64,000 nt of DNA from Bacillus sp. F19 (GTDB lineage: Bacteria; Bacillota; Bacilli; Bacillales; Bacillaceae): NCBI GenBank assembly GCA_023823795.1, contig CP085710.1, positions 2,072,001 through 2,136,000 on the forward strand, read 5' to 3'. The notes under the pieces are model-generated. The model worked only from the letters and a program-made list of their open reading frames with translations. It did not search any database and was not told the origin of the DNA. Shown piece by piece: positions 1-64,000 of the stretch. A program made the position numbers and the translations under genes. How positions within the stretch are numbered: position 1 is the stretch's first letter; each line of letters starts with the position of its first letter.

Positions 1-17
1 ATAAGGGAGCAGTAGTA

Positions 18-231
18 ATGAATAAAATCATTGCAGGTAAAAGGCAGATACTCATTCAGGAAGAACAGCATCATTTATGGAAAGATCCTTGAAAAAAGCG
101 GCGATCTTGCTGTCATACAAATTGGAGATTCTAAACTAAAGGCGATGATCGACAGCAGCGTTCCTTCTTCAGGGACCTATTGGTTTAGTTTAAATCCGGT
201 AAATAGGGCAATTCCTTCAGCCCTTGATTGA
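18..231 (+). pseudogene. ylqG: ylqG remnant (FliK-like N-terminus, frameshifted and truncated)
   Basis: An ATG at 18 follows a good ribosome-binding site (AAGGGAG at 3-9) but its frame stops after 24 codons. The next frame, open from 22 to 231, carries a stretch reading IIYGKILEKSGDLAVIQIG and later TYWFSL. This resembles the N-terminal segment of YlqG, a FliK-like protein of roughly 500 residues that precedes ylqH and sucC in B. subtilis. Moving from the first frame to the second near 70-76 restores a plausible N-terminus, so a one-base frameshift is likely. The homology then ends after about 60 codons, so nearly all of the gene is deleted. The assignment rests on position and a short resemblance. 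Confidence 0.5.
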
Positions 232-496
232 TTTACATATTCAAAACTGCATCATGACTGTCACAATTTATAATCAATTCAAACCGTTTCACTCACTCTT
301 TCACAAGGAAGCTGCAAAATTCAATCATGTTCCTGTACAGCAGGATCCTTCGTTTAATGAAATCCTCCATAAGGTGGAAGTGAACGAGCAAATTCCGAAA
401 GAACTTTATCACGCAGTCGCTGAAATCTTTTTATTTATTTATCATGTGGATAAAGAAGTCAAGACCATGTCAGACAAAAATAACTGGGAAAATTGA
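224..496 (+). pseudogene. ylqH: ylqH remnant (FlhB C-terminal-like), N-terminal half lost
   Basis: The last 50 residues of this frame, from about KEAAKFN (near 307) onward, resemble YlqH, the small FlhB-C-terminal-like protein encoded just before sucC in B. subtilis. They also align with the C-terminus of the FlhB in this window: VPVQQDPSFNEIL against VTMVENRPLARAL, then QIPKELYHAVAEIFLFIY against AVPEEFFKAIAEILAYVY. The preceding 28 residues (MIDLHIQNC...FKPFHSLF) match nothing I recognise, and no good ribosome-binding site precedes the start. The N-terminal half of the family is therefore missing. It could still be translated as a 90-residue protein, but I read it as a relic of the same event that removed ylqG. 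Confidence 0.55.
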
Positions 497-578
497 AAAT
501 ATTTTATATTACTAGAAAAATAAATTTTGTGAAAAAGTTAGAAAAAAATAAAGGATTCGACGAATTTCTGCAGAATAG

Positions 579-607
579 TAGACAAGGTATCAACTATTTT
601 ATAAAAT
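579..607 (+). promoter_or_regulatory. Candidate sigma-A promoter for sucCD
   Basis: TAGACA (579-584) and TAAAAT (602-607) are separated by 17 bases, and the sucC ribosome-binding site lies about 35 bases downstream. It is the best promoter match in the 156-base gap before sucC. Confidence 0.5.
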
Positions 608-652
608 GAAAGCGCAGTCTATTTTTTCGTACATAAGTTAGGAGGATGAGAA

Positions 653-1813
653 ATGAATATCCATGAGTATCAAGGAAAAGAAATCCTTAGAAAATATGGA
701 GTAGCAGTACCAAACGGCAAAGTTGCCTTCACAGTTGAAGAAGCTGTGTCAGCAGCAAAAGAATTAGGTACTGAAGTAGTTGTTGTAAAAGCTCAGATCC
801 ATGCGGGCGGCCGCGGAAAAGCTGGCGGGGTAAAAGTTGCAAAGAATATTGAAGAAGTGGAAACTTATGCGAATGAAATTTTAGGGAAAACGCTAGTTAC
901 CCACCAGACAGGTCCGGAAGGCAAAGAAGTAAAACGCTTACTTATCGAAGAAGGCTGCGATATTAAGAAAGAATACTATATCGGACTTGTATTGGACCGC
1001 GCAACTTCACGTGTTGTTTTAATGGCATCTGAAGAAGGCGGAACGGAAATTGAAGAAGTTGCAGAAGCAACTCCTGAAAAGATTTTCAAAGAAGTAATCG
1101 ATCCTGCTGTAGGTTTACAAGCTTACCAGGCTCGCAGAATTGCTTTTAATATTAATATTCAGAAAGAATTAGTCGGGCAGGCTGTTAAATTCATGATGAG
1201 CCTGTACAAAGCATTCACTGAAAAAGACTGTTCAATTGCTGAAATCAATCCTCTTGTTGTAACAGGAGACGGGAAAGTAATGGCGCTGGATGCAAAATTA
1301 AACTTTGACTCAAATGCCCTTTACCGCAGAAAAGATATTCTTGAATACCGTGATCTTGATGAAGAGGATGCTAAAGAGATCGAAGCTTCTAAATATGACT
1401 TAAGCTATATTTCTTTAGATGGAAATATCGGCTGTATGGTAAATGGAGCAGGACTTGCAATGGCAACGATGGATATCATCAAGTACTACGGCGGGGACCC
1501 GGCAAACTTCCTGGACGTTGGGGGCGGTGCAACGGCTGAGAAGGTAACAGAAGCATTTAAGATTATCCTTTCAGATCAAAACGTAAAAGGGATTTTCGTC
1601 AACATTTTCGGCGGAATTATGAAATGTGACATTATCGCTCAGGGTGTTGTTGAGGCTACGAAACAAGTCGGCCTTGAAATTCCTTTAGTTGTCCGTTTAG
1701 AAGGCACTAACGTTGAGCTTGGCAAACAAATCTTAAATGAATCCGGTTTAAATATCACATCTGCAGAATCAATGGCTGATGGCGCACAAAAAATCGTATC
1801 TTTAGTAGGGTAA
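653..1813 (+). CDS. sucC: Succinyl-CoA synthetase (ADP-forming) subunit beta
   Basis: This is the beta subunit of the TCA-cycle enzyme that interconverts succinyl-CoA and succinate with formation of ATP or GTP in the cytoplasm. At 386 residues it is the family's usual length. An N-terminal ATP-grasp domain contains the glycine-rich segment [15 protein letters not shown] (residues 47-61). The C-terminal CoA-ligase domain includes [25 protein letters not shown] and FGGIMKCD. The ATG follows the ribosome-binding site TAGGAGGATG at 640-649. sucD starts 19 bases after its stop, so the two subunits are co-transcribed. Confidence 0.97.
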
Positions 1814-1832
1814 GAAAGGCAGGGGACTTAAG

Positions 1833-2735
1833 ATGAGCGTATTTATTAACAAAGATACTAAAGTAATTGTACAGGGGATTACAGGATCTACTGCGCTATT
1901 TCATACAAAGCAAATGCTTGAGTATGGCACAAAAATAGTAGGCGGAGTTACACCGGGAAAAGGAAACACGGAAGTAGAAGGAGTTCCTGTCTTTAATACA
2001 GTTGAAGATGCTGTTAAAGAAACAGGTGCAAATGCATCAGTCATTTATGTTCCGGCACCATTTGCAGCAGATGCAATCATGGAAGCTGTTGATGCTGAAC
2101 TTGATCTCGTTATCTGTATCACTGAACACATTCCGGTTCTTGATATGGTTAATGTGAAGCGTTACATGGAAGGCAAGAAAACCCGCCTTGTCGGACCAAA
2201 CTGCCCGGGTGTCATCACACCTGATGAATGTAAAATCGGCATCATGCCTGGATATATTCATACAAAAGGACATGTTGGCGTCGTATCACGTTCAGGAACA
2301 TTAACATACGAGGCTGTTCATCAGCTCACTCAAGCAGGCATCGGTCAATCTACAGCTGTAGGTATTGGCGGAGATCCTGTAAACGGCACAAACTTTATCG
2401 ATGTTCTTAAGGCATTCAATGAAGATGAGGACACATATGCAGTCATCATGATCGGCGAAATCGGCGGAACTGCTGAAGAAGAAGCAGCATTATGGATTAA
2501 AGAAAACATGACAAAGCCAGTTGTTGGCTTTATCGGCGGTCAAACAGCACCTCCTGGAAAGCGCATGGGCCATGCTGGTGCGATTATTTCAGGCGGCAAG
2601 GGTACTGCGGCCGAAAAGATTAAAACAATGAATGAGTGCGGCATAAAAGTTGCTGACACTCCATCTGTTATGGGTGAAACATTAATTGAAGCTTTAAAAG
2701 AAAATAATTTGCTGGAAAAATGTAAAACACATTAA
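1833..2735 (+). CDS. sucD: Succinyl-CoA synthetase subunit alpha
   Basis: The alpha subunit binds CoA and carries the phosphohistidine intermediate of succinyl-CoA synthetase. Its 300 residues are full length. The CoA-binding Rossmann segment begins [14 protein letters not shown] (residues 15-28). GPNCPGVI lies at 121-128 and SRSGTLTYE at 152-160. The active-site histidine is His247 in RMGHAGA. It forms a two-gene operon with sucC and is followed by a strong terminator hairpin. Confidence 0.97.
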
Positions 2736-2744
2736 AAAGATCTG

Positions 2745-2776
2745 GGAATAGCATAATATGCTATTCCTTTCTTTCT
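2745..2776 (+). terminator. Terminator after sucD
   Basis: A perfect 10-bp stem (GGAATAGCAT / ATGCTATTCC) with a 3-base loop is followed by the T-rich run TTTCTTTCT. It lies 10 bases after the sucD stop. Confidence 0.85.
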
Positions 2777-2871
2777 ATATCGCTCTTTTCCAATCCAAAA
2801 TGAATACTCCGAAAATCAATCAAGATATGCCTTTTATAAAAACAATATATAATAGTAGAAAGGGACTTAAA

Positions 2872-3753
2872 ATGCTCGAAATAGAAAAAACGCTTATCCA
2901 TTTATCGCACTGCAGGGGCTTTCGCCACCTTAATTTTTTCAAACTGTTTAAAGCCGACTCAACTTTAAAATCCCTATACAGGTTCACAGATCAAGAGATT
3001 CAGCTGCTTTTCAAGCTTACAGATCAAACACTTCCACAATTTCTTCAAGATTTCCACTCATTTAACCTCCAAGACATAAAGGCATATTATGATGAACAGA
3101 ACTTTCATATGCTCACTCTTTTTAATGAAACTTACCCAGAACTGCTGCGTGAGATTCCAGATCCCCCTCCAATTCTCTTTTATAAAGGTGACATAACTCG
3201 TCTAAAATCAAAAAAAATGATCAGCATAGTAGGAACACGGAATCCAACAACATACGGCATAAATGCGCTGCAAAAAATTGTGCCGCCCTTAGTCAGCGAT
3301 GGATGGACCATTGTAAGCGGGCTGGCTAAAGGTATTGACGCTCTTGCCCATCGTGCCGCCTTAAATGAAAAGGGAGCAACAATCGGAGTTATTGCAGGGG
3401 GATTACAACACTTTTATCCTAAGGAAAATAAAGCTCTGTTTGAAAAAATGTCCTCTGAACAGCTTGTCCTCTCGGAACATCCTCCAAATGTAAAACCTCA
3501 AAAATGGCACTTTCCCCAAAGAAACCGGATCATTAGCGGCTTGAGCCTTGGAACAGTTGTGATGCAGGCTAAAGAGAAAAGCGGATCGCTGATTACGGCT
3601 AACATTGCAATAGATCAGGGGAGACAGGTTTTTGCTGTTCCGGGGTCCATATTTGATGATTTCTCTGCTGGAGCAAATCAGCTGATCAAGCAGGGGGCAT
3701 ATCTCGCAGAAGACGGAAGCGATATCATAAATGATCTCATTTTGCAGGTATAA
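2872..3753 (+). CDS. dprA: DNA processing protein DprA (Smf)
   Basis: DprA protects incoming single-stranded DNA during natural transformation and loads RecA onto it. The protein is 293 residues, close to the usual Bacillus length. The Rossmann-like core includes IVGTRNPTTYG, SGLAKGID (149-156) and FPQRNRIISGLS, all family hallmarks. The open frame extends back to 2758, but that part overlaps the sucD terminator. I therefore chose the ATG at 2872, which has AGAAAGGGA about 8 bases upstream. TATAAT at 2848-2853 could be a -10 element, although no good -35 precedes it. In B. subtilis dprA also sits between sucD and topA. Confidence 0.93.
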   Translation: MLEIEKTLIHLSHCRGFRHLNFFKLFKADSTLKSLYRFTDQEIQLLFKLTDQTLPQFLQDFHSFNLQDIKAYYDEQNFHMLTLFNETYPELLREIPDPPPILFYKGDITRLKSKKMISIVGTRNPTTYGINALQKIVPPLVSDGWTIVSGLAKGIDALAHRAALNEKGATIGVIAGGLQHFYPKENKALFEKMSSEQLVLSEHPPNVKPQKWHFPQRNRIISGLSLGTVVMQAKEKSGSLITANIAIDQGRQVFAVPGSIFDDFSAGANQLIKQGAYLAEDGSDIINDLILQV

Positions 3754-3788
3754 TAAGCGTATTTTTCCTTCTTATGTTCATTTACTGT

Positions 3789-3818
3789 TTGACAAACTGC
3801 ATCACAATATTTAATAAT
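3789..3818 (+). promoter_or_regulatory. Candidate sigma-A promoter for topA
   Basis: A consensus -35 TTGACA (3789-3794) is followed after 18 bases by AATAAT (3813-3818, 5 of 6 matches). It lies about 160 bases before topA. The remainder of the 222-base gap (3754-3975) shows nothing I recognise except the topA ribosome-binding site. Confidence 0.55.
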
Positions 3819-3975
3819 AGTGGAGATTTAACCTGTTTAAGCAAATCATGGAATGTATGCGTTATTCTTTGTATGCGGCAGGAATATCATTTCATTTAAA
3901 AGATAAACTCATAAATTTAAAAAAGTGAAAGTATGAAAATAAAGAGAGAGAACACCTCTTTAAGGAGGATCATGT

Positions 3976-6051
3976 ATGTCGGATTTTTTAGTGATTGTTG
4001 AATCGCCGGCAAAAGCGAAAACAATTGAACGATATCTAGGAAAAAAATATAAGGTTAAAGCTTCTATGGGGCATGTCCGCGATCTTCCAAGAAGTCAGAT
4101 CGGCGTAGACACTGAGGGGAATTACGAACCGAAATATATTACTATTCGGGGGAAAGGGCCAGTCCTTAAAGAATTAAAAACAGCAGCAAAAAAAGCCAAA
4201 AAAGTCTATCTCGCAGCTGACCCGGATCGCGAAGGGGAAGCTATTGCCTGGCACCTCGCTCATAGTCTTGACGTTGACGTACTGTCAGACTGCCGTGTCG
4301 TTTTCAATGAGATAACAAAGGATGCCATCAAAGAATCATTTAAACATCCTCGTCCCATCAACATGGATTTAGTTGATGCTCAGCAGGCGAGACGTATTCT
4401 GGACAGATTAGTCGGGTATAAAATCAGCCCGATTCTCTGGAAAAAAGTAAAAAAAGGATTAAGCGCGGGACGCGTTCAGTCTGTTGCTGTCCGTTTAATC
4501 ATTGACCGCGAAAAAGAAATAAAGGCATTTGTTCCGGAAGAATACTGGACAATAGAAAGTCAATTCTTAAAAGACCAAGATCTTTTCGATGGTGCATTCT
4601 TTGGGATCAGCGGGAAAAAAGCGGAATTAAAAACCGAAGCTGATGTTAACGAAGTATTAAATAAAATCAAAGGCAACAATTTTACAGTCACAAACGTTTC
4701 GAAAAAAGAAAGAAAACGTAATCCAGCAGTTCCATTTACAACATCTACACTCCAGCAGGAAGCGGCCCGTAAATTGAATTTCAGAGCGAAAAAGACAATG
4801 ATGATTGCACAGCAGTTATACGAAGGAATGGACCTTGGTAAAGAGGGGACTGTCGGTCTGATTACGTACATGCGTACAGATTCTACAAGAATTTCTGAAA
4901 CAGCTCAGCAAGAAGCATTTACTTTCATTGAACAGAAGTATGGCAAAGAATTTACGAATACAGAGAAGAAGGCTGCGAAAAAAAATTCAAATACCCAAGA
5001 TGCCCATGAGGCGATCCGCCCTACTTCAACTCTGAAGGATCCTGCATCTTTAAAAGAATTCTTAAGCCGCGATCAGCTGCGTTTATACAAATTAATCTGG
5101 GAACGTTTTGTAGCAAGTCAAATGGCATCTGCCGTACTTGATACAATGAGTGTCGATTTAAACAATAACGATGTAATGTTCAGAGCAAATGGCTCCAAAA
5201 TTAAATTTCCCGGATTTATGAAAGTATATGTCGAAGGAAATGATGATGGAGTGGAAGAGAAGGACCGCATGCTTCCTGATTTACAAAATGGAGATGTGGT
5301 TTATTCAAAGGATATAGAACCTGCTCAGCATTTCACTCAGCCTCCCCCTCGCTATACAGAGGCAAGACTTGTAAAAACGCTTGAGGAGCTTGGAATAGGC
5401 AGACCGTCAACTTATGCACCTACTCTTGATACAATTCAGAAAAGAGGCTATGTTGCCCTTGATAATAAACGATTTATTCCGACTGAGCTTGGTGAGATCG
5501 TTCTTGAATTGATCATGGAATTTTTCCCTGAAATCATTAATGTTGAATTTACGGCTAAAATGGAAAACAGTCTTGATGAAATTGAAGACGGAAATGTACA
5601 ATGGGCCAATATCATTGACGATTTTTATAAAGATTTTGCAAAGCGCCTGGAAGTCGCTGAAAATGAAATGGAAGAAATCGAAATTAAAGATGAACCGGCA
5701 GGTGTGGACTGTGAAGAATGCGGCAACCCAATGGTGTTTAAGATGGGGCGTTACGGAAAATTCATGGCTTGCTCGAATTTCCCCGATTGCCGCAATACAA
5801 AACCGATTGTGAAAGAAATCGGGGTTCCTTGTCCGAAATGTGAAAAAGGAAATATCGTTGAAAGAAAATCAAAGAAACGCCGCATTTTCTATGGCTGTGA
5901 TCAATTTCCAGAATGTGACTTCCTATCATGGGATAAACCGATTGCAAGATCATGCCCAAAATGTGATAATATGCTAGTTGAGAAAAAACTTAAAAAGGGC
6001 ATGCAGGTACAGTGCGTGAACTGTGATTATAAAGAAGAACAGCAAAAGTAA
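3976..6051 (+). CDS. topA: DNA topoisomerase I
   Basis: Type IA topoisomerase that relaxes negative supercoils through a transient 5'-phosphotyrosine link. At 691 residues it is the usual Bacillus length. The N-terminal TOPRIM domain has [16 protein letters not shown] and the metal-binding DPDREGE (82-88). The catalytic tyrosine is Tyr298 in [10 protein letters not shown]. The C-terminus holds three four-cysteine zinc-ribbon modules, each with two CxxC-type pairs, between about residues 575 and 690. The ribosome-binding site AAGGAGG at 3962-3968 supports the ATG at 3976. Confidence 0.97.
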
Positions 6052-6080
6052 AGGTGAGCGAAGTCTTGCTCACCTTCTTT
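6051..6080 (+). terminator. Hairpin between topA and trmFO
   Basis: A 9-bp stem (AAGGTGAGC / GCTCACCTT) with an 8-base loop begins at the last base of the topA stop codon. Only CTTT follows, so termination may be partial, allowing some read-through into trmFO. Confidence 0.6.
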
Positions 6081-6104
6081 ATGTGTTTTATGGAGGTTAA
6101 AAAA

Positions 6105-7409
6105 ATGAACAATAAAACAGTAAATGTAATTGGAGCCGGTCTTGCCGGAAGTGAAGCAGCATGGCAGCTTGCAAATCGCGGAGTCCAGGTAAACTTGTAT
6201 GAAATGAGACCGGTTAAACAAACACCTGCTCATCATACAGATAAATTTGCAGAATTGGTGTGCAGTAATTCCCTGCGAGCAAATGGTTTAACAAATGCAG
6301 TAGGCGTTCTGAAAGAAGAAATGAGAATGTTTGATTCAGTCATTATTAAATCTGCTGACGATTGTGCAGTACCAGCAGGAGGCGCACTGGCAGTTGACCG
6401 TCACGAATTTGCAGCCCTTGTTACGGATCGGGTGAAAGGGCATCCTAATGTTGCGGTCATCACTGACGAAGTAACTGAAATCCCCGCTGGTCCTACAATT
6501 ATTGCAACTGGACCGCTTACTTCTAAAGCGTTATCCGAGCAATTAAAGGCGCTTACTGGTGAAGAATATTTGTACTTTTATGATGCAGCTGCACCAATTC
6601 TTGAAAAAGACAGCATTGACATGGATAAGGTATATTTGAAATCCCGTTATGATAAAGGCGAAGCAGCATATTTAAACTGCCCGATGACAGAAGAAGAGTT
6701 TGATCGTTTCTATGATGCGCTCATTGAAGCCGAAACTGTTCCTCTAAAAGAATTTGAAAAGGAAATTTTCTTTGAAGGCTGCATGCCGATTGAAGTAATG
6801 GCAAAACGCGGTAAAAAGACAATGCTTTTTGGCCCGCTTAAACCAGTTGGACTTGAAGATCCGAAGACTGGAAAAAGACCACATGCGGTTGTTCAGCTCA
6901 GACAGGATGATGCTGCCGGCACTCTTTATAACATTGTCGGTTTTCAGACACATTTAAAATGGGGGCCGCAAAAGGAAGTATTGAAGCTGATCCCGGGTTT
7001 AGAAAATGCAGAGATTGTCAGATACGGTGTCATGCACCGGAATACATTCATTAATTCTCCTAAAATGCTTAAGCCGACTTATCAGTATAAAGAGAGAGAG
7101 GATCTGTTCTTTGCAGGTCAAATGACAGGTGTTGAAGGCTATGTAGAATCTGCAGCTTCAGGCTTATTGGCAGGCATCAATGCTGCAAATTATGTTCTTG
7201 GGGAAGAATTGCTTGTGCTTCCGCATGAGACTGCAATGGGAAGCATGGCAAGATACATTACAACAGCAAATCCTGACAATTTCCAGCCTATGAATGCGAA
7301 TTTTGGCATTTTTGCAGAGCTTCCTGAGCGCATCAAAAATAAAAAAGAACGCTATGAAAGATACGCTAACAGAGCGATAGAAACAATTCAAAAAATTTCG
7401 AAAAAATAA
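6105..7409 (+). CDS. trmFO: Methylenetetrahydrofolate-tRNA-(uracil-5-)-methyltransferase TrmFO
   Basis: A flavoprotein that methylates U54 in the tRNA T-loop using methylenetetrahydrofolate (the gene was formerly called gid). The protein has 434 residues. The N-terminal FAD-binding loop [10 protein letters not shown] lies at residues 10-19, and downstream segments include [16 protein letters not shown] and [16 protein letters not shown]. An open frame begins at 6054 inside the terminator hairpin. The ATG at 6105, with GGAGG at 6092-6096, is clearly the real start because the flavin motif follows at the normal distance. Confidence 0.96.
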
Positions 7410-7422
7410 TAGAAATCATTTG

Positions 7423-7462
7423 CAAGGGCTGCTGAATGTATGATAACATTTAGTAGCCCTTG
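7423..7462 (+). other. Inverted repeat upstream of xerC
   Basis: CAAGGGCT (7423-7430) pairs with AGCCCTTG (7455-7462), and the intervening bases can extend the stem imperfectly. No T-run follows. The 3' arm ends two bases before the xerC ribosome-binding site (GAGGTG, 7464-7469), so it may affect xerC translation more than transcription. Confidence 0.45.
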
Positions 7463-7471
7463 TGAGGTGTT

Positions 7472-8383
7472 ATGATGGAAAATGTTAAGAATTCTTTAAG
7501 TCTGTTCGTAGAATATTTACAAATTGAGAAAAACTATTCACAATATACAATAGTGAATTATGTTGCTGATATAGAAGATTTTTTTATATTTATGAAGGAG
7601 CAATCCTTGATTGATCTTCAGCTCATTACATATTCTGATACAAGATTATACTTAACTCAGCTGCATCAAAAAAACTTTGCCAGAAAAACAATTTCAAGAA
7701 AAATTTCTTCGTTAAGAAGCTTTTACAGATTCCTTAATCGGGAAAAGCTAGCAGCAGAAAATCCATTTGCGAGTGTCTCTCTTCCCAAAAAAGAGCAGAG
7801 GCTGCCTCAATACTTATATGAAAAAGAGCTCGAGCAGCTGTTTACTCTATCAGATCCTGCTGCTGCAGCCGGCCAGAGAAATCAGGCATTGCTTGAAGTT
7901 TTATATGGTACAGGTATAAGGGTAAGCGAATTGTGTCAAATCAGGCTTTCCGATCTTGACTTGCATATAGGCACTGTCCTTGTGAACGGCAAAGGCGGAA
8001 AACAGCGCTATGTTCCCTTTGGAAGCTTTGCACAGGACACTTTGGAACTTTATCTATCTTCAGGAAGAAAGCAGCTGCTTCTTAAAGATAAACAAAATGG
8101 AGATCATGATCATCTTTTTGTCAATCAGCGGGGCGGACCTTTGTCTGTAAGGGGGGTCCGGCACATTTTAAATGAAATGATTAAGAAGACTTCTTCAACA
8201 ATGAATATCAGCCCGCATATGTTCAGGCATACGTTTGCGACACACCTTTTGAATGAAGGTGCTGATATGAGAAGCGTTCAGGAGCTTTTAGGCCATTCCC
8301 ATTTATCTTCTACACAAATCTATACTCATGTGACAAAAGATCATTTACGAAACATTTATCTGTCTCATCATCCGCGTGCTTAA
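7472..8383 (+). CDS. xerC: Tyrosine recombinase XerC (CodV)
   Basis: A site-specific recombinase that, with XerD, resolves chromosome dimers at dif. Its 303 residues contain an N-terminal SAM-like core-binding domain (about 5-90) and a C-terminal catalytic domain. All catalytic residues are visible: Arg150 (GTGIRVSEL), Lys174 (NGKGGKQR), His249 and Arg252 ([10 protein letters not shown]), His275 (LLGHSHLS) and Tyr284 (TQIYTH). Two ATG codons lie in tandem, so the start may be at 7472 or 7475. It heads the xerC-hslV-hslU-codY group, as in B. subtilis, so it is the housekeeping recombinase and not a mobile-element integrase. Confidence 0.95.
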
Positions 8384-8408
8384 AGAAAAAGATTACGGAG
8401 GAATTTGT

Positions 8409-8951
8409 ATGTCTCAATTTCATGCGACGACCATTTTTGCGATCCAGCACAACGGCAAATGTGCAATGGCAGGCGACGGTCAAGTAACATTCGGCAATTC
8501 AGTTGTAATGAAACACACTGCAAAAAAAGTGCGAAAGCTATTTAACGGCAAGGTCATTGCTGGATTTGCCGGTTCAGTAGCAGATGCGTTCACTTTATTT
8601 GAAATGTTTGAAGGAAAGCTTGAAGAATACAATGGAAACCTCCAGCGTGCAGCGGTCGAGCTGGCAAAAGAATGGCGCAGCGATAAAGTGCTGCGAAAGC
8701 TTGAGGCCATGCTCATCGTCATGAACGAAGAAGATATCCTTCTCATTTCTGGTACAGGCGAAGTGATCGAACCTGATGACGGGATTTTAGCGATTGGATC
8801 TGGCGGAAATTATGCTCTCTCAGCAGGAAGAGCGCTTAAAAGATATTCTGGAGATGCGCTCTCAGCAAAAGAAATAGCAGAAGCAGCACTTCAGATGGCC
8901 GGAGAAATTTGCGTTTATACAAATCTGAATATAACAGTAGAAGAGTTATAA
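8409..8951 (+). CDS. hslV: ATP-dependent protease proteolytic subunit HslV (ClpQ/CodW)
   Basis: The peptidase subunit of the two-part HslUV (CodWX) protease. The ATG at 8409 gives 180 residues beginning [13 protein letters not shown], with GGAGG at 8397-8401 upstream. An earlier start at 8376 would overlap xerC and is not needed. As in the B. subtilis protein, a five-residue extension ending in His-Ala precedes the TTIFA segment that begins most HslV proteins. After loss of Met the N-terminus would be Ser, which fits the reported N-terminal-serine chemistry of B. subtilis Cod[15 protein letters not shown] is conserved near the C-terminus. Confidence 0.96.
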
Positions 8952-8970
8952 AGAGAGGAGTAATGATCAA

Positions 8971-10371
8971 ATGAAAGAAATGACGCCAAGACAAATTGTT
9001 GAACGTTTGGATCAGTATATTGTTGGTCAGAAAGACGCAAAAAAAGCGGTTGCTGTTGCTTTAAGAAACCGTTACCGCAGAAGTCTGCTGTCAGAAAACC
9101 TTCGCGATGAAGTTGTGCCGAAGAACATTTTAATGATTGGACCTACCGGAGTAGGCAAGACGGAAATTGCAAGAAGAATTGCAAAGCTTGTAGGAGCTCC
9201 TTTCATAAAAGTTGAAGCAACCAAATTCACTGAAGTCGGCTATGTAGGACGTGATGTTGAATCAATGGTCCGTGATCTAGTTGAAACATCAGTCCGATTA
9301 GTAAAAGAAGAAAAAATGATAGAAGTAAAATCCTCAGCTGAAGAAAATGCCAATAGAAGACTTGTAGAATTATTAGTTCCAGGCAAGAAAAAGCAAACAT
9401 CATATAAAAACCCATTAGAAATGCTTTTCGGCGGTGCTCAGGGTACCTCACAAGAACAAGATGATTATTCAGCTGAAGAGCAGTCTACAGAAGAAAAAAG
9501 ACGCAAAATTGCTCATCAGCTTGCTTTAGGCGAACTTGAAGAACACCATGTCACGGTGGAAGTAGAAGAACAGCATGCTTCAATGTTTGATATGCTTCAA
9601 GGATCGGGTATGGAACAAATGGGCATGAACATGCAGGACGCATTAAGCAGTTTTATGCCTAAAAAGAAGAAAAAGCGCAAGCTCACAGTGCGCGAGGCGC
9701 GAAAAGTTCTGACAAGTGAAGAAGCGCAAAAACTGATTGATATGGATGATGTTACACAAGACGCCGTTTTGCGCGCAGAGCAGATGGGCATCATTTTCAT
9801 AGATGAAATCGACAAAATCGCCAAGAAGAATCAAGCTGGTTCTTCAGCTGATGTATCCAGAGAAGGAGTTCAGCGCGATATCCTCCCAATCGTTGAAGGA
9901 TCAACAGTGGTAACAAAATATGGATCTGTCAAAACAGATCACGTGCTGTTCATTGCTGCAGGTGCATTCCATATTGCCAAACCGTCTGATTTAATTCCGG
10001 AGCTTCAGGGAAGATTCCCTATCCGTGTTGAACTGACTAAATTAAATGTAGAAGATTTCGTCCGGATTTTAACGGAGCCAGATAATGCTCTGCTGAAGCA
10101 ATATTCGGCTTTATTGGAAACAGAAGGTATACAACTTGAATTTTCTGACGATGCTATTCGTAAGATTGCAGAGGTTGCATTCCAGGTCAATCAGGACACG
10201 GATAATATCGGGGCAAGAAGACTTCATACAATACTTGAAAGACTTCTCGAAGACCTTTCATTTGAAGCACCCGAGATCACATTAGATAAAATAGCGATCA
10301 CACCTCAGTATGTCGAGGATAAATTAAGCAAAATTGCTAAAAACAAAGACTTAAGTCAATTTATTTTATAA
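8971..10371 (+). CDS. hslU: ATP-dependent protease ATPase subunit HslU (ClpY/CodX)
   Basis: AAA+ unfoldase that feeds substrates to HslV. At 466 residues it is full length. The Walker A motif GPTGVGKT lies at 57-64, and Walker B is in [10 protein letters not shown] around 270-280. The I-domain insertion is between them and contains the basic patch KKKKKRK. A C-terminal sensor-2 region ([18 protein letters not shown]) and the short tail that docks into HslV are present. It starts 19 bases after hslV with an AGAGAGGAG ribosome-binding site. Confidence 0.97.
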
Positions 10372-10398
10372 TTCCATATTTCCAGGAGGAACTTACTA

Positions 10399-11178
10399 AT
10401 GGCTTTATTGCAAAAAACAAGAAAAATTAATGCTATGCTTCAAAAGGCAGCAGGAAAACCAGTTAATTTCAAAGAAATGTCGGAAACATTAAGTGATGTC
10501 ATCGAAGCAAATATATTCGTCGTCAGCCGCCGCGGCAAACTTTTAGGATTTGCCATCAATCAGCAGATTGAGAATGAGCGTATGATTCAAATGCTTGAAG
10601 ATCGTCAATTTCCTGAAGAATACACAAAGAATTTATTTAACGTCAATGAAACATCATCAAACCTTGATGTTTTCAGTGAGTATACAGCTTTCCCTGTTGA
10701 AAACCGAGAGCTGTTCAAAAGCGGCTTAACTACAATTGTACCTATCATTGGAGGCGGAGAGCGTCTGGGAACACTTATCTTAGCTCGTCTGCAGGCTCAA
10801 TTCGAGGATGATGATTTAATTCTTGCTGAGTATGGAGCTACAGTTGTCGGAATGGAGATTCTTCGTGAAAAAGCAGAAGAAATTGAAGACGAAGCAAGAA
10901 GCAAAGCAGTCGTTCAAATGGCAATCAGCTCTTTATCTTACAGTGAGTTAGAAGCAATTGAGCACATTTTTGAAGAATTAAATGGAAATGAAGGCTTGCT
11001 GGTTGCGAGTAAAATTGCTGACCGAGTAGGAATTACCCGTTCGGTTATCGTTAATGCATTGCGCAAACTTGAGAGTGCTGGTGTTATTGAATCACGTTCT
11101 CTTGGAATGAAAGGCACGTACATTAAAGTATTAAATGATAAATTCCTATTTGAACTTGAAAAATTAAAAACAAATTAA
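10399..11178 (+). CDS. codY: GTP-sensing transcriptional pleiotropic repressor CodY
   Basis: A global regulator that senses branched-chain amino acids and GTP and represses stationary-phase genes; in B. subtilis these include the fla/che operon immediately downstream. The 259 residues are the standard length. An N-terminal GAF domain (about 1-155) binds isoleucine or valine. The C-terminal winged helix (about 200-250) includes [21 protein letters not shown] and [14 protein letters not shown] at 10384-10388 precedes the ATG. It is the last gene of the xerC-hslVU-codY operon. Confidence 0.98.
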
Positions 11179-11190
11179 CAATATCATTAC

Positions 11191-11222
11191 AAAAAAGCAC
11201 TTCTTTTGAAGTGCTTTTTTGT
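11191..11222 (+). terminator. Terminator after codY
   Basis: A perfect 13-bp stem (AAAAAAGCACTTC / GAAGTGCTTTTTT) with loop TTTT ends in a T-run. It isolates the codY operon from the flagellar operon. Confidence 0.92.
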
Positions 11223-11385
11223 TTTGCCTAGACAAAATGTTAATTCGGGTGTAAAAATACCTATGACTATTAAATCACCCTGGGGAATAGTGTGAAAACA
11301 CTAGGTAAAAAGAACTAGAATAAAAATAGATACAAATTCCGACCTTTTTTTACAAAACCTTTATAGACTTTAAGACTATTATTTC

Positions 11386-11414
11386 TTACAATTACAGTAT
11401 AGATTTAACATAAT
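11386..11414 (+). promoter_or_regulatory. Candidate sigma-A promoter of the flagellar operon
   Basis: TTACAA (11386-11391) and CATAAT (11409-11414), spaced exactly 17 bases, lie about 50 bases before flgB. In B. subtilis the fla/che operon has a main sigma-A promoter and a sigma-D promoter. I found no convincing sigma-D site here. The rest of the 284-base gap (11179-11462) is AT-rich with the codY terminator and a small hairpin (GTGTGAAAACAC near 11290). Confidence 0.55.
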
Positions 11415-11462
11415 TAGACAATATATCATTCGAAAGGTATAGGGATTTTGTGAGGGGACTAA

Positions 11463-11852
11463 ATGAAAATTTTTTCTGAAACCATTCAATCGCTTGAAAA
11501 TGCTGTGAATCGATCTGCAATTAAGCAAAAAGTAATTAGTCAAAATATTGCCAATGTAGATACTCCCAATTATAAATCGAAAGAAATTGACTTCAAACAG
11601 TCCTTAGATTCTGAAGTGAGCAGGCTTCTAGCTAAAAAGACTGATCAGCGTCATCTTTCTTTCGGATCAGGACAAGAATCCTACTCGATTAAATCCAAAG
11701 CAAACACATCCTACCAGGCAAACGGCAATAATGTAGACGCAGATCGTGAAATGTCAGACTTGGCTGAAAATCAAATTTATTACAATGCACTTATCGACCG
11801 TTTAAGCAGTAAATTTAACTCGCTTAAAACGGTGATTAGAGGAGGAAGCTGA
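11463..11852 (+). CDS. flgB: Flagellar basal-body rod protein FlgB
   Basis: A proximal rod component of the flagellar basal body, exported through the flagellar type III system. At 129 residues it is the usual size. The flagellar rod signature is seen as ISQNIANVDTPNYKSKEIDF (residues 25-44), and the C-terminus has the DREMSDLAENQIYYNALIDR helix. It is the first gene of the flagellar operon. The ribosome-binding site is GTGAGGGGAC just before the ATG. flgC begins 2 bases after its stop. Confidence 0.97.
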   Translation: MKIFSETIQSLENAVNRSAIKQKVISQNIANVDTPNYKSKEIDFKQSLDSEVSRLLAKKTDQRHLSFGSGQESYSIKSKANTSYQANGNNVDADREMSDLAENQIYYNALIDRLSSKFNSLKTVIRGGS

Positions 11853-11854
11853 TT

Positions 11855-12307
11855 ATGAATATTTTCAGTCAGTTAAATACAACCGCTTCTGCCCTAACAG
11901 CGCAGAGATTAAGAATGGATGTCATCTCATCCAATATGGCAAATGCCGATACAACAAGAGCTGTCTTTGAAAATGGAGAATGGCAGCCCTACCGGCGAAA
12001 AATGGTCGTAACTGAGCCAAATGGAAATACGTTTTTATCTCACTTACATAGAGCACAGGGTAAAGTGGCAAATGACTTGTCTGGTGTAAAGGTCACAGAA
12101 ATCAAGGAGGATCAAACTCCATTTAAACTGGTATTTGATCCTGAACACCCGGATGCAAATGATCAAGGATATGTAGAGCTCCCTAACGTTGATCCTCTAA
12201 AAGAAATGGTTGATTTAATGAGCAGCACACGGTCATACGAGGCAAATGCAACAGTTTTTAACGCTTCTAAAGACATGCTGATGAAAACATTAGAATTAGG
12301 AAAGTAG
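11855..12307 (+). CDS. flgC: Flagellar basal-body rod protein FlgC
   Basis: A rod protein that stacks on FlgB in the basal body. Its 150 residues include the N-terminal rod motif MDVISSNMANADTTRA (residues 22-37) and the C-terminal helix VDLMSSTRSYEANATVFNAS, which pairs with the N-terminal helix in rod subunits. The start is an ATG 2 bases after the flgB stop, with GAGGAAG as ribosome-binding site inside the end of flgB. It appears intact. Confidence 0.97.
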   Translation: MNIFSQLNTTASALTAQRLRMDVISSNMANADTTRAVFENGEWQPYRRKMVVTEPNGNTFLSHLHRAQGKVANDLSGVKVTEIKEDQTPFKLVFDPEHPDANDQGYVELPNVDPLKEMVDLMSSTRSYEANATVFNASKDMLMKTLELGK

Positions 12308-12319
12308 GATTGAGGATCC

Positions 12320-12625
12320 ATGATTCAAGCTATATCACCCTTTCAGATGCAGAGAGTTAAGGAAAGTCAAGTTCAGGACGTTCAAAAAAATAAACAAACT
12401 CAACAGACCTCATTTTCCGATTTCTTAACACAATCAATCAATGAAGTGAATTCCATGCAGGTGAAATCAGATCAAATGACCGCTGCATTAGCAGAAGGGA
12501 AAAATGTTCAATTGCAGGATGTTATGATTGCCGCTGAAAAGGCGAGTGTAACCATGCTTGCAACAATTGAAATCAGAAATAAAGCAGTAGAAGCATATCA
12601 GGAAATGATGAGAATGCAAATATAA
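12320..12625 (+). CDS. fliE: Flagellar hook-basal body protein FliE
   Basis: FliE joins the MS ring to the rod. The 101-residue protein has the family's C-terminal features: LQDVMIAAEKASVTMLATIE followed by IRNKAVEAYQEMMRMQ, ending at the conserved Met-Gln-Ile. The N-terminus is glutamine-rich and variable, as is usual. It lies between flgC and fliF as in other Bacillus species. Confidence 0.95.
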   Translation: MIQAISPFQMQRVKESQVQDVQKNKQTQQTSFSDFLTQSINEVNSMQVKSDQMTAALAEGKNVQLQDVMIAAEKASVTMLATIEIRNKAVEAYQEMMRMQI

Positions 12626-12706
12626 TCTTAATATGTATAAAACTAGCGATGGATGCCGACTTCTCTATGCAGCATTCATGTCGTCATTATCGGGGGATTT
12701 CCAGGA

Positions 12707-14296
12707 ATGAATCAGAAGTTAATGGAATTTAGAAATAAAATAGTACAGGTTTGGACTGAACGCACGAAAGCACAAAAGGCTTTTATCATTGGCGGAATTG
12801 CTGCTTTGCTTCTTTTTATTGGAATTGGATCTTATATGGCATCAAATCCCGATCTTGTAGCGCTTTATAAAGATCTATCCCCCCAGGAGACAGGTCAAAT
12901 AAAGGAAACGCTGGATGCTCAAGGGATTCAATCAAAAATCACAGATAATGGTGCAACAATATTGGTGCCCTCTGAGATGGTTGACAATCTAAAAGTTGAG
13001 CTTGCAGCTGAAGGAATCCCGAACAGCGGTGTGATCGACTATTCGTTTTTTGGTCAAAATGTTGGATTTGGGATGACGGATAACGAATTTGATGTTTTGA
13101 AGCTGAAAGCCACACAAACAGAACTTTCAAATTTAATAAAAGGTATTGAGGGAGTACATGACGCAAAGGTCATGATAAATCTTCCGAAAGAATCTGTTTT
13201 TGTTAATGAAGACAATGGCTCATCTACCGCCTCTATTGTCTTAAGCATGAAGCCCGGAATACAGCTTGATCAGACAAAGGTAAATGCCCTTTATCATCTC
13301 GTTTCAAAAAGTGTTCCTGATCTATCTACAGATAATATCGTCATTATGGATCAAAATTTTGAGTATTTTGATTTAAAAAATAATAAAAATATTCCTGTTG
13401 TTGAAAATATTTCCACTCAGTATGATCTGAAAACGAAAATTGAGCAGGATATTCAGCGTCAAGTCCAAAAAATGCTCGGAACGATGATGGGGCAGGATAA
13501 AGTAGTTGTATCTGTAACTGCTGATTTAGACTTTACCCAGGAAAACAGAGAAGAAACCATCGTAGAGCCTGTTGATAAGGAAAATATGGAAGGTCTTGCG
13601 GTAAGTGTAGAAAGAATTACTGAGACATATACAGGCGAAGGTGCACCTGAAGGCGGCGTTACTGGAGCTGGAGAAGATGATATACCTGGCTATGAAGCTG
13701 TCCAGGGTGAAGGTACAGGGGATTATGAAAAAATAGAAGAACGAATAAATAATGAAGTAAACCGTGTTAAGAAAGAAATCGTTGAAAGTCCATATAAAGT
13801 TCGTGATTTAGGAATTCAAGTCATGGTTGAACCCCCTTCTTCAGATGACCCAAGTTCATTATCTGCTGAAAGTGTAAATGACATTGAAAAGCTCCTTGGG
13901 ACGATCATCCGTACTTCGATAAATAAGGATGAAACGGCAGAGCCGCTTACAGATGAACAGATAGAGGAGAAAATATCCGTTTCTGTACAAGCGTTTGCAG
14001 GGAAAATGGACCTGGTGGATGAGACGAAATCATTTCTTCCAGTCTGGCTTTATGCGGCGGGTGGAATTCTCTTCCTGATTATTGTTATCCTTCTGGTTTT
14101 ATTATTTAGAAAAAAACGCAAAGCAGAAGACGAATATGAAGAAGACATTTTTGTACAAGAGAAATTGATCCTGCCCGATGTAAATAATGAGCATGAAAGC
14201 GAGACATCTGTAAGGAGAAAACAATTAGAAAAAATGGCCAGAGAAAAACCGGAAGATTTTGCGAAGCTGCTCAGATCTTGGCTGACGGAAGAATAG
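12707..14296 (+). CDS. fliF: Flagellar MS-ring protein FliF
   Basis: Builds the MS ring in the cytoplasmic membrane, the base of the motor. I chose the ATG at 12707 (529 residues) because AGGA precedes it and it aligns with the usual FliF N-terminus; the open frame extends upstream to 12653. There are two membrane segments, about residues 25-43 (AFIIGGIAALLLFIGIG) and about 448-470 (LYAAGGILFLIIVILLVLLF). Ring-building motifs such as SFFGQNVGFGMTDNEF lie between them. The FliG-binding C-terminus ends KPEDFAKLLRSWLTEE. Confidence 0.97.
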   Translation: MNQKLMEFRNKIVQVWTERTKAQKAFIIGGIAALLLFIGIGSYMASNPDLVALYKDLSPQETGQIKETLDAQGIQSKITDNGATILVPSEMVDNLKVELAAEGIPNSGVIDYSFFGQNVGFGMTDNEFDVLKLKATQTELSNLIKGIEGVHDAKVMINLPKESVFVNEDNGSSTASIVLSMKPGIQLDQTKVNALYHLVSKSVPDLSTDNIVIMDQNFEYFDLKNNKNIPVVENISTQYDLKTKIEQDIQRQVQKMLGTMMGQDKVVVSVTADLDFTQENREETIVEPVDKENMEGLAVSVERITETYTGEGAPEGGVTGAGEDDIPGYEAVQGEGTGDYEKIEERINNEVNRVKKEIVESPYKVRDLGIQVMVEPPSSDDPSSLSAESVNDIEKLLGTIIRTSINKDETAEPLTDEQIEEKISVSVQAFAGKMDLVDETKSFLPVWLYAAGGILFLIIVILLVLLFRKKRKAEDEYEEDIFVQEKLILPDVNNEHESETSVRRKQLEKMAREKPEDFAKLLRSWLTEE

Positions 14297-14309
14297 GAGG
14301 TTTTAAGTG

Positions 14310-15329
14310 ATGGTAAGAAGAGCAAACAATGGAAGACTTACTGGGAAGCAAAAAGCCGCCATCCTTCTGATTTCCCTTGGTCCAGATGTAGCTGCATCTG
14401 TTTATAAGCATCTATCAGAAGAGGAAATTGAACGACTGACTCTTGAAATCTCAGGAGTCAGAAATGTAGATTCTCAAAATAAAGAAGAAATCATTGAAGA
14501 GTTTCATCAAATTGCGATGGCTCAGGAATTTATCTCTCAAGGAGGCATCTCTTACGCGAAACAGATTCTCGAAAAAGCTTTGGGAGAAGATCGGGCATCA
14601 GGCATCATTCACAGGCTGACATCTTCACTGCAGGTTAAACCTTTTGATTTTGCAAGAAAAGCTGATCCTGCACATATCTTTAATTTTATACAGGGGGAGC
14701 ATCCCCAAACAATTGCCCTTATTTTATCTTATTTGGACCCCGTACAATCAGGCAAGATCTTATCTGGCTTGCCGCATGAGCAGCAGGCTGATATTGCAAG
14801 GCGCATCGCTAAAATGGACCGTACTTCACCGGAAATTATCAATGAAGTGGAACAGATCCTTGAGCGGAAATTATCATCATCTGTCACGCAGGATTATACA
14901 CAGACAGGCGGCGTCGAAGCTGTAGTAGAAGTTCTTAACGGTGTAGACCGCAGTACAGAAAAGACCATTCTTGATTCTCTCGAAATACAAGATCCGGAAC
15001 TTGCAGAGGAAATAAAAAAGAGAATGTTTGTATTTGAAGATATTGTGACACTTGACAGCAGAGCGATTCAGCGCGTCATCCGCGACGTGGAGAACGAGGA
15101 CTTAATGCTTTCTCTGAAAGTTGCAAGCGAGGAAGTAAAAGAAGTTGTCTTTAAAAATATGTCAAAGAGAATGGCAGAGACATTTAGAGAAGAAATGGAG
15201 TTTATGGGTCCAGTCAGACTTCGTGATGTTGAGGAAGCTCAGTCACGCATCGTTGCAGTTATACGCAGACTTGAAGACGCCGGCGAGATCGTAATCGCCC
15301 GCGGCGGAGGAGATGATATCATTGTCTAA
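14310..15329 (+). CDS. fliG: Flagellar motor switch protein FliG
   Basis: The C-ring protein that meets the stator and converts ion flow into torque. It has 339 residues. The N-terminal domain (LTGKQKAAILLISLGPDVAA) binds FliF, the middle domain contains the EHPQTIALILSYLDP armadillo motif, and the C-terminal torque helix includes MFVFEDIVTLDSRAIQRVIR. GTG at 14307 and ATG at 14310 are adjacent; GGAGG at 14297-14301 fits ATG 14310 well. The sequence is highly conserved and intact. Confidence 0.97.
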   Translation: MVRRANNGRLTGKQKAAILLISLGPDVAASVYKHLSEEEIERLTLEISGVRNVDSQNKEEIIEEFHQIAMAQEFISQGGISYAKQILEKALGEDRASGIIHRLTSSLQVKPFDFARKADPAHIFNFIQGEHPQTIALILSYLDPVQSGKILSGLPHEQQADIARRIAKMDRTSPEIINEVEQILERKLSSSVTQDYTQTGGVEAVVEVLNGVDRSTEKTILDSLEIQDPELAEEIKKRMFVFEDIVTLDSRAIQRVIRDVENEDLMLSLKVASEEVKEVVFKNMSKRMAETFREEMEFMGPVRLRDVEEAQSRIVAVIRRLEDAGEIVIARGGGDDIIV

Positions 15330-16080
15330 ATTGATTAAATCGGCACATGCACTTCAGCAGGAAGACGCTAAAAAATCAATTTTATTAAAGACAATCGACT
15401 TCAGTCCTCCTTCAAATGTAAGGGGAAATCCAGAACTGTCAATGAAAGCAAAAGTGTTTTTGCAGCAGGCAAGCGAGGAAGCTGAAACACTTGTTCAAAA
15501 AGCTAAAGCTGAAGCGAAAAGCATCCGAATTAATATAGAGGCTGAGCGGCAGCAATGGAATTCTGAGCGGGAGATGCAAAAAGAAGTAGCGAGAGAAGAA
15601 GGATACCTTGCCGGTCTGAATGCCGGAAAAGAAGAAGGCTACATGCAATACATATCCCATCTTGAAGACGCACGGGAAATTGTTCAGCAATCAAAGGAAG
15701 ATTATATCGGCAAAATTGTTTCAGCTGAAGAAACGATCGTCAAGCTTGCTGTTAAATTGGCTGAGAAGCTGATTTTTATTGAAATGGAAGAAAATCCGAA
15801 GTGGTTTTTGGAGCTTGTTAAAAAAGCATTAAATGAAGTTCGCGAGTATCCTGAAATTAAAATTTTTGTTCATCCGATACATTATGGTCATGTTTTAAAA
15901 CAAAAAAATGAATTAGAGAATACGCTTATGTCTAAATCAGACTTGTTTATATTTCCTGATGATTCATTGCCAGAAGGAAGCTGTCAAATTGAATCACCTT
16001 TTGGAAAGGTGGATGCAGGAATAGATGTACAGCTTCAGCAGCTGAAGCAGCAAATGCTTGAATTGGTTGGAGAGGAATGA
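15322..16080 (+). CDS. fliH: Flagellar assembly protein FliH
   Basis: A regulator of the FliI ATPase and a peripheral stalk of the export apparatus. I prefer the TTG start at 15322 (MSKLIKSAHALQ, 252 residues) because GGAGGAG lies at 15306-15312 and the product aligns with the usual MSxLIKS start. An ATG at 15313 would sit too close to that site. It overlaps the fliG 3' end by 8 bases. The middle is a long charged coiled coil rich in Glu/Gln/Ala (about 50-110), followed by the FliH/VatE-like C-terminal domain. Confidence 0.93.
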   Translation: MSKLIKSAHALQQEDAKKSILLKTIDFSPPSNVRGNPELSMKAKVFLQQASEEAETLVQKAKAEAKSIRINIEAERQQWNSEREMQKEVAREEGYLAGLNAGKEEGYMQYISHLEDAREIVQQSKEDYIGKIVSAEETIVKLAVKLAEKLIFIEMEENPKWFLELVKKALNEVREYPEIKIFVHPIHYGHVLKQKNELENTLMSKSDLFIFPDDSLPEGSCQIESPFGKVDAGIDVQLQQLKQQMLELVGEE

Positions 16081-16087
16081 GCACTTT

Positions 16088-17410
16088 TTGAAAGCAGAGG
16101 AGTTAATCTCGAGAATAGATACCCTGGATTCTTATAAAAGATATGGAAAAGTTATCAAAGTGATTGGACTGATGATTGAGTCAAGAGGCCCGAAAAGTTC
16201 AATAGGAGATTTATGCTATATTCATACAGGTTCCAGTAAGGAATCAGCAATTCCGGCTGAAGTGGTTGGATTCAAAGGGGAAAACGTCCTATTGATGCCA
16301 TTTGAGCATCTTTCACAGATTTCACCAGGCAGTATCGTGAAAGCAACAAATGACTCTTTGAAAATAAAAGTAGGTTCTGGTTTGATCGGTCAAGTTGTAG
16401 ATGCGTATGGCCATCCTCTAAATCTATCCCCTTTGCCAAAAGGTTTAACGCCAATATCTGCTGAACAAAGTCCTCCAAACCCTATGAGAAGACCCCCAAT
16501 AAATGAACCGATGGAAGTAGGCATTCGCGTGATCGACAGCCTGCTGACTGTAGGAAAAGGTCAGCGTGTAGGGATTTTTGCGGGAAGCGGCGTAGGGAAA
16601 AGTACACTCATGGGAATGATTGCAAGAAATACAAAAGCGGATCTGAATGTGATCGCTCTAATAGGAGAGCGCGGCCGTGAAGTCAGGGAATTCATTGAAA
16701 AGGATCTGGGAGAAGAAGGGCTTAAACGTTCTATTGTAGTAGTGGCAACCTCAGATCAGCCGGCTTTAATGAGAATGAAAGCTTCATATACTGCTACAGC
16801 CATCGCTGAATATTTCCGGGATAAAGACATGAATGTCATGTTCATGATGGATTCTGTTACAAGGGTTGCCATGGCACAAAGAGAGATAGGACTCGCAGTC
16901 GGCGAACCTCCAACAGCCAAAGGCTATACACCAAGTGTTTTTGCCGTCCTGCCTAAGCTATTAGAGCGGACAGGCACAAACGAGAAAGGAACCATTACTG
17001 CTTTTTATACCGTGCTTGTAGATGGTGACGATATGAATGAGCCGATTGCGGATACAGTGCGGGGAATACTCGATGGACACATCGTGCTTGACCGCAGCTT
17101 GGCTAACAAAGGCCAGTTTCCGGCAGTCAACGTATTAAAAAGCATAAGCAGGGTAATGAATCAAATTGTTTCTGATCATCAGAAAAAGAATGCGGCAAAA
17201 CTGAGAGAATTACTGGCAGCTTATATGAATTCTGAAGACTTGATTAATATTGGAGCTTACAAAAGAGGTTCGAACAGGGAGATTGATGATGCCATCCGAT
17301 TTTATCCGAAGATTATTTCATTTTTAAAACAGGATGTGCATGATAAAATCACTTTTGCAGAGAGCACAGCCTCATTAGAACGATTGATTGAAAAAGGTGA
17401 GAATGGGTGA
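16088..17410 (+). CDS. fliI: Flagellum-specific ATP synthase FliI
   Basis: Hexameric export ATPase, related to the F1 beta subunit, that unloads chaperone-substrate complexes at the flagellar export gate. The TTG at 16088 (440 residues, MKAEELISRID) is my choice. GGAGAGG lies at 16069-16075, and the product begins just before the conserved SYKRYGKV segment. A TTG at 16058 is also open but overlaps fliH. Walker A is GSGVGKST at 166-173 and ALIGERGREVREF follows. Walker B is FMMDSVTR. All catalytic motifs are intact. Confidence 0.95.
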   Translation: MKAEELISRIDTLDSYKRYGKVIKVIGLMIESRGPKSSIGDLCYIHTGSSKESAIPAEVVGFKGENVLLMPFEHLSQISPGSIVKATNDSLKIKVGSGLIGQVVDAYGHPLNLSPLPKGLTPISAEQSPPNPMRRPPINEPMEVGIRVIDSLLTVGKGQRVGIFAGSGVGKSTLMGMIARNTKADLNVIALIGERGREVREFIEKDLGEEGLKRSIVVVATSDQPALMRMKASYTATAIAEYFRDKDMNVMFMMDSVTRVAMAQREIGLAVGEPPTAKGYTPSVFAVLPKLLERTGTNEKGTITAFYTVLVDGDDMNEPIADTVRGILDGHIVLDRSLANKGQFPAVNVLKSISRVMNQIVSDHQKKNAAKLRELLAAYMNSEDLINIGAYKRGSNREIDDAIRFYPKIISFLKQDVHDKITFAESTASLERLIEKGENG

Positions 17411-17850
17411 AATATACATACCGGTTTCAAAAAGTGCTTGAATTAAAAGAAAATGAAAAAGAAAAGTCTCTTGAAGACTATAACCGTTCTGTTTTTGAAT
17501 TTGAAAAAGCCGCAGAAAAGCTGTATGACTGCCTGAAGAAAAAAGAGGTGCTCGAAGAGAGAACCATAAGGCAGCTGAGCACAGGCATGCCTGTACAGGA
17601 AATCCGCCACTTTCAGCAGTTTGTCACTAATTTAGAAAAAACGATTGCCCATTATCAGCGGCTGGTCGTTATGACAAGAGAAAACATGAATGAAAAACAG
17701 CTTGAGCTTACTGAAAAAAATATTGAAGTAAAGAAATATGAAAAAATGAAAGAAAAGCATGATGAAGTTCATCTCGAACATGTGAAAACATCAGAATCAA
17801 AGTTCATGGATGATCTCTCGATTCAGGCCTTTGCACTTCGGGGAAATTAG
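17407..17850 (+). CDS. fliJ: Flagellar export chaperone FliJ
   Basis: A small coiled-coil protein acting in the centre of the FliI ring, in the manner of the gamma subunit of F1. It has 147 residues, is almost wholly helical and is dominated by Lys and Glu. The family start MKYTYRFQKVLELKENEKE is visible. The GTG start overlaps the fliI stop (GTGA), suggesting coupled translation. Confidence 0.93.
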   Translation: MKYTYRFQKVLELKENEKEKSLEDYNRSVFEFEKAAEKLYDCLKKKEVLEERTIRQLSTGMPVQEIRHFQQFVTNLEKTIAHYQRLVVMTRENMNEKQLELTEKNIEVKKYEKMKEKHDEVHLEHVKTSESKFMDDLSIQAFALRGN

Positions 17851-17861
17851 GTGAAAATACT

Positions 17862-18437
17862 GTGAAAAACAATGAGAATGATTCAAGCAAGCTTCAATGG
17901 ACATTTTTTGTAATTGTCATTCCATTTATATTTACTGTCACGTTCATTACGGTCATCTTAACAGTAGCGCGCGTAGATGTGGCAGGGAAAATGAAAGGAG
18001 TGATCTTGCATCTGCAGGGAACTGCAGAACATACGAGCGTTCATGAGGAAAAAAACAGCAAAAATGCAGATGCCTCCCATACAGCAGAGCTTGAGAAAGC
18101 TAATAAGTTTCAAAAAAACACCATTGAAAAACAGCAGCAGGAAATATCTGCCGCAGAAAACGACGCTGACCTTAAAGTGAGAGAAATTCAGCAGCTCAGC
18201 CAAGAAGTAAAGTCCCTCAAAGAACAGCTGCTTGGAACAGAAAATAAAGAAAAAGATATCGCCAAACTCTATGAAAAGATGTCCAGCAAAAAAGCCGCTG
18301 AAATCATCCCGTTTTTATCAGATGAAGAGGCTTTGCTGATTTTAACTTCTATTAAAGATGATCAGCTCATTGCAGTGATGGAAAAAATGTCAGTTGAGGA
18401 TGCTGCGAAATATACAAAAATGCTTGCAAAATCCTGA
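17862..18437 (+). CDS. ylxF: YlxF/MotE-family membrane protein with MgtE N-terminal-like domain
   Basis: YlxF sits between fliJ and fliK in Bacillus flagellar operons. The 191-residue product begins with a GTG, has one membrane segment (about residues 14-36), and a long coiled coil (about 60-130). Its C-terminal segment MSSKKAAEIIPFLSDEEALLILTSI resembles the MgtE intracellular N domain, as in MotE proteins, which act as chaperones for stator proteins in other bacteria. A role with the flagellar motor is inferred from this and from its position. Confidence 0.85.
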   Translation: MKNNENDSSKLQWTFFVIVIPFIFTVTFITVILTVARVDVAGKMKGVILHLQGTAEHTSVHEEKNSKNADASHTAELEKANKFQKNTIEKQQQEISAAENDADLKVREIQQLSQEVKSLKEQLLGTENKEKDIAKLYEKMSSKKAAEIIPFLSDEEALLILTSIKDDQLIAVMEKMSVEDAAKYTKMLAKS

Positions 18438-18469
18438 CACCATGGATGACTTGTAAGGGAGGTGAAAAG

Positions 18470-19909
18470 GTGAAAATTTCTGCTGACTTACTAAATACCG
18501 GGACTGTATGGAAGAACGCGCATCAAAAAAGTGAACAATCTTCTTCTTTTCAAACCCTTTTTGATAGCTTGCAGCTTACTGAACAAGAAGATCATTCATC
18601 AGTTGCTGAATCCGAAAAGATTTATGAAGAGAATCATCCAGAATTTGATTTTAACGAATTTGAAGAGGAAATAAAGGGCTTTTTAACGACTATACCTTTG
18701 GAAGAAGGGTACTTCATTCAATCTCCAATATTAAATCAGAAAATCACTCAATTAGCAGAGCTTGCAGATGAGAATGAAGGCTATATTATCCTTACAATCT
18801 TAACCCATTCTGAATCTATGGAGAATATTTTCGCTCAGCTGAACGAACAGCCGGCTGCAGAATCAGTGATACTGCTTACAGTGATGGCTGGAATTATGCA
18901 GTTGCCTGGATCAAAAGAAATAACGGAGCTTAAGAATGAACTGATTTCCAATTTTAATAAAGATCGGCCGGATCTAATAATGAAGGACTCTTCTCTTGCA
19001 GAAGCAATAAAGATTTTTGATGAATATGATCAGAGCGGAAATCAAATGAGCAGAACTGCAGAAAATAATCGTTCCGGCCTTGTGCATACTCCTGTAAATG
19101 AGAATTTAATACAAGCGGAATTAACCTCTAAAGTAAGGGATCCTGTTAAAAACATGATGGAAGAAACGCCTCTCTCAGCACAAAAATATGAACTTCCTAA
19201 AATGACTGGCCTATATAATAGCCAGAATCTGAATGGTGACAGCAATGAAGCAATATTATTAGTAAGTACAGAAGAACGTTATCGTATTTATTCATTAGGA
19301 CAAAACATTGGTGCTCCTCCAATTAAAATGTTTAATAAATTTAAAACAGCAGGCACTGAGGGCAATAAGAATTTACCTGTTTCAGGCATGACAGGTCAAG
19401 ATGTGCAAAGAAATCTCGCTTTTTCAGAAAGTGGTTTACAAATAAATACAGGAAAAGCGAAAGTTTTCTCAACATCAGATAAAGCGATTCCAGCCCCACA
19501 AAATCAGCAGTTATTTAATAATCAAGTTACAGAAGCTTTTAAACGGTCCAAAGCGCTATTCAAAGCCATTGGTTCATCTCAATTGACCATCCGTTTAGCT
19601 CCAGAACATTTAGGGATGCTGACAATAAAACTTCAGCAGCAGGATGGAAAAACGATTGCGAAGATCATTACTTCCACACAATCCGCAAAGGAGCTGGTTG
19701 AACAAGGCATTCATCAACTGAAACAAGTACTTCCAGCTATCAGTATTCAGGTTGACAGGTTTGAAATGTATAGCGAACAGCTGGAGCCTTCATTTAATCG
19801 CAGCCATGAAGAAGCTGATCAACATCGGCGTGAACAAGACAGATCAAGAAAAGAATCAAAAGAAGATGAAAGAGATACATTTAAAGCACATTTAAATATG
19901 CTGACGTAA
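18470..19909 (+). CDS. fliK: Flagellar hook-length control protein FliK
   Basis: FliK measures hook length and triggers the export switch through FlhB. I use the GTG at 18470 (479 residues, [11 protein letters not shown]) because GGGAGGTG lies at 18457-18464; an ATG at 18446 would lie 8 bases after ylxF. The N-terminal and central parts are poorly conserved and low in complexity. The C-terminal domain is recognisable in [20 protein letters not shown] (about residues 366-385). The tail is rich in charged residues, as is usual. Confidence 0.9.
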
Positions 19910-19922
19910 GCGGAGGATGAAA

Positions 19923-20354
19923 ATGACTCAAAACACAATTGATGCAGGACTGCTCTTATCTTCTACAAATACAGCAGAAAGATCCGGAGGAAAATCCAGC
20001 TTAGGTAAAGACGACTTCTTGAAAATCTTGATTGCCCAGCTTCAAAATCAGGATCCACTTAATCCAATGGAAGATAAAGAGTTCATTTCTCAGATGGCCA
20101 GTTTTTCTTCACTTGAACAAATGACAAATATGAGTACCCAGCTCAGTGATTTTATTCACCTTCATGTGAATGATGGTATTTTAAAGTACTCTGAAATGAT
20201 AGGAAAACAAGTTGAGTGGGAGTCAAGTGAAGGCAAGTCTTCCGGAATCGTTAAATCCATTAAACAGTCAGGTGCAGATATTATTCTGGAAATGCAGGAT
20301 GGAAAAGAAGTGACAAGCGCTTTGATTACAAAAGTGACAGTTCAGAATTCATAA
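19923..20354 (+). CDS. flgD: Flagellar hook-capping protein FlgD
   Basis: Scaffold for hook assembly. It has 143 residues, as in other Bacillus species, which lack the larger C-terminal domain of enterobacterial FlgD. The signature [20 protein letters not shown] and the following [20 protein letters not shown] are clear. Of two in-frame ATGs I choose 19923, because GGAGG at 19912-19916 directly abuts the other at 19917. Confidence 0.94.
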
Positions 20355-20422
20355 TTTTTAAAAATTGAAATTTAAATTGATTCAGCACTTAAATGCTGAC
20401 CATTAAGGGAGAGAGAAAATCT

Positions 20423-21385
20423 ATGTTGCGTTCAATGTACTCTGGTGTAAGCGGTATGAAAAATTTTCAGACAAAACTTGATGTGATTGGAAATAACATC
20501 GCAAACGTTAATACTTATGGTTTCAAAAAAGGCCGAGTTACCTATAAGGATTTAATAAACCAGCAAATTGCAGGCGCCAGTGCAGCAACAAATAATTCAA
20601 GCGGAATGAACGCGAAACAGGTAGGTCTTGGTTCAGCCCTGAGCTCTATTGATACCATTCACACTGCTGGTTCTAATCAAACGACCGGCCGTACGCTGGA
20701 TCTTGCGTTGGCTGGTGATGGATTTTTTGTAGTTGGAACGATTAAAGATTTAACAAAGGTAGGTTTAGATACAGACACAGGAAAGAAAGACAATATTATA
20801 GCAGAACCAATAGATGATGCAGTTGATTTAAGTTATACACGTGCTGGAAACTTCTATCTGGACGATAAAGGATATTTAGTGACATCAGACGGGTTTTATT
20901 TAATAGGTCAGACAGGAGATAAAACACCCGGGAATGCTGCGGATGAATCTGAATGGACGGATCAGCTCAGCGCTGAAGCAGGGCTTATCCAAATTCCACT
21001 GACAGCTAAAAGTTTCAATATCGGTCCAGATGGAACAGTAAGCTTTGTAGATGATGGCGGAGAATTGAGAGTGGCGGGACAAATTCGTGTCGCTAATTTC
21101 GCCAATGAGGGAGGACTTGAAAAAGTCGGAGGCAACATGTATAAACAGTCCAGTAACTCAGGGACGATCGACACAAATGGGGATGGAATCCAGCTGAATG
21201 AACTTTCAGTCCCGGGCCAAGATGGTTCAGCTGCAATAATGGCAGGAATGCTTGAGATGTCAAACGTAGACCTTGCAGATGAATTCACGGAAATGATCAT
21301 GGCTCAGCGCGGATTCCAGTCAAATACAAAAATTATTACGACTGCTGATGAAATTCTTCAGGAATTAATGAATTTAAAACGTTAA
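20423..21385 (+). CDS. flgE: Flagellar hook protein FlgE
   Basis: The hook filament subunit (long named flgG in B. subtilis). The start MLRSMYSGVSGMKNFQTKLD is typical, followed by the rod/hook motif VIGNNIANVNTYGFKKGRV. The C-terminus has MSNVDLADEFTEMIMAQRGF and ITTADEILQELMNLKR. At 320 residues it is longer than the roughly 264-residue B. subtilis protein, with extra sequence in the central surface domain between about 105 and 190 (for example VGLDTDTGKKDNIIAEPIDD). The ATG at 20423 follows GGGAGAGAG. Confidence 0.95.
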   Translation: MLRSMYSGVSGMKNFQTKLDVIGNNIANVNTYGFKKGRVTYKDLINQQIAGASAATNNSSGMNAKQVGLGSALSSIDTIHTAGSNQTTGRTLDLALAGDGFFVVGTIKDLTKVGLDTDTGKKDNIIAEPIDDAVDLSYTRAGNFYLDDKGYLVTSDGFYLIGQTGDKTPGNAADESEWTDQLSAEAGLIQIPLTAKSFNIGPDGTVSFVDDGGELRVAGQIRVANFANEGGLEKVGGNMYKQSSNSGTIDTNGDGIQLNELSVPGQDGSAAIMAGMLEMSNVDLADEFTEMIMAQRGFQSNTKIITTADEILQELMNLKR

Positions 21386-21396
21386 GTTAGGGGGCA

Positions 21397-21422
21397 GGGG
21401 TTCATATCTATATATGACCCCC
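21397..21422 (+). other. Hairpin between flgE and swrD
   Basis: GGGGTTCATAT and ATATGACCCC form a stem of about 10 bp with one bulged T. The hairpin follows the G-rich run TTAGGGGG and precedes the swrD TTG start. No T-run follows, so it is not a typical terminator. Confidence 0.6.
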
Positions 21423-21429
21423 GCAGCAT

Positions 21430-21651
21430 TTGATTTTATTAACTCGTTTGAACGGAAAGTCTTTTACACTAAACGCGATTTACATAGAGCAGGTAGAGTC
21501 TTTTCCGGACACAACCATAACACTTGCCAACGGGAAAAAATTTGTTGTAAAAGAATCAGAAGCTGCCGTTTCAATGTTAACTCGCAATTTTTATAGAGAA
21601 ATTCATCTTTTACATGCATCAGGTTCTGCGGAGGTGACCGGGCATGAATAA
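21430..21651 (+). CDS. swrD: SwrD (FlbD-family) swarming motility protein
   Basis: SwrD raises flagellar motor torque in B. subtilis and is needed for swarming. This 73-residue product matches the family, with [20 protein letters not shown] followed by [19 protein letters not shown]. The start appears to be the TTG at 21430, giving MILLTRLNG. No ribosome-binding site lies at the usual distance; the nearest purine run (AGGGGG, 21389-21394) is separated by a hairpin. It overlaps fliL by 8 bases. A second frame from 21414 shows no family similarity. Confidence 0.85.
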
Positions 21652-22075
21652 AAAATTATTAACCATCATGCTTGTCATCATTACATCCATTACGTTAATA
21701 GGCGTATCAGCATTAGTCATCGCAACAAATTTTATGGATACGGCAGAAGCAAAAGAAAAAGAGCCGTCCATCGATGAGGTCATCGAGTATTCCTTTGATC
21801 TTCCGGAAATTACGACTAATCTGGCAAGTGAAAACATTGTCCGTTTGTCTTTTAAACTAGAAACGGACAGCAAGAAAGCGAAAGAAGAGCTTGAAAAAAG
21901 AGAATTTCAAGTCAGAGATATCATCATTTCAGAGCTTTCAAATATTTCTGCTGAAGAATTGGATGGAAAAGACGGGATGGATGCTTTTAAAGAGACTGTT
22001 AAGAAGCGGGCAAACGAATTGATGCAAAAAGGGAAAATTCAGAAGGTCTACACAACCTCCTATATCATTCAATAG
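21644..22075 (+). CDS. fliL: Flagellar basal-body-associated protein FliL
   Basis: A membrane protein that surrounds stator units in the motor. The 143 residues have one N-terminal membrane segment (about 4-26, [22 protein letters not shown] by composition) and a periplasm-side SPFH-like domain starting near [14 protein letters not shown] and ending VYTTSYIIQ. The ATG overlaps the end of swrD, with GGAGGTGACC upstream at 21631-21640. Confidence 0.93.
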
Positions 22076-22109
22076 TTTGGCATAAAACCTGCACAGGAGG
22101 TGTGAATGC

Positions 22110-23108
22110 ATGACAAGTGAAATATTGTCTCAAAATGAAATTGATGCTTTGCTGTCAGCTATTTCGTCAGGTGAAATGGATGCAGATGAATTAAAAAAAG
22201 AAGAAACAGAGCGAAAGGTAAAAGTTTACGATTTTAAGAGAGCTCTAAGGTTTTCTAAAGATCAAATTAGAAGCTTAACGAGAATTCATGAAAACTTTGC
22301 AAGGCTTTTAACAACCTATTTTTCAGCTCAGCTGAGAACATATGTCCAGATCAGTGTAGGGTCTGTAGATCAGCTGCCATATGAAGAATTTATCCGGTCG
22401 ATTCCAAAGATGACCATTCTTAATGTATTTGAAGTTATCCCTTTAAATGGGCGCATATTAATGGAAGTCAACCCGATTATCGCTTATGCCATGATGGACA
22501 GGCTTATGGGGGGCCATGGCACAGGCATAAATAAATCTGATCAATTGACGGAAATTGAAAGCAGAATTATGTCAAACCTGTTTGAAAAATCACTTGATAA
22601 TTACAAAGAGGCATGGAGTTCAATCTATAACATAGAACCGGTCATGAATGATCTTGAAGTCAACCCGCAGTTCCTTCAGATGGTTTCACCGAATGAAACG
22701 GTGGTTGTGATTTCGCTGAACACTCAGATTGGTGAAACGAGCGGCATGATAAATCTCTGTATTCCGCATGTCATCTTAGAACCGATTATTCCCCGTTTAA
22801 GTGTTCACTTTTGGATGCAGTCTGAAAGAAAAGAACCAAAGCAAAACGAAGTTGAAGCTCTGGAAAGAAAAATTCATTCAGCAGAACTTCAGATTATCGC
22901 AGAACTGGGAATATCAGAGATTACCATACAAGAATTTTTGGACATTCAAGCGGGAGATATTATACAGCTGGAAAAAGCCATTAATCAGCCTTTAGTGGTC
23001 AAAATTGGAGATAAACCAAAATTTTATGGTCAGCCCGGTAAAGTGAAAAGAAAAGCAGCAGTGCAAGTAATCGGCCATTATCAGAGGGGGCACGAAGAAG
23101 GTGAGTAA
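22110..23108 (+). CDS. fliM: Flagellar motor switch protein FliM
   Basis: C-ring switch protein that binds phosphorylated CheY through its N-terminal peptide, seen here as ILSQNEIDALLSAI (residues 5-18). The CheC-like middle domain and the C-terminal SpoA domain (EFLDIQAGDIIQLEKAINQP) are present. Its 332 residues are the normal length. AGGAGGTG precedes the ATG, and its end overlaps fliY by 8 bases. The CheY-binding peptide is kept even though the CheA kinase gene is missing from this operon. Confidence 0.97.
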   Translation: MTSEILSQNEIDALLSAISSGEMDADELKKEETERKVKVYDFKRALRFSKDQIRSLTRIHENFARLLTTYFSAQLRTYVQISVGSVDQLPYEEFIRSIPKMTILNVFEVIPLNGRILMEVNPIIAYAMMDRLMGGHGTGINKSDQLTEIESRIMSNLFEKSLDNYKEAWSSIYNIEPVMNDLEVNPQFLQMVSPNETVVVISLNTQIGETSGMINLCIPHVILEPIIPRLSVHFWMQSERKEPKQNEVEALERKIHSAELQIIAELGISEITIQEFLDIQAGDIIQLEKAINQPLVVKIGDKPKFYGQPGKVKRKAAVQVIGHYQRGHEEGE

Positions 23109-24213
23109 TGGGATGTTATCTCAGGATGAGATTGATGCTCTTTTAAAAGGATCAGATTCAATTGATGAAAAGAGTTTTTCGATAGAAACTGAAGATTATT
23201 TAAATGATAAGGAAAAAGATGCAATTGGGGAGATTGGCAATATTTCATTTGGCAGTTCAGCTACAGCACTATCTACATTGCTGCATCAAATAGTGGAAAT
23301 TACCACTCCAACTGTTTCTGTTGTGCAAAAACAAAGATTATCTGATGAGTTTCCACATCCTTATGTAGCCATTAAGGTGAACTATACAGAAGGATTTATC
23401 GGCAGTAATCTGCTTGTGATTAAACAAAGTGATGCAGCGATAATCGCTGATTTGATGATAGGAGGAAATGGTGGAACTTCTAATTCAATACTGGATGAAA
23501 TTATGATCAGCGCGGTTCAAGAAGCGATGAATCAAATGATGGGGTCAGCTGCAACCTCAATGTCTACGATCTTTAACAAAAAAGTAGATATCTCTCCTCC
23601 GTCTATTGAGCTCCTGGATGTAAAAGAAGGAGAGGGAACAGAAGCCTTTCCAAAGGAAGATTTATTTATAAAAGTGGCATTCAGGCTGAAGATCGGTGTT
23701 TTAATAGATTCAGAGATTATGCAGCTGCTGCCTCTGCAATTTGTAAAAGGTCTTGTTGATGAGCTAATGAATCCAAAGGAGCAGGCTGCGGCGATTGAAG
23801 CTGTAAAAGAAGAAAGACGGATTGAACCAGCACTTCAGAACCGGCCTAGTTATGCTTCACAGCCTGTTCAGCAAAGCGCAGAGAAACGGCAAGTCGATGT
23901 TATGCCGGCTGAATTTTCATCTTTTGAACCTGTTCCAGCCTATCAAAATGAAATGAAAAATCTTGATATGCTGCTTGATATCCCTCTTCAGGTAACTGTT
24001 GAACTTGGCCGCACAAAGCGTTCAGTTAAAGAAATTCTGGAACTTTCCTCCGGCTCAATAATTGAATTGGATAAACTTGCAGGCGAACCTGTTGATATTC
24101 TAATTAACAATAAAATCGTCGCACAAGGGGAAGTAGTTGTTATTGAAGAAAATTTCGGAGTGCGGGTGACTGATATTTTAAGTCAGTTTGAGCGATTAAA
24201 TAAACTAAAGTAA
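23101..24213 (+). CDS. fliY: Flagellar motor switch phosphatase FliY
   Basis: In Bacillus FliY replaces FliN and also dephosphorylates CheY-P. The GTG start gives 370 residues. An N-terminal peptide like that of FliM (MLSQDEIDALLKGS) is followed by two CheC-type phosphatase motifs: DKEKDAIGEIGNISFGSSAT (about 37-56) and the repeat ILDEIMISAVQEAMNQMMGS (about 131-150). A variable linker precedes the C-terminal FliN/SpoA domain (about 285-370). All parts are intact. Confidence 0.96.
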   Translation: MSNGMLSQDEIDALLKGSDSIDEKSFSIETEDYLNDKEKDAIGEIGNISFGSSATALSTLLHQIVEITTPTVSVVQKQRLSDEFPHPYVAIKVNYTEGFIGSNLLVIKQSDAAIIADLMIGGNGGTSNSILDEIMISAVQEAMNQMMGSAATSMSTIFNKKVDISPPSIELLDVKEGEGTEAFPKEDLFIKVAFRLKIGVLIDSEIMQLLPLQFVKGLVDELMNPKEQAAAIEAVKEERRIEPALQNRPSYASQPVQQSAEKRQVDVMPAEFSSFEPVPAYQNEMKNLDMLLDIPLQVTVELGRTKRSVKEILELSSGSIIELDKLAGEPVDILINNKIVAQGEVVVIEENFGVRVTDILSQFERLNKLK

Positions 24214-24234
24214 TCAATCATGGGAGCGACTGAA

Positions 24235-24597
24235 ATGGCACATAAAATTATGATCGTGGACGATGCAGCATTTATGAGAATGATGATCAAAGATATCTTG
24301 ACAAAAAATGGATTTGAGGTTGTAGCTGAAGCTGCTGACGGTGCACAGGCTGTTGAGAAGTATAAAGAGCATTACCCGGACCTTGTAACAATGGATATTA
24401 CTATGCCTGAAATGGATGGCATTACCGCCCTCAAAGAAATTAAAAAAATGAACGCTCATGCAAAAGTCATCATGTGTTCTGCCATGGGACAGCAGGCAAT
24501 GGTCATCGATGCGATTCAAGCAGGCGCAAAAGACTTTATCGTGAAGCCTTTTCAGGCAGACAGAGTGCTTGAAGCCATTCATAAAATATTAAGTTAA
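24235..24597 (+). CDS. cheY: Chemotaxis response regulator CheY
   Basis: Single-domain receiver that, when phosphorylated by CheA, binds the motor switch. The 120-residue product has the acidic pocket Asp9/Asp10 (MIVDDAAF), the phospho-acceptor Asp54 (TMDITMPEMDG) and the conserved Lys in FIVKPF. The ATG at 24235 follows GGGAG; an upstream ATG at 24220 is unlikely. It lies between fliY and fliO as in B. subtilis. Its kinase and adaptation genes, normally later in this operon, are absent from the window, so it may be unphosphorylated. Confidence 0.96.
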   Translation: MAHKIMIVDDAAFMRMMIKDILTKNGFEVVAEAADGAQAVEKYKEHYPDLVTMDITMPEMDGITALKEIKKMNAHAKVIMCSAMGQQAMVIDAIQAGAKDFIVKPFQADRVLEAIHKILS

Positions 24598-24612
24598 AAG
24601 GAGTCTTTCCAC

Positions 24613-25269
24613 TTGCAAGTGAAAATCAATTGGACCGGAATAGCTATCATAGTTTTCCTCTTCCTTATACCGTACGGTGAGACAGTTGTTCATGCGGAGC
24701 AGGGGACTGAATCCGTAGCAGATTGGGTCGGGTCAGATGAAAAAAAGGCTGACAGCAAGAGTGAAAAAACCGGCGGGGATGAAATAAATCAGGCTGCTGA
24801 TACGTCGGTTACAGCTTGGGATTTCGTTAAGATGATCCTCTCAACTGCATTTATCCTATTTTTAATCTACATACTGCTTAAATTTGTGAGCAAAAGGAAA
24901 AATTTCACTTCTTCATCAAGTTATATTGAAAATCTTGGCGGAACAAATGTCGGTCAAAATCGTTCCATTCAGTTAATCAAAGTAGGGAAAAAAATCCTTG
25001 TAGTAGGTGTTTCAGATTCGGTTCAGCTGTTAAAAGAAATTGAGGATGAGGATGAATGCAGAGAGATAGCAGAGGGACATCAGCAAAGATTCGCTCCTGC
25101 GATTGACCCGAAAGATTGGCTTAACAAAGTATCTGGGCCGTTATTTAACACTAAAAATAACAGAAGCGTTAACGGGCATTCATTTTCCTTTAAAGAACAG
25201 CTGGAGCAATTAAAAAAGGAAAGACGAAGCAGCTTAGAGGATTTAACTAGAAAGGATTACACAAAATGA
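24613..25269 (+). CDS. fliO: Flagellar biosynthesis protein FliO (FliZ)
   Basis: A membrane protein that helps assemble the FliP ring of the export gate. The TTG start at 24613 follows AAAGGAG. The 218 residues have an N-terminal signal-like segment (about 8-28, ending VVHAEQ), a polar stretch, a second membrane segment (about 73-92) and a basic cytoplasmic domain with the FliO-family pattern IQLIKVGKKILVVGVSDSVQ. It is followed immediately by fliP, whose ATG overlaps its end. Confidence 0.9.
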   Translation: MQVKINWTGIAIIVFLFLIPYGETVVHAEQGTESVADWVGSDEKKADSKSEKTGGDEINQAADTSVTAWDFVKMILSTAFILFLIYILLKFVSKRKNFTSSSSYIENLGGTNVGQNRSIQLIKVGKKILVVGVSDSVQLLKEIEDEDECREIAEGHQQRFAPAIDPKDWLNKVSGPLFNTKNNRSVNGHSFSFKEQLEQLKKERRSSLEDLTRKDYTK

Positions 25270-25931
25270 ATGAATTTGTGGAAATATTCAGCAATAGCGA
25301 TGCGGAAAATGTAAGCACCTCTGTAAGATTGCTGCTGTTGCTGACTGTCCTTTCTCTCGCACCAAGCATTTTAATTTTAATGACATGTTTTACCCGTATC
25401 ATCATCGTCCTGTCTTTTGTAAGGACGTCACTCGCAACGCAGCAGATGCCCCCGAACCAGGTGCTGATCGGCATTGCCCTGTTTTTATCATTTTTCATTA
25501 TGGCCCCGACTTTTTCAGAAATCTATAAACAGGCATTAACGCCATTATTTAATGAAGAAATTGGACTCGAAGAGGCTTATGAAAAAGCAGCTCTCCCTTT
25601 AAAAGAATTTATGAGCAAGTATACGAGGCAAAAGGATTTAGCTCTGTTTCTTGAATATGCAAAGATGGAAAAGCCGGACTCGGTAGAAGACATTCCGCTT
25701 ACAGCGCTTGTTCCTGCGTTTGCAATCAGTGAAATAAAAACCGCTTTTCAAATTGGATTTATGATTTTCATACCATTTTTAGTCATCGACATGGTGGTAG
25801 CAAGTATTTTGATGTCAATGGGAATGATGATGCTTCCGCCTGTGATGATTTCACTTCCATTTAAAATTCTGCTGTTTGTTCTTGTAGATGGGTGGTATTT
25901 GGTCGTGAAATCACTTCTTCAAAGTTTTTAA
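25266..25931 (+). CDS. fliP: Flagellar type III export gate protein FliP
   Basis: Core subunit of the export gate in the inner membrane. At 221 residues it is full length. The family signature VLSFVRTSLATQQMPPNQVL is present in the first half, and ALVPAFAISEIKTAFQIGFM and IDMVVASILMSMGMMMLPP in the second. At least three hydrophobic membrane segments are evident. It shares four bases with the end of fliO. Confidence 0.97.
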   Translation: MNEFVEIFSNSDAENVSTSVRLLLLLTVLSLAPSILILMTCFTRIIIVLSFVRTSLATQQMPPNQVLIGIALFLSFFIMAPTFSEIYKQALTPLFNEEIGLEEAYEKAALPLKEFMSKYTRQKDLALFLEYAKMEKPDSVEDIPLTALVPAFAISEIKTAFQIGFMIFIPFLVIDMVVASILMSMGMMMLPPVMISLPFKILLFVLVDGWYLVVKSLLQSF

Positions 25932-25947
25932 GTAGGAGATTAAACAT

Positions 25948-26217
25948 ATGAGTTCAGAATTTGTCATTTCGATTGCTGAAAAAGCCATTTATACAACCTT
26001 AATCATATGCGGTCCTCTTTTGGCGATCGCATTGGTTATTGGTTTAGTTGTCAGTGTTTTTCAGGCTGCAACACAAATTCAGGAGCAGACGCTTGCTTTT
26101 GTTCCTAAAATTGTGGGAGTGCTGATCGGGCTCGTCTTTTTCGGCCCGTGGATGCTGTCAACCATCATATCCTATGCACAGGATATTTTCGGCAATCTTA
26201 ATAGATTTGTAGGTTAA
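25948..26217 (+). CDS. fliQ: Flagellar type III export gate protein FliQ
   Basis: A small gate subunit of 89 residues with two membrane helices (about 15-38 and 52-75). The family segment GLVVSVFQAATQIQEQTLAF lies between them, followed by VPKIVGVLIGLVFFGPWML. AGTAGGAG precedes the ATG. fliR starts 3 bases after its stop. Confidence 0.96.
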   Translation: MSSEFVISIAEKAIYTTLIICGPLLAIALVIGLVVSVFQAATQIQEQTLAFVPKIVGVLIGLVFFGPWMLSTIISYAQDIFGNLNRFVG

Positions 26218-26220
26218 GAC

Positions 26221-27009
26221 ATGAATGTAATTGAAAGTTTTCCGTCTTTTTTGCTTATCTTTGCAAGAATGAGCGCATTTTTCGTAACACTGCCGCTGTT
26301 TTCGTACCGCACCATTCCATCATCACATAAAATCGGTTTTTCTTTTTTTCTTTCTCTTATCGTATTTACTGCAGTAAATCCAGAACCGATGGAACTGAAC
26401 GGAGCATTTATACTCCTTGCAGTAAAAGAAGTCATGATCGGTCTATTCATCGGTTTTTCTGCCTATCTTATGATGGCTGCTGTGCAAATAGCCGGCAGTT
26501 TGATCGATTTTCAAATGGGATTTGCCATTGCCAATATTATCGATCCGCAAACCGGGGCGCAAAGTCCGTTAATTGGTCAATTCCTTAATATCCTGGTCTT
26601 GCTTTTTATTCTGAGTGTAAACGCCCATCATCTCTTGCTGGACGGCGTTTTTTACAGTTTTCAATACATTCCGCTTGAGAATGCTGCGTTTCCTTTTGGA
26701 GGTGGGAATATCGCTAATCTGATCACAAAATCGTTCAGTGCGATGTTTTTGATCGCCTTTCAAATGTCATTTCCTGTTGTGGCATCGTTGTTCCTGGTGG
26801 ATCTGGCCCTTGGAATTGTAGCCCGCACAGTGCCTCAGCTGAATATTTTTGTAGTTGGACTTCCGCTGAAAATCGGTGTCAGCTTTATTATGCTCATATT
26901 GGTCATGGGAACGATGTTCATTCTCATCCAGCATGTGTTTGAAACCATGCTTTATACGATGAGGGGGTTAATGGAAATAATCGGAGGAGCAGGAAATGGA
27001 ATTTCTTAA
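26221..27009 (+). CDS. fliR: Flagellar type III export gate protein FliR
   Basis: A gate subunit, FlhB-interacting, with about six hydrophobic segments over 262 residues. Conserved features include LPLFSYRTIPSSHKIGF near the N-terminus and QMGFAIANIIDPQTGAQSP in the middle. Its last codons overlap the beginning of flhB by 14 bases, which suggests coupled translation. Confidence 0.95.
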   Translation: MNVIESFPSFLLIFARMSAFFVTLPLFSYRTIPSSHKIGFSFFLSLIVFTAVNPEPMELNGAFILLAVKEVMIGLFIGFSAYLMMAAVQIAGSLIDFQMGFAIANIIDPQTGAQSPLIGQFLNILVLLFILSVNAHHLLLDGVFYSFQYIPLENAAFPFGGGNIANLITKSFSAMFLIAFQMSFPVVASLFLVDLALGIVARTVPQLNIFVVGLPLKIGVSFIMLILVMGTMFILIQHVFETMLYTMRGLMEIIGGAGNGIS

Positions 27010-28078
27010 ACTTGATCTGCAATTCTTTTCAGGTGAAAAAACAGAAAAAGCTACACCGCGCAAGCGTGATGATGTCAGAAAAAAAGGACAGGTTGCCAAA
27101 AGTGCAGATGTAAATACGGCAATCAGCCTGCTGGCCATTTTTTTATCCTTTCTGTTTATCGGGCCATTCATGCTGCAGCGAATACTCGCAATGATGAATG
27201 CCTCGTTGCAAGAGACAATTTTAATGAATTTGACAGAAAAAAATGTCCATGAACTGATGGTTGAGATGGTGATCGAGTCAGCCTATATAAGTGCTCCTGT
27301 CATGGTGGTGGCATTAGTTGCAGGAGTCGCAGGAAACTATATGCAGGCAGGCTTTTTATTCTCAACAGAAGCCATTCAGATGAAACTTGAGAAAATTAAT
27401 CCGATTCAAGGCTTCAAGCGCATTTATTCCATGAGAGCGATTGTTGAACTGCTTAAATCGATATTGAAAATATCATTTGTGGGAGCTGTAACTTTTTCTG
27501 TCATCTGGTTTCAGACGGGGGAAATTTTGTCTCTTTCAAAATTAACAGTAGAAAAAGCGTTCATATTCATTGCAAAGCTCACCTTTCAAATGGGATTGTT
27601 TGCATCCATAGCCCTGTTATTTCTCTCGCTGCTTGATTATTTTTATCAAAAATTCGATTTTGAAAAGAACATCCGCATGTCAAAGCAGGATTTAAAAGAT
27701 GAGTACAAAAAGTCAGAGGGAGATCCGTTAATTAAGTCGCGAATTAAACAAAGACAAAGAGAAATGGCAGCCAGACGCATGATGCAGGATGTCCCCAATG
27801 CAGATGTCGTCATTACAAACCCAACCCATTTTGCTATCGCCTTAAAATATGACGAAGACAAAATGGATGCACCGTTCGTTGTCGCTAAAGGAGTCGATTT
27901 TGTTGCTCAAAAAATCAAAGAGACGGCAAAAGCAAATGATGTGACAATGGTAGAAAATCGTCCTTTAGCTAGAGCGCTTTACGATCAAATTGAAATCGGA
28001 AAAGCGGTGCCTGAAGAATTTTTTAAAGCTATTGCAGAAATATTGGCTTATGTCTATCAGCTGAAAAATAAGATTTAA
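26996..28078 (+). CDS. flhB: Flagellar export apparatus switch protein FlhB
   Basis: The substrate-specificity switch of the flagellar export system. At 360 residues it is full length. Four membrane segments lie in the first 215 residues. The self-cleavage site is intact as Asn275-Pro-Thr-His278 in VVITNPTHFAIALKY. The N-terminus begins MEFLKLDLQFFSGEKTEKAT. Its C-terminal domain resembles the ylqH remnant at the left edge of the window. Confidence 0.97.
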   Translation: MEFLKLDLQFFSGEKTEKATPRKRDDVRKKGQVAKSADVNTAISLLAIFLSFLFIGPFMLQRILAMMNASLQETILMNLTEKNVHELMVEMVIESAYISAPVMVVALVAGVAGNYMQAGFLFSTEAIQMKLEKINPIQGFKRIYSMRAIVELLKSILKISFVGAVTFSVIWFQTGEILSLSKLTVEKAFIFIAKLTFQMGLFASIALLFLSLLDYFYQKFDFEKNIRMSKQDLKDEYKKSEGDPLIKSRIKQRQREMAARRMMQDVPNADVVITNPTHFAIALKYDEDKMDAPFVVAKGVDFVAQKIKETAKANDVTMVENRPLARALYDQIEIGKAVPEEFFKAIAEILAYVYQLKNKI

Positions 28079-28120
28079 AGTTTTATAGGATACAGGTTCT
28101 GTTTGAAAGAGAGGTAAACC

Positions 28121-30154
28121 ATGCAAGCTCGAGATTTATCTGTTCTATTAAGTGTTATTTTGATTGTTGCAATGCTGATTATCCCATTTCCAACATGGCT
28201 CTTAAGCCTGCTGATTATGATAAATATCACCCTTGCCCTGCTCGTTCTTTTAACGTCAATGAATATGAGGGAGCCGCTTGATTTTGCTATTTTTCCCTCT
28301 TTATTGCTGCTGCTTACTCTCTTTCGTTTGGGGTTGAATGTTTCTACTACTCGTGCGATTCTCTCACATGGAGAAGCAGGCGGTGTTATTGAAACTTTTG
28401 GAACGTTTGTAGTTGGCGGAAATGTATTAGTAGGATTTGTTGTATTCCTTATCCTGATTATCATTCAGTTTGTTGTGATCACGAAGGGATCGGAAAGGGT
28501 ATCTGAAGTTGCTGCAAGATTTACCCTTGATGCGATGCCGGGAAAACAGATGAGCATTGATGCAGATTTAAATGCAGGCGTAATCTCTGAGCAGCAGGCC
28601 CGCACCCGCCGTGAAAAAGTATCCAGGGAAGCAGATTTCTACGGAGCTATGGACGGAGCGAGCAAGTTTGTAAAAGGAGATGCAATTGCAGGAATTATCA
28701 TCGTCATTATCAACATGATTTTCGGAATTATTATTGGAATGATGCAGCTTGGCATGGGCTTTGAAGATGCAGCAGCTCATTTTACAATGCTTACAGTTGG
28801 TGACGGTATTGTCAGTCAAATACCTGCCCTGCTTATTTCAACTGCAACCGGCATAGTTGTGACCAGGGCTGCTTCAGACGGCAATTTAGGAACAGACATT
28901 ACTAGTCAATTGTTTGCCTATCCGAAAATGATGTATGTCGCAGCATCAACCATTCTCCTGCTCGGTATTTTTACTCCAATTGGTTTATTTGTTACCGTTC
29001 CAATAGCTTCAGCATTTGGTTTTGGAGGATATTTTATTTCTAAATCAAAACAAGATCAGCTGAAATTGGAAGAAGAGGTTGAAGAGGAAGTTGAGATTGA
29101 TGAAATGAAAACACCTGAGAGTGTTGTTCAGCTGCTGAATGTCGATCCAATTGAATTTGAATTTGGATACGGTCTGATTCCGCTTGCTGACACGAACCAG
29201 GGCGGTGATCTGCTTGACCGGATCGTGATGATAAGGAGACAGCTGGCCATTGAACTCGGACTTGTGATTCCTGTTGTAAGAATACGCGACAATATCCAGC
29301 TTCAGCCCAACGAATACAGGCTAAAGCTGAAAGGAAATGAAGTAGCGGGAGGCGAGGTTCTTCTAGATCACTATTTGGCAATGGCCCCTGGAATTGAAGA
29401 TGATTCCATTGAAGGGATTGATACGATCGAGCCTTCATTTGGGCTTCCTGCAAAATGGATCAATGAAGAAAACAAGGATGCAGCTGAAATGTTCGGCTAT
29501 ACGGTCGTTGATCCACCGTCGGTTGTATCTACCCATATTACAGAAACGATCAAACAATATGCTCACGAGCTGCTTGGCCGGCAGGAGACAAAACAGCTTA
29601 TTGACCATTTGAAAGAATCATATCCGATTTTGGCAGAAGAGGTCACGCCATCTCCGCTCTCAATCGGCGATATTCAAAAAGTACTTGGAAAGCTATTAAA
29701 AGAAAAGGTGTCAATCCGAAATTTGCCGGTGATTTTTGAATCTTTAGCAGATTACGGAAAAATGACATCCGATACAGAATTATTAGGAGAATACGTTAGA
29801 CAGGCACTTGCAAAACAAATAACGAGCCAGTATTCATCAGGCGAAACATTAAAAGTAGTGACCCTTTCTGGAAGAGTTGAAAAAGCTGTTGCAGAAGGAG
29901 TGCAGCAAACAGAGCATGGAAATTACCTGTCTATTGAACCGGATATCTCTCAAGCTATTATTGAATCAATTGCTAAAGAAATCGAACAATTAGCCCTGCA
30001 GGAGCAGTCACCGATTCTTCTTTGCTCGCCCGCAGTAAGAATGTATGTCAGACAGTTAATAGACCGTTATTTCCCTCAGCTGCCGGTGCTCTCCTATAAC
30101 GAGCTCGAGGCCGATGTGGAAGTTCAAAGCGTCGGGGTGGTGAATATCGCATGA
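28121..30154 (+). CDS. flhA: Flagellar export protein FlhA
   Basis: The largest export-gate component, a nonameric ring using proton motive force. Its 677 residues comprise an N-terminal membrane part with about eight helices (to about residue 320) and a cytoplasmic C-terminal part. The FHIPEP-family signature is seen as RFTLDAMPGKQMSIDADLNA, followed by GVISEQQARTRREKV. AGAGAGGT precedes the ATG. flhF starts within its last four bases (ATGA overlap). Confidence 0.97.
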   Translation: MQARDLSVLLSVILIVAMLIIPFPTWLLSLLIMINITLALLVLLTSMNMREPLDFAIFPSLLLLLTLFRLGLNVSTTRAILSHGEAGGVIETFGTFVVGGNVLVGFVVFLILIIIQFVVITKGSERVSEVAARFTLDAMPGKQMSIDADLNAGVISEQQARTRREKVSREADFYGAMDGASKFVKGDAIAGIIIVIINMIFGIIIGMMQLGMGFEDAAAHFTMLTVGDGIVSQIPALLISTATGIVVTRAASDGNLGTDITSQLFAYPKMMYVAASTILLLGIFTPIGLFVTVPIASAFGFGGYFISKSKQDQLKLEEEVEEEVEIDEMKTPESVVQLLNVDPIEFEFGYGLIPLADTNQGGDLLDRIVMIRRQLAIELGLVIPVVRIRDNIQLQPNEYRLKLKGNEVAGGEVLLDHYLAMAPGIEDDSIEGIDTIEPSFGLPAKWINEENKDAAEMFGYTVVDPPSVVSTHITETIKQYAHELLGRQETKQLIDHLKESYPILAEEVTPSPLSIGDIQKVLGKLLKEKVSIRNLPVIFESLADYGKMTSDTELLGEYVRQALAKQITSQYSSGETLKVVTLSGRVEKAVAEGVQQTEHGNYLSIEPDISQAIIESIAKEIEQLALQEQSPILLCSPAVRMYVRQLIDRYFPQLPVLSYNELEADVEVQSVGVVNIA

Positions 30155-31245
30155 AAGTAAAGAAATATATAGCTCCAAATATGCAGGAAGCAATGAAAAA
30201 AATAAAAAACGACCTTGGTCATGATGCCGTGATATTAAACTCAAAGGTTGTTCATACCGGCGGTGTCTTCGGTCTTTTTATGAAAAAAAAGATAGAAGTG
30301 ATTGCCGGACGCGATCAGGACCCGAGGATCAGAAGAAATCATTTGAAACCTGAATTGGTAAAAGCTAAGCCACAGGCAGCAAATAAGATTAATCATGAGC
30401 AATCACTGATATCAGAGGTGCTTGAGCTGAAAAACCTCGTGAAATCTTTAGGTATAAATGAAAAGCAAAAGGGACTTCCTCCACATTTGATAAAACTGAA
30501 TCAATTTCTTCAAGATAAAGAAATAGGTTTAGCCAGCAGATCTGAGATACTTTCAGAATTGCCAAATGACGTGTCTTGGCAATCTCCTCCTGAATTTGAT
30601 TCAGAAGTGATCAAGGTGATGGAGAAGAAGATGGATCATTTGGCGTTCGGCGGGATTTCCTGCCAAAAGAAATATATTAATGTTGTCGGGCCAACCGGAG
30701 TCGGCAAAACAACTACTCTTGCTAAGCTTGCAGCAGAAAGCATGCTTAAAAATCATAAAAAAATTGCATTCATCACAACGGATACTTACCGGATCGCGGC
30801 AATCGAACAAATTAAAACATACGCCAATATATTAAATGCACCGCTTGCAGTCTGTTATTCTATTGAAGATTTTCAAAGAGCAAAAGAAAAATTCGAGGAT
30901 ATGGATATGGTTTTTATTGATACGGCCGGCAGGAATTTCAGGAACAGGCAGCTTGTCAATGATTTAGAAAAGCTGATTGATTTCACGGAAGAAATGGAAA
31001 CATTCTTGGTCCTGTCTGTTACATCCAAACTAAATGACATGCTTGAAATACATAATAATTTCTCATCCATTCATATCGATAAAATCATTTTTACAAAGCT
31101 TGATGAAACAAATACAAAAGGATCCATGTATGATTTTATCCTTTCTGCTAAAAAAGGTGTTGCCTACATGACGAACGGACAGAACGTTCGGGATGATATC
31201 CTGATTGCTACCGAAAAACTGACAGCTGAAGAGATTATGAGGTAA
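30151..31245 (+). CDS. flhF: Flagellar SRP-family GTPase FlhF
   Basis: A signal-recognition-particle-type GTPase that helps place flagella. The 364 residues match the usual length (366 in B. subtilis). The N-terminal B region starts MKVKKYIAPNMQEAMKKIKN. The GTPase core has [18 protein letters not shown] (about 180-197), TTDTYRIAAIEQIKTYA and DTAGRNFRNR. The C-terminus GVAYMTNGQNVRDDI...EEIMR ends where the B. subtilis protein ends, so the gene is complete. The next codons belong to sigD; flhG, which normally follows, is missing. Confidence 0.95.
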   Translation: MKVKKYIAPNMQEAMKKIKNDLGHDAVILNSKVVHTGGVFGLFMKKKIEVIAGRDQDPRIRRNHLKPELVKAKPQAANKINHEQSLISEVLELKNLVKSLGINEKQKGLPPHLIKLNQFLQDKEIGLASRSEILSELPNDVSWQSPPEFDSEVIKVMEKKMDHLAFGGISCQKKYINVVGPTGVGKTTTLAKLAAESMLKNHKKIAFITTDTYRIAAIEQIKTYANILNAPLAVCYSIEDFQRAKEKFEDMDMVFIDTAGRNFRNRQLVNDLEKLIDFTEEMETFLVLSVTSKLNDMLEIHNNFSSIHIDKIIFTKLDETNTKGSMYDFILSAKKGVAYMTNGQNVRDDILIATEKLTAEEIMR

Positions 31246-31776
31246 ACATATGCGTCGTTTCGGATAAGAGGCGCCATTTTGGACGGACTCAGAAAAGAGG
31301 ATTGGCTGCCGCGAAGCTCAAGAGAAAAAGCTAAAAAAGTTGATACAAGTATAGAGCGTCTTGAGCAAAAATATTTGCGGAACGTGCTGCCCGGCGAAGT
31401 GGCAAAGGACCTGGAAATGTCTGAGGATGAAGTGACGCACATTATGAAGGAAGGATTCTTTGCAAATGTTCTTTCTATAGACGGCCAAAACCACGATCAT
31501 GATGAACAGGATCACCATTCGAAAATGGTCCTGAAAGATGAGAAATCTATATCACCCGAGGAAAAAATGGTAAAAGATGAGCTGATTCAGCAATTAAGTG
31601 AAGTCATCGTCGGCCTCTCTGAAAAAGAACAGCTTGTGGTCAGTTTATTTTATAAAGAAGAACTGACCCTTACAGAAATCGGACAAGTGATGGGGCTTTC
31701 GACCTCGCGTATTTCTCAAATTCATTCTAAAGCTTTATTTAAATTAAGAAATTTACTGAAAAAAATCATTCATTAA
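31246..31776 (+). pseudogene. sigD: sigD 5'-truncated: sigma-D regions 3 and 4 only
   Basis: Sigma-D drives late flagellar, motility and autolysin genes; the full protein has about 254 residues. From the codon right after the flhF stop the sequence reads TYASFRIRGAI, then LDGLRKEDWLPRSSREKAKK and on to LTLTEIGQVMGLSTSRISQI and HSKALFKLRNLL, all colinear with sigma-D regions 3 and 4. Everything before TYASF, including regions 1.2 and 2 that bind core polymerase and the -10 element, is absent. No other frameshift or stop is seen. A TTG at 31279 could start a 165-residue peptide, but only a weak ribosome-binding site (AGAGG) precedes it. Confidence 0.93.
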
Positions 31777-31819
31777 TGAAAGCACCATACGTCTTGAAAA
31801 AAGTGAGTGAACAAATTTT

Positions 31820-32293
31820 ATGACAGCCGTTTTAATGGTTTTCAGCATGATTCTTCATGCAGCAGGTTTTTATTTAATTGCCCTTATATATATAAGATAT
31901 CAATCAGTTAAAAAGTCAGAGGGAAAACAAGCGGCTATGCTTGAAGAAGCAGAGAGGTCGCTTGCAGCTTATTTGATTGACTTAAAAGAAGAGAACGAAA
32001 AACTGATAAACGAAATAAAGATGGAAAGACTGAAAGTTATTAATATAGGTAGAAACACCTCTCACCCTAAAAAAGCAGAGTCAGAACCGGAAGATTCCGA
32101 ATTTCCTGTTCATGCGATAGGTTATGAGGATTACCTGGAGCTTTCGAGCAGCAATGAAACGGTTCATCCTCAATCTGATGAGGAAAAGGTTATTTCCCTA
32201 TATCAAAAAGGGTATTCTTCTGAGGAAATAGCGAAAGAATTAAAAAAAGGAATAACAGAAGTTGAGCTTTTGCTTAAATTCCGTCAAAACTAG
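31820..32293 (+). CDS. swrB: Swarming motility protein SwrB
   Basis: SwrB (YlxL) promotes activation of the flagellar export apparatus in B. subtilis and is the last gene of its fla/che operon. The 157-residue product has an N-terminal membrane helix (about 4-25), a charged coiled coil (about 35-75) and a C-terminal segment VISLYQKGYSSEEIAKELKK that resembles a helix-turn-helix and is typical of the family. It follows the sigD remnant by 43 bases and looks intact. Confidence 0.88.
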   Translation: MTAVLMVFSMILHAAGFYLIALIYIRYQSVKKSEGKQAAMLEEAERSLAAYLIDLKEENEKLINEIKMERLKVINIGRNTSHPKKAESEPEDSEFPVHAIGYEDYLELSSSNETVHPQSDEEKVISLYQKGYSSEEIAKELKKGITEVELLLKFRQN

Positions 32294-32304
32294 TCGATTT
32301 TTGC

Positions 32305-32333
32305 TTGCTTATGATCAGTCCTTATGATATATT
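32305..32333 (+). promoter_or_regulatory. Candidate sigma-A promoter of rpsB
   Basis: TTGCTT (32305-32310), a 17-base spacer and TATATT (32328-32333) lie just after swrB and before the rpsB leader. Confidence 0.6.
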
Positions 32334-32339
32334 AATTTT

Positions 32340-33144
<805 letters not shown>

Positions 33145-33155
33145 TTAGGTAAAGC

Positions 33156-33194
33156 AAAGGTGATAAGAGGGGAATACCTTTTATCACCTTTTTT
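33156..33194 (+). terminator. Terminator after rpsB
   Basis: An 11-bp stem (AAAGGTGATAA / TTATCACCTTT) ends in a T-run. A second hairpin follows at once, GGCTTTTTCC / GGGAAAAGCC at 33200-33223, without a T-run. Together they separate rpsB from tsf, possibly allowing differential expression. Confidence 0.85.
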
Positions 33195-33317
33195 AAAGAG
33201 GCTTTTTCCAAACGGGAAAAGCCGCCCTTTAAATATGCTAAAGTAAACTGCATTCATTCATGAATGAAAATAATACATAACGCCGAAAACGGCCACATAA
33301 TAAGGAGGAAAACTCTC

Positions 33318-34199
33318 ATGGCAATTACTGCTCAAATGGTAAAAGAACTACGCGAAAAAACAGGTGCAGGCATGATGGACTGCAAAAAAGCATTAACAGA
33401 AACAAATGGTGACATGGAAAAAGCAATCGACTTCCTTCGTGAAAAAGGAATCGCTTCTGCATCTAAGAAAGCAGACCGCGTTGCTGCAGAAGGCTTAGCA
33501 CTTGTTAAGTCTGAAGGCAACGAAGCTGTTATCCTTGAAGTAAACTCAGAAACTGACTTCGTAGCTAAAAACGAAGGCTTCAAAGAACTTCTTGATGCAC
33601 TTGCTTCACACTTGCTTGCTAAAAAACCTGCAAACCTTGACGAAGCTATGACTCAAACAATGGACAACGGATCAACAGTTGCTGATTTCATTAATTCTGC
33701 AATCGCTAAAATTGGTGAAAAAATCACACTTCGCCGCTTTGAAATTGTTACAAAAACAGACAGCGACGCATTTGGTGCTTACCTGCACATGGGCGGACGC
33801 ATTGCTGTATTAACTGTTCTTGAGGGTACAACTGAAGAAGAAACTGCGAAAGATGTTGCTATGCATGTTGCTGCAGTTAACCCAAAATACATCGGACGCG
33901 ACGCTGTAAGCGAAGAAGAAGTTACTCGCGAGCGCGAAGTATTATCACAACAAGCTCTAAATGAAGGCAAGCCTGCTAACATCGTAGAGAAAATGGTTGA
34001 AGGCCGTCTTGGCAAATTCTTCGAAGATATTTGCCTTCTTGAACAAAGCTTCGTTAAAAACCCTGATTTAAAAGTAAAACAATTTGTGGAATCTAAAGGT
34101 GCTTCAGTGAAGAGCTTTACTCGCTACGAAGTTGGCGAAGGCATTGAAAAACGCCAGGATAATTTCGCTGAAGAAGTTATGAACCAAGTCAAAAAATAA
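33318..34199 (+). CDS. tsf: Elongation factor Ts
   Basis: Guanine-nucleotide exchange factor that regenerates EF-Tu-GTP. The 293 residues begin [20 protein letters not shown], with the N-terminal UBA-like domain and the conserved [16 protein letters not shown] segment that contacts EF-Tu. TAAGGAGGA precedes the ATG at 33318. Longer upstream frames lie in the intergenic hairpin area and are not credible. Confidence 0.98.
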
Positions 34200-34265
34200 T
34201 CAAGTCTGTTCCTCTGGCTAAAGCATGACTTTAACCTGCGGCAGAAAATGAGTAAATGAAAGACA

Positions 34266-34294
34266 GGGAACACACATCTGTGTTCCCTCTTTTT
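34266..34294 (+). terminator. Terminator after tsf
   Basis: A perfect 9-bp stem (GGGAACACA / TGTGTTCCC) with a 4-base loop is followed by TCTTTTT. Confidence 0.88.
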
Positions 34295-34347
34295 AAAAAA
34301 TCATTTACACGGTACTTAGATCTATTGGAAACGACTTGGAGGTCATT

Positions 34348-35070
34348 ATGAGCACACCTAAATATAATCGTATTGTACTTAAATTAAGCGGTGAAGCTTT
34401 AGCTGGAAATGACAGCTTTGGCATAAAGCCTGCCGTTATTCAATCAATTGCTAAACAAGTAAAGGAAATTGCTGAACTGGATGTTGAAGTAGCTGTTGTA
34501 GTCGGCGGGGGAAACATTTGGCGCGGCAAGATCGGCAGTGAAATGGGCATGGACCGTGCAACAGCAGACTATATGGGAATGCTTGCAACTGTCATGAATT
34601 CACTTGCGCTTCAGGACAGCCTTGAAACATTCGGCATTCAGACCCGTGTTCAAACTTCAATTGAAATGCGTCAAGTAGCTGAACCCTACATAAGAAGAAA
34701 AGCAATCAGACATCTTGAGAAAAAACGGGTTGTCATCTTTGCTGCCGGTACAGGAAATCCGTATTTCTCAACTGATACAACAGCTGCATTGCGTGCTGCG
34801 GAAATTGAAGCAGATGTCATTCTAATGGCAAAAAACAATGTAGACGGAGTTTATACGGCTGATCCTAAAAAAGATTCAACGGCTGTTAAATATGAAACAC
34901 TTTCCTATTTAGATGTTTTAAAAGAAGGTTTGGAAGTAATGGATTCAACTGCATCATCACTTTGTATGGATAATGATATTCCGCTTATTGTCTTCTCAGT
35001 TATGGAAGAAGGAAACATTAAACGTGCGGTATTAGGCGAAAATATCGGAACTATTGTAAGGGGGAAATAA
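34348..35070 (+). CDS. pyrH: Uridylate kinase
   Basis: UMP kinase of the amino-acid-kinase fold that makes UDP in pyrimidine synthesis. From the ATG at 34348 it has 240 residues, the exact family length. [15 protein letters not shown] (5-19), [14 protein letters not shown] and the uridine-site region [19 protein letters not shown] are present. GGAGG at 34338-34342 sets this start. It is followed 2 bases later by frr. Confidence 0.97.
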
Positions 35071-35072
35071 TC

Positions 35073-35630
35073 ATGGCAAAACAAGTGCTATCACAAGCGA
35101 AAGACAAAATGGAAAAAGCAGTATCTGCATTTAATAGAGAGCTTTCTACTGTTCGTGCAGGCCGTGCGAATGCATCATTGCTTGATAAAATCGTTGTAGA
35201 TTATTACGGTGCTCCAACACCAGTAAACCAATTAGCTTCTATTAATATTCCTGAAGCAAGACTGCTTGTTATACAGCCTTATGACAAAACGGTTCTGGGC
35301 GAAATCGAAAAAGCGATTTTAAAATCAGATCTTGGTTTAAACCCGACAAATGACGGATCTTTAATTCGTCTTGCTATCCCTGCACTTACTGAGGAACGCC
35401 GCAAGGAGCTTGCAAAGCTTGTGAAAAAATATGCTGAAGAAGCTAAAGTTGCTGTCCGCAATGTTCGCCGGGATGCAAATGACGACTTGAAAAAGCTCGA
35501 AAAAAATGGCGAAATCACAGAAGATGAACTGCGCAGCAACAACGACAATGTTCAAAAAGCAACAGATGATTTCATCAGTAAAATTGATGCAATTGCTAAA
35601 GACAAAGAAAAAGAAATCATGGAAGTTTAA
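35073..35630 (+). CDS. frr: Ribosome recycling factor
   Basis: Splits post-termination ribosomes together with EF-G. The 185 residues are full length, with the signature [19 protein letters not shown] near the N-terminus and the long C-terminal helices ([40 protein letters not shown]). It is probably co-transcribed with pyrH. Confidence 0.98.
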
Positions 35631-35665
35631 GAAAAAACTCTGTACAATGGAATTGTGCTTAAAAG

Positions 35666-35694
35666 ACCCTCTAATGTTTACAGGGGGTTTTTTT
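35666..35694 (+). terminator. Terminator after frr
   Basis: ACCCTCT pairs with AGGGGGT across a 9-base loop, with one G-T pair, and is followed by seven T residues. Confidence 0.75.
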
Positions 35695-35754
35695 GTTAAT
35701 ACTGTTAACATCGTTGCAGTATATGAGAGCGCAGAATGGTGATGGAGGAATCAC

Positions 35755-36528
35755 ATGCTCAACATACTGAAAAAATGGAGAAATCCTGCCCGCGAGCAAA
35801 TGGAATTCTCAAAAGAAGAAATTCTGAAAAGGGAAATCCCGGAACATATTGCAATCATTATGGATGGTAATGGACGCTGGGCTAAAAAAAGAGCTCTTCC
35901 CAGAATTGCCGGACATCATGAAGGCATGAAAGTTGTAAGAAAAGTAACAAAACTTTCGAATGAACTCGGAGTTAAAGCCTTAACTTTATATGCTTTTTCT
36001 ACTGAGAACTGGAAAAGGCCTAAAACAGAAGTAGATTATCTGATGAAACTGCCGGAAGAATTTTTGGGCACCTTTCTTCCTGAACTTGTAGAAGAAAATG
36101 TTCAGGTGAGAATTATTGGAGAAGAGTCAAAAATTCCTGAACATACTCTTCGCGCTGTGCAAAAGGCAAAGGAAAATACTAAAAATAATAATGGTCTTAT
36201 CTTAAATTTCGCCCTGAACTATGGCAGCAGAGCGGAGATGATTCATGCTGTTAAAGGAATTGTGCAAGATGCAAAAAAGGGCGACATCAGCTCTGAAGAC
36301 ATTAATGAGGCATTATTTTCTCAATATTTAATGACGAAAGACATGAGAGATCCTGATTTGCTCATTCGAACAAGCGGAGAAATCAGATTGAGCAATTTCA
36401 TGCTTTGGCAGCTTGCTTATTCCGAATTTGTCTTTACAGACGTGCTTTGGCCGGACTTCAGCGAGGAGCATTTACTTGCGGCAATTAATGAATACCAGCA
36501 TAGGGGTCGAAGATTTGGCGGTTTATAA
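35755..36528 (+). CDS. uppS: Undecaprenyl diphosphate synthase (cis-prenyltransferase)
   Basis: Adds isopentenyl units in cis to farnesyl diphosphate to make the C55 carrier lipid for cell-wall synthesis. Its 257 residues include the catalytic Asp in HIAIIMDGNGRWAKKR, LTLYAFSTENWKRP in the middle and the C-terminal signature PDLLIRTSGEIRLSNFMLWQ. GGAGGAA lies before the ATG. cdsA follows within 15 bases. Confidence 0.97.
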   Translation: MLNILKKWRNPAREQMEFSKEEILKREIPEHIAIIMDGNGRWAKKRALPRIAGHHEGMKVVRKVTKLSNELGVKALTLYAFSTENWKRPKTEVDYLMKLPEEFLGTFLPELVEENVQVRIIGEESKIPEHTLRAVQKAKENTKNNNGLILNFALNYGSRAEMIHAVKGIVQDAKKGDISSEDINEALFSQYLMTKDMRDPDLLIRTSGEIRLSNFMLWQLAYSEFVFTDVLWPDFSEEHLLAAINEYQHRGRRFGGL

Positions 36529-36543
36529 GATGAAGGTGATTGC

Positions 36544-37338
36544 GTGAAACAAAGAATTATAACCGCAATAATTGCTTTGGCCGTTTTTTTGCCGGCCGTT
36601 ATTTATGGTCGTGCCCCTTTTACTATTTTTATATACTTATTAGCTTCCATCGGCCTGTATGAACTGCTGAAGATGAAGCGGATTTCCATATACAGTATAC
36701 CGGGGCTGCTCAGTTTATTATTGCTATGGGTTCTATTAATCCCGAGTAACTACATAAACTTATTAGATGAATACAGCATAACCAAAATCGAGTTTGCGTT
36801 GCTTTGTGTTCTGTTTTTTTTATGCTATACCGTTGTGACAAAAAACAGATTTTCCTTCGATGATGTAGGATTCACCATAATAACAACAATGTATATCGGG
36901 ATCGGATTTTTTTATTTTATTGAAATGAGAAACGTTGGCCTTTATCCTATCATTTATGCTCTATTGATTATATGGGCTACAGATTCAGGAGCTTATTTCA
37001 TTGGTAAATCAGCGGGCAAAAGGAAGCTGTGGCCTGAAATAAGTCCTAACAAAACGATAGAGGGGTCAATTGGAGGAATCTTCTGCGCCGTAATAATCGC
37101 GTGGATTTTTCAATATTTTACTGCCTTTGCAGACTCCTATTTAAGCATCACCCTAATCACAGTTTTGCTGTCTATTTTTGGACAAATAGGGGATTTGGCT
37201 GAATCAGCGTTAAAGCGCCATTATCAGGTAAAAGATTCAGGGCATATCCTGCCTGGGCACGGGGGAATATTGGATCGCTTTGACAGCATGATTTTTGTAT
37301 TGCCGATTATGCATTTCTTGTTTTTGTTTTTTAACTAA
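36544..37338 (+). CDS. cdsA: Phosphatidate cytidylyltransferase
   Basis: Converts phosphatidic acid and CTP to CDP-diacylglycerol, the precursor of membrane phospholipids. The GTG start gives a 264-residue, strongly hydrophobic protein with about eight membrane segments. The C-terminal family signature is present as SALKRHYQVKDSGHILPGHG followed by GILDRFDSMIF. It probably shares a transcript with uppS. Confidence 0.96.
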   Translation: MKQRIITAIIALAVFLPAVIYGRAPFTIFIYLLASIGLYELLKMKRISIYSIPGLLSLLLLWVLLIPSNYINLLDEYSITKIEFALLCVLFFLCYTVVTKNRFSFDDVGFTIITTMYIGIGFFYFIEMRNVGLYPIIYALLIIWATDSGAYFIGKSAGKRKLWPEISPNKTIEGSIGGIFCAVIIAWIFQYFTAFADSYLSITLITVLLSIFGQIGDLAESALKRHYQVKDSGHILPGHGGILDRFDSMIFVLPIMHFLFLFFN

Positions 37339-37454
37339 GGCTCTTTTCGTAAACTTAGCTGCTTTCACAAGTCGGTAAAAAATCGCCTTTGGATTTTTTG
37401 CAGTTATTCATCGTATCTTAATGAACGCCGTATCTGCCTACTTGGGAAAAGAGC
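37339..37454 (+). repeat. Noncoding segment bounded by 9-bp inverted repeats
   Basis: Immediately after the cdsA stop, GCTCTTTTC (37340-37348) is matched by its exact reverse complement GAAAAGAGC (37446-37454). Within it, AAAAAATCGCC and GGATTTTTTGC form a smaller hairpin at about 37377-37401. It has no coding potential and no terminal T-run. It could be a small non-autonomous repeat element or a structured RNA. The rest of the gap to 37558 shows only TATACT near 37519, which may be a -10 for dxr. Confidence 0.45.
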
Positions 37455-37558
37455 ATGATATGGACTTGTATATGTGAACCAATAAGAATACGTAAAACAA
37501 TCTATTCTAAAACAGCCTATACTGAAGAGAATGTCTGTGACAAACGAATGGGAGTGAC

Positions 37559-38707
37559 ATGGTGAAGAAGATTAGCTTATTGGGTGCAACAGGCTCAATT
37601 GGTCAGCAAACCCTGGATGTAATTAGATCACATCCCGATCAATTTCAGCTTGTTGCCATGTCTTTTGGAAGTAATCTGGAGCTTGGAAGAAAGGCTATTT
37701 CCGATTTTTCTCCCAGCCTGGCAGCTGTAAATGATATCCATGTATATTCGCAGCTGAAAGAAGAATTTCCCAACATAAATTTTACATATGGTGCTGAAGG
37801 TCTAATAGAAGCAGCTGTTATCTCAGAAGCTGAAATTGTAGTGAATGCAGTTGTCGGAAGCGTTGGCCTTTTGCCGACTTTAAAAGCAATTGAAAGCAGA
37901 AAGACAATTGCCCTTGCAAATAAAGAGACACTGGTAACTGCAGGTCATCTTGTAACAGAACACGCCAAAAAATATGGTGTAGCCCTTCTGCCTGTTGACA
38001 GTGAGCATTCTGCTATTTTTCAGTGTTTGCAGGGAGAAAATCCTAAATCACTGGAAAGACTGATTGTGACAGCATCCGGCGGAAGCTTCCGCGACAGAAA
38101 GCGCGAAGAATTAGCAGATGTTACAGTTGACGAGGCACTCAATCATCCGAATTGGTCCATGGGTGCTAAAATTACAATCGATTCTGCTACTATGATGAAC
38201 AAAGGTCTTGAAGTCATTGAGGCACACTGGCTCTTTGATCTTCCGTATGAAAAGATCGAGGTGCTGCTTCATAAAGAAAGCATTATTCACTCTATGGCAG
38301 AGTTTCATGATCGAAGTGTTATTGCACAGCTCGGATCACCGGATATGAGAGTTCCTATTCAATATGCATTATCCTATCCCGAAAGACTGCCGCTTTCTTC
38401 AACTAAGCAATTAAATCTATGGGAAGTCGGCAAGCTGCATTTTGAAAAAGCGGACTTTGAGAGATACCGCTGCTTACAATTCGCCTATGATTCAGGTAAA
38501 ATAGGTGGTACAATGCCAACTGTGCTGAATGCTGCAAACGAAGAAGCAGTCGGAGCATTTTTAAAAGGACAAATTGCCTTTCTTCAAATTGAAGATCTCA
38601 TCGAAAAAGCTTTGGCAAAACATAGTGTGATATCAAACCCGGATTTGCATATCATTCAGGAAGTGGACAAAGAGACTAGACAATTTGTTCAAACATTATA
38701 TTCATAA
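37559..38707 (+). CDS. dxr: 1-deoxy-D-xylulose 5-phosphate reductoisomerase
   Basis: Second step of the MEP isoprenoid pathway: NADPH-dependent conversion of DXP to MEP. The 382 residues show the NADPH-binding loop [16 protein letters not shown] (7-22), the metal and substrate site in DSEHSAIFQ, and [25 protein letters not shown] precedes the ATG at 37559; the GTG at 37562 is an alternative. Its product supplies precursors for UppS upstream. Confidence 0.97.
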
Positions 38708-38722
38708 AGGTGGTCATGAAAC

Positions 38723-39985
38723 GTGAATACCGTTTTAGCGTTTGTAATTATTTTTGGAGCACTCGTATTCTTTCACGAGCTGGGACATTTAGTTTTAGCA
38801 AAACGGGCAGGTATTTTATGCCGAGAATTTGCAATCGGGTTTGGACCGAAAATCTTTTCATTTATGAAAGATGAAACCGTCTATACCATCAGACTTCTTC
38901 CCCTTGGCGGATTTGTCCGCATGGCTGGTGAAGATCCAGAAATGATCGAAGTGAAGCCTGGATATAATGTAGGTTTGCTGTTTAATAAAGAAAATAAAGT
39001 TGAAAAAATCATCCTTAATAATAAGGAAAAATATCCTCGTGCAAGAGTCATTGAAGTAGAACAGGCTGACCTTGAACACAAAATGTTCATTTCAGGCTAT
39101 GAACAGGGCGAAGAGGATGAAATTCTGAAAAACTTTGAAGTAAGTGAAAAATCTTTCTTCATTGTAGATGGTTCAGAGGTTCAAATTGCCCCCTATAACC
39201 GCCAGTTTGGTTCAAAAACGCTTGGACAGCGGACAGCGGCGATTATTGCAGGCCCGCTTATGAATTTTATTTTAGCGTTTGTTTTATTATTTTCTCTTGG
39301 GTTTATTCAAGGAGCTCCGATTGATGAACCGATTTTAGGGAAGCTGACGCCGGATGGCTCTGCTGTAGAGTCGGGACTTAAAGAAGGCGATGAAATTACA
39401 TCCATTGAAGGAAAAGTGATGTCTTCTTGGAAACAAGTCGTTTCAGTTATTCAGGCAAATCCAGAGCAAGAATTGACTTTTGCCATTAACCGAGGCGGTC
39501 AAAACCTTGAAGTGGAAGTGGTTCCGGAAGCAAGTAAAGTTGGGGAAGAAACAATCGGCAGAATAGGTGCTTACAATCCTGTTGAAAAATCTTTCGTCGG
39601 TTCATTGGAATATGGAGTAACGGAAACGTTCAATTGGACAAAGGAAATAGTGCTCGGTCTTGGCAAATTGGTCACTGGGCAGTTTTCGATCGACATGCTT
39701 TCAGGTCCGGTAGGAATTTATGACATGACAGATCAAGTCGCACAAACAGGCATCCTCAACTTAATGAGCTGGGCTGCCATTTTGAGCATCAACTTAGGAA
39801 TTGTCAATCTGCTTCCGATTCCGGCACTGGATGGAGGAAGGCTATTATTCTTCCTGGTCGAAGCGCTGAGAGGCAAACCGATAGACCGCCAAAAAGAAGG
39901 GGTCGTTCATTTTATCGGATTTGCTTTATTGATGCTGTTAATGCTTGTTGTCACATGGAATGATATTCAAAGATTCTTTTTATAA
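38723..39985 (+). CDS. rasP: Site-2 intramembrane zinc metalloprotease RasP (RseP)
   Basis: A membrane protease for regulated intramembrane proteolysis; in B. subtilis it cleaves anti-sigma factors and FtsL, among other substrates. A GTG start gives 420 residues. The zinc motif HELGH is at 18-22 in the first membrane helix, a PDZ domain lies at about 195-275, and the second metal-binding segment NLLPIPALDGGRLLF is in the third helix. It starts 15 bases after dxr, as in B. subtilis. Confidence 0.96.
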   Translation: MNTVLAFVIIFGALVFFHELGHLVLAKRAGILCREFAIGFGPKIFSFMKDETVYTIRLLPLGGFVRMAGEDPEMIEVKPGYNVGLLFNKENKVEKIILNNKEKYPRARVIEVEQADLEHKMFISGYEQGEEDEILKNFEVSEKSFFIVDGSEVQIAPYNRQFGSKTLGQRTAAIIAGPLMNFILAFVLLFSLGFIQGAPIDEPILGKLTPDGSAVESGLKEGDEITSIEGKVMSSWKQVVSVIQANPEQELTFAINRGGQNLEVEVVPEASKVGEETIGRIGAYNPVEKSFVGSLEYGVTETFNWTKEIVLGLGKLVTGQFSIDMLSGPVGIYDMTDQVAQTGILNLMSWAAILSINLGIVNLLPIPALDGGRLLFFLVEALRGKPIDRQKEGVVHFIGFALLMLLMLVVTWNDIQRFFL

Positions 39986-40088
39986 GGCTTTGCTATGAAT
40001 GAGAGGGCGCTGTCATTCTTTTAGGACCGTCGTCTCGTTTGGTTAAACCCGACTTTTAGAATGTAAAAATAGATAGAGGTGCTTGAAG

Positions 40089-41792
40089 ATGAAACAGAGT
40101 ATGACATTTATTCCTACTTTAAGAGAAGTGCCTGCAGATGCTGACATAAAAAGCCATCAGCTTTTATTGCGTGCAGGCTATATGCGGCAAAATGCAAGCG
40201 GGATATACAGTTATTTGCCGCTTGCTTCCATTGTGCTTAAAAAAATTGAGCAAATTGTGCGAGAAGAAATGAATCGTGCGGGATCATCCGAGCTATTAAT
40301 GCCAGCTTTGCAGCAGGCAGAGCTTTGGCAGGAGTCTGGCAGATGGTATACGTACGGTCCTGAGCTTATGCGAATGAAAGACCGTCACAGCCGTGAATTC
40401 GCCCTTGGCGCAACGCATGAAGAAGTCATTACTTCTCTTGTGAGAGACGAAGTAAAATCGTATAAAAGACTGCCTTTGAATCTATTTCAAATTCAATCTA
40501 AATTCAGAGATGAGAAACGTCCGCGTTTTGGTCTGCTTCGCGGCCGTGAATTTATTATGAAAGACGCTTACTCTTTTCACGCTTCTTTTGAAAGTCTTGA
40601 TGAAGTGTACGAAAAAATGTTCCAGGCATACAGCAATATTTTCACACGCTGCGGATTAAATTACCGTGCAGTAATTGCGGATTCCGGTGCAATGGGCGGG
40701 AAAGATACACATGAATTCATGGTTCTTTCTGAAGTAGGAGAAGATACGATTGCTTACTCAGATACTTCTCAATATGCGGCAAATATTGAAATGGCACCTG
40801 TCATTAATCATTATGAAAAAAGCGGTGAAGAAGCTAAGAGTCTTGAAAAGGTAGAAACGCCTGATCAAAAAACAATTGAAGAAGTTGCATCTTTCTTGAA
40901 TACAGCTAAAGAGCAATTAATTAAGTCTCTTCTTTTCAAAGTGGATGAGAAATTCGTATTAGTTTTAGTGCGCGGTGATCATGAGGTTAATGACATTAAA
41001 ATTAAAAACTTATACGGAGCTTCAATTGTAGAGCTTGCCACGGCTGAAGAGACAAATCAGGCATTCGGCGTAATGCCGGGCTATGTAGGTCCAGTTGCCG
41101 TCAGCTCAGAAGTAGAAATTATTGCAGATATGGCAGTTCAGGCGATTGTAAATGGCGTGTGCGGCGCTAACGAAGAGAACTTTCATTACACAGGCGTGAA
41201 TATTGAACGTGATGCTAAAGTCTCTCAATTTACGGATTTAAGATTTATTGAAGAAGGAGACTTATCTCCAGATGGACAAGGTGTCATTCAATTTGCAAAA
41301 GGTATTGAAGTCGGCCACGTATTTAAACTTGGCACACGCTACAGTGAAGCTATGAATGCAACATTCCTTGATGAAAATGGAAGAGCTCAGCCGATGATTA
41401 TGGGCTGCTACGGTATTGGGGTATCAAGAACACTTGCAGCAATCGTTGAACAATTCAACGATGAAAAAGGAATTATATGGCCAGCAGCTGTTGCTCCGTT
41501 CCAGGTTCACCTAATTAGCGCAAATGCCAAAAATGATGTACAGGCTGAATTAAGTGATAAATTATATGCAGATCTTATAGAAGCTGGATTTGAAGTCCTT
41601 TACGATGACCGCAATGAACGTGCAGGAGTGAAATTTGCAGATTCAGATCTTATCGGCATTCCGGTAAGAGTCGTTGTCGGGAAACAGGCGGCGGACGGAA
41701 TTGTTGAGATTAAGGTCCGTAAAACAGGTGAAGGAATGGATGTTTCTTTGTCAGATCTAACTGGGACCATTTCCAATTTATTATCCAATTAA
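40089..41792 (+). CDS. proS: Prolyl-tRNA synthetase (bacterial type with editing domain)
   Basis: Class II synthetase that charges tRNA-Pro. I use the ATG at 40089 (567 residues; [19 protein letters not shown]) with GAGGTG upstream. Motif 2 is in [20 protein letters not shown] and motif 3 in [14 protein letters not shown]. The YbaK-like editing insertion (about 235-390) marks the bacterial type. I see no T-box leader in the 103 bases before it. Confidence 0.97.
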
Positions 41793-41849
41793 AAAAGCAT
41801 GAAGCACTGTTTTATTCATGTTATGATAAGTAAGTGAATAACACATTTA

Positions 41850-41878
41850 AAGGTACCTCGCAAAGAGCGAGGTACCTT
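41850..41878 (+). other. Strong hairpin between proS and polC
   Basis: A perfect 12-bp stem (AAGGTACCTCGC / GCGAGGTACCTT) with loop AAAGA lies in the 125-base gap. It is followed by CAATTATG rather than T residues, so it is not a typical intrinsic terminator. It may be a factor-assisted terminator or protect or process the mRNA. Confidence 0.7.
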
Positions 41879-41917
41879 CAATTATGAGGATCGATATTGT
41901 AAGAGGGGACGGTTAGA

Positions 41918-44900
41918 ATGGACGAACTTTCGAAGGCTCAAAAAGAGCGATTTCAGCTTCTGCTGCAGCAAATCGATTTAACAGACGACGCTATTTTTAA
42001 TCATTTCATAAATGGCGCGATCACAAAATTAACGGTCCACAAGCAGTCAAAGAAGTGGGACTTTCAATTTTCATTTGACCGGATCCTTCCTTTTGAAGTG
42101 TACCGGATTTTTTATGCGAAATTAACAAAAGCGTTTTCCCATATAGCTGATGTATCATTTAAAATCTCCGTTAATGATCAAACATTTGATGAGAAATTAA
42201 TTGCAGACTATTGGTCGGTTTGTGTGCAGGAAATGCAGGGGATCTCTCCTCCAATGCTCTCATTGTTAAACGAACAAATTCCTGAAGTGCAGGGACTAAA
42301 GCTGATTGTAAAAACGAGAAATGAAACAGAAGCGATGGCCATCAAGAAAAAATACACATCGGTTCTTCAGGATAGCTTTGCACAATATGGCTTTCCGCTC
42401 ATTCAGCTGGATACAACTGTGAATATTTCAAAAGAAGAAATTCAAAAGTTCCAGGAACAAAAAAAGCTAGAAGATCAAGAGAAAATGATGCTTGCCATTA
42501 CAGAAATGGATAAGAAAGATCAAGATCAGCAGGAGGCGCCTCAAGGTCCGCTGATGATCGGCTATGCCATTAAGAATGACGAGGAAATCAAACAGATCAA
42601 TACAATTGAAGATGAGGAACGCCGTATAACCATTCAAGGTTATGTATTCGATGCTGAAACAAGAGAGCTTCGCAGCGGAAGAACGCTAAGCACATTTAAA
42701 GTTACGGACTACACAAATTCCATATTAGTAAAAATGTTTGCACGTGATAAAGAAGATGCAGTTCTCTTGCAAACACTGAAAAAAGGAATGTGGGTCAAAG
42801 TCCGGGGCAGCATTCAAAATGATACATTTGTAAGAGACTTAGTCATGATTGCAAATGACATTAATGAAATCAAGCCTGAAATTCGCCAGGATACGTCTGA
42901 TGAAAAAAGAATAGAGCTTCATTTGCATACTCCGATGAGCCAGATGGATGCTGTTTCATCTGTCAGTTCTTTAGTCGGACAAGCGAGTAAATGGGGACAT
43001 CCGGCTGTTGCAATAACAGATCACGCTGTTGCCCAGTCGTTTCCTGAAGCGTATTCTGCTGGCAAGAAAAATGGCATCAAAGTATTATACGGGGTTGAAA
43101 TTAACTTGGTTGATGACGGAGTCCCGATTGCTTATAACGAACAGGACCGCTTCTTGCCTGAAGCAACATATGTCGTATTTGATGTTGAGACAACCGGCTT
43201 ATCAGCTGTATACGATACGATTATCGAGCTTGCGGCCGTGAAAATCAGAAACGGCGAAATCATTGACCGGTTTGAATCGTTTGCAAATCCTCATCATCGT
43301 TTATCAGCGACAACAATAGAATTAACCGGCATTACAGATGATATGGTAGCAACAGCCCCAAATGTAGACGAAGTGCTGCGCAGATTTAAAGAGTGGGCAG
43401 GCGACGACATTTTAGTAGCGCATAATGCAAGCTTTGATATGGGCTTCTTAAACGTTGGATATAAACAGCTGCTTGGTGCGGGTAAAGCAGCCAACCCTGT
43501 CATCGATACTCTTGAACTCGGAAGATTTTTATATCCTGAGCTGAAAAGCCACAGGTTAAATACACTTGCTAAAAAGTTTGATATTGAGCTGACTCAGCAT
43601 CACCGCGCTATTTTTGACGCAGAAGCAACAGGATATCTCCTGCTCAGAATGCTGAAGGATGCTGCACAAAAAGGAATTGAGAACCATAACCAGCTTAACG
43701 ATAATATGGGGCAGGGCAACGCCTATCAGAGGGCGCGTCCTTATCATGCCATCCTGCTTGCTCAAAATGAAATTGGCTTAAAAAACTTATTTAAACTTGT
43801 TTCACTTTCTCATATTGACTATTTCTATCGTGTTGCACGCGTCCCAAGGTCTCAGCTTATCAAGCATCGAGAAGGCATTCTCGTGGGGTCAGCATGTGAC
43901 CGCGGGGAAGTGTTTGAAGGGATGATGCAAAAGTCTCCTGAGGAAGTTGAAGATCTTGCAGCTTTCTATGATTACATTGAAGTGCAGCCACCTGAAGTAT
44001 ACCGCCATTTAATTCAAATGGAGTATATCAAGGACGAAATGGCACTGAAAGAAATCATCACGAACCTTGTGAATCTAGGAGAGAAGCTTGAAAAACCGGT
44101 AGTTGCAACTGGAAATGTTCACTATCTTCAGCCTGAGGATAAAATTTACCGCAAGATTCTAGTAAACTCTCAGGGCGGTGCGAATCCGCTGAACCGCCAC
44201 GAGCTGCCAAACGTTCACTTCAGGCCCACGAATGAAATGCTCGATTGCTTTAGTTTCCTCGGGAAAGAGAAAGCCCGTAAAATTGTCATTGACAATACGC
44301 ATCGTGTATCAGAATTAATAGATGAAATTAAGCCAATCAAAGACGACCTTTATACACCTAAGATCGACGGGGCAGACGATGAAATCCGTGAAATGAGCTA
44401 CAGTATGGCGAGAAGCATTTATGGCGATCATCTTCCGGAAATTGTCGAAGCAAGACTTGAGAAGGAACTGAAAAGTATTATCGGCCACGGCTTTGCCGTT
44501 ATCTATCTGATTTCGCACAAGCTTGTTAAAAAATCCCTGGACGATGGATATCTTGTTGGTTCAAGGGGTTCTGTCGGTTCATCCTTGGTTGCAACGATGA
44601 CCGAGATAACAGAGGTTAATCCGCTGCCGCCGCATTATGTTTGCCCTGACTGCAAGCATTCTGAATTCTTTAATGATGGATCAGTAGGTTCCGGGTTTGA
44701 TTTGCCGAATAAAGAATGTCCGGAATGCGGGGCAAAATATCATAAAGATGGACATGATATCCCATTTGAAACGTTCCTTGGATTTAAAGGAGACAAAGTA
44801 CCTGATATCGATTTGAACTTTTCGGGAGAATATCAGCCGAGAGCACATAATTACACAAAAGATCTTTTTGGTGAAGATAATGTGTTCCGTGCCGGAACCA

Positions 44901-46222
44901 TCGGTACAGTCGCAGAGAAAACGGCATACGGATATGTGAAAGGCTACGCAGGCGACAATAACTTAATGCTCAGAAATGCAGAAGTCGACCGTCTTGTTCA
45001 AGGCTGTACAGGCGTAAAAAGAAATACCGGACAGCATCCGGGAGGAATCATCGTTGTACCCGATTATATGGATATTTATGATTTTTCGCCGATTCAATTT
45101 CCGGCCGATGCTACAGGTTCTGAATGGAAAACAACTCACTTTGATTTCCACTCTATTCATGATAATTTGCTGAAGCTTGATATTCTTGGCCACGACGATC
45201 CAACAGTAATCAGGATGCTTCAGGATTTAAGCGGAATTGATCCGAAAACGATCCCGACTGATGATAAAGAAGTCATGAAAATCTTCAGCGGAACAGAATC
45301 ACTTGGCGTATCAGAAGAGCAGATTATGTGTAAAACCGGAACACTTGGAATTCCCGAGTTCGGTACCCGCTTTGTCCGTCAAATGCTTGAAGACACAAAG
45401 CCGACTACTTTCTCTGAGCTCGTGCAAATCTCGGGACTTTCCCACGGTACGGACGTATGGCTTGGGAATGCCCAGGAATTAATTCATGATAATACTTGTA
45501 CGCTGAGCGAGGTGATCGGTTGCCGTGATGATATTATGGTTTATTTAATCTATCAGGGACTTGAACCTTCATTTGCTTTTAAAATTATGGAGTCTGTTCG
45601 TAAGGGTAAGGGGCTTACACCTGAGATGGTGGAAGAAATGAAAAAGAACGAGGTTCCTGACTGGTACATCAGCTCGTGCCTCAAAATAAAGTACATGTTC
45701 CCGAAAGCACATGCTGCAGCATACGTATTGATGGCTGTCCGTATTGCTTATTTTAAAGTGCATCATGCCCTGCTTTATTATTCTGCCTATTTCACTGTAC
45801 GCGCAGATGATTTTGACATCGAAACGATGGTAAAAGGGTCTGAACCAATTAAAGCCAAGATTGTAGAGATCAATCAAAAAGGACTTGAGGCATCTCCAAA
45901 AGAAAAGAGCTTGCTGACTGTTCTTGAACTTGCCCTTGAAATGTGCGAGCGCGGGTATTCTTTTCAAAAAGTAGATTTATACAGATCAAGCGCGACAGAC
46001 TTCCTGATTGACGGGAACTCTTTAATTCCGCCTTTCAATTCCATTCCAGGGCTTGGAACCAATGCTGCAATCAATATCGTGAAGGCAAGACAGGACGGAG
46101 AATTCCTGTCTAAAGAAGACCTTCAGCAGCGCGGGAAGGTGTCAAAGACAATTATTGAATATCTGGATAAGCAAGGCTGTCTCGAGTCACTTCCTGATCA
46201 AAATCAGTTATCACTGTTTTAA
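41918..46222 (+). CDS. polC: DNA polymerase III alpha subunit PolC
   Basis: The essential replicative polymerase of low-GC Gram-positives, with built-in 3'-5' proofreading. Its 1434 residues are full length. Domain order is an N-terminal region, an OB fold (about 235-320), the first part of the PHP domain (from about 331), the exonuclease (Asp422/Glu424 in VFDVETTGL), the second PHP part, and the polymerase core. A four-cysteine zinc module (CPDCKHSEF and CPECGAKYH) precedes the catalytic aspartates in [13 protein letters not shown]. It ends in NQLSLF, a clamp-binding peptide. Confidence 0.98.
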
Positions 46223-46322
46223 TTTTTTTGACGGAACTGTGACTTGGGAAATATTCACTGAATCATTTCAAAAGAAAAATCTTGCATTATCGTCTGAATA
46301 CCTTATGCGGTTTGATTTTAAT

Positions 46323-46351
46323 TTGCAATAAATGGCCGGTTATGTTATATT
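46323..46351 (+). promoter_or_regulatory. Candidate sigma-A promoter of the rimP-nusA-infB operon
   Basis: TTGCAA (46323-46328), a 17-base spacer and TATATT (46346-46351) form a good match in the 319-base gap after polC. The first 100 bases of the gap hold nothing else I recognise. Confidence 0.65.
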
Positions 46352-46384
46352 TTTTATGGAAATGCTAACGATAGTTAGAGGCAG

Positions 46385-46492
46385 AGAGTGGGGCAACCCA
46401 CTCTTTCGTATTGAGTAGAGATTTTATTGTCTCTTCATTTGGTTCGCGTGTTGTGTACATACATTCCCTGCTCAATATGAAGCAGGGTTTTT
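46385..46492 (+). terminator. Leader with attenuator-like terminator before rimP
   Basis: Downstream of the promoter the leader has an 8-bp hairpin (AGAGTGGG / CCCACTCT, 46385-46404), a small AGAGA/TCTCT hairpin, and then a terminator-like stem (CCCTGCT / AGCAGGG, 46466-46487) followed by TTTTT (46488-46492), all before the rimP ribosome-binding site. A terminator between promoter and first gene implies regulated read-through. In B. subtilis nusA expression is reported to be autoregulated through NusA-dependent termination in the leader; the same is inferred here. Confidence 0.65.
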
Positions 46493-46541
46493 CAGCAACT
46501 AATAGTGTCATATTTGCTTCTATTTCACAAGGAGGAACGGG

Positions 46542-47015
46542 ATGAGCAAAAAAGTTACTGAAATCGTAGCAGAATTAGCTATGCCGATTTTAGATGAGTT
46601 AACATTGGAATTAGTGGATATTGAATTCGTAAAAGAAGGAAAAGAATGGTTTTTGCGCGTATTCATAGATTCAAGTGATGGAATCGACATAGAGCATTGC
46701 GCGATTGTAAGCGAAAAACTGAGTGAAAAATTAGATGAAACAGATCCTATCGAACAAAATTATTTTCTTGAAGTTTCATCGCCTGGTGCGGAGCGTCCGC
46801 TGAAGAAGGATACTGACTTCACAAAATCAATCGGCAAAAATGTTTACATTAAAACATATGAGCCTTTTGAAGGATCGAAAGTATTTGAAGGAGAGCTTAC
46901 TGCTTTTGATGGTGAGCATGTAATTGTAACGATTTTAATTAAAACACGCAAAAAACAAATTCAAATACCTTACGAAAAAATCGCCAGTGCAAGGCTCGCT
47001 GTCACGTTCAATTAA
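46542..47015 (+). CDS. rimP: Ribosome maturation factor RimP
   Basis: Assists 30S subunit assembly. The 157-residue product has the N-terminal domain ([20 protein letters not shown], then [12 protein letters not shown]), the conserved [16 protein letters not shown], and a C-terminal SH3-like domain ending in the basic [24 protein letters not shown] precedes the ATG. It is the first gene of the nusA-infB operon. Confidence 0.96.
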
Positions 47016-47051
47016 ATAAACTGTTAGATGGATAAGGGGGAAACCGTAAAG

Positions 47052-48185
47052 ATGAGTAATGAACTTTTTGATGCCTTAACGATTCTTGAAAAAGAAAAGG
47101 GCATCAGTAAAGAAGTGATCATTGAAGCAATTGAAGCTGCATTGATCTCTGCTTATAAGCGTAATTTTAACCAGGCTCAGAATGTTCGCGTTGATTTAAA
47201 CCGCGAAACAGGAACAATGAGAGTCTTTGCAAGAAAAGATGTAGTTGATGAAGTATATGATCCAAGGCTTGAAGTTTCAGTAGAAGAAGCTCAAAGCGTG
47301 AATCCAAGCTATCAGGTAAATGATGTTCTTGAGATGGAAGTAACGCCTAAAGACTTCGGCCGCATTGCAGCACAGACTGCCAAACAAGTCGTAACACAGC
47401 GTGTGCGCGAGGCAGAACGCGGTGTGATTTACTCTGAATTTGTAGATCGCGAAGAAGATATCATGACTGGTATTGTCCAAAGAATTGACTCTAAATTTAT
47501 TTATGTCAGCCTTGGGAAAATTGAGGCGCTGCTTCCTGTAAGCGAACAAATGCCAAACGAAAAATACAAGCCGCATGACCGCATTAAAGTATTTATTACA
47601 AAGGTCGAAAAAACAACAAAAGGACCTCAAATTTTCGTTTCACGCACTCATCCTGGTTTATTAAAACGATTATTTGAAATTGAGGTTCCTGAAATTTATG
47701 ACGGCACGGTAGAAATTAAATCGGTAGCGCGCGAAGCTGGCGACCGTTCAAAAATTTCTGTGCACTCAGACAATTCTGAAGTCGATCCGGTCGGTTCATG
47801 TGTAGGTCCTAAAGGCCAGCGTGTGCAGGCTATCGTAAATGAGTTGAAAGGCGAAAAGATTGATATCGTAAAATGGTCAAACGATCCTGTTGAGTTTGTT
47901 GCCAATGCTCTAAGTCCTTCAAAAGTTCTTGATGTCAATGTGAACGAGGATGACAAAGCGACAACAGTGGTTGTGCCTGATTATCAATTATCGCTTGCTA
48001 TCGGCAAAAGAGGTCAAAATGCACGGTTAGCGGCAAAATTGACAAACTGGAAGATTGATATTAAAAGTGAGACAGACGCTCTGCAAATGGGCATTTACCC
48101 TCGTGCAGGAGCAAATGTGCCGCTTGATGAAAGCGAAGACGATGAGCCGCTTTTTTCTTTCAATCAAGATGAATTAGACAAGTAA
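47052..48185 (+). CDS. nusA: Transcription termination/antitermination factor NusA
   Basis: Binds RNA polymerase and promotes pausing and termination. The ATG at 47052 (377 residues; MSNELFDALTILEKEKGISK) follows AAGGGGG. An N-terminal polymerase-binding domain (1-125), an S1 domain (about 130-200) and two KH domains (VGPKGQRVQAIVNEL and AIGKRGQNARLAAKL) are visible. As in other Firmicutes there are no C-terminal acidic repeats, only a short acidic tail. Confidence 0.97.
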   Translation: MSNELFDALTILEKEKGISKEVIIEAIEAALISAYKRNFNQAQNVRVDLNRETGTMRVFARKDVVDEVYDPRLEVSVEEAQSVNPSYQVNDVLEMEVTPKDFGRIAAQTAKQVVTQRVREAERGVIYSEFVDREEDIMTGIVQRIDSKFIYVSLGKIEALLPVSEQMPNEKYKPHDRIKVFITKVEKTTKGPQIFVSRTHPGLLKRLFEIEVPEIYDGTVEIKSVAREAGDRSKISVHSDNSEVDPVGSCVGPKGQRVQAIVNELKGEKIDIVKWSNDPVEFVANALSPSKVLDVNVNEDDKATTVVVPDYQLSLAIGKRGQNARLAAKLTNWKIDIKSETDALQMGIYPRAGANVPLDESEDDEPLFSFNQDELDK

Positions 48186-48198
48186 GAGGTGAGGCAAT

Positions 48199-48474
48199 GT
48201 GAACAATCAAAGAAAAGTTCCGCTGCGCAAATGTGTTGCGACTGGAGAAATGAAACCGAAAAAAGAACTTGTTCGTATTGTCCGTTCAAAAGAAGGAGAA
48301 GTTTCCGTTGATCCAACCGGCAAGAAAAACGGACGCGGAGCTTACCTCTCACTTGATAAAGACTGTATTTTACAAGCTAAGAAGAAGAATGTACTGGCTA
48401 ATCACCTGCAAGTAAAGATTGAAGATGCCATCTACGAAGAATTGCTTCAGCTAGCTGAGAAGGAGAAACATTAA
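48199..48474 (+). CDS. ylxR: YlxR family RNA-binding protein (RnpM)
   Basis: A small nucleic-acid-binding protein, reported to modulate RNase P in B. subtilis. The GTG start gives 91 residues with the family signature [20 protein letters not shown] (about 8-27) and [28 protein letters not shown] precedes it. It is within the nusA-infB operon. Confidence 0.93.
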
Positions 48475-48478
48475 TGGT

Positions 48479-48781
48479 ATGGTAAAGCATCAATGGATGT
48501 CCTTATTGGGCTTAGCAAATCGGGCAAGAAAGATTGTTTCAGGAGAAGAACTTGTCATCAAAGAAGTAAGACAATGCCGTGCAAAACTTGTTCTGCTCTC
48601 TAAAGATGCATCAGAAAATACTGCTAAAAAGGTTCATGATAAATGCAGTTTTTACAACATTCCTGTTGTCTCGGTCCCAGATCGGTACCTGTTAGGTCAG
48701 GCGATTGGAAAGGATGCTCGAGTCGTTGTGGCATTAGTTGATGCAGGCTTTGCTGCAAAAATGAAAACCTTGCTCGATTAA
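48479..48781 (+). CDS. ylxQ: YlxQ, L7Ae-family RNA-binding protein
   Basis: A 100-residue L7Ae/L30e-fold protein that binds kink-turn RNA in vitro in Bacillus. The family core is clear: [20 protein letters not shown], then [20 protein letters not shown]. The ATG at 48479 follows AAGGAG at a longer than usual distance. A competing ATG at 48474 opens only a three-codon frame. Confidence 0.92.
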
Positions 48782-48800
48782 ATTTCTTGGGGGTGACCAT

Positions 48801-50981
48801 ATGACGAAAATGAGAGTTTACGAATATGCAAAAAAACAAAACATATCAAGCAAGGATGTTATAACAGCCTTGCAGAGTATGAATGTTGAAGTCAGCAACC
48901 ATATGTCAACAATTGATGATCATGTAATCGTCAAACTGGACGGAAAATACAAGGCAGATAAGAAAGAAACAACTAAATCCATTTCTGTCAAACAAAGGGA
49001 AGATCACAAAACGCCTATGCAAAAACAAGAGAATACTAACAACACAAAACCGGCTAATCCAACTAAACCAGCAGCAAAAGGCGGCAGCAAGCCGTTTAAT
49101 CAGCAGGGAAAATCAAACAATAACCGAAATAACAATAACAAGAAAAATTTCGGGAATAAGAAAAACAACAGCAGCAACAATCAGCGCAGACCGCAAGGCG
49201 GAGCGCCTGTACAGCCTAAAAAAGAAATGCCAAGCAAAATTACATTTACAGGCAGCCTTACAGTAGGAGAATTAGCAGGCAAGCTTCATAAAGAGCCTTC
49301 TGAAATCATTAAAAAGTTATTCATGCTTGGCGTAATGGCAACAATCAATCAGGATCTTGATAAAGATTCAATCGAATTAATTGCCGGCGAGTATGGTGTA
49401 GAAGTTGAAGAAGTGATTGTTTTTGATGTAACAGAATTTGAAGGCTATGCAACAGAGGATCAAGAAGATCAGCTTCAAATCCGTCCGCCGGTTGTTACGA
49501 TCATGGGGCACGTTGACCATGGTAAAACAACTCTGCTCGACTCGATTCGAAATACAAAAGTTACAGCAGGCGAAGCTGGCGGTATCACTCAGCATATCGG
49601 TGCGTATCAGGTTGTTGTAAACAACAAAAAAATTACCTTCCTTGATACTCCGGGACATGCTGCATTTACAACAATGCGTGCCCGCGGTGCTCAAGTAACA
49701 GATATTACAATCCTGGTTGTAGCAGCAGATGATGGCGTTATGCCTCAAACAGTGGAAGCTATCAGCCATGCAAAAGCGGCTGAAGTTCCAATCATTGTTG
49801 CTGTAAACAAAATGGATAAAGAATCAGCAAACCCTGACCGAGTGATGCAGGAGCTGACTGAATACGGTTTAGTATCTGAAGCATGGGGCGGGGACACGAT
49901 TTTTGTTCCGCTTTCAGCTTTATCGGGTGATGGAATTGAAGAATTGCTTGAAATGATCCTGCTTGTAAGTGAAGTAGAAGAATGGAAAGCAAATCCTAAC
50001 CGGGCAGCGACAGGAACTGTTATTGAAGCGCAGCTTGATAAAGGCCGCGGTTCAGTAGCTACACTTCTTGTACAAAATGGAACACTTCGTGTTGGCGACT
50101 CAATCGTAGTAGGAAATACATTCGGACGTGTACGTGCAATGGTGAATGATCTTGGCCGCCGTGTGAAAGAAGTAGGTCCTTCTACTCCTGTTGAGATCAC
50201 TGGCCTGAATGATGTGCCGCTTGCAGGAGATCAATTCATGGTCTTCACTGATGAGAAAAAAGCACGTCAGGTTGGAGAAGCGCGTGCAAGCAAGCAGATT
50301 GATGAACAGCGTAAAGAAGGCGCGAAACTAAGCCTTGATGACCTGTTTGAACAAATTAAACAGGGCGATATCAAAGATATCAACCTTATCGTAAAAGCGG
50401 ATGTTCAAGGATCTGCTGAAGCTTTGGCTGCATCTCTTCAAAAAATTGATGTAGAAGGCGTTAAAGTTAAAATCATCCTGACAGGTGTTGGGGCAATTAC
50501 AGAATCTGACATTATTTTAGCGTCTGCTTCAAATGCAATTGTTATCGGATTTAACGTTCGCCCTGATGGGAATGCTAAGAGAACAGCTGATGCAGAAAAA
50601 GTAGACATTCGTCTGCACCGTATCATCTACAAAGTAATTGAAGAAATTGAAGCGGCAATGAAGGGAATGCTTGACCCTGAATTTGAAGAAAAAGTCATTG
50701 GTCAAGTTGAAGTCCGTCAAACAATTAAAGTATCTAAGATCGGTACAATTGCCGGTTCATATGTGACTGACGGCAAAATCACCCGCGACAGCAGTATCCG
50801 CGTAATTCGTGACGGAGTAGTTGTATTTGAAGGTGAAGTAGACGTTCTGAAACGTTTTAAAGATGATGTAAAAGAAGTTGCGCAAAACTATGAGTGCGGG
50901 ATTACAATTAAAAACTTCAATGATATTAAAGAAGGAGATATCATCGAAGCATACGTTATGCAGGAAATTGAGCGCAAGTGA
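48801..50981 (+). CDS. infB: Translation initiation factor IF-2
   Basis: GTPase that places initiator tRNA on the 30S subunit. The 726 residues have an N-terminal helix-turn-helix ([20 protein letters not shown]), an Asn/Lys-rich linker (about 60-140), and the G domain with GHVDHGKT at 236-243, DTPGHAAF and NKMD. The C-terminal beta-barrel domains that contact fMet-tRNA follow. GGGGGTGACC precedes the ATG. Confidence 0.98.
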
Positions 50982-51256
50982 TTGGATATGCAGAGTGTGA
51001 GTGCATCATTTATGATGCACAATCATTGAAGGACAAACGGGCTGTTTTACAGCGCATTTTGATGAGACTGAAGCAGAGGCACAATGTCTCTGTTTCAGAA
51101 ATTGATTTTCAGGATACCTGGCAGAGAACCAAGATTGGCATCGTCGCCATCACATCAAATAAAGTTCAAACGGAAAAGGAATTGAACAAAGCGCTTGCTA
51201 TGATTGATTCTTTTCCTGAAATTGAACGCACTGTAACCTCGTTTGATTGGCTTTAA
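50978..51256 (+). CDS. ylxP: YlxP, DUF503 family protein
   Basis: A 92-residue conserved protein of unknown function between infB and rbfA in many Firmicutes. The GTG start overlaps the infB stop (GTGA), suggesting translational coupling. The family pattern is visible: [40 protein letters not shown] and the final TSFDWL. Its operon partners suggest a link to ribosome assembly or initiation, but no direct function is evident. Confidence 0.92.
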
Positions 51257-51271
51257 CAGTGAGGTGATAGC

Positions 51272-51628
51272 ATGAGTTTACGAGCGAACAGAGTCGGCGA
51301 ACAAATGAAAAAGGAATTAGGCGAAATTATCAGCCGGAAAATTAAAGATCCCCGCATCGGATTTGTTACGGTGACAGATGTAAGAGTTTCCGGAGATCTG
51401 CAAATAGCAAAAGTCTACATTTCAGTTCTTGGAGATGAAGAAAAGAGAGAAAACACTTTAAAAGGCCTTGCAAAAGCAAAAGGCTTTATCCGTTCTGAAA
51501 TCGGACAGCGCATAAGGCTGAGAAAAACACCTGAAATCCTTTTTGAATTTGATGAATCCGTTGATTATGGAAATCGGATCGAAACACTGATCCACGAAAT
51601 TAATCAAGAAAACAAGCAGGAAGATTAA
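51272..51628 (+). CDS. rbfA: Ribosome-binding factor A
   Basis: A 30S maturation factor with a KH-like fold. The 118 residues include [20 protein letters not shown] near the start, [20 protein letters not shown], and [29 protein letters not shown] precedes the ATG. A hairpin follows it before truB. Confidence 0.97.
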
Positions 51629-51634
51629 AGGAGA

Positions 51635-51658
51635 GGATAGACATCAGTCTATCCTTTT
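51635..51658 (+). terminator. Hairpin/terminator between rbfA and truB
   Basis: A perfect 8-bp stem (GGATAGAC / GTCTATCC) with loop ATCA, followed by TTTT. The short T-run suggests partial termination. Confidence 0.75.
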
Positions 51659-51700
51659 CGTTTATGTATTCTTTCATATGCAGAAGGGCGGAAAGCGAGC

Positions 51701-52615
51701 ATGGAAGGTGTTTTGTTAATTAATAAGCCTGCCGGAATGACCTCACATGATTGTGTGGCAAAAATGAGAAGAATCGCTAAGACAAAAAAAGTCGGACATA
51801 CCGGAACCCTCGATCCAGATGTCACAGGAGTACTTCCTGTCTGCCTGGGACGTGCAACTAAGATTGTTGAATATTTAACTGCAGCATCGAAAACATATGA
51901 AGCAGAAGTTACTTTAGGCTTCTCAACAACCACAGAGGATGCCTCGGGCGCTGTTGTTGAAAAGAAGAAAGTGGATACTATTATCACTAAGAAAGATGCA
52001 GAAGAAGCACTGCAAGCTCTGACAGGTGAAATCGATCAGGTTCCTCCAATGTATTCGGCAGTGAAAATAGGCGGTAAAAAACTGTATGAATACGCCAGAG
52101 CAGGACAGACAATTGAGAGGCCAAAAAGAAAAATCACGATTCATGAGATGACAATCTTATCTGACATAGAAACTAAAGGGGACACGGTTTCTTTTCGTTT
52201 TAAAGTTCAATGTTCCAAAGGTACATATGTAAGAACCCTTGCTGTGATGATCGGCGAACAATTGGGATATCCTGCCCATATGTCACATTTGATCAGAACA
52301 GCATCAGGTCCGTTTTTAATTGATCAATGCCACACCTTTGAAGAAATCGAAAAAATGGCAGATGAAAGCAGACTGCAGGATATTCTCATCCCGATCAGCA
52401 CAGCTTTAAATCATTTGCCCAAATTGTCCATAAATGATACATTAGCAAAGAAAGTGAAAAATGGTGCTGTGCTTGAGGTTCCAGCTGGTTTTGAACATGA
52501 TGCGGCTGAAGATTCGATTGCCGTATATGACGAACAGGGAACTTGCCTCGCGATTTATAAGCAGCATCCTGAAAAACCTCACTTCCTTAAACCTTCCAAA
52601 GTCCTTGTCATCTGA
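51701..52615 (+). CDS. truB: tRNA pseudouridine-55 synthase TruB
   Basis: Makes pseudouridine 55 in the tRNA T-loop. The 304 residues have the catalytic Asp38 in GHTGTLDPDVTG, the tyrosine-bearing PPMYSAVKIGGKKLYEYAR and the CSKGTYVRTLA motif. A C-terminal PUA-like domain follows (about 240-304). The ATG at 51701 has GGAAAGCG nearby as a weak ribosome-binding site. Confidence 0.96.
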   Translation: MEGVLLINKPAGMTSHDCVAKMRRIAKTKKVGHTGTLDPDVTGVLPVCLGRATKIVEYLTAASKTYEAEVTLGFSTTTEDASGAVVEKKKVDTIITKKDAEEALQALTGEIDQVPPMYSAVKIGGKKLYEYARAGQTIERPKRKITIHEMTILSDIETKGDTVSFRFKVQCSKGTYVRTLAVMIGEQLGYPAHMSHLIRTASGPFLIDQCHTFEEIEKMADESRLQDILIPISTALNHLPKLSINDTLAKKVKNGAVLEVPAGFEHDAAEDSIAVYDEQGTCLAIYKQHPEKPHFLKPSKVLVI

Positions 52616-52655
52616 CCTGAAGGAAGAAAGCTGATACAGAAAAGGTGAAACACGA

Positions 52656-53606
52656 GTGAAAACGATCAAACTAACGCATCCGCACTCTTTAAAAGACATA
52701 GAAATGCCCCGGCTGGCAATGGCGCTTGGCTATTTTGACGGCGTTCATCGTGGGCATCAGGAAGTGATATTGACAGCTAAAAAAACAGCAGAAGAAAAAG
52801 GATTAAAAAGTGCAGTTATGACGTTTGATCCTCATCCTTCGGTGGTTTTAAGAAAAAATATTCAGCATGTTGAGGCAATTACAACACTGCAGGATAAAAT
52901 TGATTTAATTGAAAAGCTTGAAATCGACTATCTTTTTATCATTCAATTTTCCGAAGAGTTTGCAGCACTGCTGCCCCAGGAATTCGTTGACCAATACATT
53001 ATCAGGCTGAATGTAAAGCACGTAATAGCAGGCTTTGATTATTCCTATGGCAGGCTTGGAAAAGGTACGATGGAAACCTTGCCTTTTCATTCAAGAAGCG
53101 CTTTTGATCAAACGACAATCAGCAAGCAGACAGATCATGACCGGAAAATCAGTTCAACTCTGATCAGGGAGGTGCTGAGAAGCGGGGATGTTGAGTATGC
53201 TTCCCGCCTTCTTAACAGGCCGCACAGAGTAAACGGAACAGTGATACATGGAGATAAGCGCGGCAGAACGATTGGCTTTCCAACGGCAAATATAGAGCTT
53301 GACGGGGCATACATAACCCCTCCGACAGGGGTGTACGCGGTCAGATTTCAAATAGACGATGCGGTTTATAACGGGGTATGCAACATTGGCTACAAACCAA
53401 CCTTTTACGATGAAAAAAAAGTAAAACCAAGCATAGAAGTCCATATTTTTGAGTTTAATAAATCTATATATGGAAAGAATGTTTCTATATTCTGGTATAA
53501 ACGGATAAGAAGCGAGCAAAAATTCAGTTCGATTGACAAACTGATCGAGCAAATTGGAAAAGATAAAGCTTCCGCTGAACAATTTTTTCAGGATCTGCAA
53601 GATTAA
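52656..53606 (+). CDS. ribF: Bifunctional riboflavin kinase / FMN adenylyltransferase
   Basis: Makes FMN and FAD from riboflavin (called ribC in B. subtilis). The GTG start follows AAAGGTG. The N-terminal nucleotidyltransferase domain has GYFDGVHRGHQEV and later SSTLIREVLRSGDVEYASRL. The C-terminal kinase domain has GDKRGRTIGFPTANIEL and GVCNIGYKPTF. The 316 residues are full length. Confidence 0.96.
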   Translation: MKTIKLTHPHSLKDIEMPRLAMALGYFDGVHRGHQEVILTAKKTAEEKGLKSAVMTFDPHPSVVLRKNIQHVEAITTLQDKIDLIEKLEIDYLFIIQFSEEFAALLPQEFVDQYIIRLNVKHVIAGFDYSYGRLGKGTMETLPFHSRSAFDQTTISKQTDHDRKISSTLIREVLRSGDVEYASRLLNRPHRVNGTVIHGDKRGRTIGFPTANIELDGAYITPPTGVYAVRFQIDDAVYNGVCNIGYKPTFYDEKKVKPSIEVHIFEFNKSIYGKNVSIFWYKRIRSEQKFSSIDKLIEQIGKDKASAEQFFQDLQD

Positions 53607-53609
53607 CAC

Positions 53610-53638
53610 TTGCCTTATGTCCGGAAAAATAGTATTCT
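53610..53638 (+). promoter_or_regulatory. Possible promoter of rpsO
   Basis: TTGCCT (53610-53615), 17 bases and TATTCT (53633-53638) give four matches in each hexamer. The following 90 bases form the rpsO leader. Confidence 0.35.
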
Positions 53639-53730
53639 AATAAATGTAACTTTTATAACCATTGCTTGGCAGAACGATTCACCAACGTTTGCTCGGTAAT
53701 TGGGGTTTTTAAATGAAGGAGGTGAATAGG

Positions 53731-54000
53731 ATGGCAATCACTCAAGAACGTAAGAATGAAATTATCACTGAGTACAGAACGCATGATACGGACACTGGTT
53801 CTCCAGAAGTTCAAATCGCTATCCTAACTGAGGATATTAACAATCTTAATGGACATTTACGTGTTCACAAGAAAGACCACCATTCACGTCGCGGTCTTTT
53901 GAAAATGGTAGGTAAACGCCGTAATCTTTTGACGTACCTGCGCAATAATGACGTAACTCGTTATCGTGACCTAATCAACAAGCTTGGTTTACGCCGATAA
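53731..54000 (+). CDS. rpsO: 30S ribosomal protein S15
   Basis: A primary 16S rRNA-binding protein of the small subunit. From the ATG at 53731 it has 89 residues, the standard length, with [20 protein letters not shown] and [29 protein letters not shown] at 53717-53725 precedes the start; the upstream in-frame codons overlap that site. Confidence 0.98.
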
Positions 54001-54006
54001 TCTTTG

Positions 54007-54032
54007 AAAAGCGGGAGAATTCCCGCTTTTTT
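54007..54032 (+). terminator. Terminator after rpsO
   Basis: GCGGGA (54011-54016) and TCCCGC (54021-54026) form a stem, extended by flanking A/T pairs, with loop GAAT and six T residues. Confidence 0.88.
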
Positions 54033-54055
54033 AGTGTATTAAAATAAGAAAAGCA

Positions 54056-54126
54056 AAAGCGCCTTGGACAGATCCGTTCTTACCTGAGAATCTAGGGCTG
54101 CAGCCAGACACGAAAGCGGATGAAAT
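54056..54126 (+). ncRNA. Candidate structured RNA between rpsO and pnp
   Basis: ATCCG (54072-54076) could pair with CGGAT (54117-54121), enclosing TTCTTACCTGAGAA (54077-54090) and the palindrome GGCTGCAGCC (54096-54105). This is a three-way-junction-like arrangement in a GC-richer island within AT-rich DNA. No family is recognised. It could be a pnp leader or a short RNA; the pairing is by eye only. Confidence 0.3.
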
Positions 54127-54190
54127 TTAAATATTCTTATCCTTTAAAAAATAAGATTTACACGCGATCTATTTACATACCGGAATAACA

Positions 54191-54220
54191 TTGATATGTT
54201 GAATTTAAATGGTTCATAAT
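54191..54220 (+). promoter_or_regulatory. Candidate sigma-A promoter of pnp
   Basis: TTGATA (54191-54196), 18 bases and CATAAT (54215-54220) lie about 50 bases before the pnp ATG. Confidence 0.45.
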
Positions 54221-54271
54221 AATACATAAATGTATGTTGTGACTTATATGACGAGAGGAGTTCATTCTTAT

Positions 54272-56389
54272 ATGGGACAAGAAAAACAAGTGTTCTCCAT
54301 TGATTGGGCTGGAAGAGAATTGACCGTTGAAGTTGGCCAGCTGGCAAAACAGGCAAACGGCGCGGCACTGATCCGCTATGGAGACACAGCTGTATTAAGT
54401 ACAGCAACAGCATCAAAAGAACCGAAAACAGTTGATTTTTTCCCGTTAACTGTCAATTATGAAGAACGCCTTTATGCAGTTGGTAAAATTCCTGGAGGCT
54501 TTATTAAACGCGAAGGCCGCCCAAGTGAAAAAGCAATCCTTGCAAGCCGTCTGATTGACCGTCCATTGCGTCCATTGTTTGCTGATGGTTTCCGAAATGA
54601 AGTACAGGTTGTCAGCATTGTAATGAGTGTCGATCAGGACTGTTCATCTGAAATGGCGGCAATGTTCGGTTCATCCCTTGCTTTAACTGTATCTGACATT
54701 CCATTTGAAGGTCCGATTGCAGGTGTAGTTGTCGGCCGTGCTGATGATAAATTTGTCATCAATCCGACAGTTGAACAAATGGATAAAAGTGATATCAATT
54801 TAATTGTTGCAGGCACAAAAGATGCTATTAACATGGTAGAAGCAGGAGCAAATGAAGTTCCTGAAGAAACAATGCTTGAAGCGATCATGTTCGGTCATAA
54901 TGAAATCAAACGTCTGATTGCATTCCAAGAAGAGATTGCAGCTCAAGTCGGGAAAGCAAAATCAGAAGTGAAACTATATGTTCTTGATGCGGATCTTGAG
55001 ACAAGCATTCGTGAAATGGCTGAAAAAGACTTGCTGTCAGCGATTCAAGTGCAGGAAAAACATGCACGCGAAGAAGCAATAAATGAAGTAAAGAAAACAG
55101 TAGTTGCCCATTTTGAAGAGCAGGAAGCAGAAGCTGACACTCTTAAACAAGTGAAAGAAATCCTCTCTAAATTAGTCAAACAAGAAGTCCGCCGTCTGAT
55201 CACTGAAGATAAGATCCGCCCGGATGGCCGTAAAATTGATGAGATCCGTCCTCTTTCTTCAGAAGTCGGCTTGTTATCCCGCACACATGGTTCAGGTCTG
55301 TTCACACGCGGGCAAACTCAGGCTCTCAGCATTTGTACGCTTGGAGCACTGGGAGATGTCCAGATTCTTGATGGTCTCGGCATTGAAGAAACAAAACGCT
55401 TTATGCATCATTACAATTTCCCGCTGTTCAGCGTAGGGGAAACTGGATTTATGCGTGGACCTGGACGCCGTGAAATCGGCCATGGAGCGCTCGGCGAAAG
55501 AGCTCTTGAGCCTGTTATTCCTTCAGAAAAGGATTTTCCGTACACAGTCCGTCTTGTATCAGAAGTTCTTGAATCAAACGGTTCAACATCACAAGCAAGT
55601 ATTTGCGCAAGCACACTTGCCATGATGGATGCTGGTGTTCCGCTTAAAGCTCCTGTAGCAGGAATTGCAATGGGACTTGTGAAGTCAGGAGAGCATTACT
55701 CAGTGCTGACTGATATTCAGGGAATGGAAGATCACCTGGGAGATATGGACTTTAAAGTTGCAGGTACAGCTAAAGGCGTAACTGCCCTTCAAATGGATAT
55801 TAAAATTGAAGGATTATCCCGTGAAATTTTAGAAGAAGCTCTTCTGCAGGCTAAAAAAGGACGCATGGAAATCCTTGATTCAATGCTTGCAACAATTAAA
55901 GAGCCTCGTACAGAGCTTTCTCAGTATGCTCCTAAAATCTTAATGATGGCGATTAATCCTGATAAAATCCGTGATGTTATTGGACCAAGCGGTAAACAAA
56001 TCAATAAAATCATCGAAGAAACTGGCGTTAAAATTGACATTGAACAAGACGGAACGGTCTTTATTGCATCAACGAATGAGGAAATGAATCAAAAAGCGAA
56101 GCAAATTATTGAAGACATTGTCCGCGAAGTTGTTGTTGGACAAATGTATTTAGGAAAAGTGAAGCGCGTTGAAAAGTTCGGTGCTTTCGTTGAAATATTC
56201 AATGGCAAAGACGGTTTAGTACACATTTCTGAACTCGCAGAAGAGCGCGTTGGAAAAGTTGAGGATGTTGTTAAAATCGGTGATGAGTTGCTTGTGAAGG
56301 TAACTGAAATTGATAAACAAGGTCGCGTCAATCTTTCTAGAAAAGCAGTTCTTCGTGACGAGAAAGAAAAAGAAAAGCAAAATTCTTAA
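54272..56389 (+). CDS. pnp: Polyribonucleotide nucleotidyltransferase (PNPase)
   Basis: A phosphorolytic 3'-5' exoribonuclease in mRNA turnover and competence. The ATG at 54272 gives 705 residues, the B. subtilis length, with GAGAGGAG upstream. Two RNase PH domains are visible, the first with [11 protein letters not shown] and the second with [18 protein letters not shown]-terminal KH domain ([20 protein letters not shown]) and an S1 domain (about 620-690) follow. Confidence 0.98.
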
Positions 56390-56394
56390 AGTGT

Positions 56395-56427
56395 AGAAGC
56401 CAGAGAAGCTAGGTCTGGCTTCTTTTT
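56395..56427 (+). terminator. Terminator after pnp
   Basis: A 10-bp stem (AGAAGCCAGA / TCTGGCTTCT) with a 9-base loop is followed by a T-run. Confidence 0.9.
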
Positions 56428-56515
56428 GCTTTTTTCTCCTCTCTTTGCACCTATTGCACATGTTCTACCTTGTCCCCTTCGTACATATTTTCTAGTAAAA
56501 AGGGGGAAGACAAAC

Positions 56516-57475
56516 ATGAAGAGGTTTCACTATTTAAGCATCGCGCTCATATTGATCATATCTGCTGCTGTCATTCAGAATCCATTTACATCAGCCTATG
56601 TGTCTACAGTGAAAGTTGCAGAAGTTTCAGCTGTAAAGCAGCCCGATGAACTCTACCAGACAATCGCTGCAAAGGTGAAGGATTATGAAAAACCGGCACA
56701 GGATGCTCAAATACATACGGTCTGGAAAGCGACTCCTGGCTACAACGGCATAACCATTGATATTGATGAGTCGTATAAAAAGATGAAGAAAATTGGGGAT
56801 TTTGATGAAAAGCAGCTTGTCTTTAAGCAGATAAAACCAAAAGTGCACTTATCCGACCTGCCTTCAGCCCCGATTTACAGGGGGCACCCTGATAAAACGA
56901 TGGTTTCCTTTCTCATTAATGTTGCCTGGGGCAATGAATATCTTCCATCTATGCTTGACGTGCTTGATAAGCATGGAGTAAAAGCTACCTTTTTCTTAGA
57001 AGGAAGATGGGCAAAAGAAAATCCTGTACTTGTTAAAACAATAAAAGAGGCCGGTCATGAAATTGGGAATCATTCCTATTCCCATCCTGATATGGCAAGG
57101 ATCACAACAGATCAAATCCGTAAACAGATTGGTTCAACAAATGACGTCATCAAAGAGATTACAGGTGCCGCTCCAGTCTGGTTCGCACCTCCAAGCGGAA
57201 GCTACAGGCAGGACGTGATTACCGTAGCAGATGAATTTAAGATGGAAACAGTGCTCTGGTCTGTTGATACAATTGACTGGCAAAAGCCTGAGCCCGGCGT
57301 TTTAGTTGAACGTGTTCTTAAAAAGGTTCATAATGGTGCTATGATTCTCATGCATCCCACTGATTCCACGTCGAGAAGTTTAGAAACATTGATTCAGTCA
57401 ATTAAACAGAAGGGATATTCTTTCGGTTCTGTATCAATGCTCTTGGATGAAGAACGGCTGCCGGCATCAAACTAA
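56516..57475 (+). CDS. ylxY: YlxY, polysaccharide deacetylase family protein
   Basis: A secreted or membrane-anchored NodB-type deacetylase of 319 residues. The ATG at 56516 follows AGGGGGAAG and starts a signal-like hydrophobic segment (about 7-24). The NodB domain begins near residue 120. MVSFLINVAWGNEYLPSML contains Asn and Ala-Trp where active enzymes usually have the Thr-Phe-Asp-Asp metal-binding pair. HEIGNHSYSHPD retains its histidines. Catalysis may thus be impaired, as has been suggested for YlxY-type proteins; the substrate is unknown. It lies between pnp and mlpA as in B. subtilis. Confidence 0.88.
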   Translation: MKRFHYLSIALILIISAAVIQNPFTSAYVSTVKVAEVSAVKQPDELYQTIAAKVKDYEKPAQDAQIHTVWKATPGYNGITIDIDESYKKMKKIGDFDEKQLVFKQIKPKVHLSDLPSAPIYRGHPDKTMVSFLINVAWGNEYLPSMLDVLDKHGVKATFFLEGRWAKENPVLVKTIKEAGHEIGNHSYSHPDMARITTDQIRKQIGSTNDVIKEITGAAPVWFAPPSGSYRQDVITVADEFKMETVLWSVDTIDWQKPEPGVLVERVLKKVHNGAMILMHPTDSTSRSLETLIQSIKQKGYSFGSVSMLLDEERLPASN

Positions 57476-57528
57476 CATATTTCACATATACATCAGATCC
57501 TTGGAGCTTACAGATAGGAGGAACAAGA

Positions 57529-58770
57529 TTGATTAAAAAGTATACATGCCAAAATGGTGTAAGAATAGTGCTCGAAAATATCCCTCATGTTAGATCGGTT
57601 GCAATTGGGGTATGGATTGGAACGGGCTCAAGAAATGAAAATGAAAAAAACAATGGGATTTCGCACTTTTTAGAGCATATGTTTTTCAAAGGAACTAAAA
57701 CAAGATCAGCACGTGAAATAGCTGAATCTTTTGACAGCATCGGCGGGCAAGTAAACGCTTTTACTTCAAAAGAATATACGTGCTATTATGCGAAAGTGCT
57801 TGATGAACATTCAGATTATGCGCTCGAAGTCCTTGCAGATATGTTCTTCAACTCAACGTTTGATGATATTGAACTGAAAAAAGAAAAAAACGTTGTATAT
57901 GAAGAAATTAAAATGTATGAAGATACTCCTGACGATATCGTACATGATTTGCTCAGCAAAGCTACATACGGTGAGCATCCGCTTGGGTATCCGATTTTAG
58001 GAACGGAAGAAACGCTTGCAAAATTCGAAAGCGACACATTGCGAGAGTATATGGATCAATATTATACTCCAGAGAATGTCGTGATTTCTGTAGCAGGCAA
58101 TATTTCAGAGAGCTTTATTTCAGAAGTTGAAAAACAATTCGGTTCGTTTGAGACGAGTCAAAAGGGAACTGAAATTGGTGCACCGGCATTCATGAATCAG
58201 AAGCTTGCGCGCAAAAAAGATACAGAGCAGGCTCACCTTTGCATCGGTTTTGACGGACTTCAAGTTGGACATGAAAAAATCTATGATTTAATCGTACTAA
58301 ACAACGTTCTTGGCGGCAGCATGAGCTCAAGACTGTTCCAGGATGTCCGCGAGCAAAAAGGACTTGCCTATTCAGTCTTTTCTTATCACTCCTCATATCA
58401 GGATAATGGCATGCTGACGATTTACGGAGGCACAGGGCGAGCACAGCTTGATGTTCTGTTTGAAACAATCCAGGAAACGCTTGCTACATTGAAAAAAGAA
58501 GGCATAACTTCCAAAGAACTCACAAACAGCATAGAACAAATGAAAGGCAATTTGATGCTCAGCTTAGAAAGCACGAACAGCCGCATGAGCCGAAACGGTA
58601 AGAATGAACTCCTTCTTGGGCGCCATCGCAGCCTGGACGAAATGATCGAAATGATAAATGAAGTAACGGCAGATAATGTCAATGCCCTTGCAAAACAATT
58701 ATTTACTGATGATTACTCCATTGCTCTGATCAGCCCGGACGGTAATCTTCCTTCTGCCTTAAAACAATAA
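57529..58770 (+). CDS. mlpA: M16 family zinc metalloprotease MlpA (YmxG)
   Basis: A processing-peptidase-like enzyme (pitrilysin family). The TTG start with AGGAGGAAC upstream gives 413 residues. The inverted zinc motif is intact: HFLEHMFFKGT (HxxEH), with the distal glutamate in the region EKNVVYEEIKMYEDTPDD. The C-terminal M16 domain includes GGSMSSRLFQDVREQKGLAY. In B. subtilis the gene affects protease and spore gene regulation. Confidence 0.94.
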   Translation: MIKKYTCQNGVRIVLENIPHVRSVAIGVWIGTGSRNENEKNNGISHFLEHMFFKGTKTRSAREIAESFDSIGGQVNAFTSKEYTCYYAKVLDEHSDYALEVLADMFFNSTFDDIELKKEKNVVYEEIKMYEDTPDDIVHDLLSKATYGEHPLGYPILGTEETLAKFESDTLREYMDQYYTPENVVISVAGNISESFISEVEKQFGSFETSQKGTEIGAPAFMNQKLARKKDTEQAHLCIGFDGLQVGHEKIYDLIVLNNVLGGSMSSRLFQDVREQKGLAYSVFSYHSSYQDNGMLTIYGGTGRAQLDVLFETIQETLATLKKEGITSKELTNSIEQMKGNLMLSLESTNSRMSRNGKNELLLGRHRSLDEMIEMINEVTADNVNALAKQLFTDDYSIALISPDGNLPSALKQ

Positions 58771-58778
58771 TCAGTTAA

Positions 58779-58810
58779 GACCTGCAGGCATCTTCCTGCA
58801 GGTCTTTTTT
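58779..58810 (+). terminator. Terminator after mlpA
   Basis: A perfect 10-bp stem (GACCTGCAGG / CCTGCAGGTC) with a 6-base loop and six T residues. Confidence 0.93.
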
Positions 58811-58851
58811 GTGTCCAAATGGATATATATGATAAAAAGGATGGTGATTTC

Positions 58852-59109
58852 ATGAGGCTGAGCGAGCTGAGCGGGAAAGAAATTGTGGATGTGAAAAGAG
58901 CAGAGAGATTAGGAATTTTAGGACAGACGGACCTGGAAATTAATGAGCAGACTGGTCAAATAACTGCACTTGTCATTCCATCAGTAAAATGGTTCGGATT
59001 CAGAAAGCAGGGAAATGAAATCAGAGTGCCCTGGCTTCACATTAAAAAGATCGGCACCGATATGATTATTTTAGACATAGAAGATGATCAAATAAAACTT
59101 TTAGAGTAA
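58852..59109 (+). CDS. ymxH: YmxH, PRC-barrel (YlmC/YmxH family) protein
   Basis: An 85-residue PRC-barrel protein of the sporulation-associated YlmC/YmxH family. MRLSELSGKEIVDVKRAERL begins the domain, followed by VPWLHIKKIGTDMIILDI. The ATG at 58852 follows AAAAGGATGGTG. Its molecular role is unknown. It lies alone between two terminators. Confidence 0.9.
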   Translation: MRLSELSGKEIVDVKRAERLGILGQTDLEINEQTGQITALVIPSVKWFGFRKQGNEIRVPWLHIKKIGTDMIILDIEDDQIKLLE

Positions 59110-59137
59110 AAGCGATTGGACGCCAATCGCTTTTTTT
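59108..59137 (+). terminator. Terminator after ymxH
   Basis: GCGATTGG (59112-59119) and CCAATCGC (59123-59130), extended by A/T pairs, with a 3-base loop and seven T residues. Confidence 0.93.
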
Positions 59138-59250
59138 GATGGATTCAGCTTCAAAGTGCCAGCGAAAAAATTTATTTTCCCTGGGCTGAAGTATAAGCCG
59201 CTGATTTCAATTCAATTTCAGGTCTCACAATTATATGCGTTATAGACTAT

Positions 59251-59279
59251 CACCACGCCTGCTGATTTTACATAAGATG
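59251..59279 (+). promoter_or_regulatory. Possible sigma-K promoter of dpaAB
   Basis: CACC (59251-59254), 16 bases and CATAAGATG (59271-59279) resemble the sigma-K consensus (mACm, 16-17 bases, CATAnnnTA), with one mismatch in the -10. It lies about 70 bases before dpaA. In B. subtilis the spoVF operon is transcribed by sigma-K in the mother cell. Confidence 0.45.
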
Positions 59280-59350
59280 TTTAAGTAAGTTCACTCAGGA
59301 TTCAATCAATATGAATATATACATCGCGAAAAAGTAGGTGAAAGGGCCGT

Positions 59351-60253
59351 ATGCTAACAGGACTTAATATAGCAGTCATTGGAGGAGATGCCCGGCAGCT
59401 GGAGGTCATCCGGAAATTGACAGAACTAGATGCAAAGCTTTTTTTAGTAGGCTTTGACCAGCTTGATCATGGATTTACCGGAGCCGAGAAATTGAAGCTT
59501 GCCGAAGTGCATTTTGAAGAAATAGATGTCATTATTTTGCCTGTTCCCGGAACGAATTTAGAGGGGCACGTCGATACAATCTTCTCCAATGAAGAAGTAG
59601 TGTTAACGGAGGAGATCATCCAAAGAACACCTCCTCATTGCATCATTTATTCTGGAATCAGCAATCCATACTTAGACGGAATAATTGATGGAGAGAACCG
59701 AGAACTTGTTCAGCTTTTTGAAAGAGATGATGTAGCGATCTACAATTCCATTCCGACCGTAGAAGGAACAATTATGATGGCTATTCAGCACACTGATTTT
59801 ACGATTCACGGTTCAAGAATTGCTGTACTGGGACTTGGACGTGTAGGTATGAGCGTTGCCCGTACATTCTCGGCACTTGGAGCAAAAGTGAAGGTCGGAG
59901 CAAGAAAGTCTTCGCATATTGCAAGAATTATTGAAATGGGGCTTGAGTCCTTTCAGCTTGAGGATCTAGAAAAACAAGTTTCACAAATAGATATCTGCAT
60001 TAATACGATTCCTTATCACATCGTGACGGCAAAAGTGATTTCCAAAATGCCTGCCCACACACTGATTATTGACCTTGCATCAAAGCCGGGGGGAACGGAT
60101 TTTAAATATGCTGAAAAAAGGGGCATAAAAGCATTGCTCGCACCGGGTCTTCCGGGAATAGTCGCACCGAAAACGGCCGGTCAGATTGTGGCAAACGTAT
60201 TGGCGGCGCTGCTTACAGAGGAATTCTCCAAAAGGAAGGGGTCATCATCATGA
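59351..60253 (+). CDS. dpaA: Dipicolinate synthase subunit A
   Basis: With DpaB converts dihydrodipicolinate to dipicolinic acid, the major small molecule of the spore core (spoVFA). The 300 residues have an N-terminal domain beginning GLNIAVIGGDARQLEVIRKL and an NAD(P)-binding Rossmann motif IAVLGLGRVGMSVARTF (about 157-173). The C-terminus has ALLAPGLPGIVAPKTAGQI. dpaB overlaps its stop by four bases (ATGA). Confidence 0.96.
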   Translation: MLTGLNIAVIGGDARQLEVIRKLTELDAKLFLVGFDQLDHGFTGAEKLKLAEVHFEEIDVIILPVPGTNLEGHVDTIFSNEEVVLTEEIIQRTPPHCIIYSGISNPYLDGIIDGENRELVQLFERDDVAIYNSIPTVEGTIMMAIQHTDFTIHGSRIAVLGLGRVGMSVARTFSALGAKVKVGARKSSHIARIIEMGLESFQLEDLEKQVSQIDICINTIPYHIVTAKVISKMPAHTLIIDLASKPGGTDFKYAEKRGIKALLAPGLPGIVAPKTAGQIVANVLAALLTEEFSKRKGSSS

Positions 60254-60849
60254 AGGTTAAAGGCAAAAGAATCGGATTTGGATTAACAGGGTCTCACTGC
60301 ACATATGATGCAGTTTATCCGCAGATTAAACGATTGATTGACGAAGGAGCAGATGTGATGCCTGTCGTCACAAATACGGTTAAAGCTACAAATACAAGAT
60401 TTGGCAAAGGTGAAGAGTGGATAAAAAAGATTGAGGAGCTGACAGGTCATAAAGTCATTGATTCCATTGTAGGAGCAGAACCGCTTGGGCCAAAAATTCC
60501 GCTTGACTGCATGGTTGTTGCTCCGATGACAGGAAATTCAATGAGCAAACTTGCAAATGCAATGACAGAATCACCGGTGCTGATGGCTGCGAAGGCTACT
60601 TTAAGAAACCATAAGCCGGTGGTAGTTGGCATTTCTACGAATGACGGGCTTGGTTTAAATGGGGCGAATCTGATGAAGCTCATGGCTGCAAAGAATATGT
60701 ATTTTATTCCATTTGGCCAGGATGCTCCATTTAAAAAACCAAATTCATTAGTGGCCAAAATGGACTTATTATTGGAAACAGTGGAAGCAGCATTAGAGCA
60801 TTCGCAGTTTCAGCCGGTAATCATTGAAAAATTTCGTGATGACGAATAG
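60250..60849 (+). CDS. dpaB: Dipicolinate synthase subunit B
   Basis: The flavoprotein subunit of dipicolinate synthase (spoVFB). Its 199 residues resemble phosphopantothenoylcysteine-decarboxylase-type flavoproteins: RIGFGLTGSHCTYDAVYPQI near the start, CMVVAPMTGNSMSKLANAMT in the middle. AAGGGG precedes the ATG, which overlaps dpaA. Its presence shows the organism belongs to a spore-forming lineage. Confidence 0.96.
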   Translation: MKVKGKRIGFGLTGSHCTYDAVYPQIKRLIDEGADVMPVVTNTVKATNTRFGKGEEWIKKIEELTGHKVIDSIVGAEPLGPKIPLDCMVVAPMTGNSMSKLANAMTESPVLMAAKATLRNHKPVVVGISTNDGLGLNGANLMKLMAAKNMYFIPFGQDAPFKKPNSLVAKMDLLLETVEAALEHSQFQPVIIEKFRDDE

Positions 60850-60888
60850 CCTCCTTATTGGTAGAATAGAAGGCAAGAAAAATCATGG

Positions 60889-60917
60889 TTGAATAATGAA
60901 TACACCTAGTCTATGAT
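60889..60917 (+). promoter_or_regulatory. Candidate sigma-A promoter of asd-dapG-dapA
   Basis: TTGAAT (60889-60894), 17 bases and TATGAT (60912-60917) lie about 70 bases before asd, in the 138-base gap after dpaB. Confidence 0.5.
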
Positions 60918-60987
60918 AAACTAATACGCAATATGATATGAAGTTAATCCGTTAGTATACGGATAATCGCGGAAGGAGTTTTGATAT

Positions 60988-62031
60988 ATGAATACAAATG
61001 GTTATCATGTTGCTGTCCTTGGCGCAACAGGCGCAGTCGGACAGCAAATGCTGCAGACTTTGGAAGAGCGGGACTTTCCTATTTCTAAATTGACTTTATT
61101 GTCTTCTGCAAGATCAGCCGGCAAAAAAGTGATGTTTAAAGGAGAGGAATATGAAGTTCAGGCTGCAAGCCCTGACAGCTTTAAAGGCGTACAGATTGCC
61201 CTTTTCAGCGCAGGCGGCAGTGTTTCTAAAGAATTTGCTCCTGAAGCAGTCAAGCACGGGGCAATTGTTGTTGATAATACAAGTGCCTTCCGCATGGATG
61301 AGCATGTTCCGCTTGTTGTTCCGGAAGTAAACGAGGAAGATTTAACCAAACATAACGGCATTATTGCCAATCCAAACTGCTCTACCATACAAATGGTTGT
61401 CGCTCTTGAACCTTTGCGTCAGGCTCATGGCTTAAACAAAGTAATCGTATCGACATACCAGGCAGTATCAGGATCTGGCGCCGCTGCAATTGAAGAACTG
61501 AAAACTCAGTCGGAAGCAATCTTGAAAGGCGAAGAGTTTACTCCTGAAATTCTGCCTGTAAAAGGGGACAAAAAGCATTTTCAGATCGCTTTTAATGCGA
61601 TTCCTCAAATTGACAAATTTGAAGAAAATGGCTTCACTTTCGAAGAAATGAAAATGATGAATGAAACGAAAAAAATCATGCACATGTCAAACCTTGAAAT
61701 AGCAGCTACATGCGTGCGAATTCCGATTGAGACTGGTCATTCTGAATCTGTTTACATTGAACTTGATTCGGATTCTGTCAGCGTGAGAGATATTCATGAA
61801 TTATTAAAAGGTGCATCGGGAGTTACTCTTCAGGATGATCCGCTTACCCAAACATATCCAATGCCTGCAGATTGTGTAGGGAAAAATGATGTATTTGTCG
61901 GACGCATCCGCAAAGATCCTGATCGTGCAAATGGCTTCCATTTATGGATCGTGTCTGATAATCTTTTAAAAGGCGCAGCATGGAATTCCGTTCAAATTGC
62001 AGAAAGCCTTGTTAAATTGAAATTAGTATAA
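60988..62031 (+). CDS. asd: Aspartate-semialdehyde dehydrogenase
   Basis: Reduces aspartyl phosphate to aspartate semialdehyde, the branch point for lysine, diaminopimelate, methionine and threonine. The 347 residues have VLGATGAVGQQMLQTLEERD (NADP-binding, 10-29) and the catalytic Cys131 in ANPNCSTIQ. GGAAGGAG precedes the ATG. Confidence 0.97.
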   Translation: MNTNGYHVAVLGATGAVGQQMLQTLEERDFPISKLTLLSSARSAGKKVMFKGEEYEVQAASPDSFKGVQIALFSAGGSVSKEFAPEAVKHGAIVVDNTSAFRMDEHVPLVVPEVNEEDLTKHNGIIANPNCSTIQMVVALEPLRQAHGLNKVIVSTYQAVSGSGAAAIEELKTQSEAILKGEEFTPEILPVKGDKKHFQIAFNAIPQIDKFEENGFTFEEMKMMNETKKIMHMSNLEIAATCVRIPIETGHSESVYIELDSDSVSVRDIHELLKGASGVTLQDDPLTQTYPMPADCVGKNDVFVGRIRKDPDRANGFHLWIVSDNLLKGAAWNSVQIAESLVKLKLV

Positions 62032-62039
62032 GCAGGATC

Positions 62040-62078
62040 GAAGAGAGCGAGGGTATATTTTACCTGCTCTCTTCTCTT
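62040..62078 (+). terminator. Hairpin between asd and dapG
   Basis: GAAGAGAGC (62040-62048) pairs with GCTCTCTTC (62066-62074), with further inner pairing (AGGGTA / TTACCT), followed by TCTT. The weak T-run suggests partial termination before dapG. Confidence 0.65.
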
Positions 62079-62101
62079 ACGTATAGAGTCGGGGTGTAAG
62101 G

Positions 62102-63316
62102 ATGAAAATAATCGTTCAAAAGTTCGGCGGAACATCTGTTAAAGATGATCACGGCCGGAAGATGGCATTAAAACATATTAGAGATGCATTAAAAGAGCAG
62201 TATAAAGTGGTAGTAGTCGTCTCAGCAATGGGCAGAAACGGAGACCCGTACGCGACAGATTCCTTTTTAAATCTTCTATACGGCGGAACAGCTTCGATTT
62301 CAAAGCGGGAACAGGATTTGCTGTTATCCTGCGGAGAAACCATCTCTTCCGTAGTTTTCACAAGCATGCTGAAGTCAGAAGGAATTGAAGCATCTTCACT
62401 GAGCGGAGCGCAGGCAGGATTTTTAACAAATAACGATTATACAAATGCAAAAATCCTTGATATGAGGTGCGAACGTCTCAGAAGAGAGCTTGAACACAAT
62501 GACGTAGTTGTAGTAGCAGGCTTCCAGGGAGCAACAAAGAGCGGAGATATAACAACCATCGGCAGGGGCGGAAGCGATACGTCGGCAGCAGCGCTTGGAG
62601 CGGCCCTTGAAGCACAGTTTATTGATATTTTCACAGATGTAGAAGGTGTCATGACCGCAGATCCAAGAATTGTTGAAAAAGCAAAGCCTCTTACAACTGT
62701 AACGTATACTGAGATTTGCAACTTGGCTTATCAGGGTGCAAAAGTTATTCACCCGAGAGCTGTTGAAATTGCCATGCAGGCAAAAGTTCCAATCAGAATC
62801 CGCTCAACCTATTCCGAAGGTCTTGGTACACTTGTTACATCCCATCATTCGGAAAATTTGGGCAGTGATATAAATGATAGGCTGATCACCGGCATCGCCA
62901 ATGTGTCGAATGTCACACAGATCCATGTATCTGCCAAAGAAGGTCAATACGAGGTGCAGACTGAGGTATTTAAATCAATGGCTCGTGCAGGAATCAGCGT
63001 GGATTTCTTCAATATTACGCCAAGGTCAGTTATTTATACAGTTGCTGAAGAAGTAACGGACTATGCCATTGAAATTTTAAGAGGCATGGATTATGAACCA
63101 TCCGTCAAAAGACATTGTGCAAAAGTTTCTACAGTTGGAGCGGGAATAGCCGGAGTGCCCGGTGTAACTGCAAAAATTGTAACGGCATTGTCTGAACAGG
63201 GAATTCAAATTCTTCAATCCGCAGATAGTCATACGACAATTTGGGTATTGGTAAAAGAAGAGGATATGATCAATGCAGTAAACGCTCTGCATGATGCGTT
63301 TGAACTCTCGAATTAG
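62102..63316 (+). CDS. dapG: Aspartokinase I (diaminopimelate-sensitive type)
   Basis: Phosphorylates aspartate in the first step of the aspartate pathway; in B. subtilis this isozyme is inhibited by meso-diaminopimelate and serves wall and dipicolinate synthesis. The 404 residues have VQKFGGTSVKDDHG (5-18), TTIGRGGSDTSAAALGAALE and, at the C-terminus, two ACT domains (about 265-400). No lysine riboswitch is evident in the 70 bases upstream, as expected for dapG. Confidence 0.95.
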   Translation: MKIIVQKFGGTSVKDDHGRKMALKHIRDALKEQYKVVVVVSAMGRNGDPYATDSFLNLLYGGTASISKREQDLLLSCGETISSVVFTSMLKSEGIEASSLSGAQAGFLTNNDYTNAKILDMRCERLRRELEHNDVVVVAGFQGATKSGDITTIGRGGSDTSAAALGAALEAQFIDIFTDVEGVMTADPRIVEKAKPLTTVTYTEICNLAYQGAKVIHPRAVEIAMQAKVPIRIRSTYSEGLGTLVTSHHSENLGSDINDRLITGIANVSNVTQIHVSAKEGQYEVQTEVFKSMARAGISVDFFNITPRSVIYTVAEEVTDYAIEILRGMDYEPSVKRHCAKVSTVGAGIAGVPGVTAKIVTALSEQGIQILQSADSHTTIWVLVKEEDMINAVNALHDAFELSN

Positions 63317-63352
63317 CAGAAAGTCTCAAGAGGATAAAAAAGGAGTGTCACA

Positions 63353-64000
63353 ATGATTGACTTTGGTAAGATATCTACAGCCATGGTAACACCATTTGAT
63401 AAAAATGGAAACATCGATTTTGCTAAAACATCACAGCTTGTAAATTTTTTAATTAAGAATGGGTCGGATTCATTAGTTGTGGCAGGAACAACTGGAGAAT
63501 CTCCTACACTTACATCAGAAGAAAAGATTGCATTATTCAAGCATGTTGTCTCTGAAGTGAACGGCAGAGTACCTGTTATTGCCGGTACGGGAAGCAATAA
63601 CACAAAAGCATCAATCGGCCTGACAAAAAAAGCAGAAGCTGCAGGAGTTGACGCAGTTATGCTTGTAGCACCTTACTACAATAAACCAAATCAAGAAGGG
63701 CTTTACCTGCATTTTAAAACCATTGCAGAGGCAACTGAGCTTCCGGTAATGATTTACAATGTCCCGGGACGCACTGCAATAAGCATTTCTCCTGATACCA
63801 TCGCCCGCCTTGCTGAGCTTCCAAATGTGGTCGCTGTAAAAGAAGCGAGCGGTGATTTGGATGCAATGTCTGAAATTATCTCAAAAACTCCCGAGGATTT
63901 TGCTTTATATTCTGGAGATGACGGCTTAACACTTCCTGTTCTTTCAATCGGGGGTGCGGGGATTGTTTCTGTAGCATCACATGTAATCGGCAATGAAATG
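63353..64000 (+). CDS. dapA: 4-hydroxy-tetrahydrodipicolinate synthase (cut by window end)
   Basis: Condenses aspartate semialdehyde with pyruvate in the lysine/diaminopimelate/dipicolinate route. The first 216 of about 290 residues are present and open to the window edge. Visible are [10 protein letters not shown] (45-54), the catalytic Tyr135 in MIYNVPGRT and the Schiff-base Lys163 in [17 protein letters not shown] precedes the ATG. It follows dapG by 36 bases. Confidence 0.96.

Follow-up and report, generated by a model that had tools for sequence, protein, structure and literature searches.

Bacillus sp. F19 most probably represents a lineage in regressive evolution, in which chemotaxis and then motility are lost stepwise and which is seen here part-way (we put the probability of this reading at about 0.85). 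Chemotaxis is inactivated at seven separate places in the genome, namely the block of sigD and che genes, cheV, cheR and four receptor loci. The first of these lies in the window, the whole stretch of 64,000 nucleotides that was analysed, and because cheV, cheR and the four receptor loci are independently broken, the sigD-che deletion is one step of a wider loss. Of the frames examined for the hook-basal body, motor and filament, nearly all remain open, though under weaker constraint than in a sister genome.

The flhF-sigD junction

The initial annotation had described a complete flhF, ending in EEIMR-TAA, joined cleanly to the middle of sigD. Both parts of this description held: the frame ends as stated and equals in length the flhF of the sister genomes G006 and G002, the codon directly 3' of its stop corresponds to sigD residue 81, and TYASFRIRGAILDGL is encoded from codon 31246 in a frame that stays open to the stop ending at 31776 (Table 1). 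Compared with G006, which is ~97% identical at the DNA level around the junction, 5,860 bp are absent, and compared with G002, 5,857 bp; in the sisters, which retain this DNA, the two sides are separated by 5,858 bp (G006) and 5,855 bp (G002) plus a 2-base overlap (AA). The interval in G006 holds flhG, cheB, cheA, cheW, cheC, cheD and the first 80 sigD codons (genes named by their order and similarity, or by a model match where one is cited), the same genes that had been listed as missing together with sigma region 2. One or both parts of the junction were matched by DNA search in 58 of 61 genomes (F19 and 60 relatives), and the flhF and sigD sides are both present, 5.2-5.9 kb apart, in all seven of the same-genus genomes fetched. 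The deletion is thereby confirmed as real, and the first reading of it as correct. Within the interval, cheW is open in G002 and is frameshifted in G006 by a 1-base insertion (L035 ~3955-4440); because of this frameshift, G006 may also have weakened chemotaxis, and the decay may not be confined to the F19 branch.

Table 1. Features of the F19 window around the deletion
Feature	Position	Strand	Basis
fla/che operon body, flgB to flhA (basal body, hook, export apparatus, fliM, fliY, cheY), frames open	11463..30154	+	gene order
cheY, 125 aa, open	24220..24597	+	frame and model match
flhF, complete, 364 aa	30151..31245	+	TIGR03499 match
deletion junction, AA common to both sides	31244..31246	+	comparison with G006 and G002
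sigD remnant from codon 81 onward, with sigma regions 3 and 4 but no region 2	31246..31776	+	model searches
swrB-like gene, open, 157 aa	31820..32293	+	frame analysis; name presumed from position

Sigma region 2 is the part of the factor that binds core polymerase and recognizes the -10 element. The remnant is 98% identical to sister SigD and aligns to the FliA/WhiG model PRK07670 from position 81 of 255, scoring 275 bits against a cut-off of 326, and it barely exceeds the cut-off of TIGR02479 (192.8 against 189.6 bits). Regions 3 and 4 were matched by Pfam, and no region 2 was reported by Pfam or the model searches, so that its relationship to the FliA/WhiG (sigma-28) group holds for regions 3-4 and the region 2 of a functional factor is missing. 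As region 2 is lost, the fragment should not start transcription. The first start codon left in the frame is a TTG at 31279 (165 aa). Only 3 nonsynonymous changes have accumulated in its 176 codons on the F19 branch, where ~10 would be expected had it been neutral for the whole branch; the deletion is apparently recent, as had been proposed.

No complete replacement was found in the rest of the genome (5.59 Mb in 2 contigs, with a listed completeness of 100% and contamination of 0.04%). The CheA dimerisation domain (PF02895) has no match in F19, in line with the earlier claim of absent CheA-based signalling, and is matched in 78 of 81 family genomes (F19 among the 81), once in each sister. For the MCP signal domain F19 has 0 matches, vs 5-10 in each of seven same-genus relatives, the CheW domain has one partial match only, within a shortened cheV, and no second sigma-D was detected, the next-best match to sister SigD after the remnant being 35% identical and presumably another sigma factor. 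Relocation of the che cluster, which the initial annotation had left as a possibility, was rejected because no CheA, MCP, complete CheW or second sigma-D was found elsewhere, in searches that covered these four proteins; the absence is thus supported as probable loss rather than relocation. The other two family genomes with no CheA match, G011 and G101, resemble F19 in this respect and differ from it in having no FliF match, F19 being the only one of the three to keep FliF (FliF was searched in these three genomes and in G006). In the relatives G004 and G005, the CheW-domain match at the cheA end reads through one TAG (G004:C2:343713-344099, G005:C1:4071849-4072235), which may be the alignment running past the stop. 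On the second contig of F19, C2 (507 kb), the segment L136:5560-7837 resembles, at 82-83% identity, plasmid-borne genes of the cyanobacterium Aulosira laxa and of Bacillus velezensis that carry the annotation phosphoenolpyruvate synthase.

Lesions in chemotaxis genes at other loci

Outside the window, cheV (C1 ~1806.7 kb) is without 601 internal bp compared with both sisters, and cheR (C1 ~3365 kb) is a pseudogene with five substitution stops, a 1-base deletion and a 4-base deletion. Receptor loci in F19 were placed by the neighbours of the four receptor genes of G006 (which account for five MCP domain matches, one gene having two), of which 7 of 8 pieces were matched. Relative to G006, receptor M1 has a net loss of 1,144 bp, leaving ~190 codons; M2 has lost 2,878 bp net, including an adjacent gene; M3 has lost 1,904 bp net; and M4 has lost 663, 425 and 189 bp and carries a substitution stop as well. 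G002 has a fifth receptor (L100), the F19 site of which was not located, the four F19 loci aligning with that stretch only in two short pieces, 111 and 130 bases long, in L124; the receptor comparison therefore refers to the four G006 receptors.

Six of eight deletions (5,860, 601, 1,144, 2,878, 1,904 and 425 bp) are not multiples of three. At the junctions, as judged by the ends of aligned pieces, the two sides share 2 bases in the sigD-che block, 2 in cheV, 0 in M1 and 0, 12 and 1 in M4; at M2 and M3 there are no shared bases but 4 and 2 unmatched ones, respectively. Two F19-specific insertions of ~1.45 and 1.49 kb, each with two transposase-like frames (L149 ~1400-2850, L125:2331-3814), are found in neither of the sister stretches; one adjoins motB and the other is near the deleted receptor M1. 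Deletion mediated by mobile elements was considered, and neither insertion type has a copy in the window.

To set these lesions against a background, breakage was scored at nine loci, in 134 genes that encode at least 100 aa and are full length in each of the two sisters. Sixteen were flagged, one of which (431 aa) is open and is an artefact of a locus edge. Among the 12 chemotaxis and sigD-block genes (flhG, cheB, cheA, cheC, cheD, sigD, cheR, cheV, M1, M3, M4 and cheY) 11 are broken, vs 4 of 122 others (Fisher p 3.9e-12), a contrast with neighbours rather than with a genome-wide rate, since the loci were chosen for chemotaxis and flagellar genes. Two genes that F19 has lost did not enter the test: cheW, because of its frameshift in G006, and receptor M2, because it lies beyond the aligned span. 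Independent inactivations of a single pathway thus exceed the neighbour background, as regressive loss entails. The one open gene of the 12, cheY, has 2 nonsynonymous and 0 synonymous changes on the F19 branch. The four broken others include one gene that is FliT-like and one that is transporter-like. The first of these, which follows fliS (L102:3991-4311) and which we take to be FliT-like, encodes 106 aa vs 136-137 in the sisters. Deletions have removed the transporter-like gene (496 aa), held by 1,571 bp that are present in both sisters and absent at L124:6618, and parts of 504-aa and 281-aa genes. Because genes outside chemotaxis have been deleted too, the lineage loses DNA generally, and we count this against our preferred explanation.

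Flagellar genes, their constraint and the timing of losses

FliF, MotA, flagellin and FlgL are present in F19 (flagellin and FlgL named by position), as is the region between flgM and the genes that follow fliS, both ends included and with gene names presumed; those of the flgB-to-flhA genes are likewise presumed, from B. subtilis order, except where a model match is cited. Nonsynonymous and synonymous changes (N/S) were assigned to the F19 and sister branches by polarised three-way codon counts. For 34 flagellar genes the ratio is 159/184 (0.86) in F19 vs 77/181 (0.43) in the sister (p 4.9e-5), and for 43 other genes 87/248 (0.35) vs 77/252 (0.31, p 0.47); flagellar and other genes differ within F19 (p 3.3e-8), with p 0.09 in the sister. 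The flagellar difference persists when any one gene is left out (p 7e-6 to 3e-4), in 16 core basal-body and export genes alone (p 0.021) and in the window's 21 flagellar genes alone (p 0.0099). Nonsynonymous changes are more numerous in F19 than in the sister in 28 flagellar genes and fewer in 3 (sign test 4.6e-6), vs 18 and 12 among the other genes. These counts leave out ten F19 frames for which one sister stretch or both lacked an ortholog, as well as two frames that a locus end cuts off. They also leave out the sigD remnant, the FliT-like gene, a yviE-like gene with a frameshift in G006, hag because it is variable, and fliK, flgD and flgE, which align poorly with G002 or have recombined there; no frame shorter than 75 aa was taken at any point. 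Because the F19 ratio is twice that of the sister, with similar ratios in other genes, flagellar constraint is, as judged by codon counts, relaxed on the F19 branch relative to the sister, and regressive loss would leave just such a trace in the remaining genes of the system.

Several features of the flagellar loci were noted alongside these counts. In F19, hag, motA and flgM are still preceded by sigma-D-type sites. A further site upstream of flaG was found by scan in both sisters and not in F19, where ~295 bp net are missing between hag and flaG; we did not count this as a loss of the flaG-fliD promoter, because a group I intron of the sisters overlaps the missing DNA and a -10-like element remains. 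The intron (RF00028) lies at the 3' end of the flagellin genes of G006 (L103:10976-11321, 65.3 bits) and G002 (L106:8195-8526, minus strand, 64.8 bits). None was found in the hag region of F19, where the flagellin allele differs, with 68% identity to that of G006. The fliK, flgD and flgE genes (window 18446-20410) differ strongly from those of G002, with fliK encoding 487 vs 687 aa and protein identities of 47-83%; as most neighbouring proteins are 88-98% identical, this suggests that the hook genes may have recombined. The gene that we take to be yviE-like encodes 122 aa in G006 vs 189.

The time since constraint ended was modelled for each gene as constraint at the sister's flagellar rate followed by neutrality (N/S 2.63, assuming a transition weight of 4), with the apparent fraction of the branch spent neutral as output and an upper limit of 1.5 marking the end of the grid. 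The estimate for flagellar genes is 0.20 (0.14-0.27), and those for the remnants are 0.17 (0-0.73) for sigD, 0.23 (0-1.11) for cheV and 0.25 (0-0.83) for M1, or 0.21 (0.01-0.54) when these three are pooled. FliT-like gives 0.28 (0-1.02), M4 0.71 (0.17-1.5) and cheR 1.2 (0.64 to the grid end of 1.5); M3 left too little sequence for such counts. For cheR, N/S differs from that of the flagellar genes at p 0.04, and for all remnants pooled (35/23 vs 159/184) at p 0.064. These estimates suggest that cheR may have been dead early, and that the sigD block, cheV, one receptor and flagellar constraint may all have gone in approximately the last fifth of the branch. The order rests on small counts, and a flagellar constraint weakened along the whole branch fits no worse than a sudden recent loss.

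Proposed course of the loss and its alternatives

In B. subtilis, according to PMC4054197, the genes transcribed by sigma-D include hag, motA, motB, flgM, flgK, flgL and those of autolysins, and the hook-basal body is made from the fla-che operon; the role of sigma-D is also treated in PMC9250202. On our preferred reading of stepwise loss, cheR and perhaps one receptor would have been lost early, when flagella were still under selection; the sigD-che deletion would have come later, and removal of sigma-D would have ended transcription of flagellin, stator, junction protein and autolysin genes, after which the flagellar gene set would have begun to drift. From the B. subtilis regulon, the present cell is predicted to build hook-basal bodies at most, with no filament, no swimming and no response to attractants.

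It is also conceivable, though unlikely, that sigma-D was lost first and that the chemotaxis genes, no longer expressed, decayed afterwards. This would agree with the similar apparent ages of the sigD, cheV and M1 remnants and the flagellar genes (0.17-0.25 of the branch, with wide intervals), but cheR looks neutral for the whole branch, with 17 nonsynonymous changes in 257 codons vs 9 in the 466 codons of the other three remnants (binomial p 0.003), and M4 has accumulated three deletions and a substitution stop. Retention of the flagellar apparatus for secretion, adhesion or surface sensing, expressed without sigma-D, seems improbable. Its frames are open and the F19 ratio of 0.86 is well below the neutral 2.6, and expression by another route is possible because sigma-D-type sites remain and most flagellar frames are open; a ratio twice that of the sister over 34 genes, raised in core export genes too, nevertheless fits recent loss, and the FliT-like gene is already broken. 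That the assembly dropped a 5.86-kb block which the strain truly carries is very improbable: a single assembly was examined, but it comprises 2 nearly uncontaminated contigs listed as complete, CheA is a single match per sister, the flagellar genes show relaxed constraint, and, the ground for our judgement, six other chemotaxis loci are independently broken, cheR by substitutions and small indels. Least probable of all is an engineered or laboratory-evolved non-motile strain, for although experimental evolution of B. subtilis on roots selects sigD and flagellar mutations (PMC10438812), the changes in cheR match neutral DNA since the split from a ~97%-identity sister, far beyond laboratory history, and most of the deletions do not preserve frame.

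If stepwise loss is the right reading, a further and more tentative proposal, which we hold at somewhat less than even odds, is that flagella were selected for most of the history of the lineage while chemotaxis, with cheR dead, was already defective in adaptation, so that in nature the cells swam without normal chemotaxis until the sigD-che deletion recently ended it. If true, this would be an ordered record of chemotaxis and motility separating in nature.

Losses of this kind are already known, and it is the breadth and the partly readable order of the present case that merit attention. Bacillus anthracis is a naturally non-motile member of the Bacillaceae with decayed motility genes, partly kept and partly inactivated; in F19, by contrast, flagellar frames are nearly all open and the loss is concentrated in signalling and sigD. 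Experimentally evolved B. subtilis, as described in PMC10438812, offers a likeness in that sigD, hag and other flagellar genes were repeated mutational targets and several isolates moved less; here, in contrast, a natural lineage has nearly its whole dispersed chemotaxis set broken, rather than single mutations. A literature search of partial coverage found no description of a part-way, chemotaxis-first loss in titles and the beginnings of abstracts. Motility loss is usually seen at its start, as single mutations, or at its end, when everything is gone. In F19 the steps are separable and can be roughly ordered, with a ~97%-identity sister holding open copies of nearly every lost gene, which raises the questions of why the loss of sensing preceded that of the machinery, and whether selection may have maintained swimming in cells without chemotaxis.
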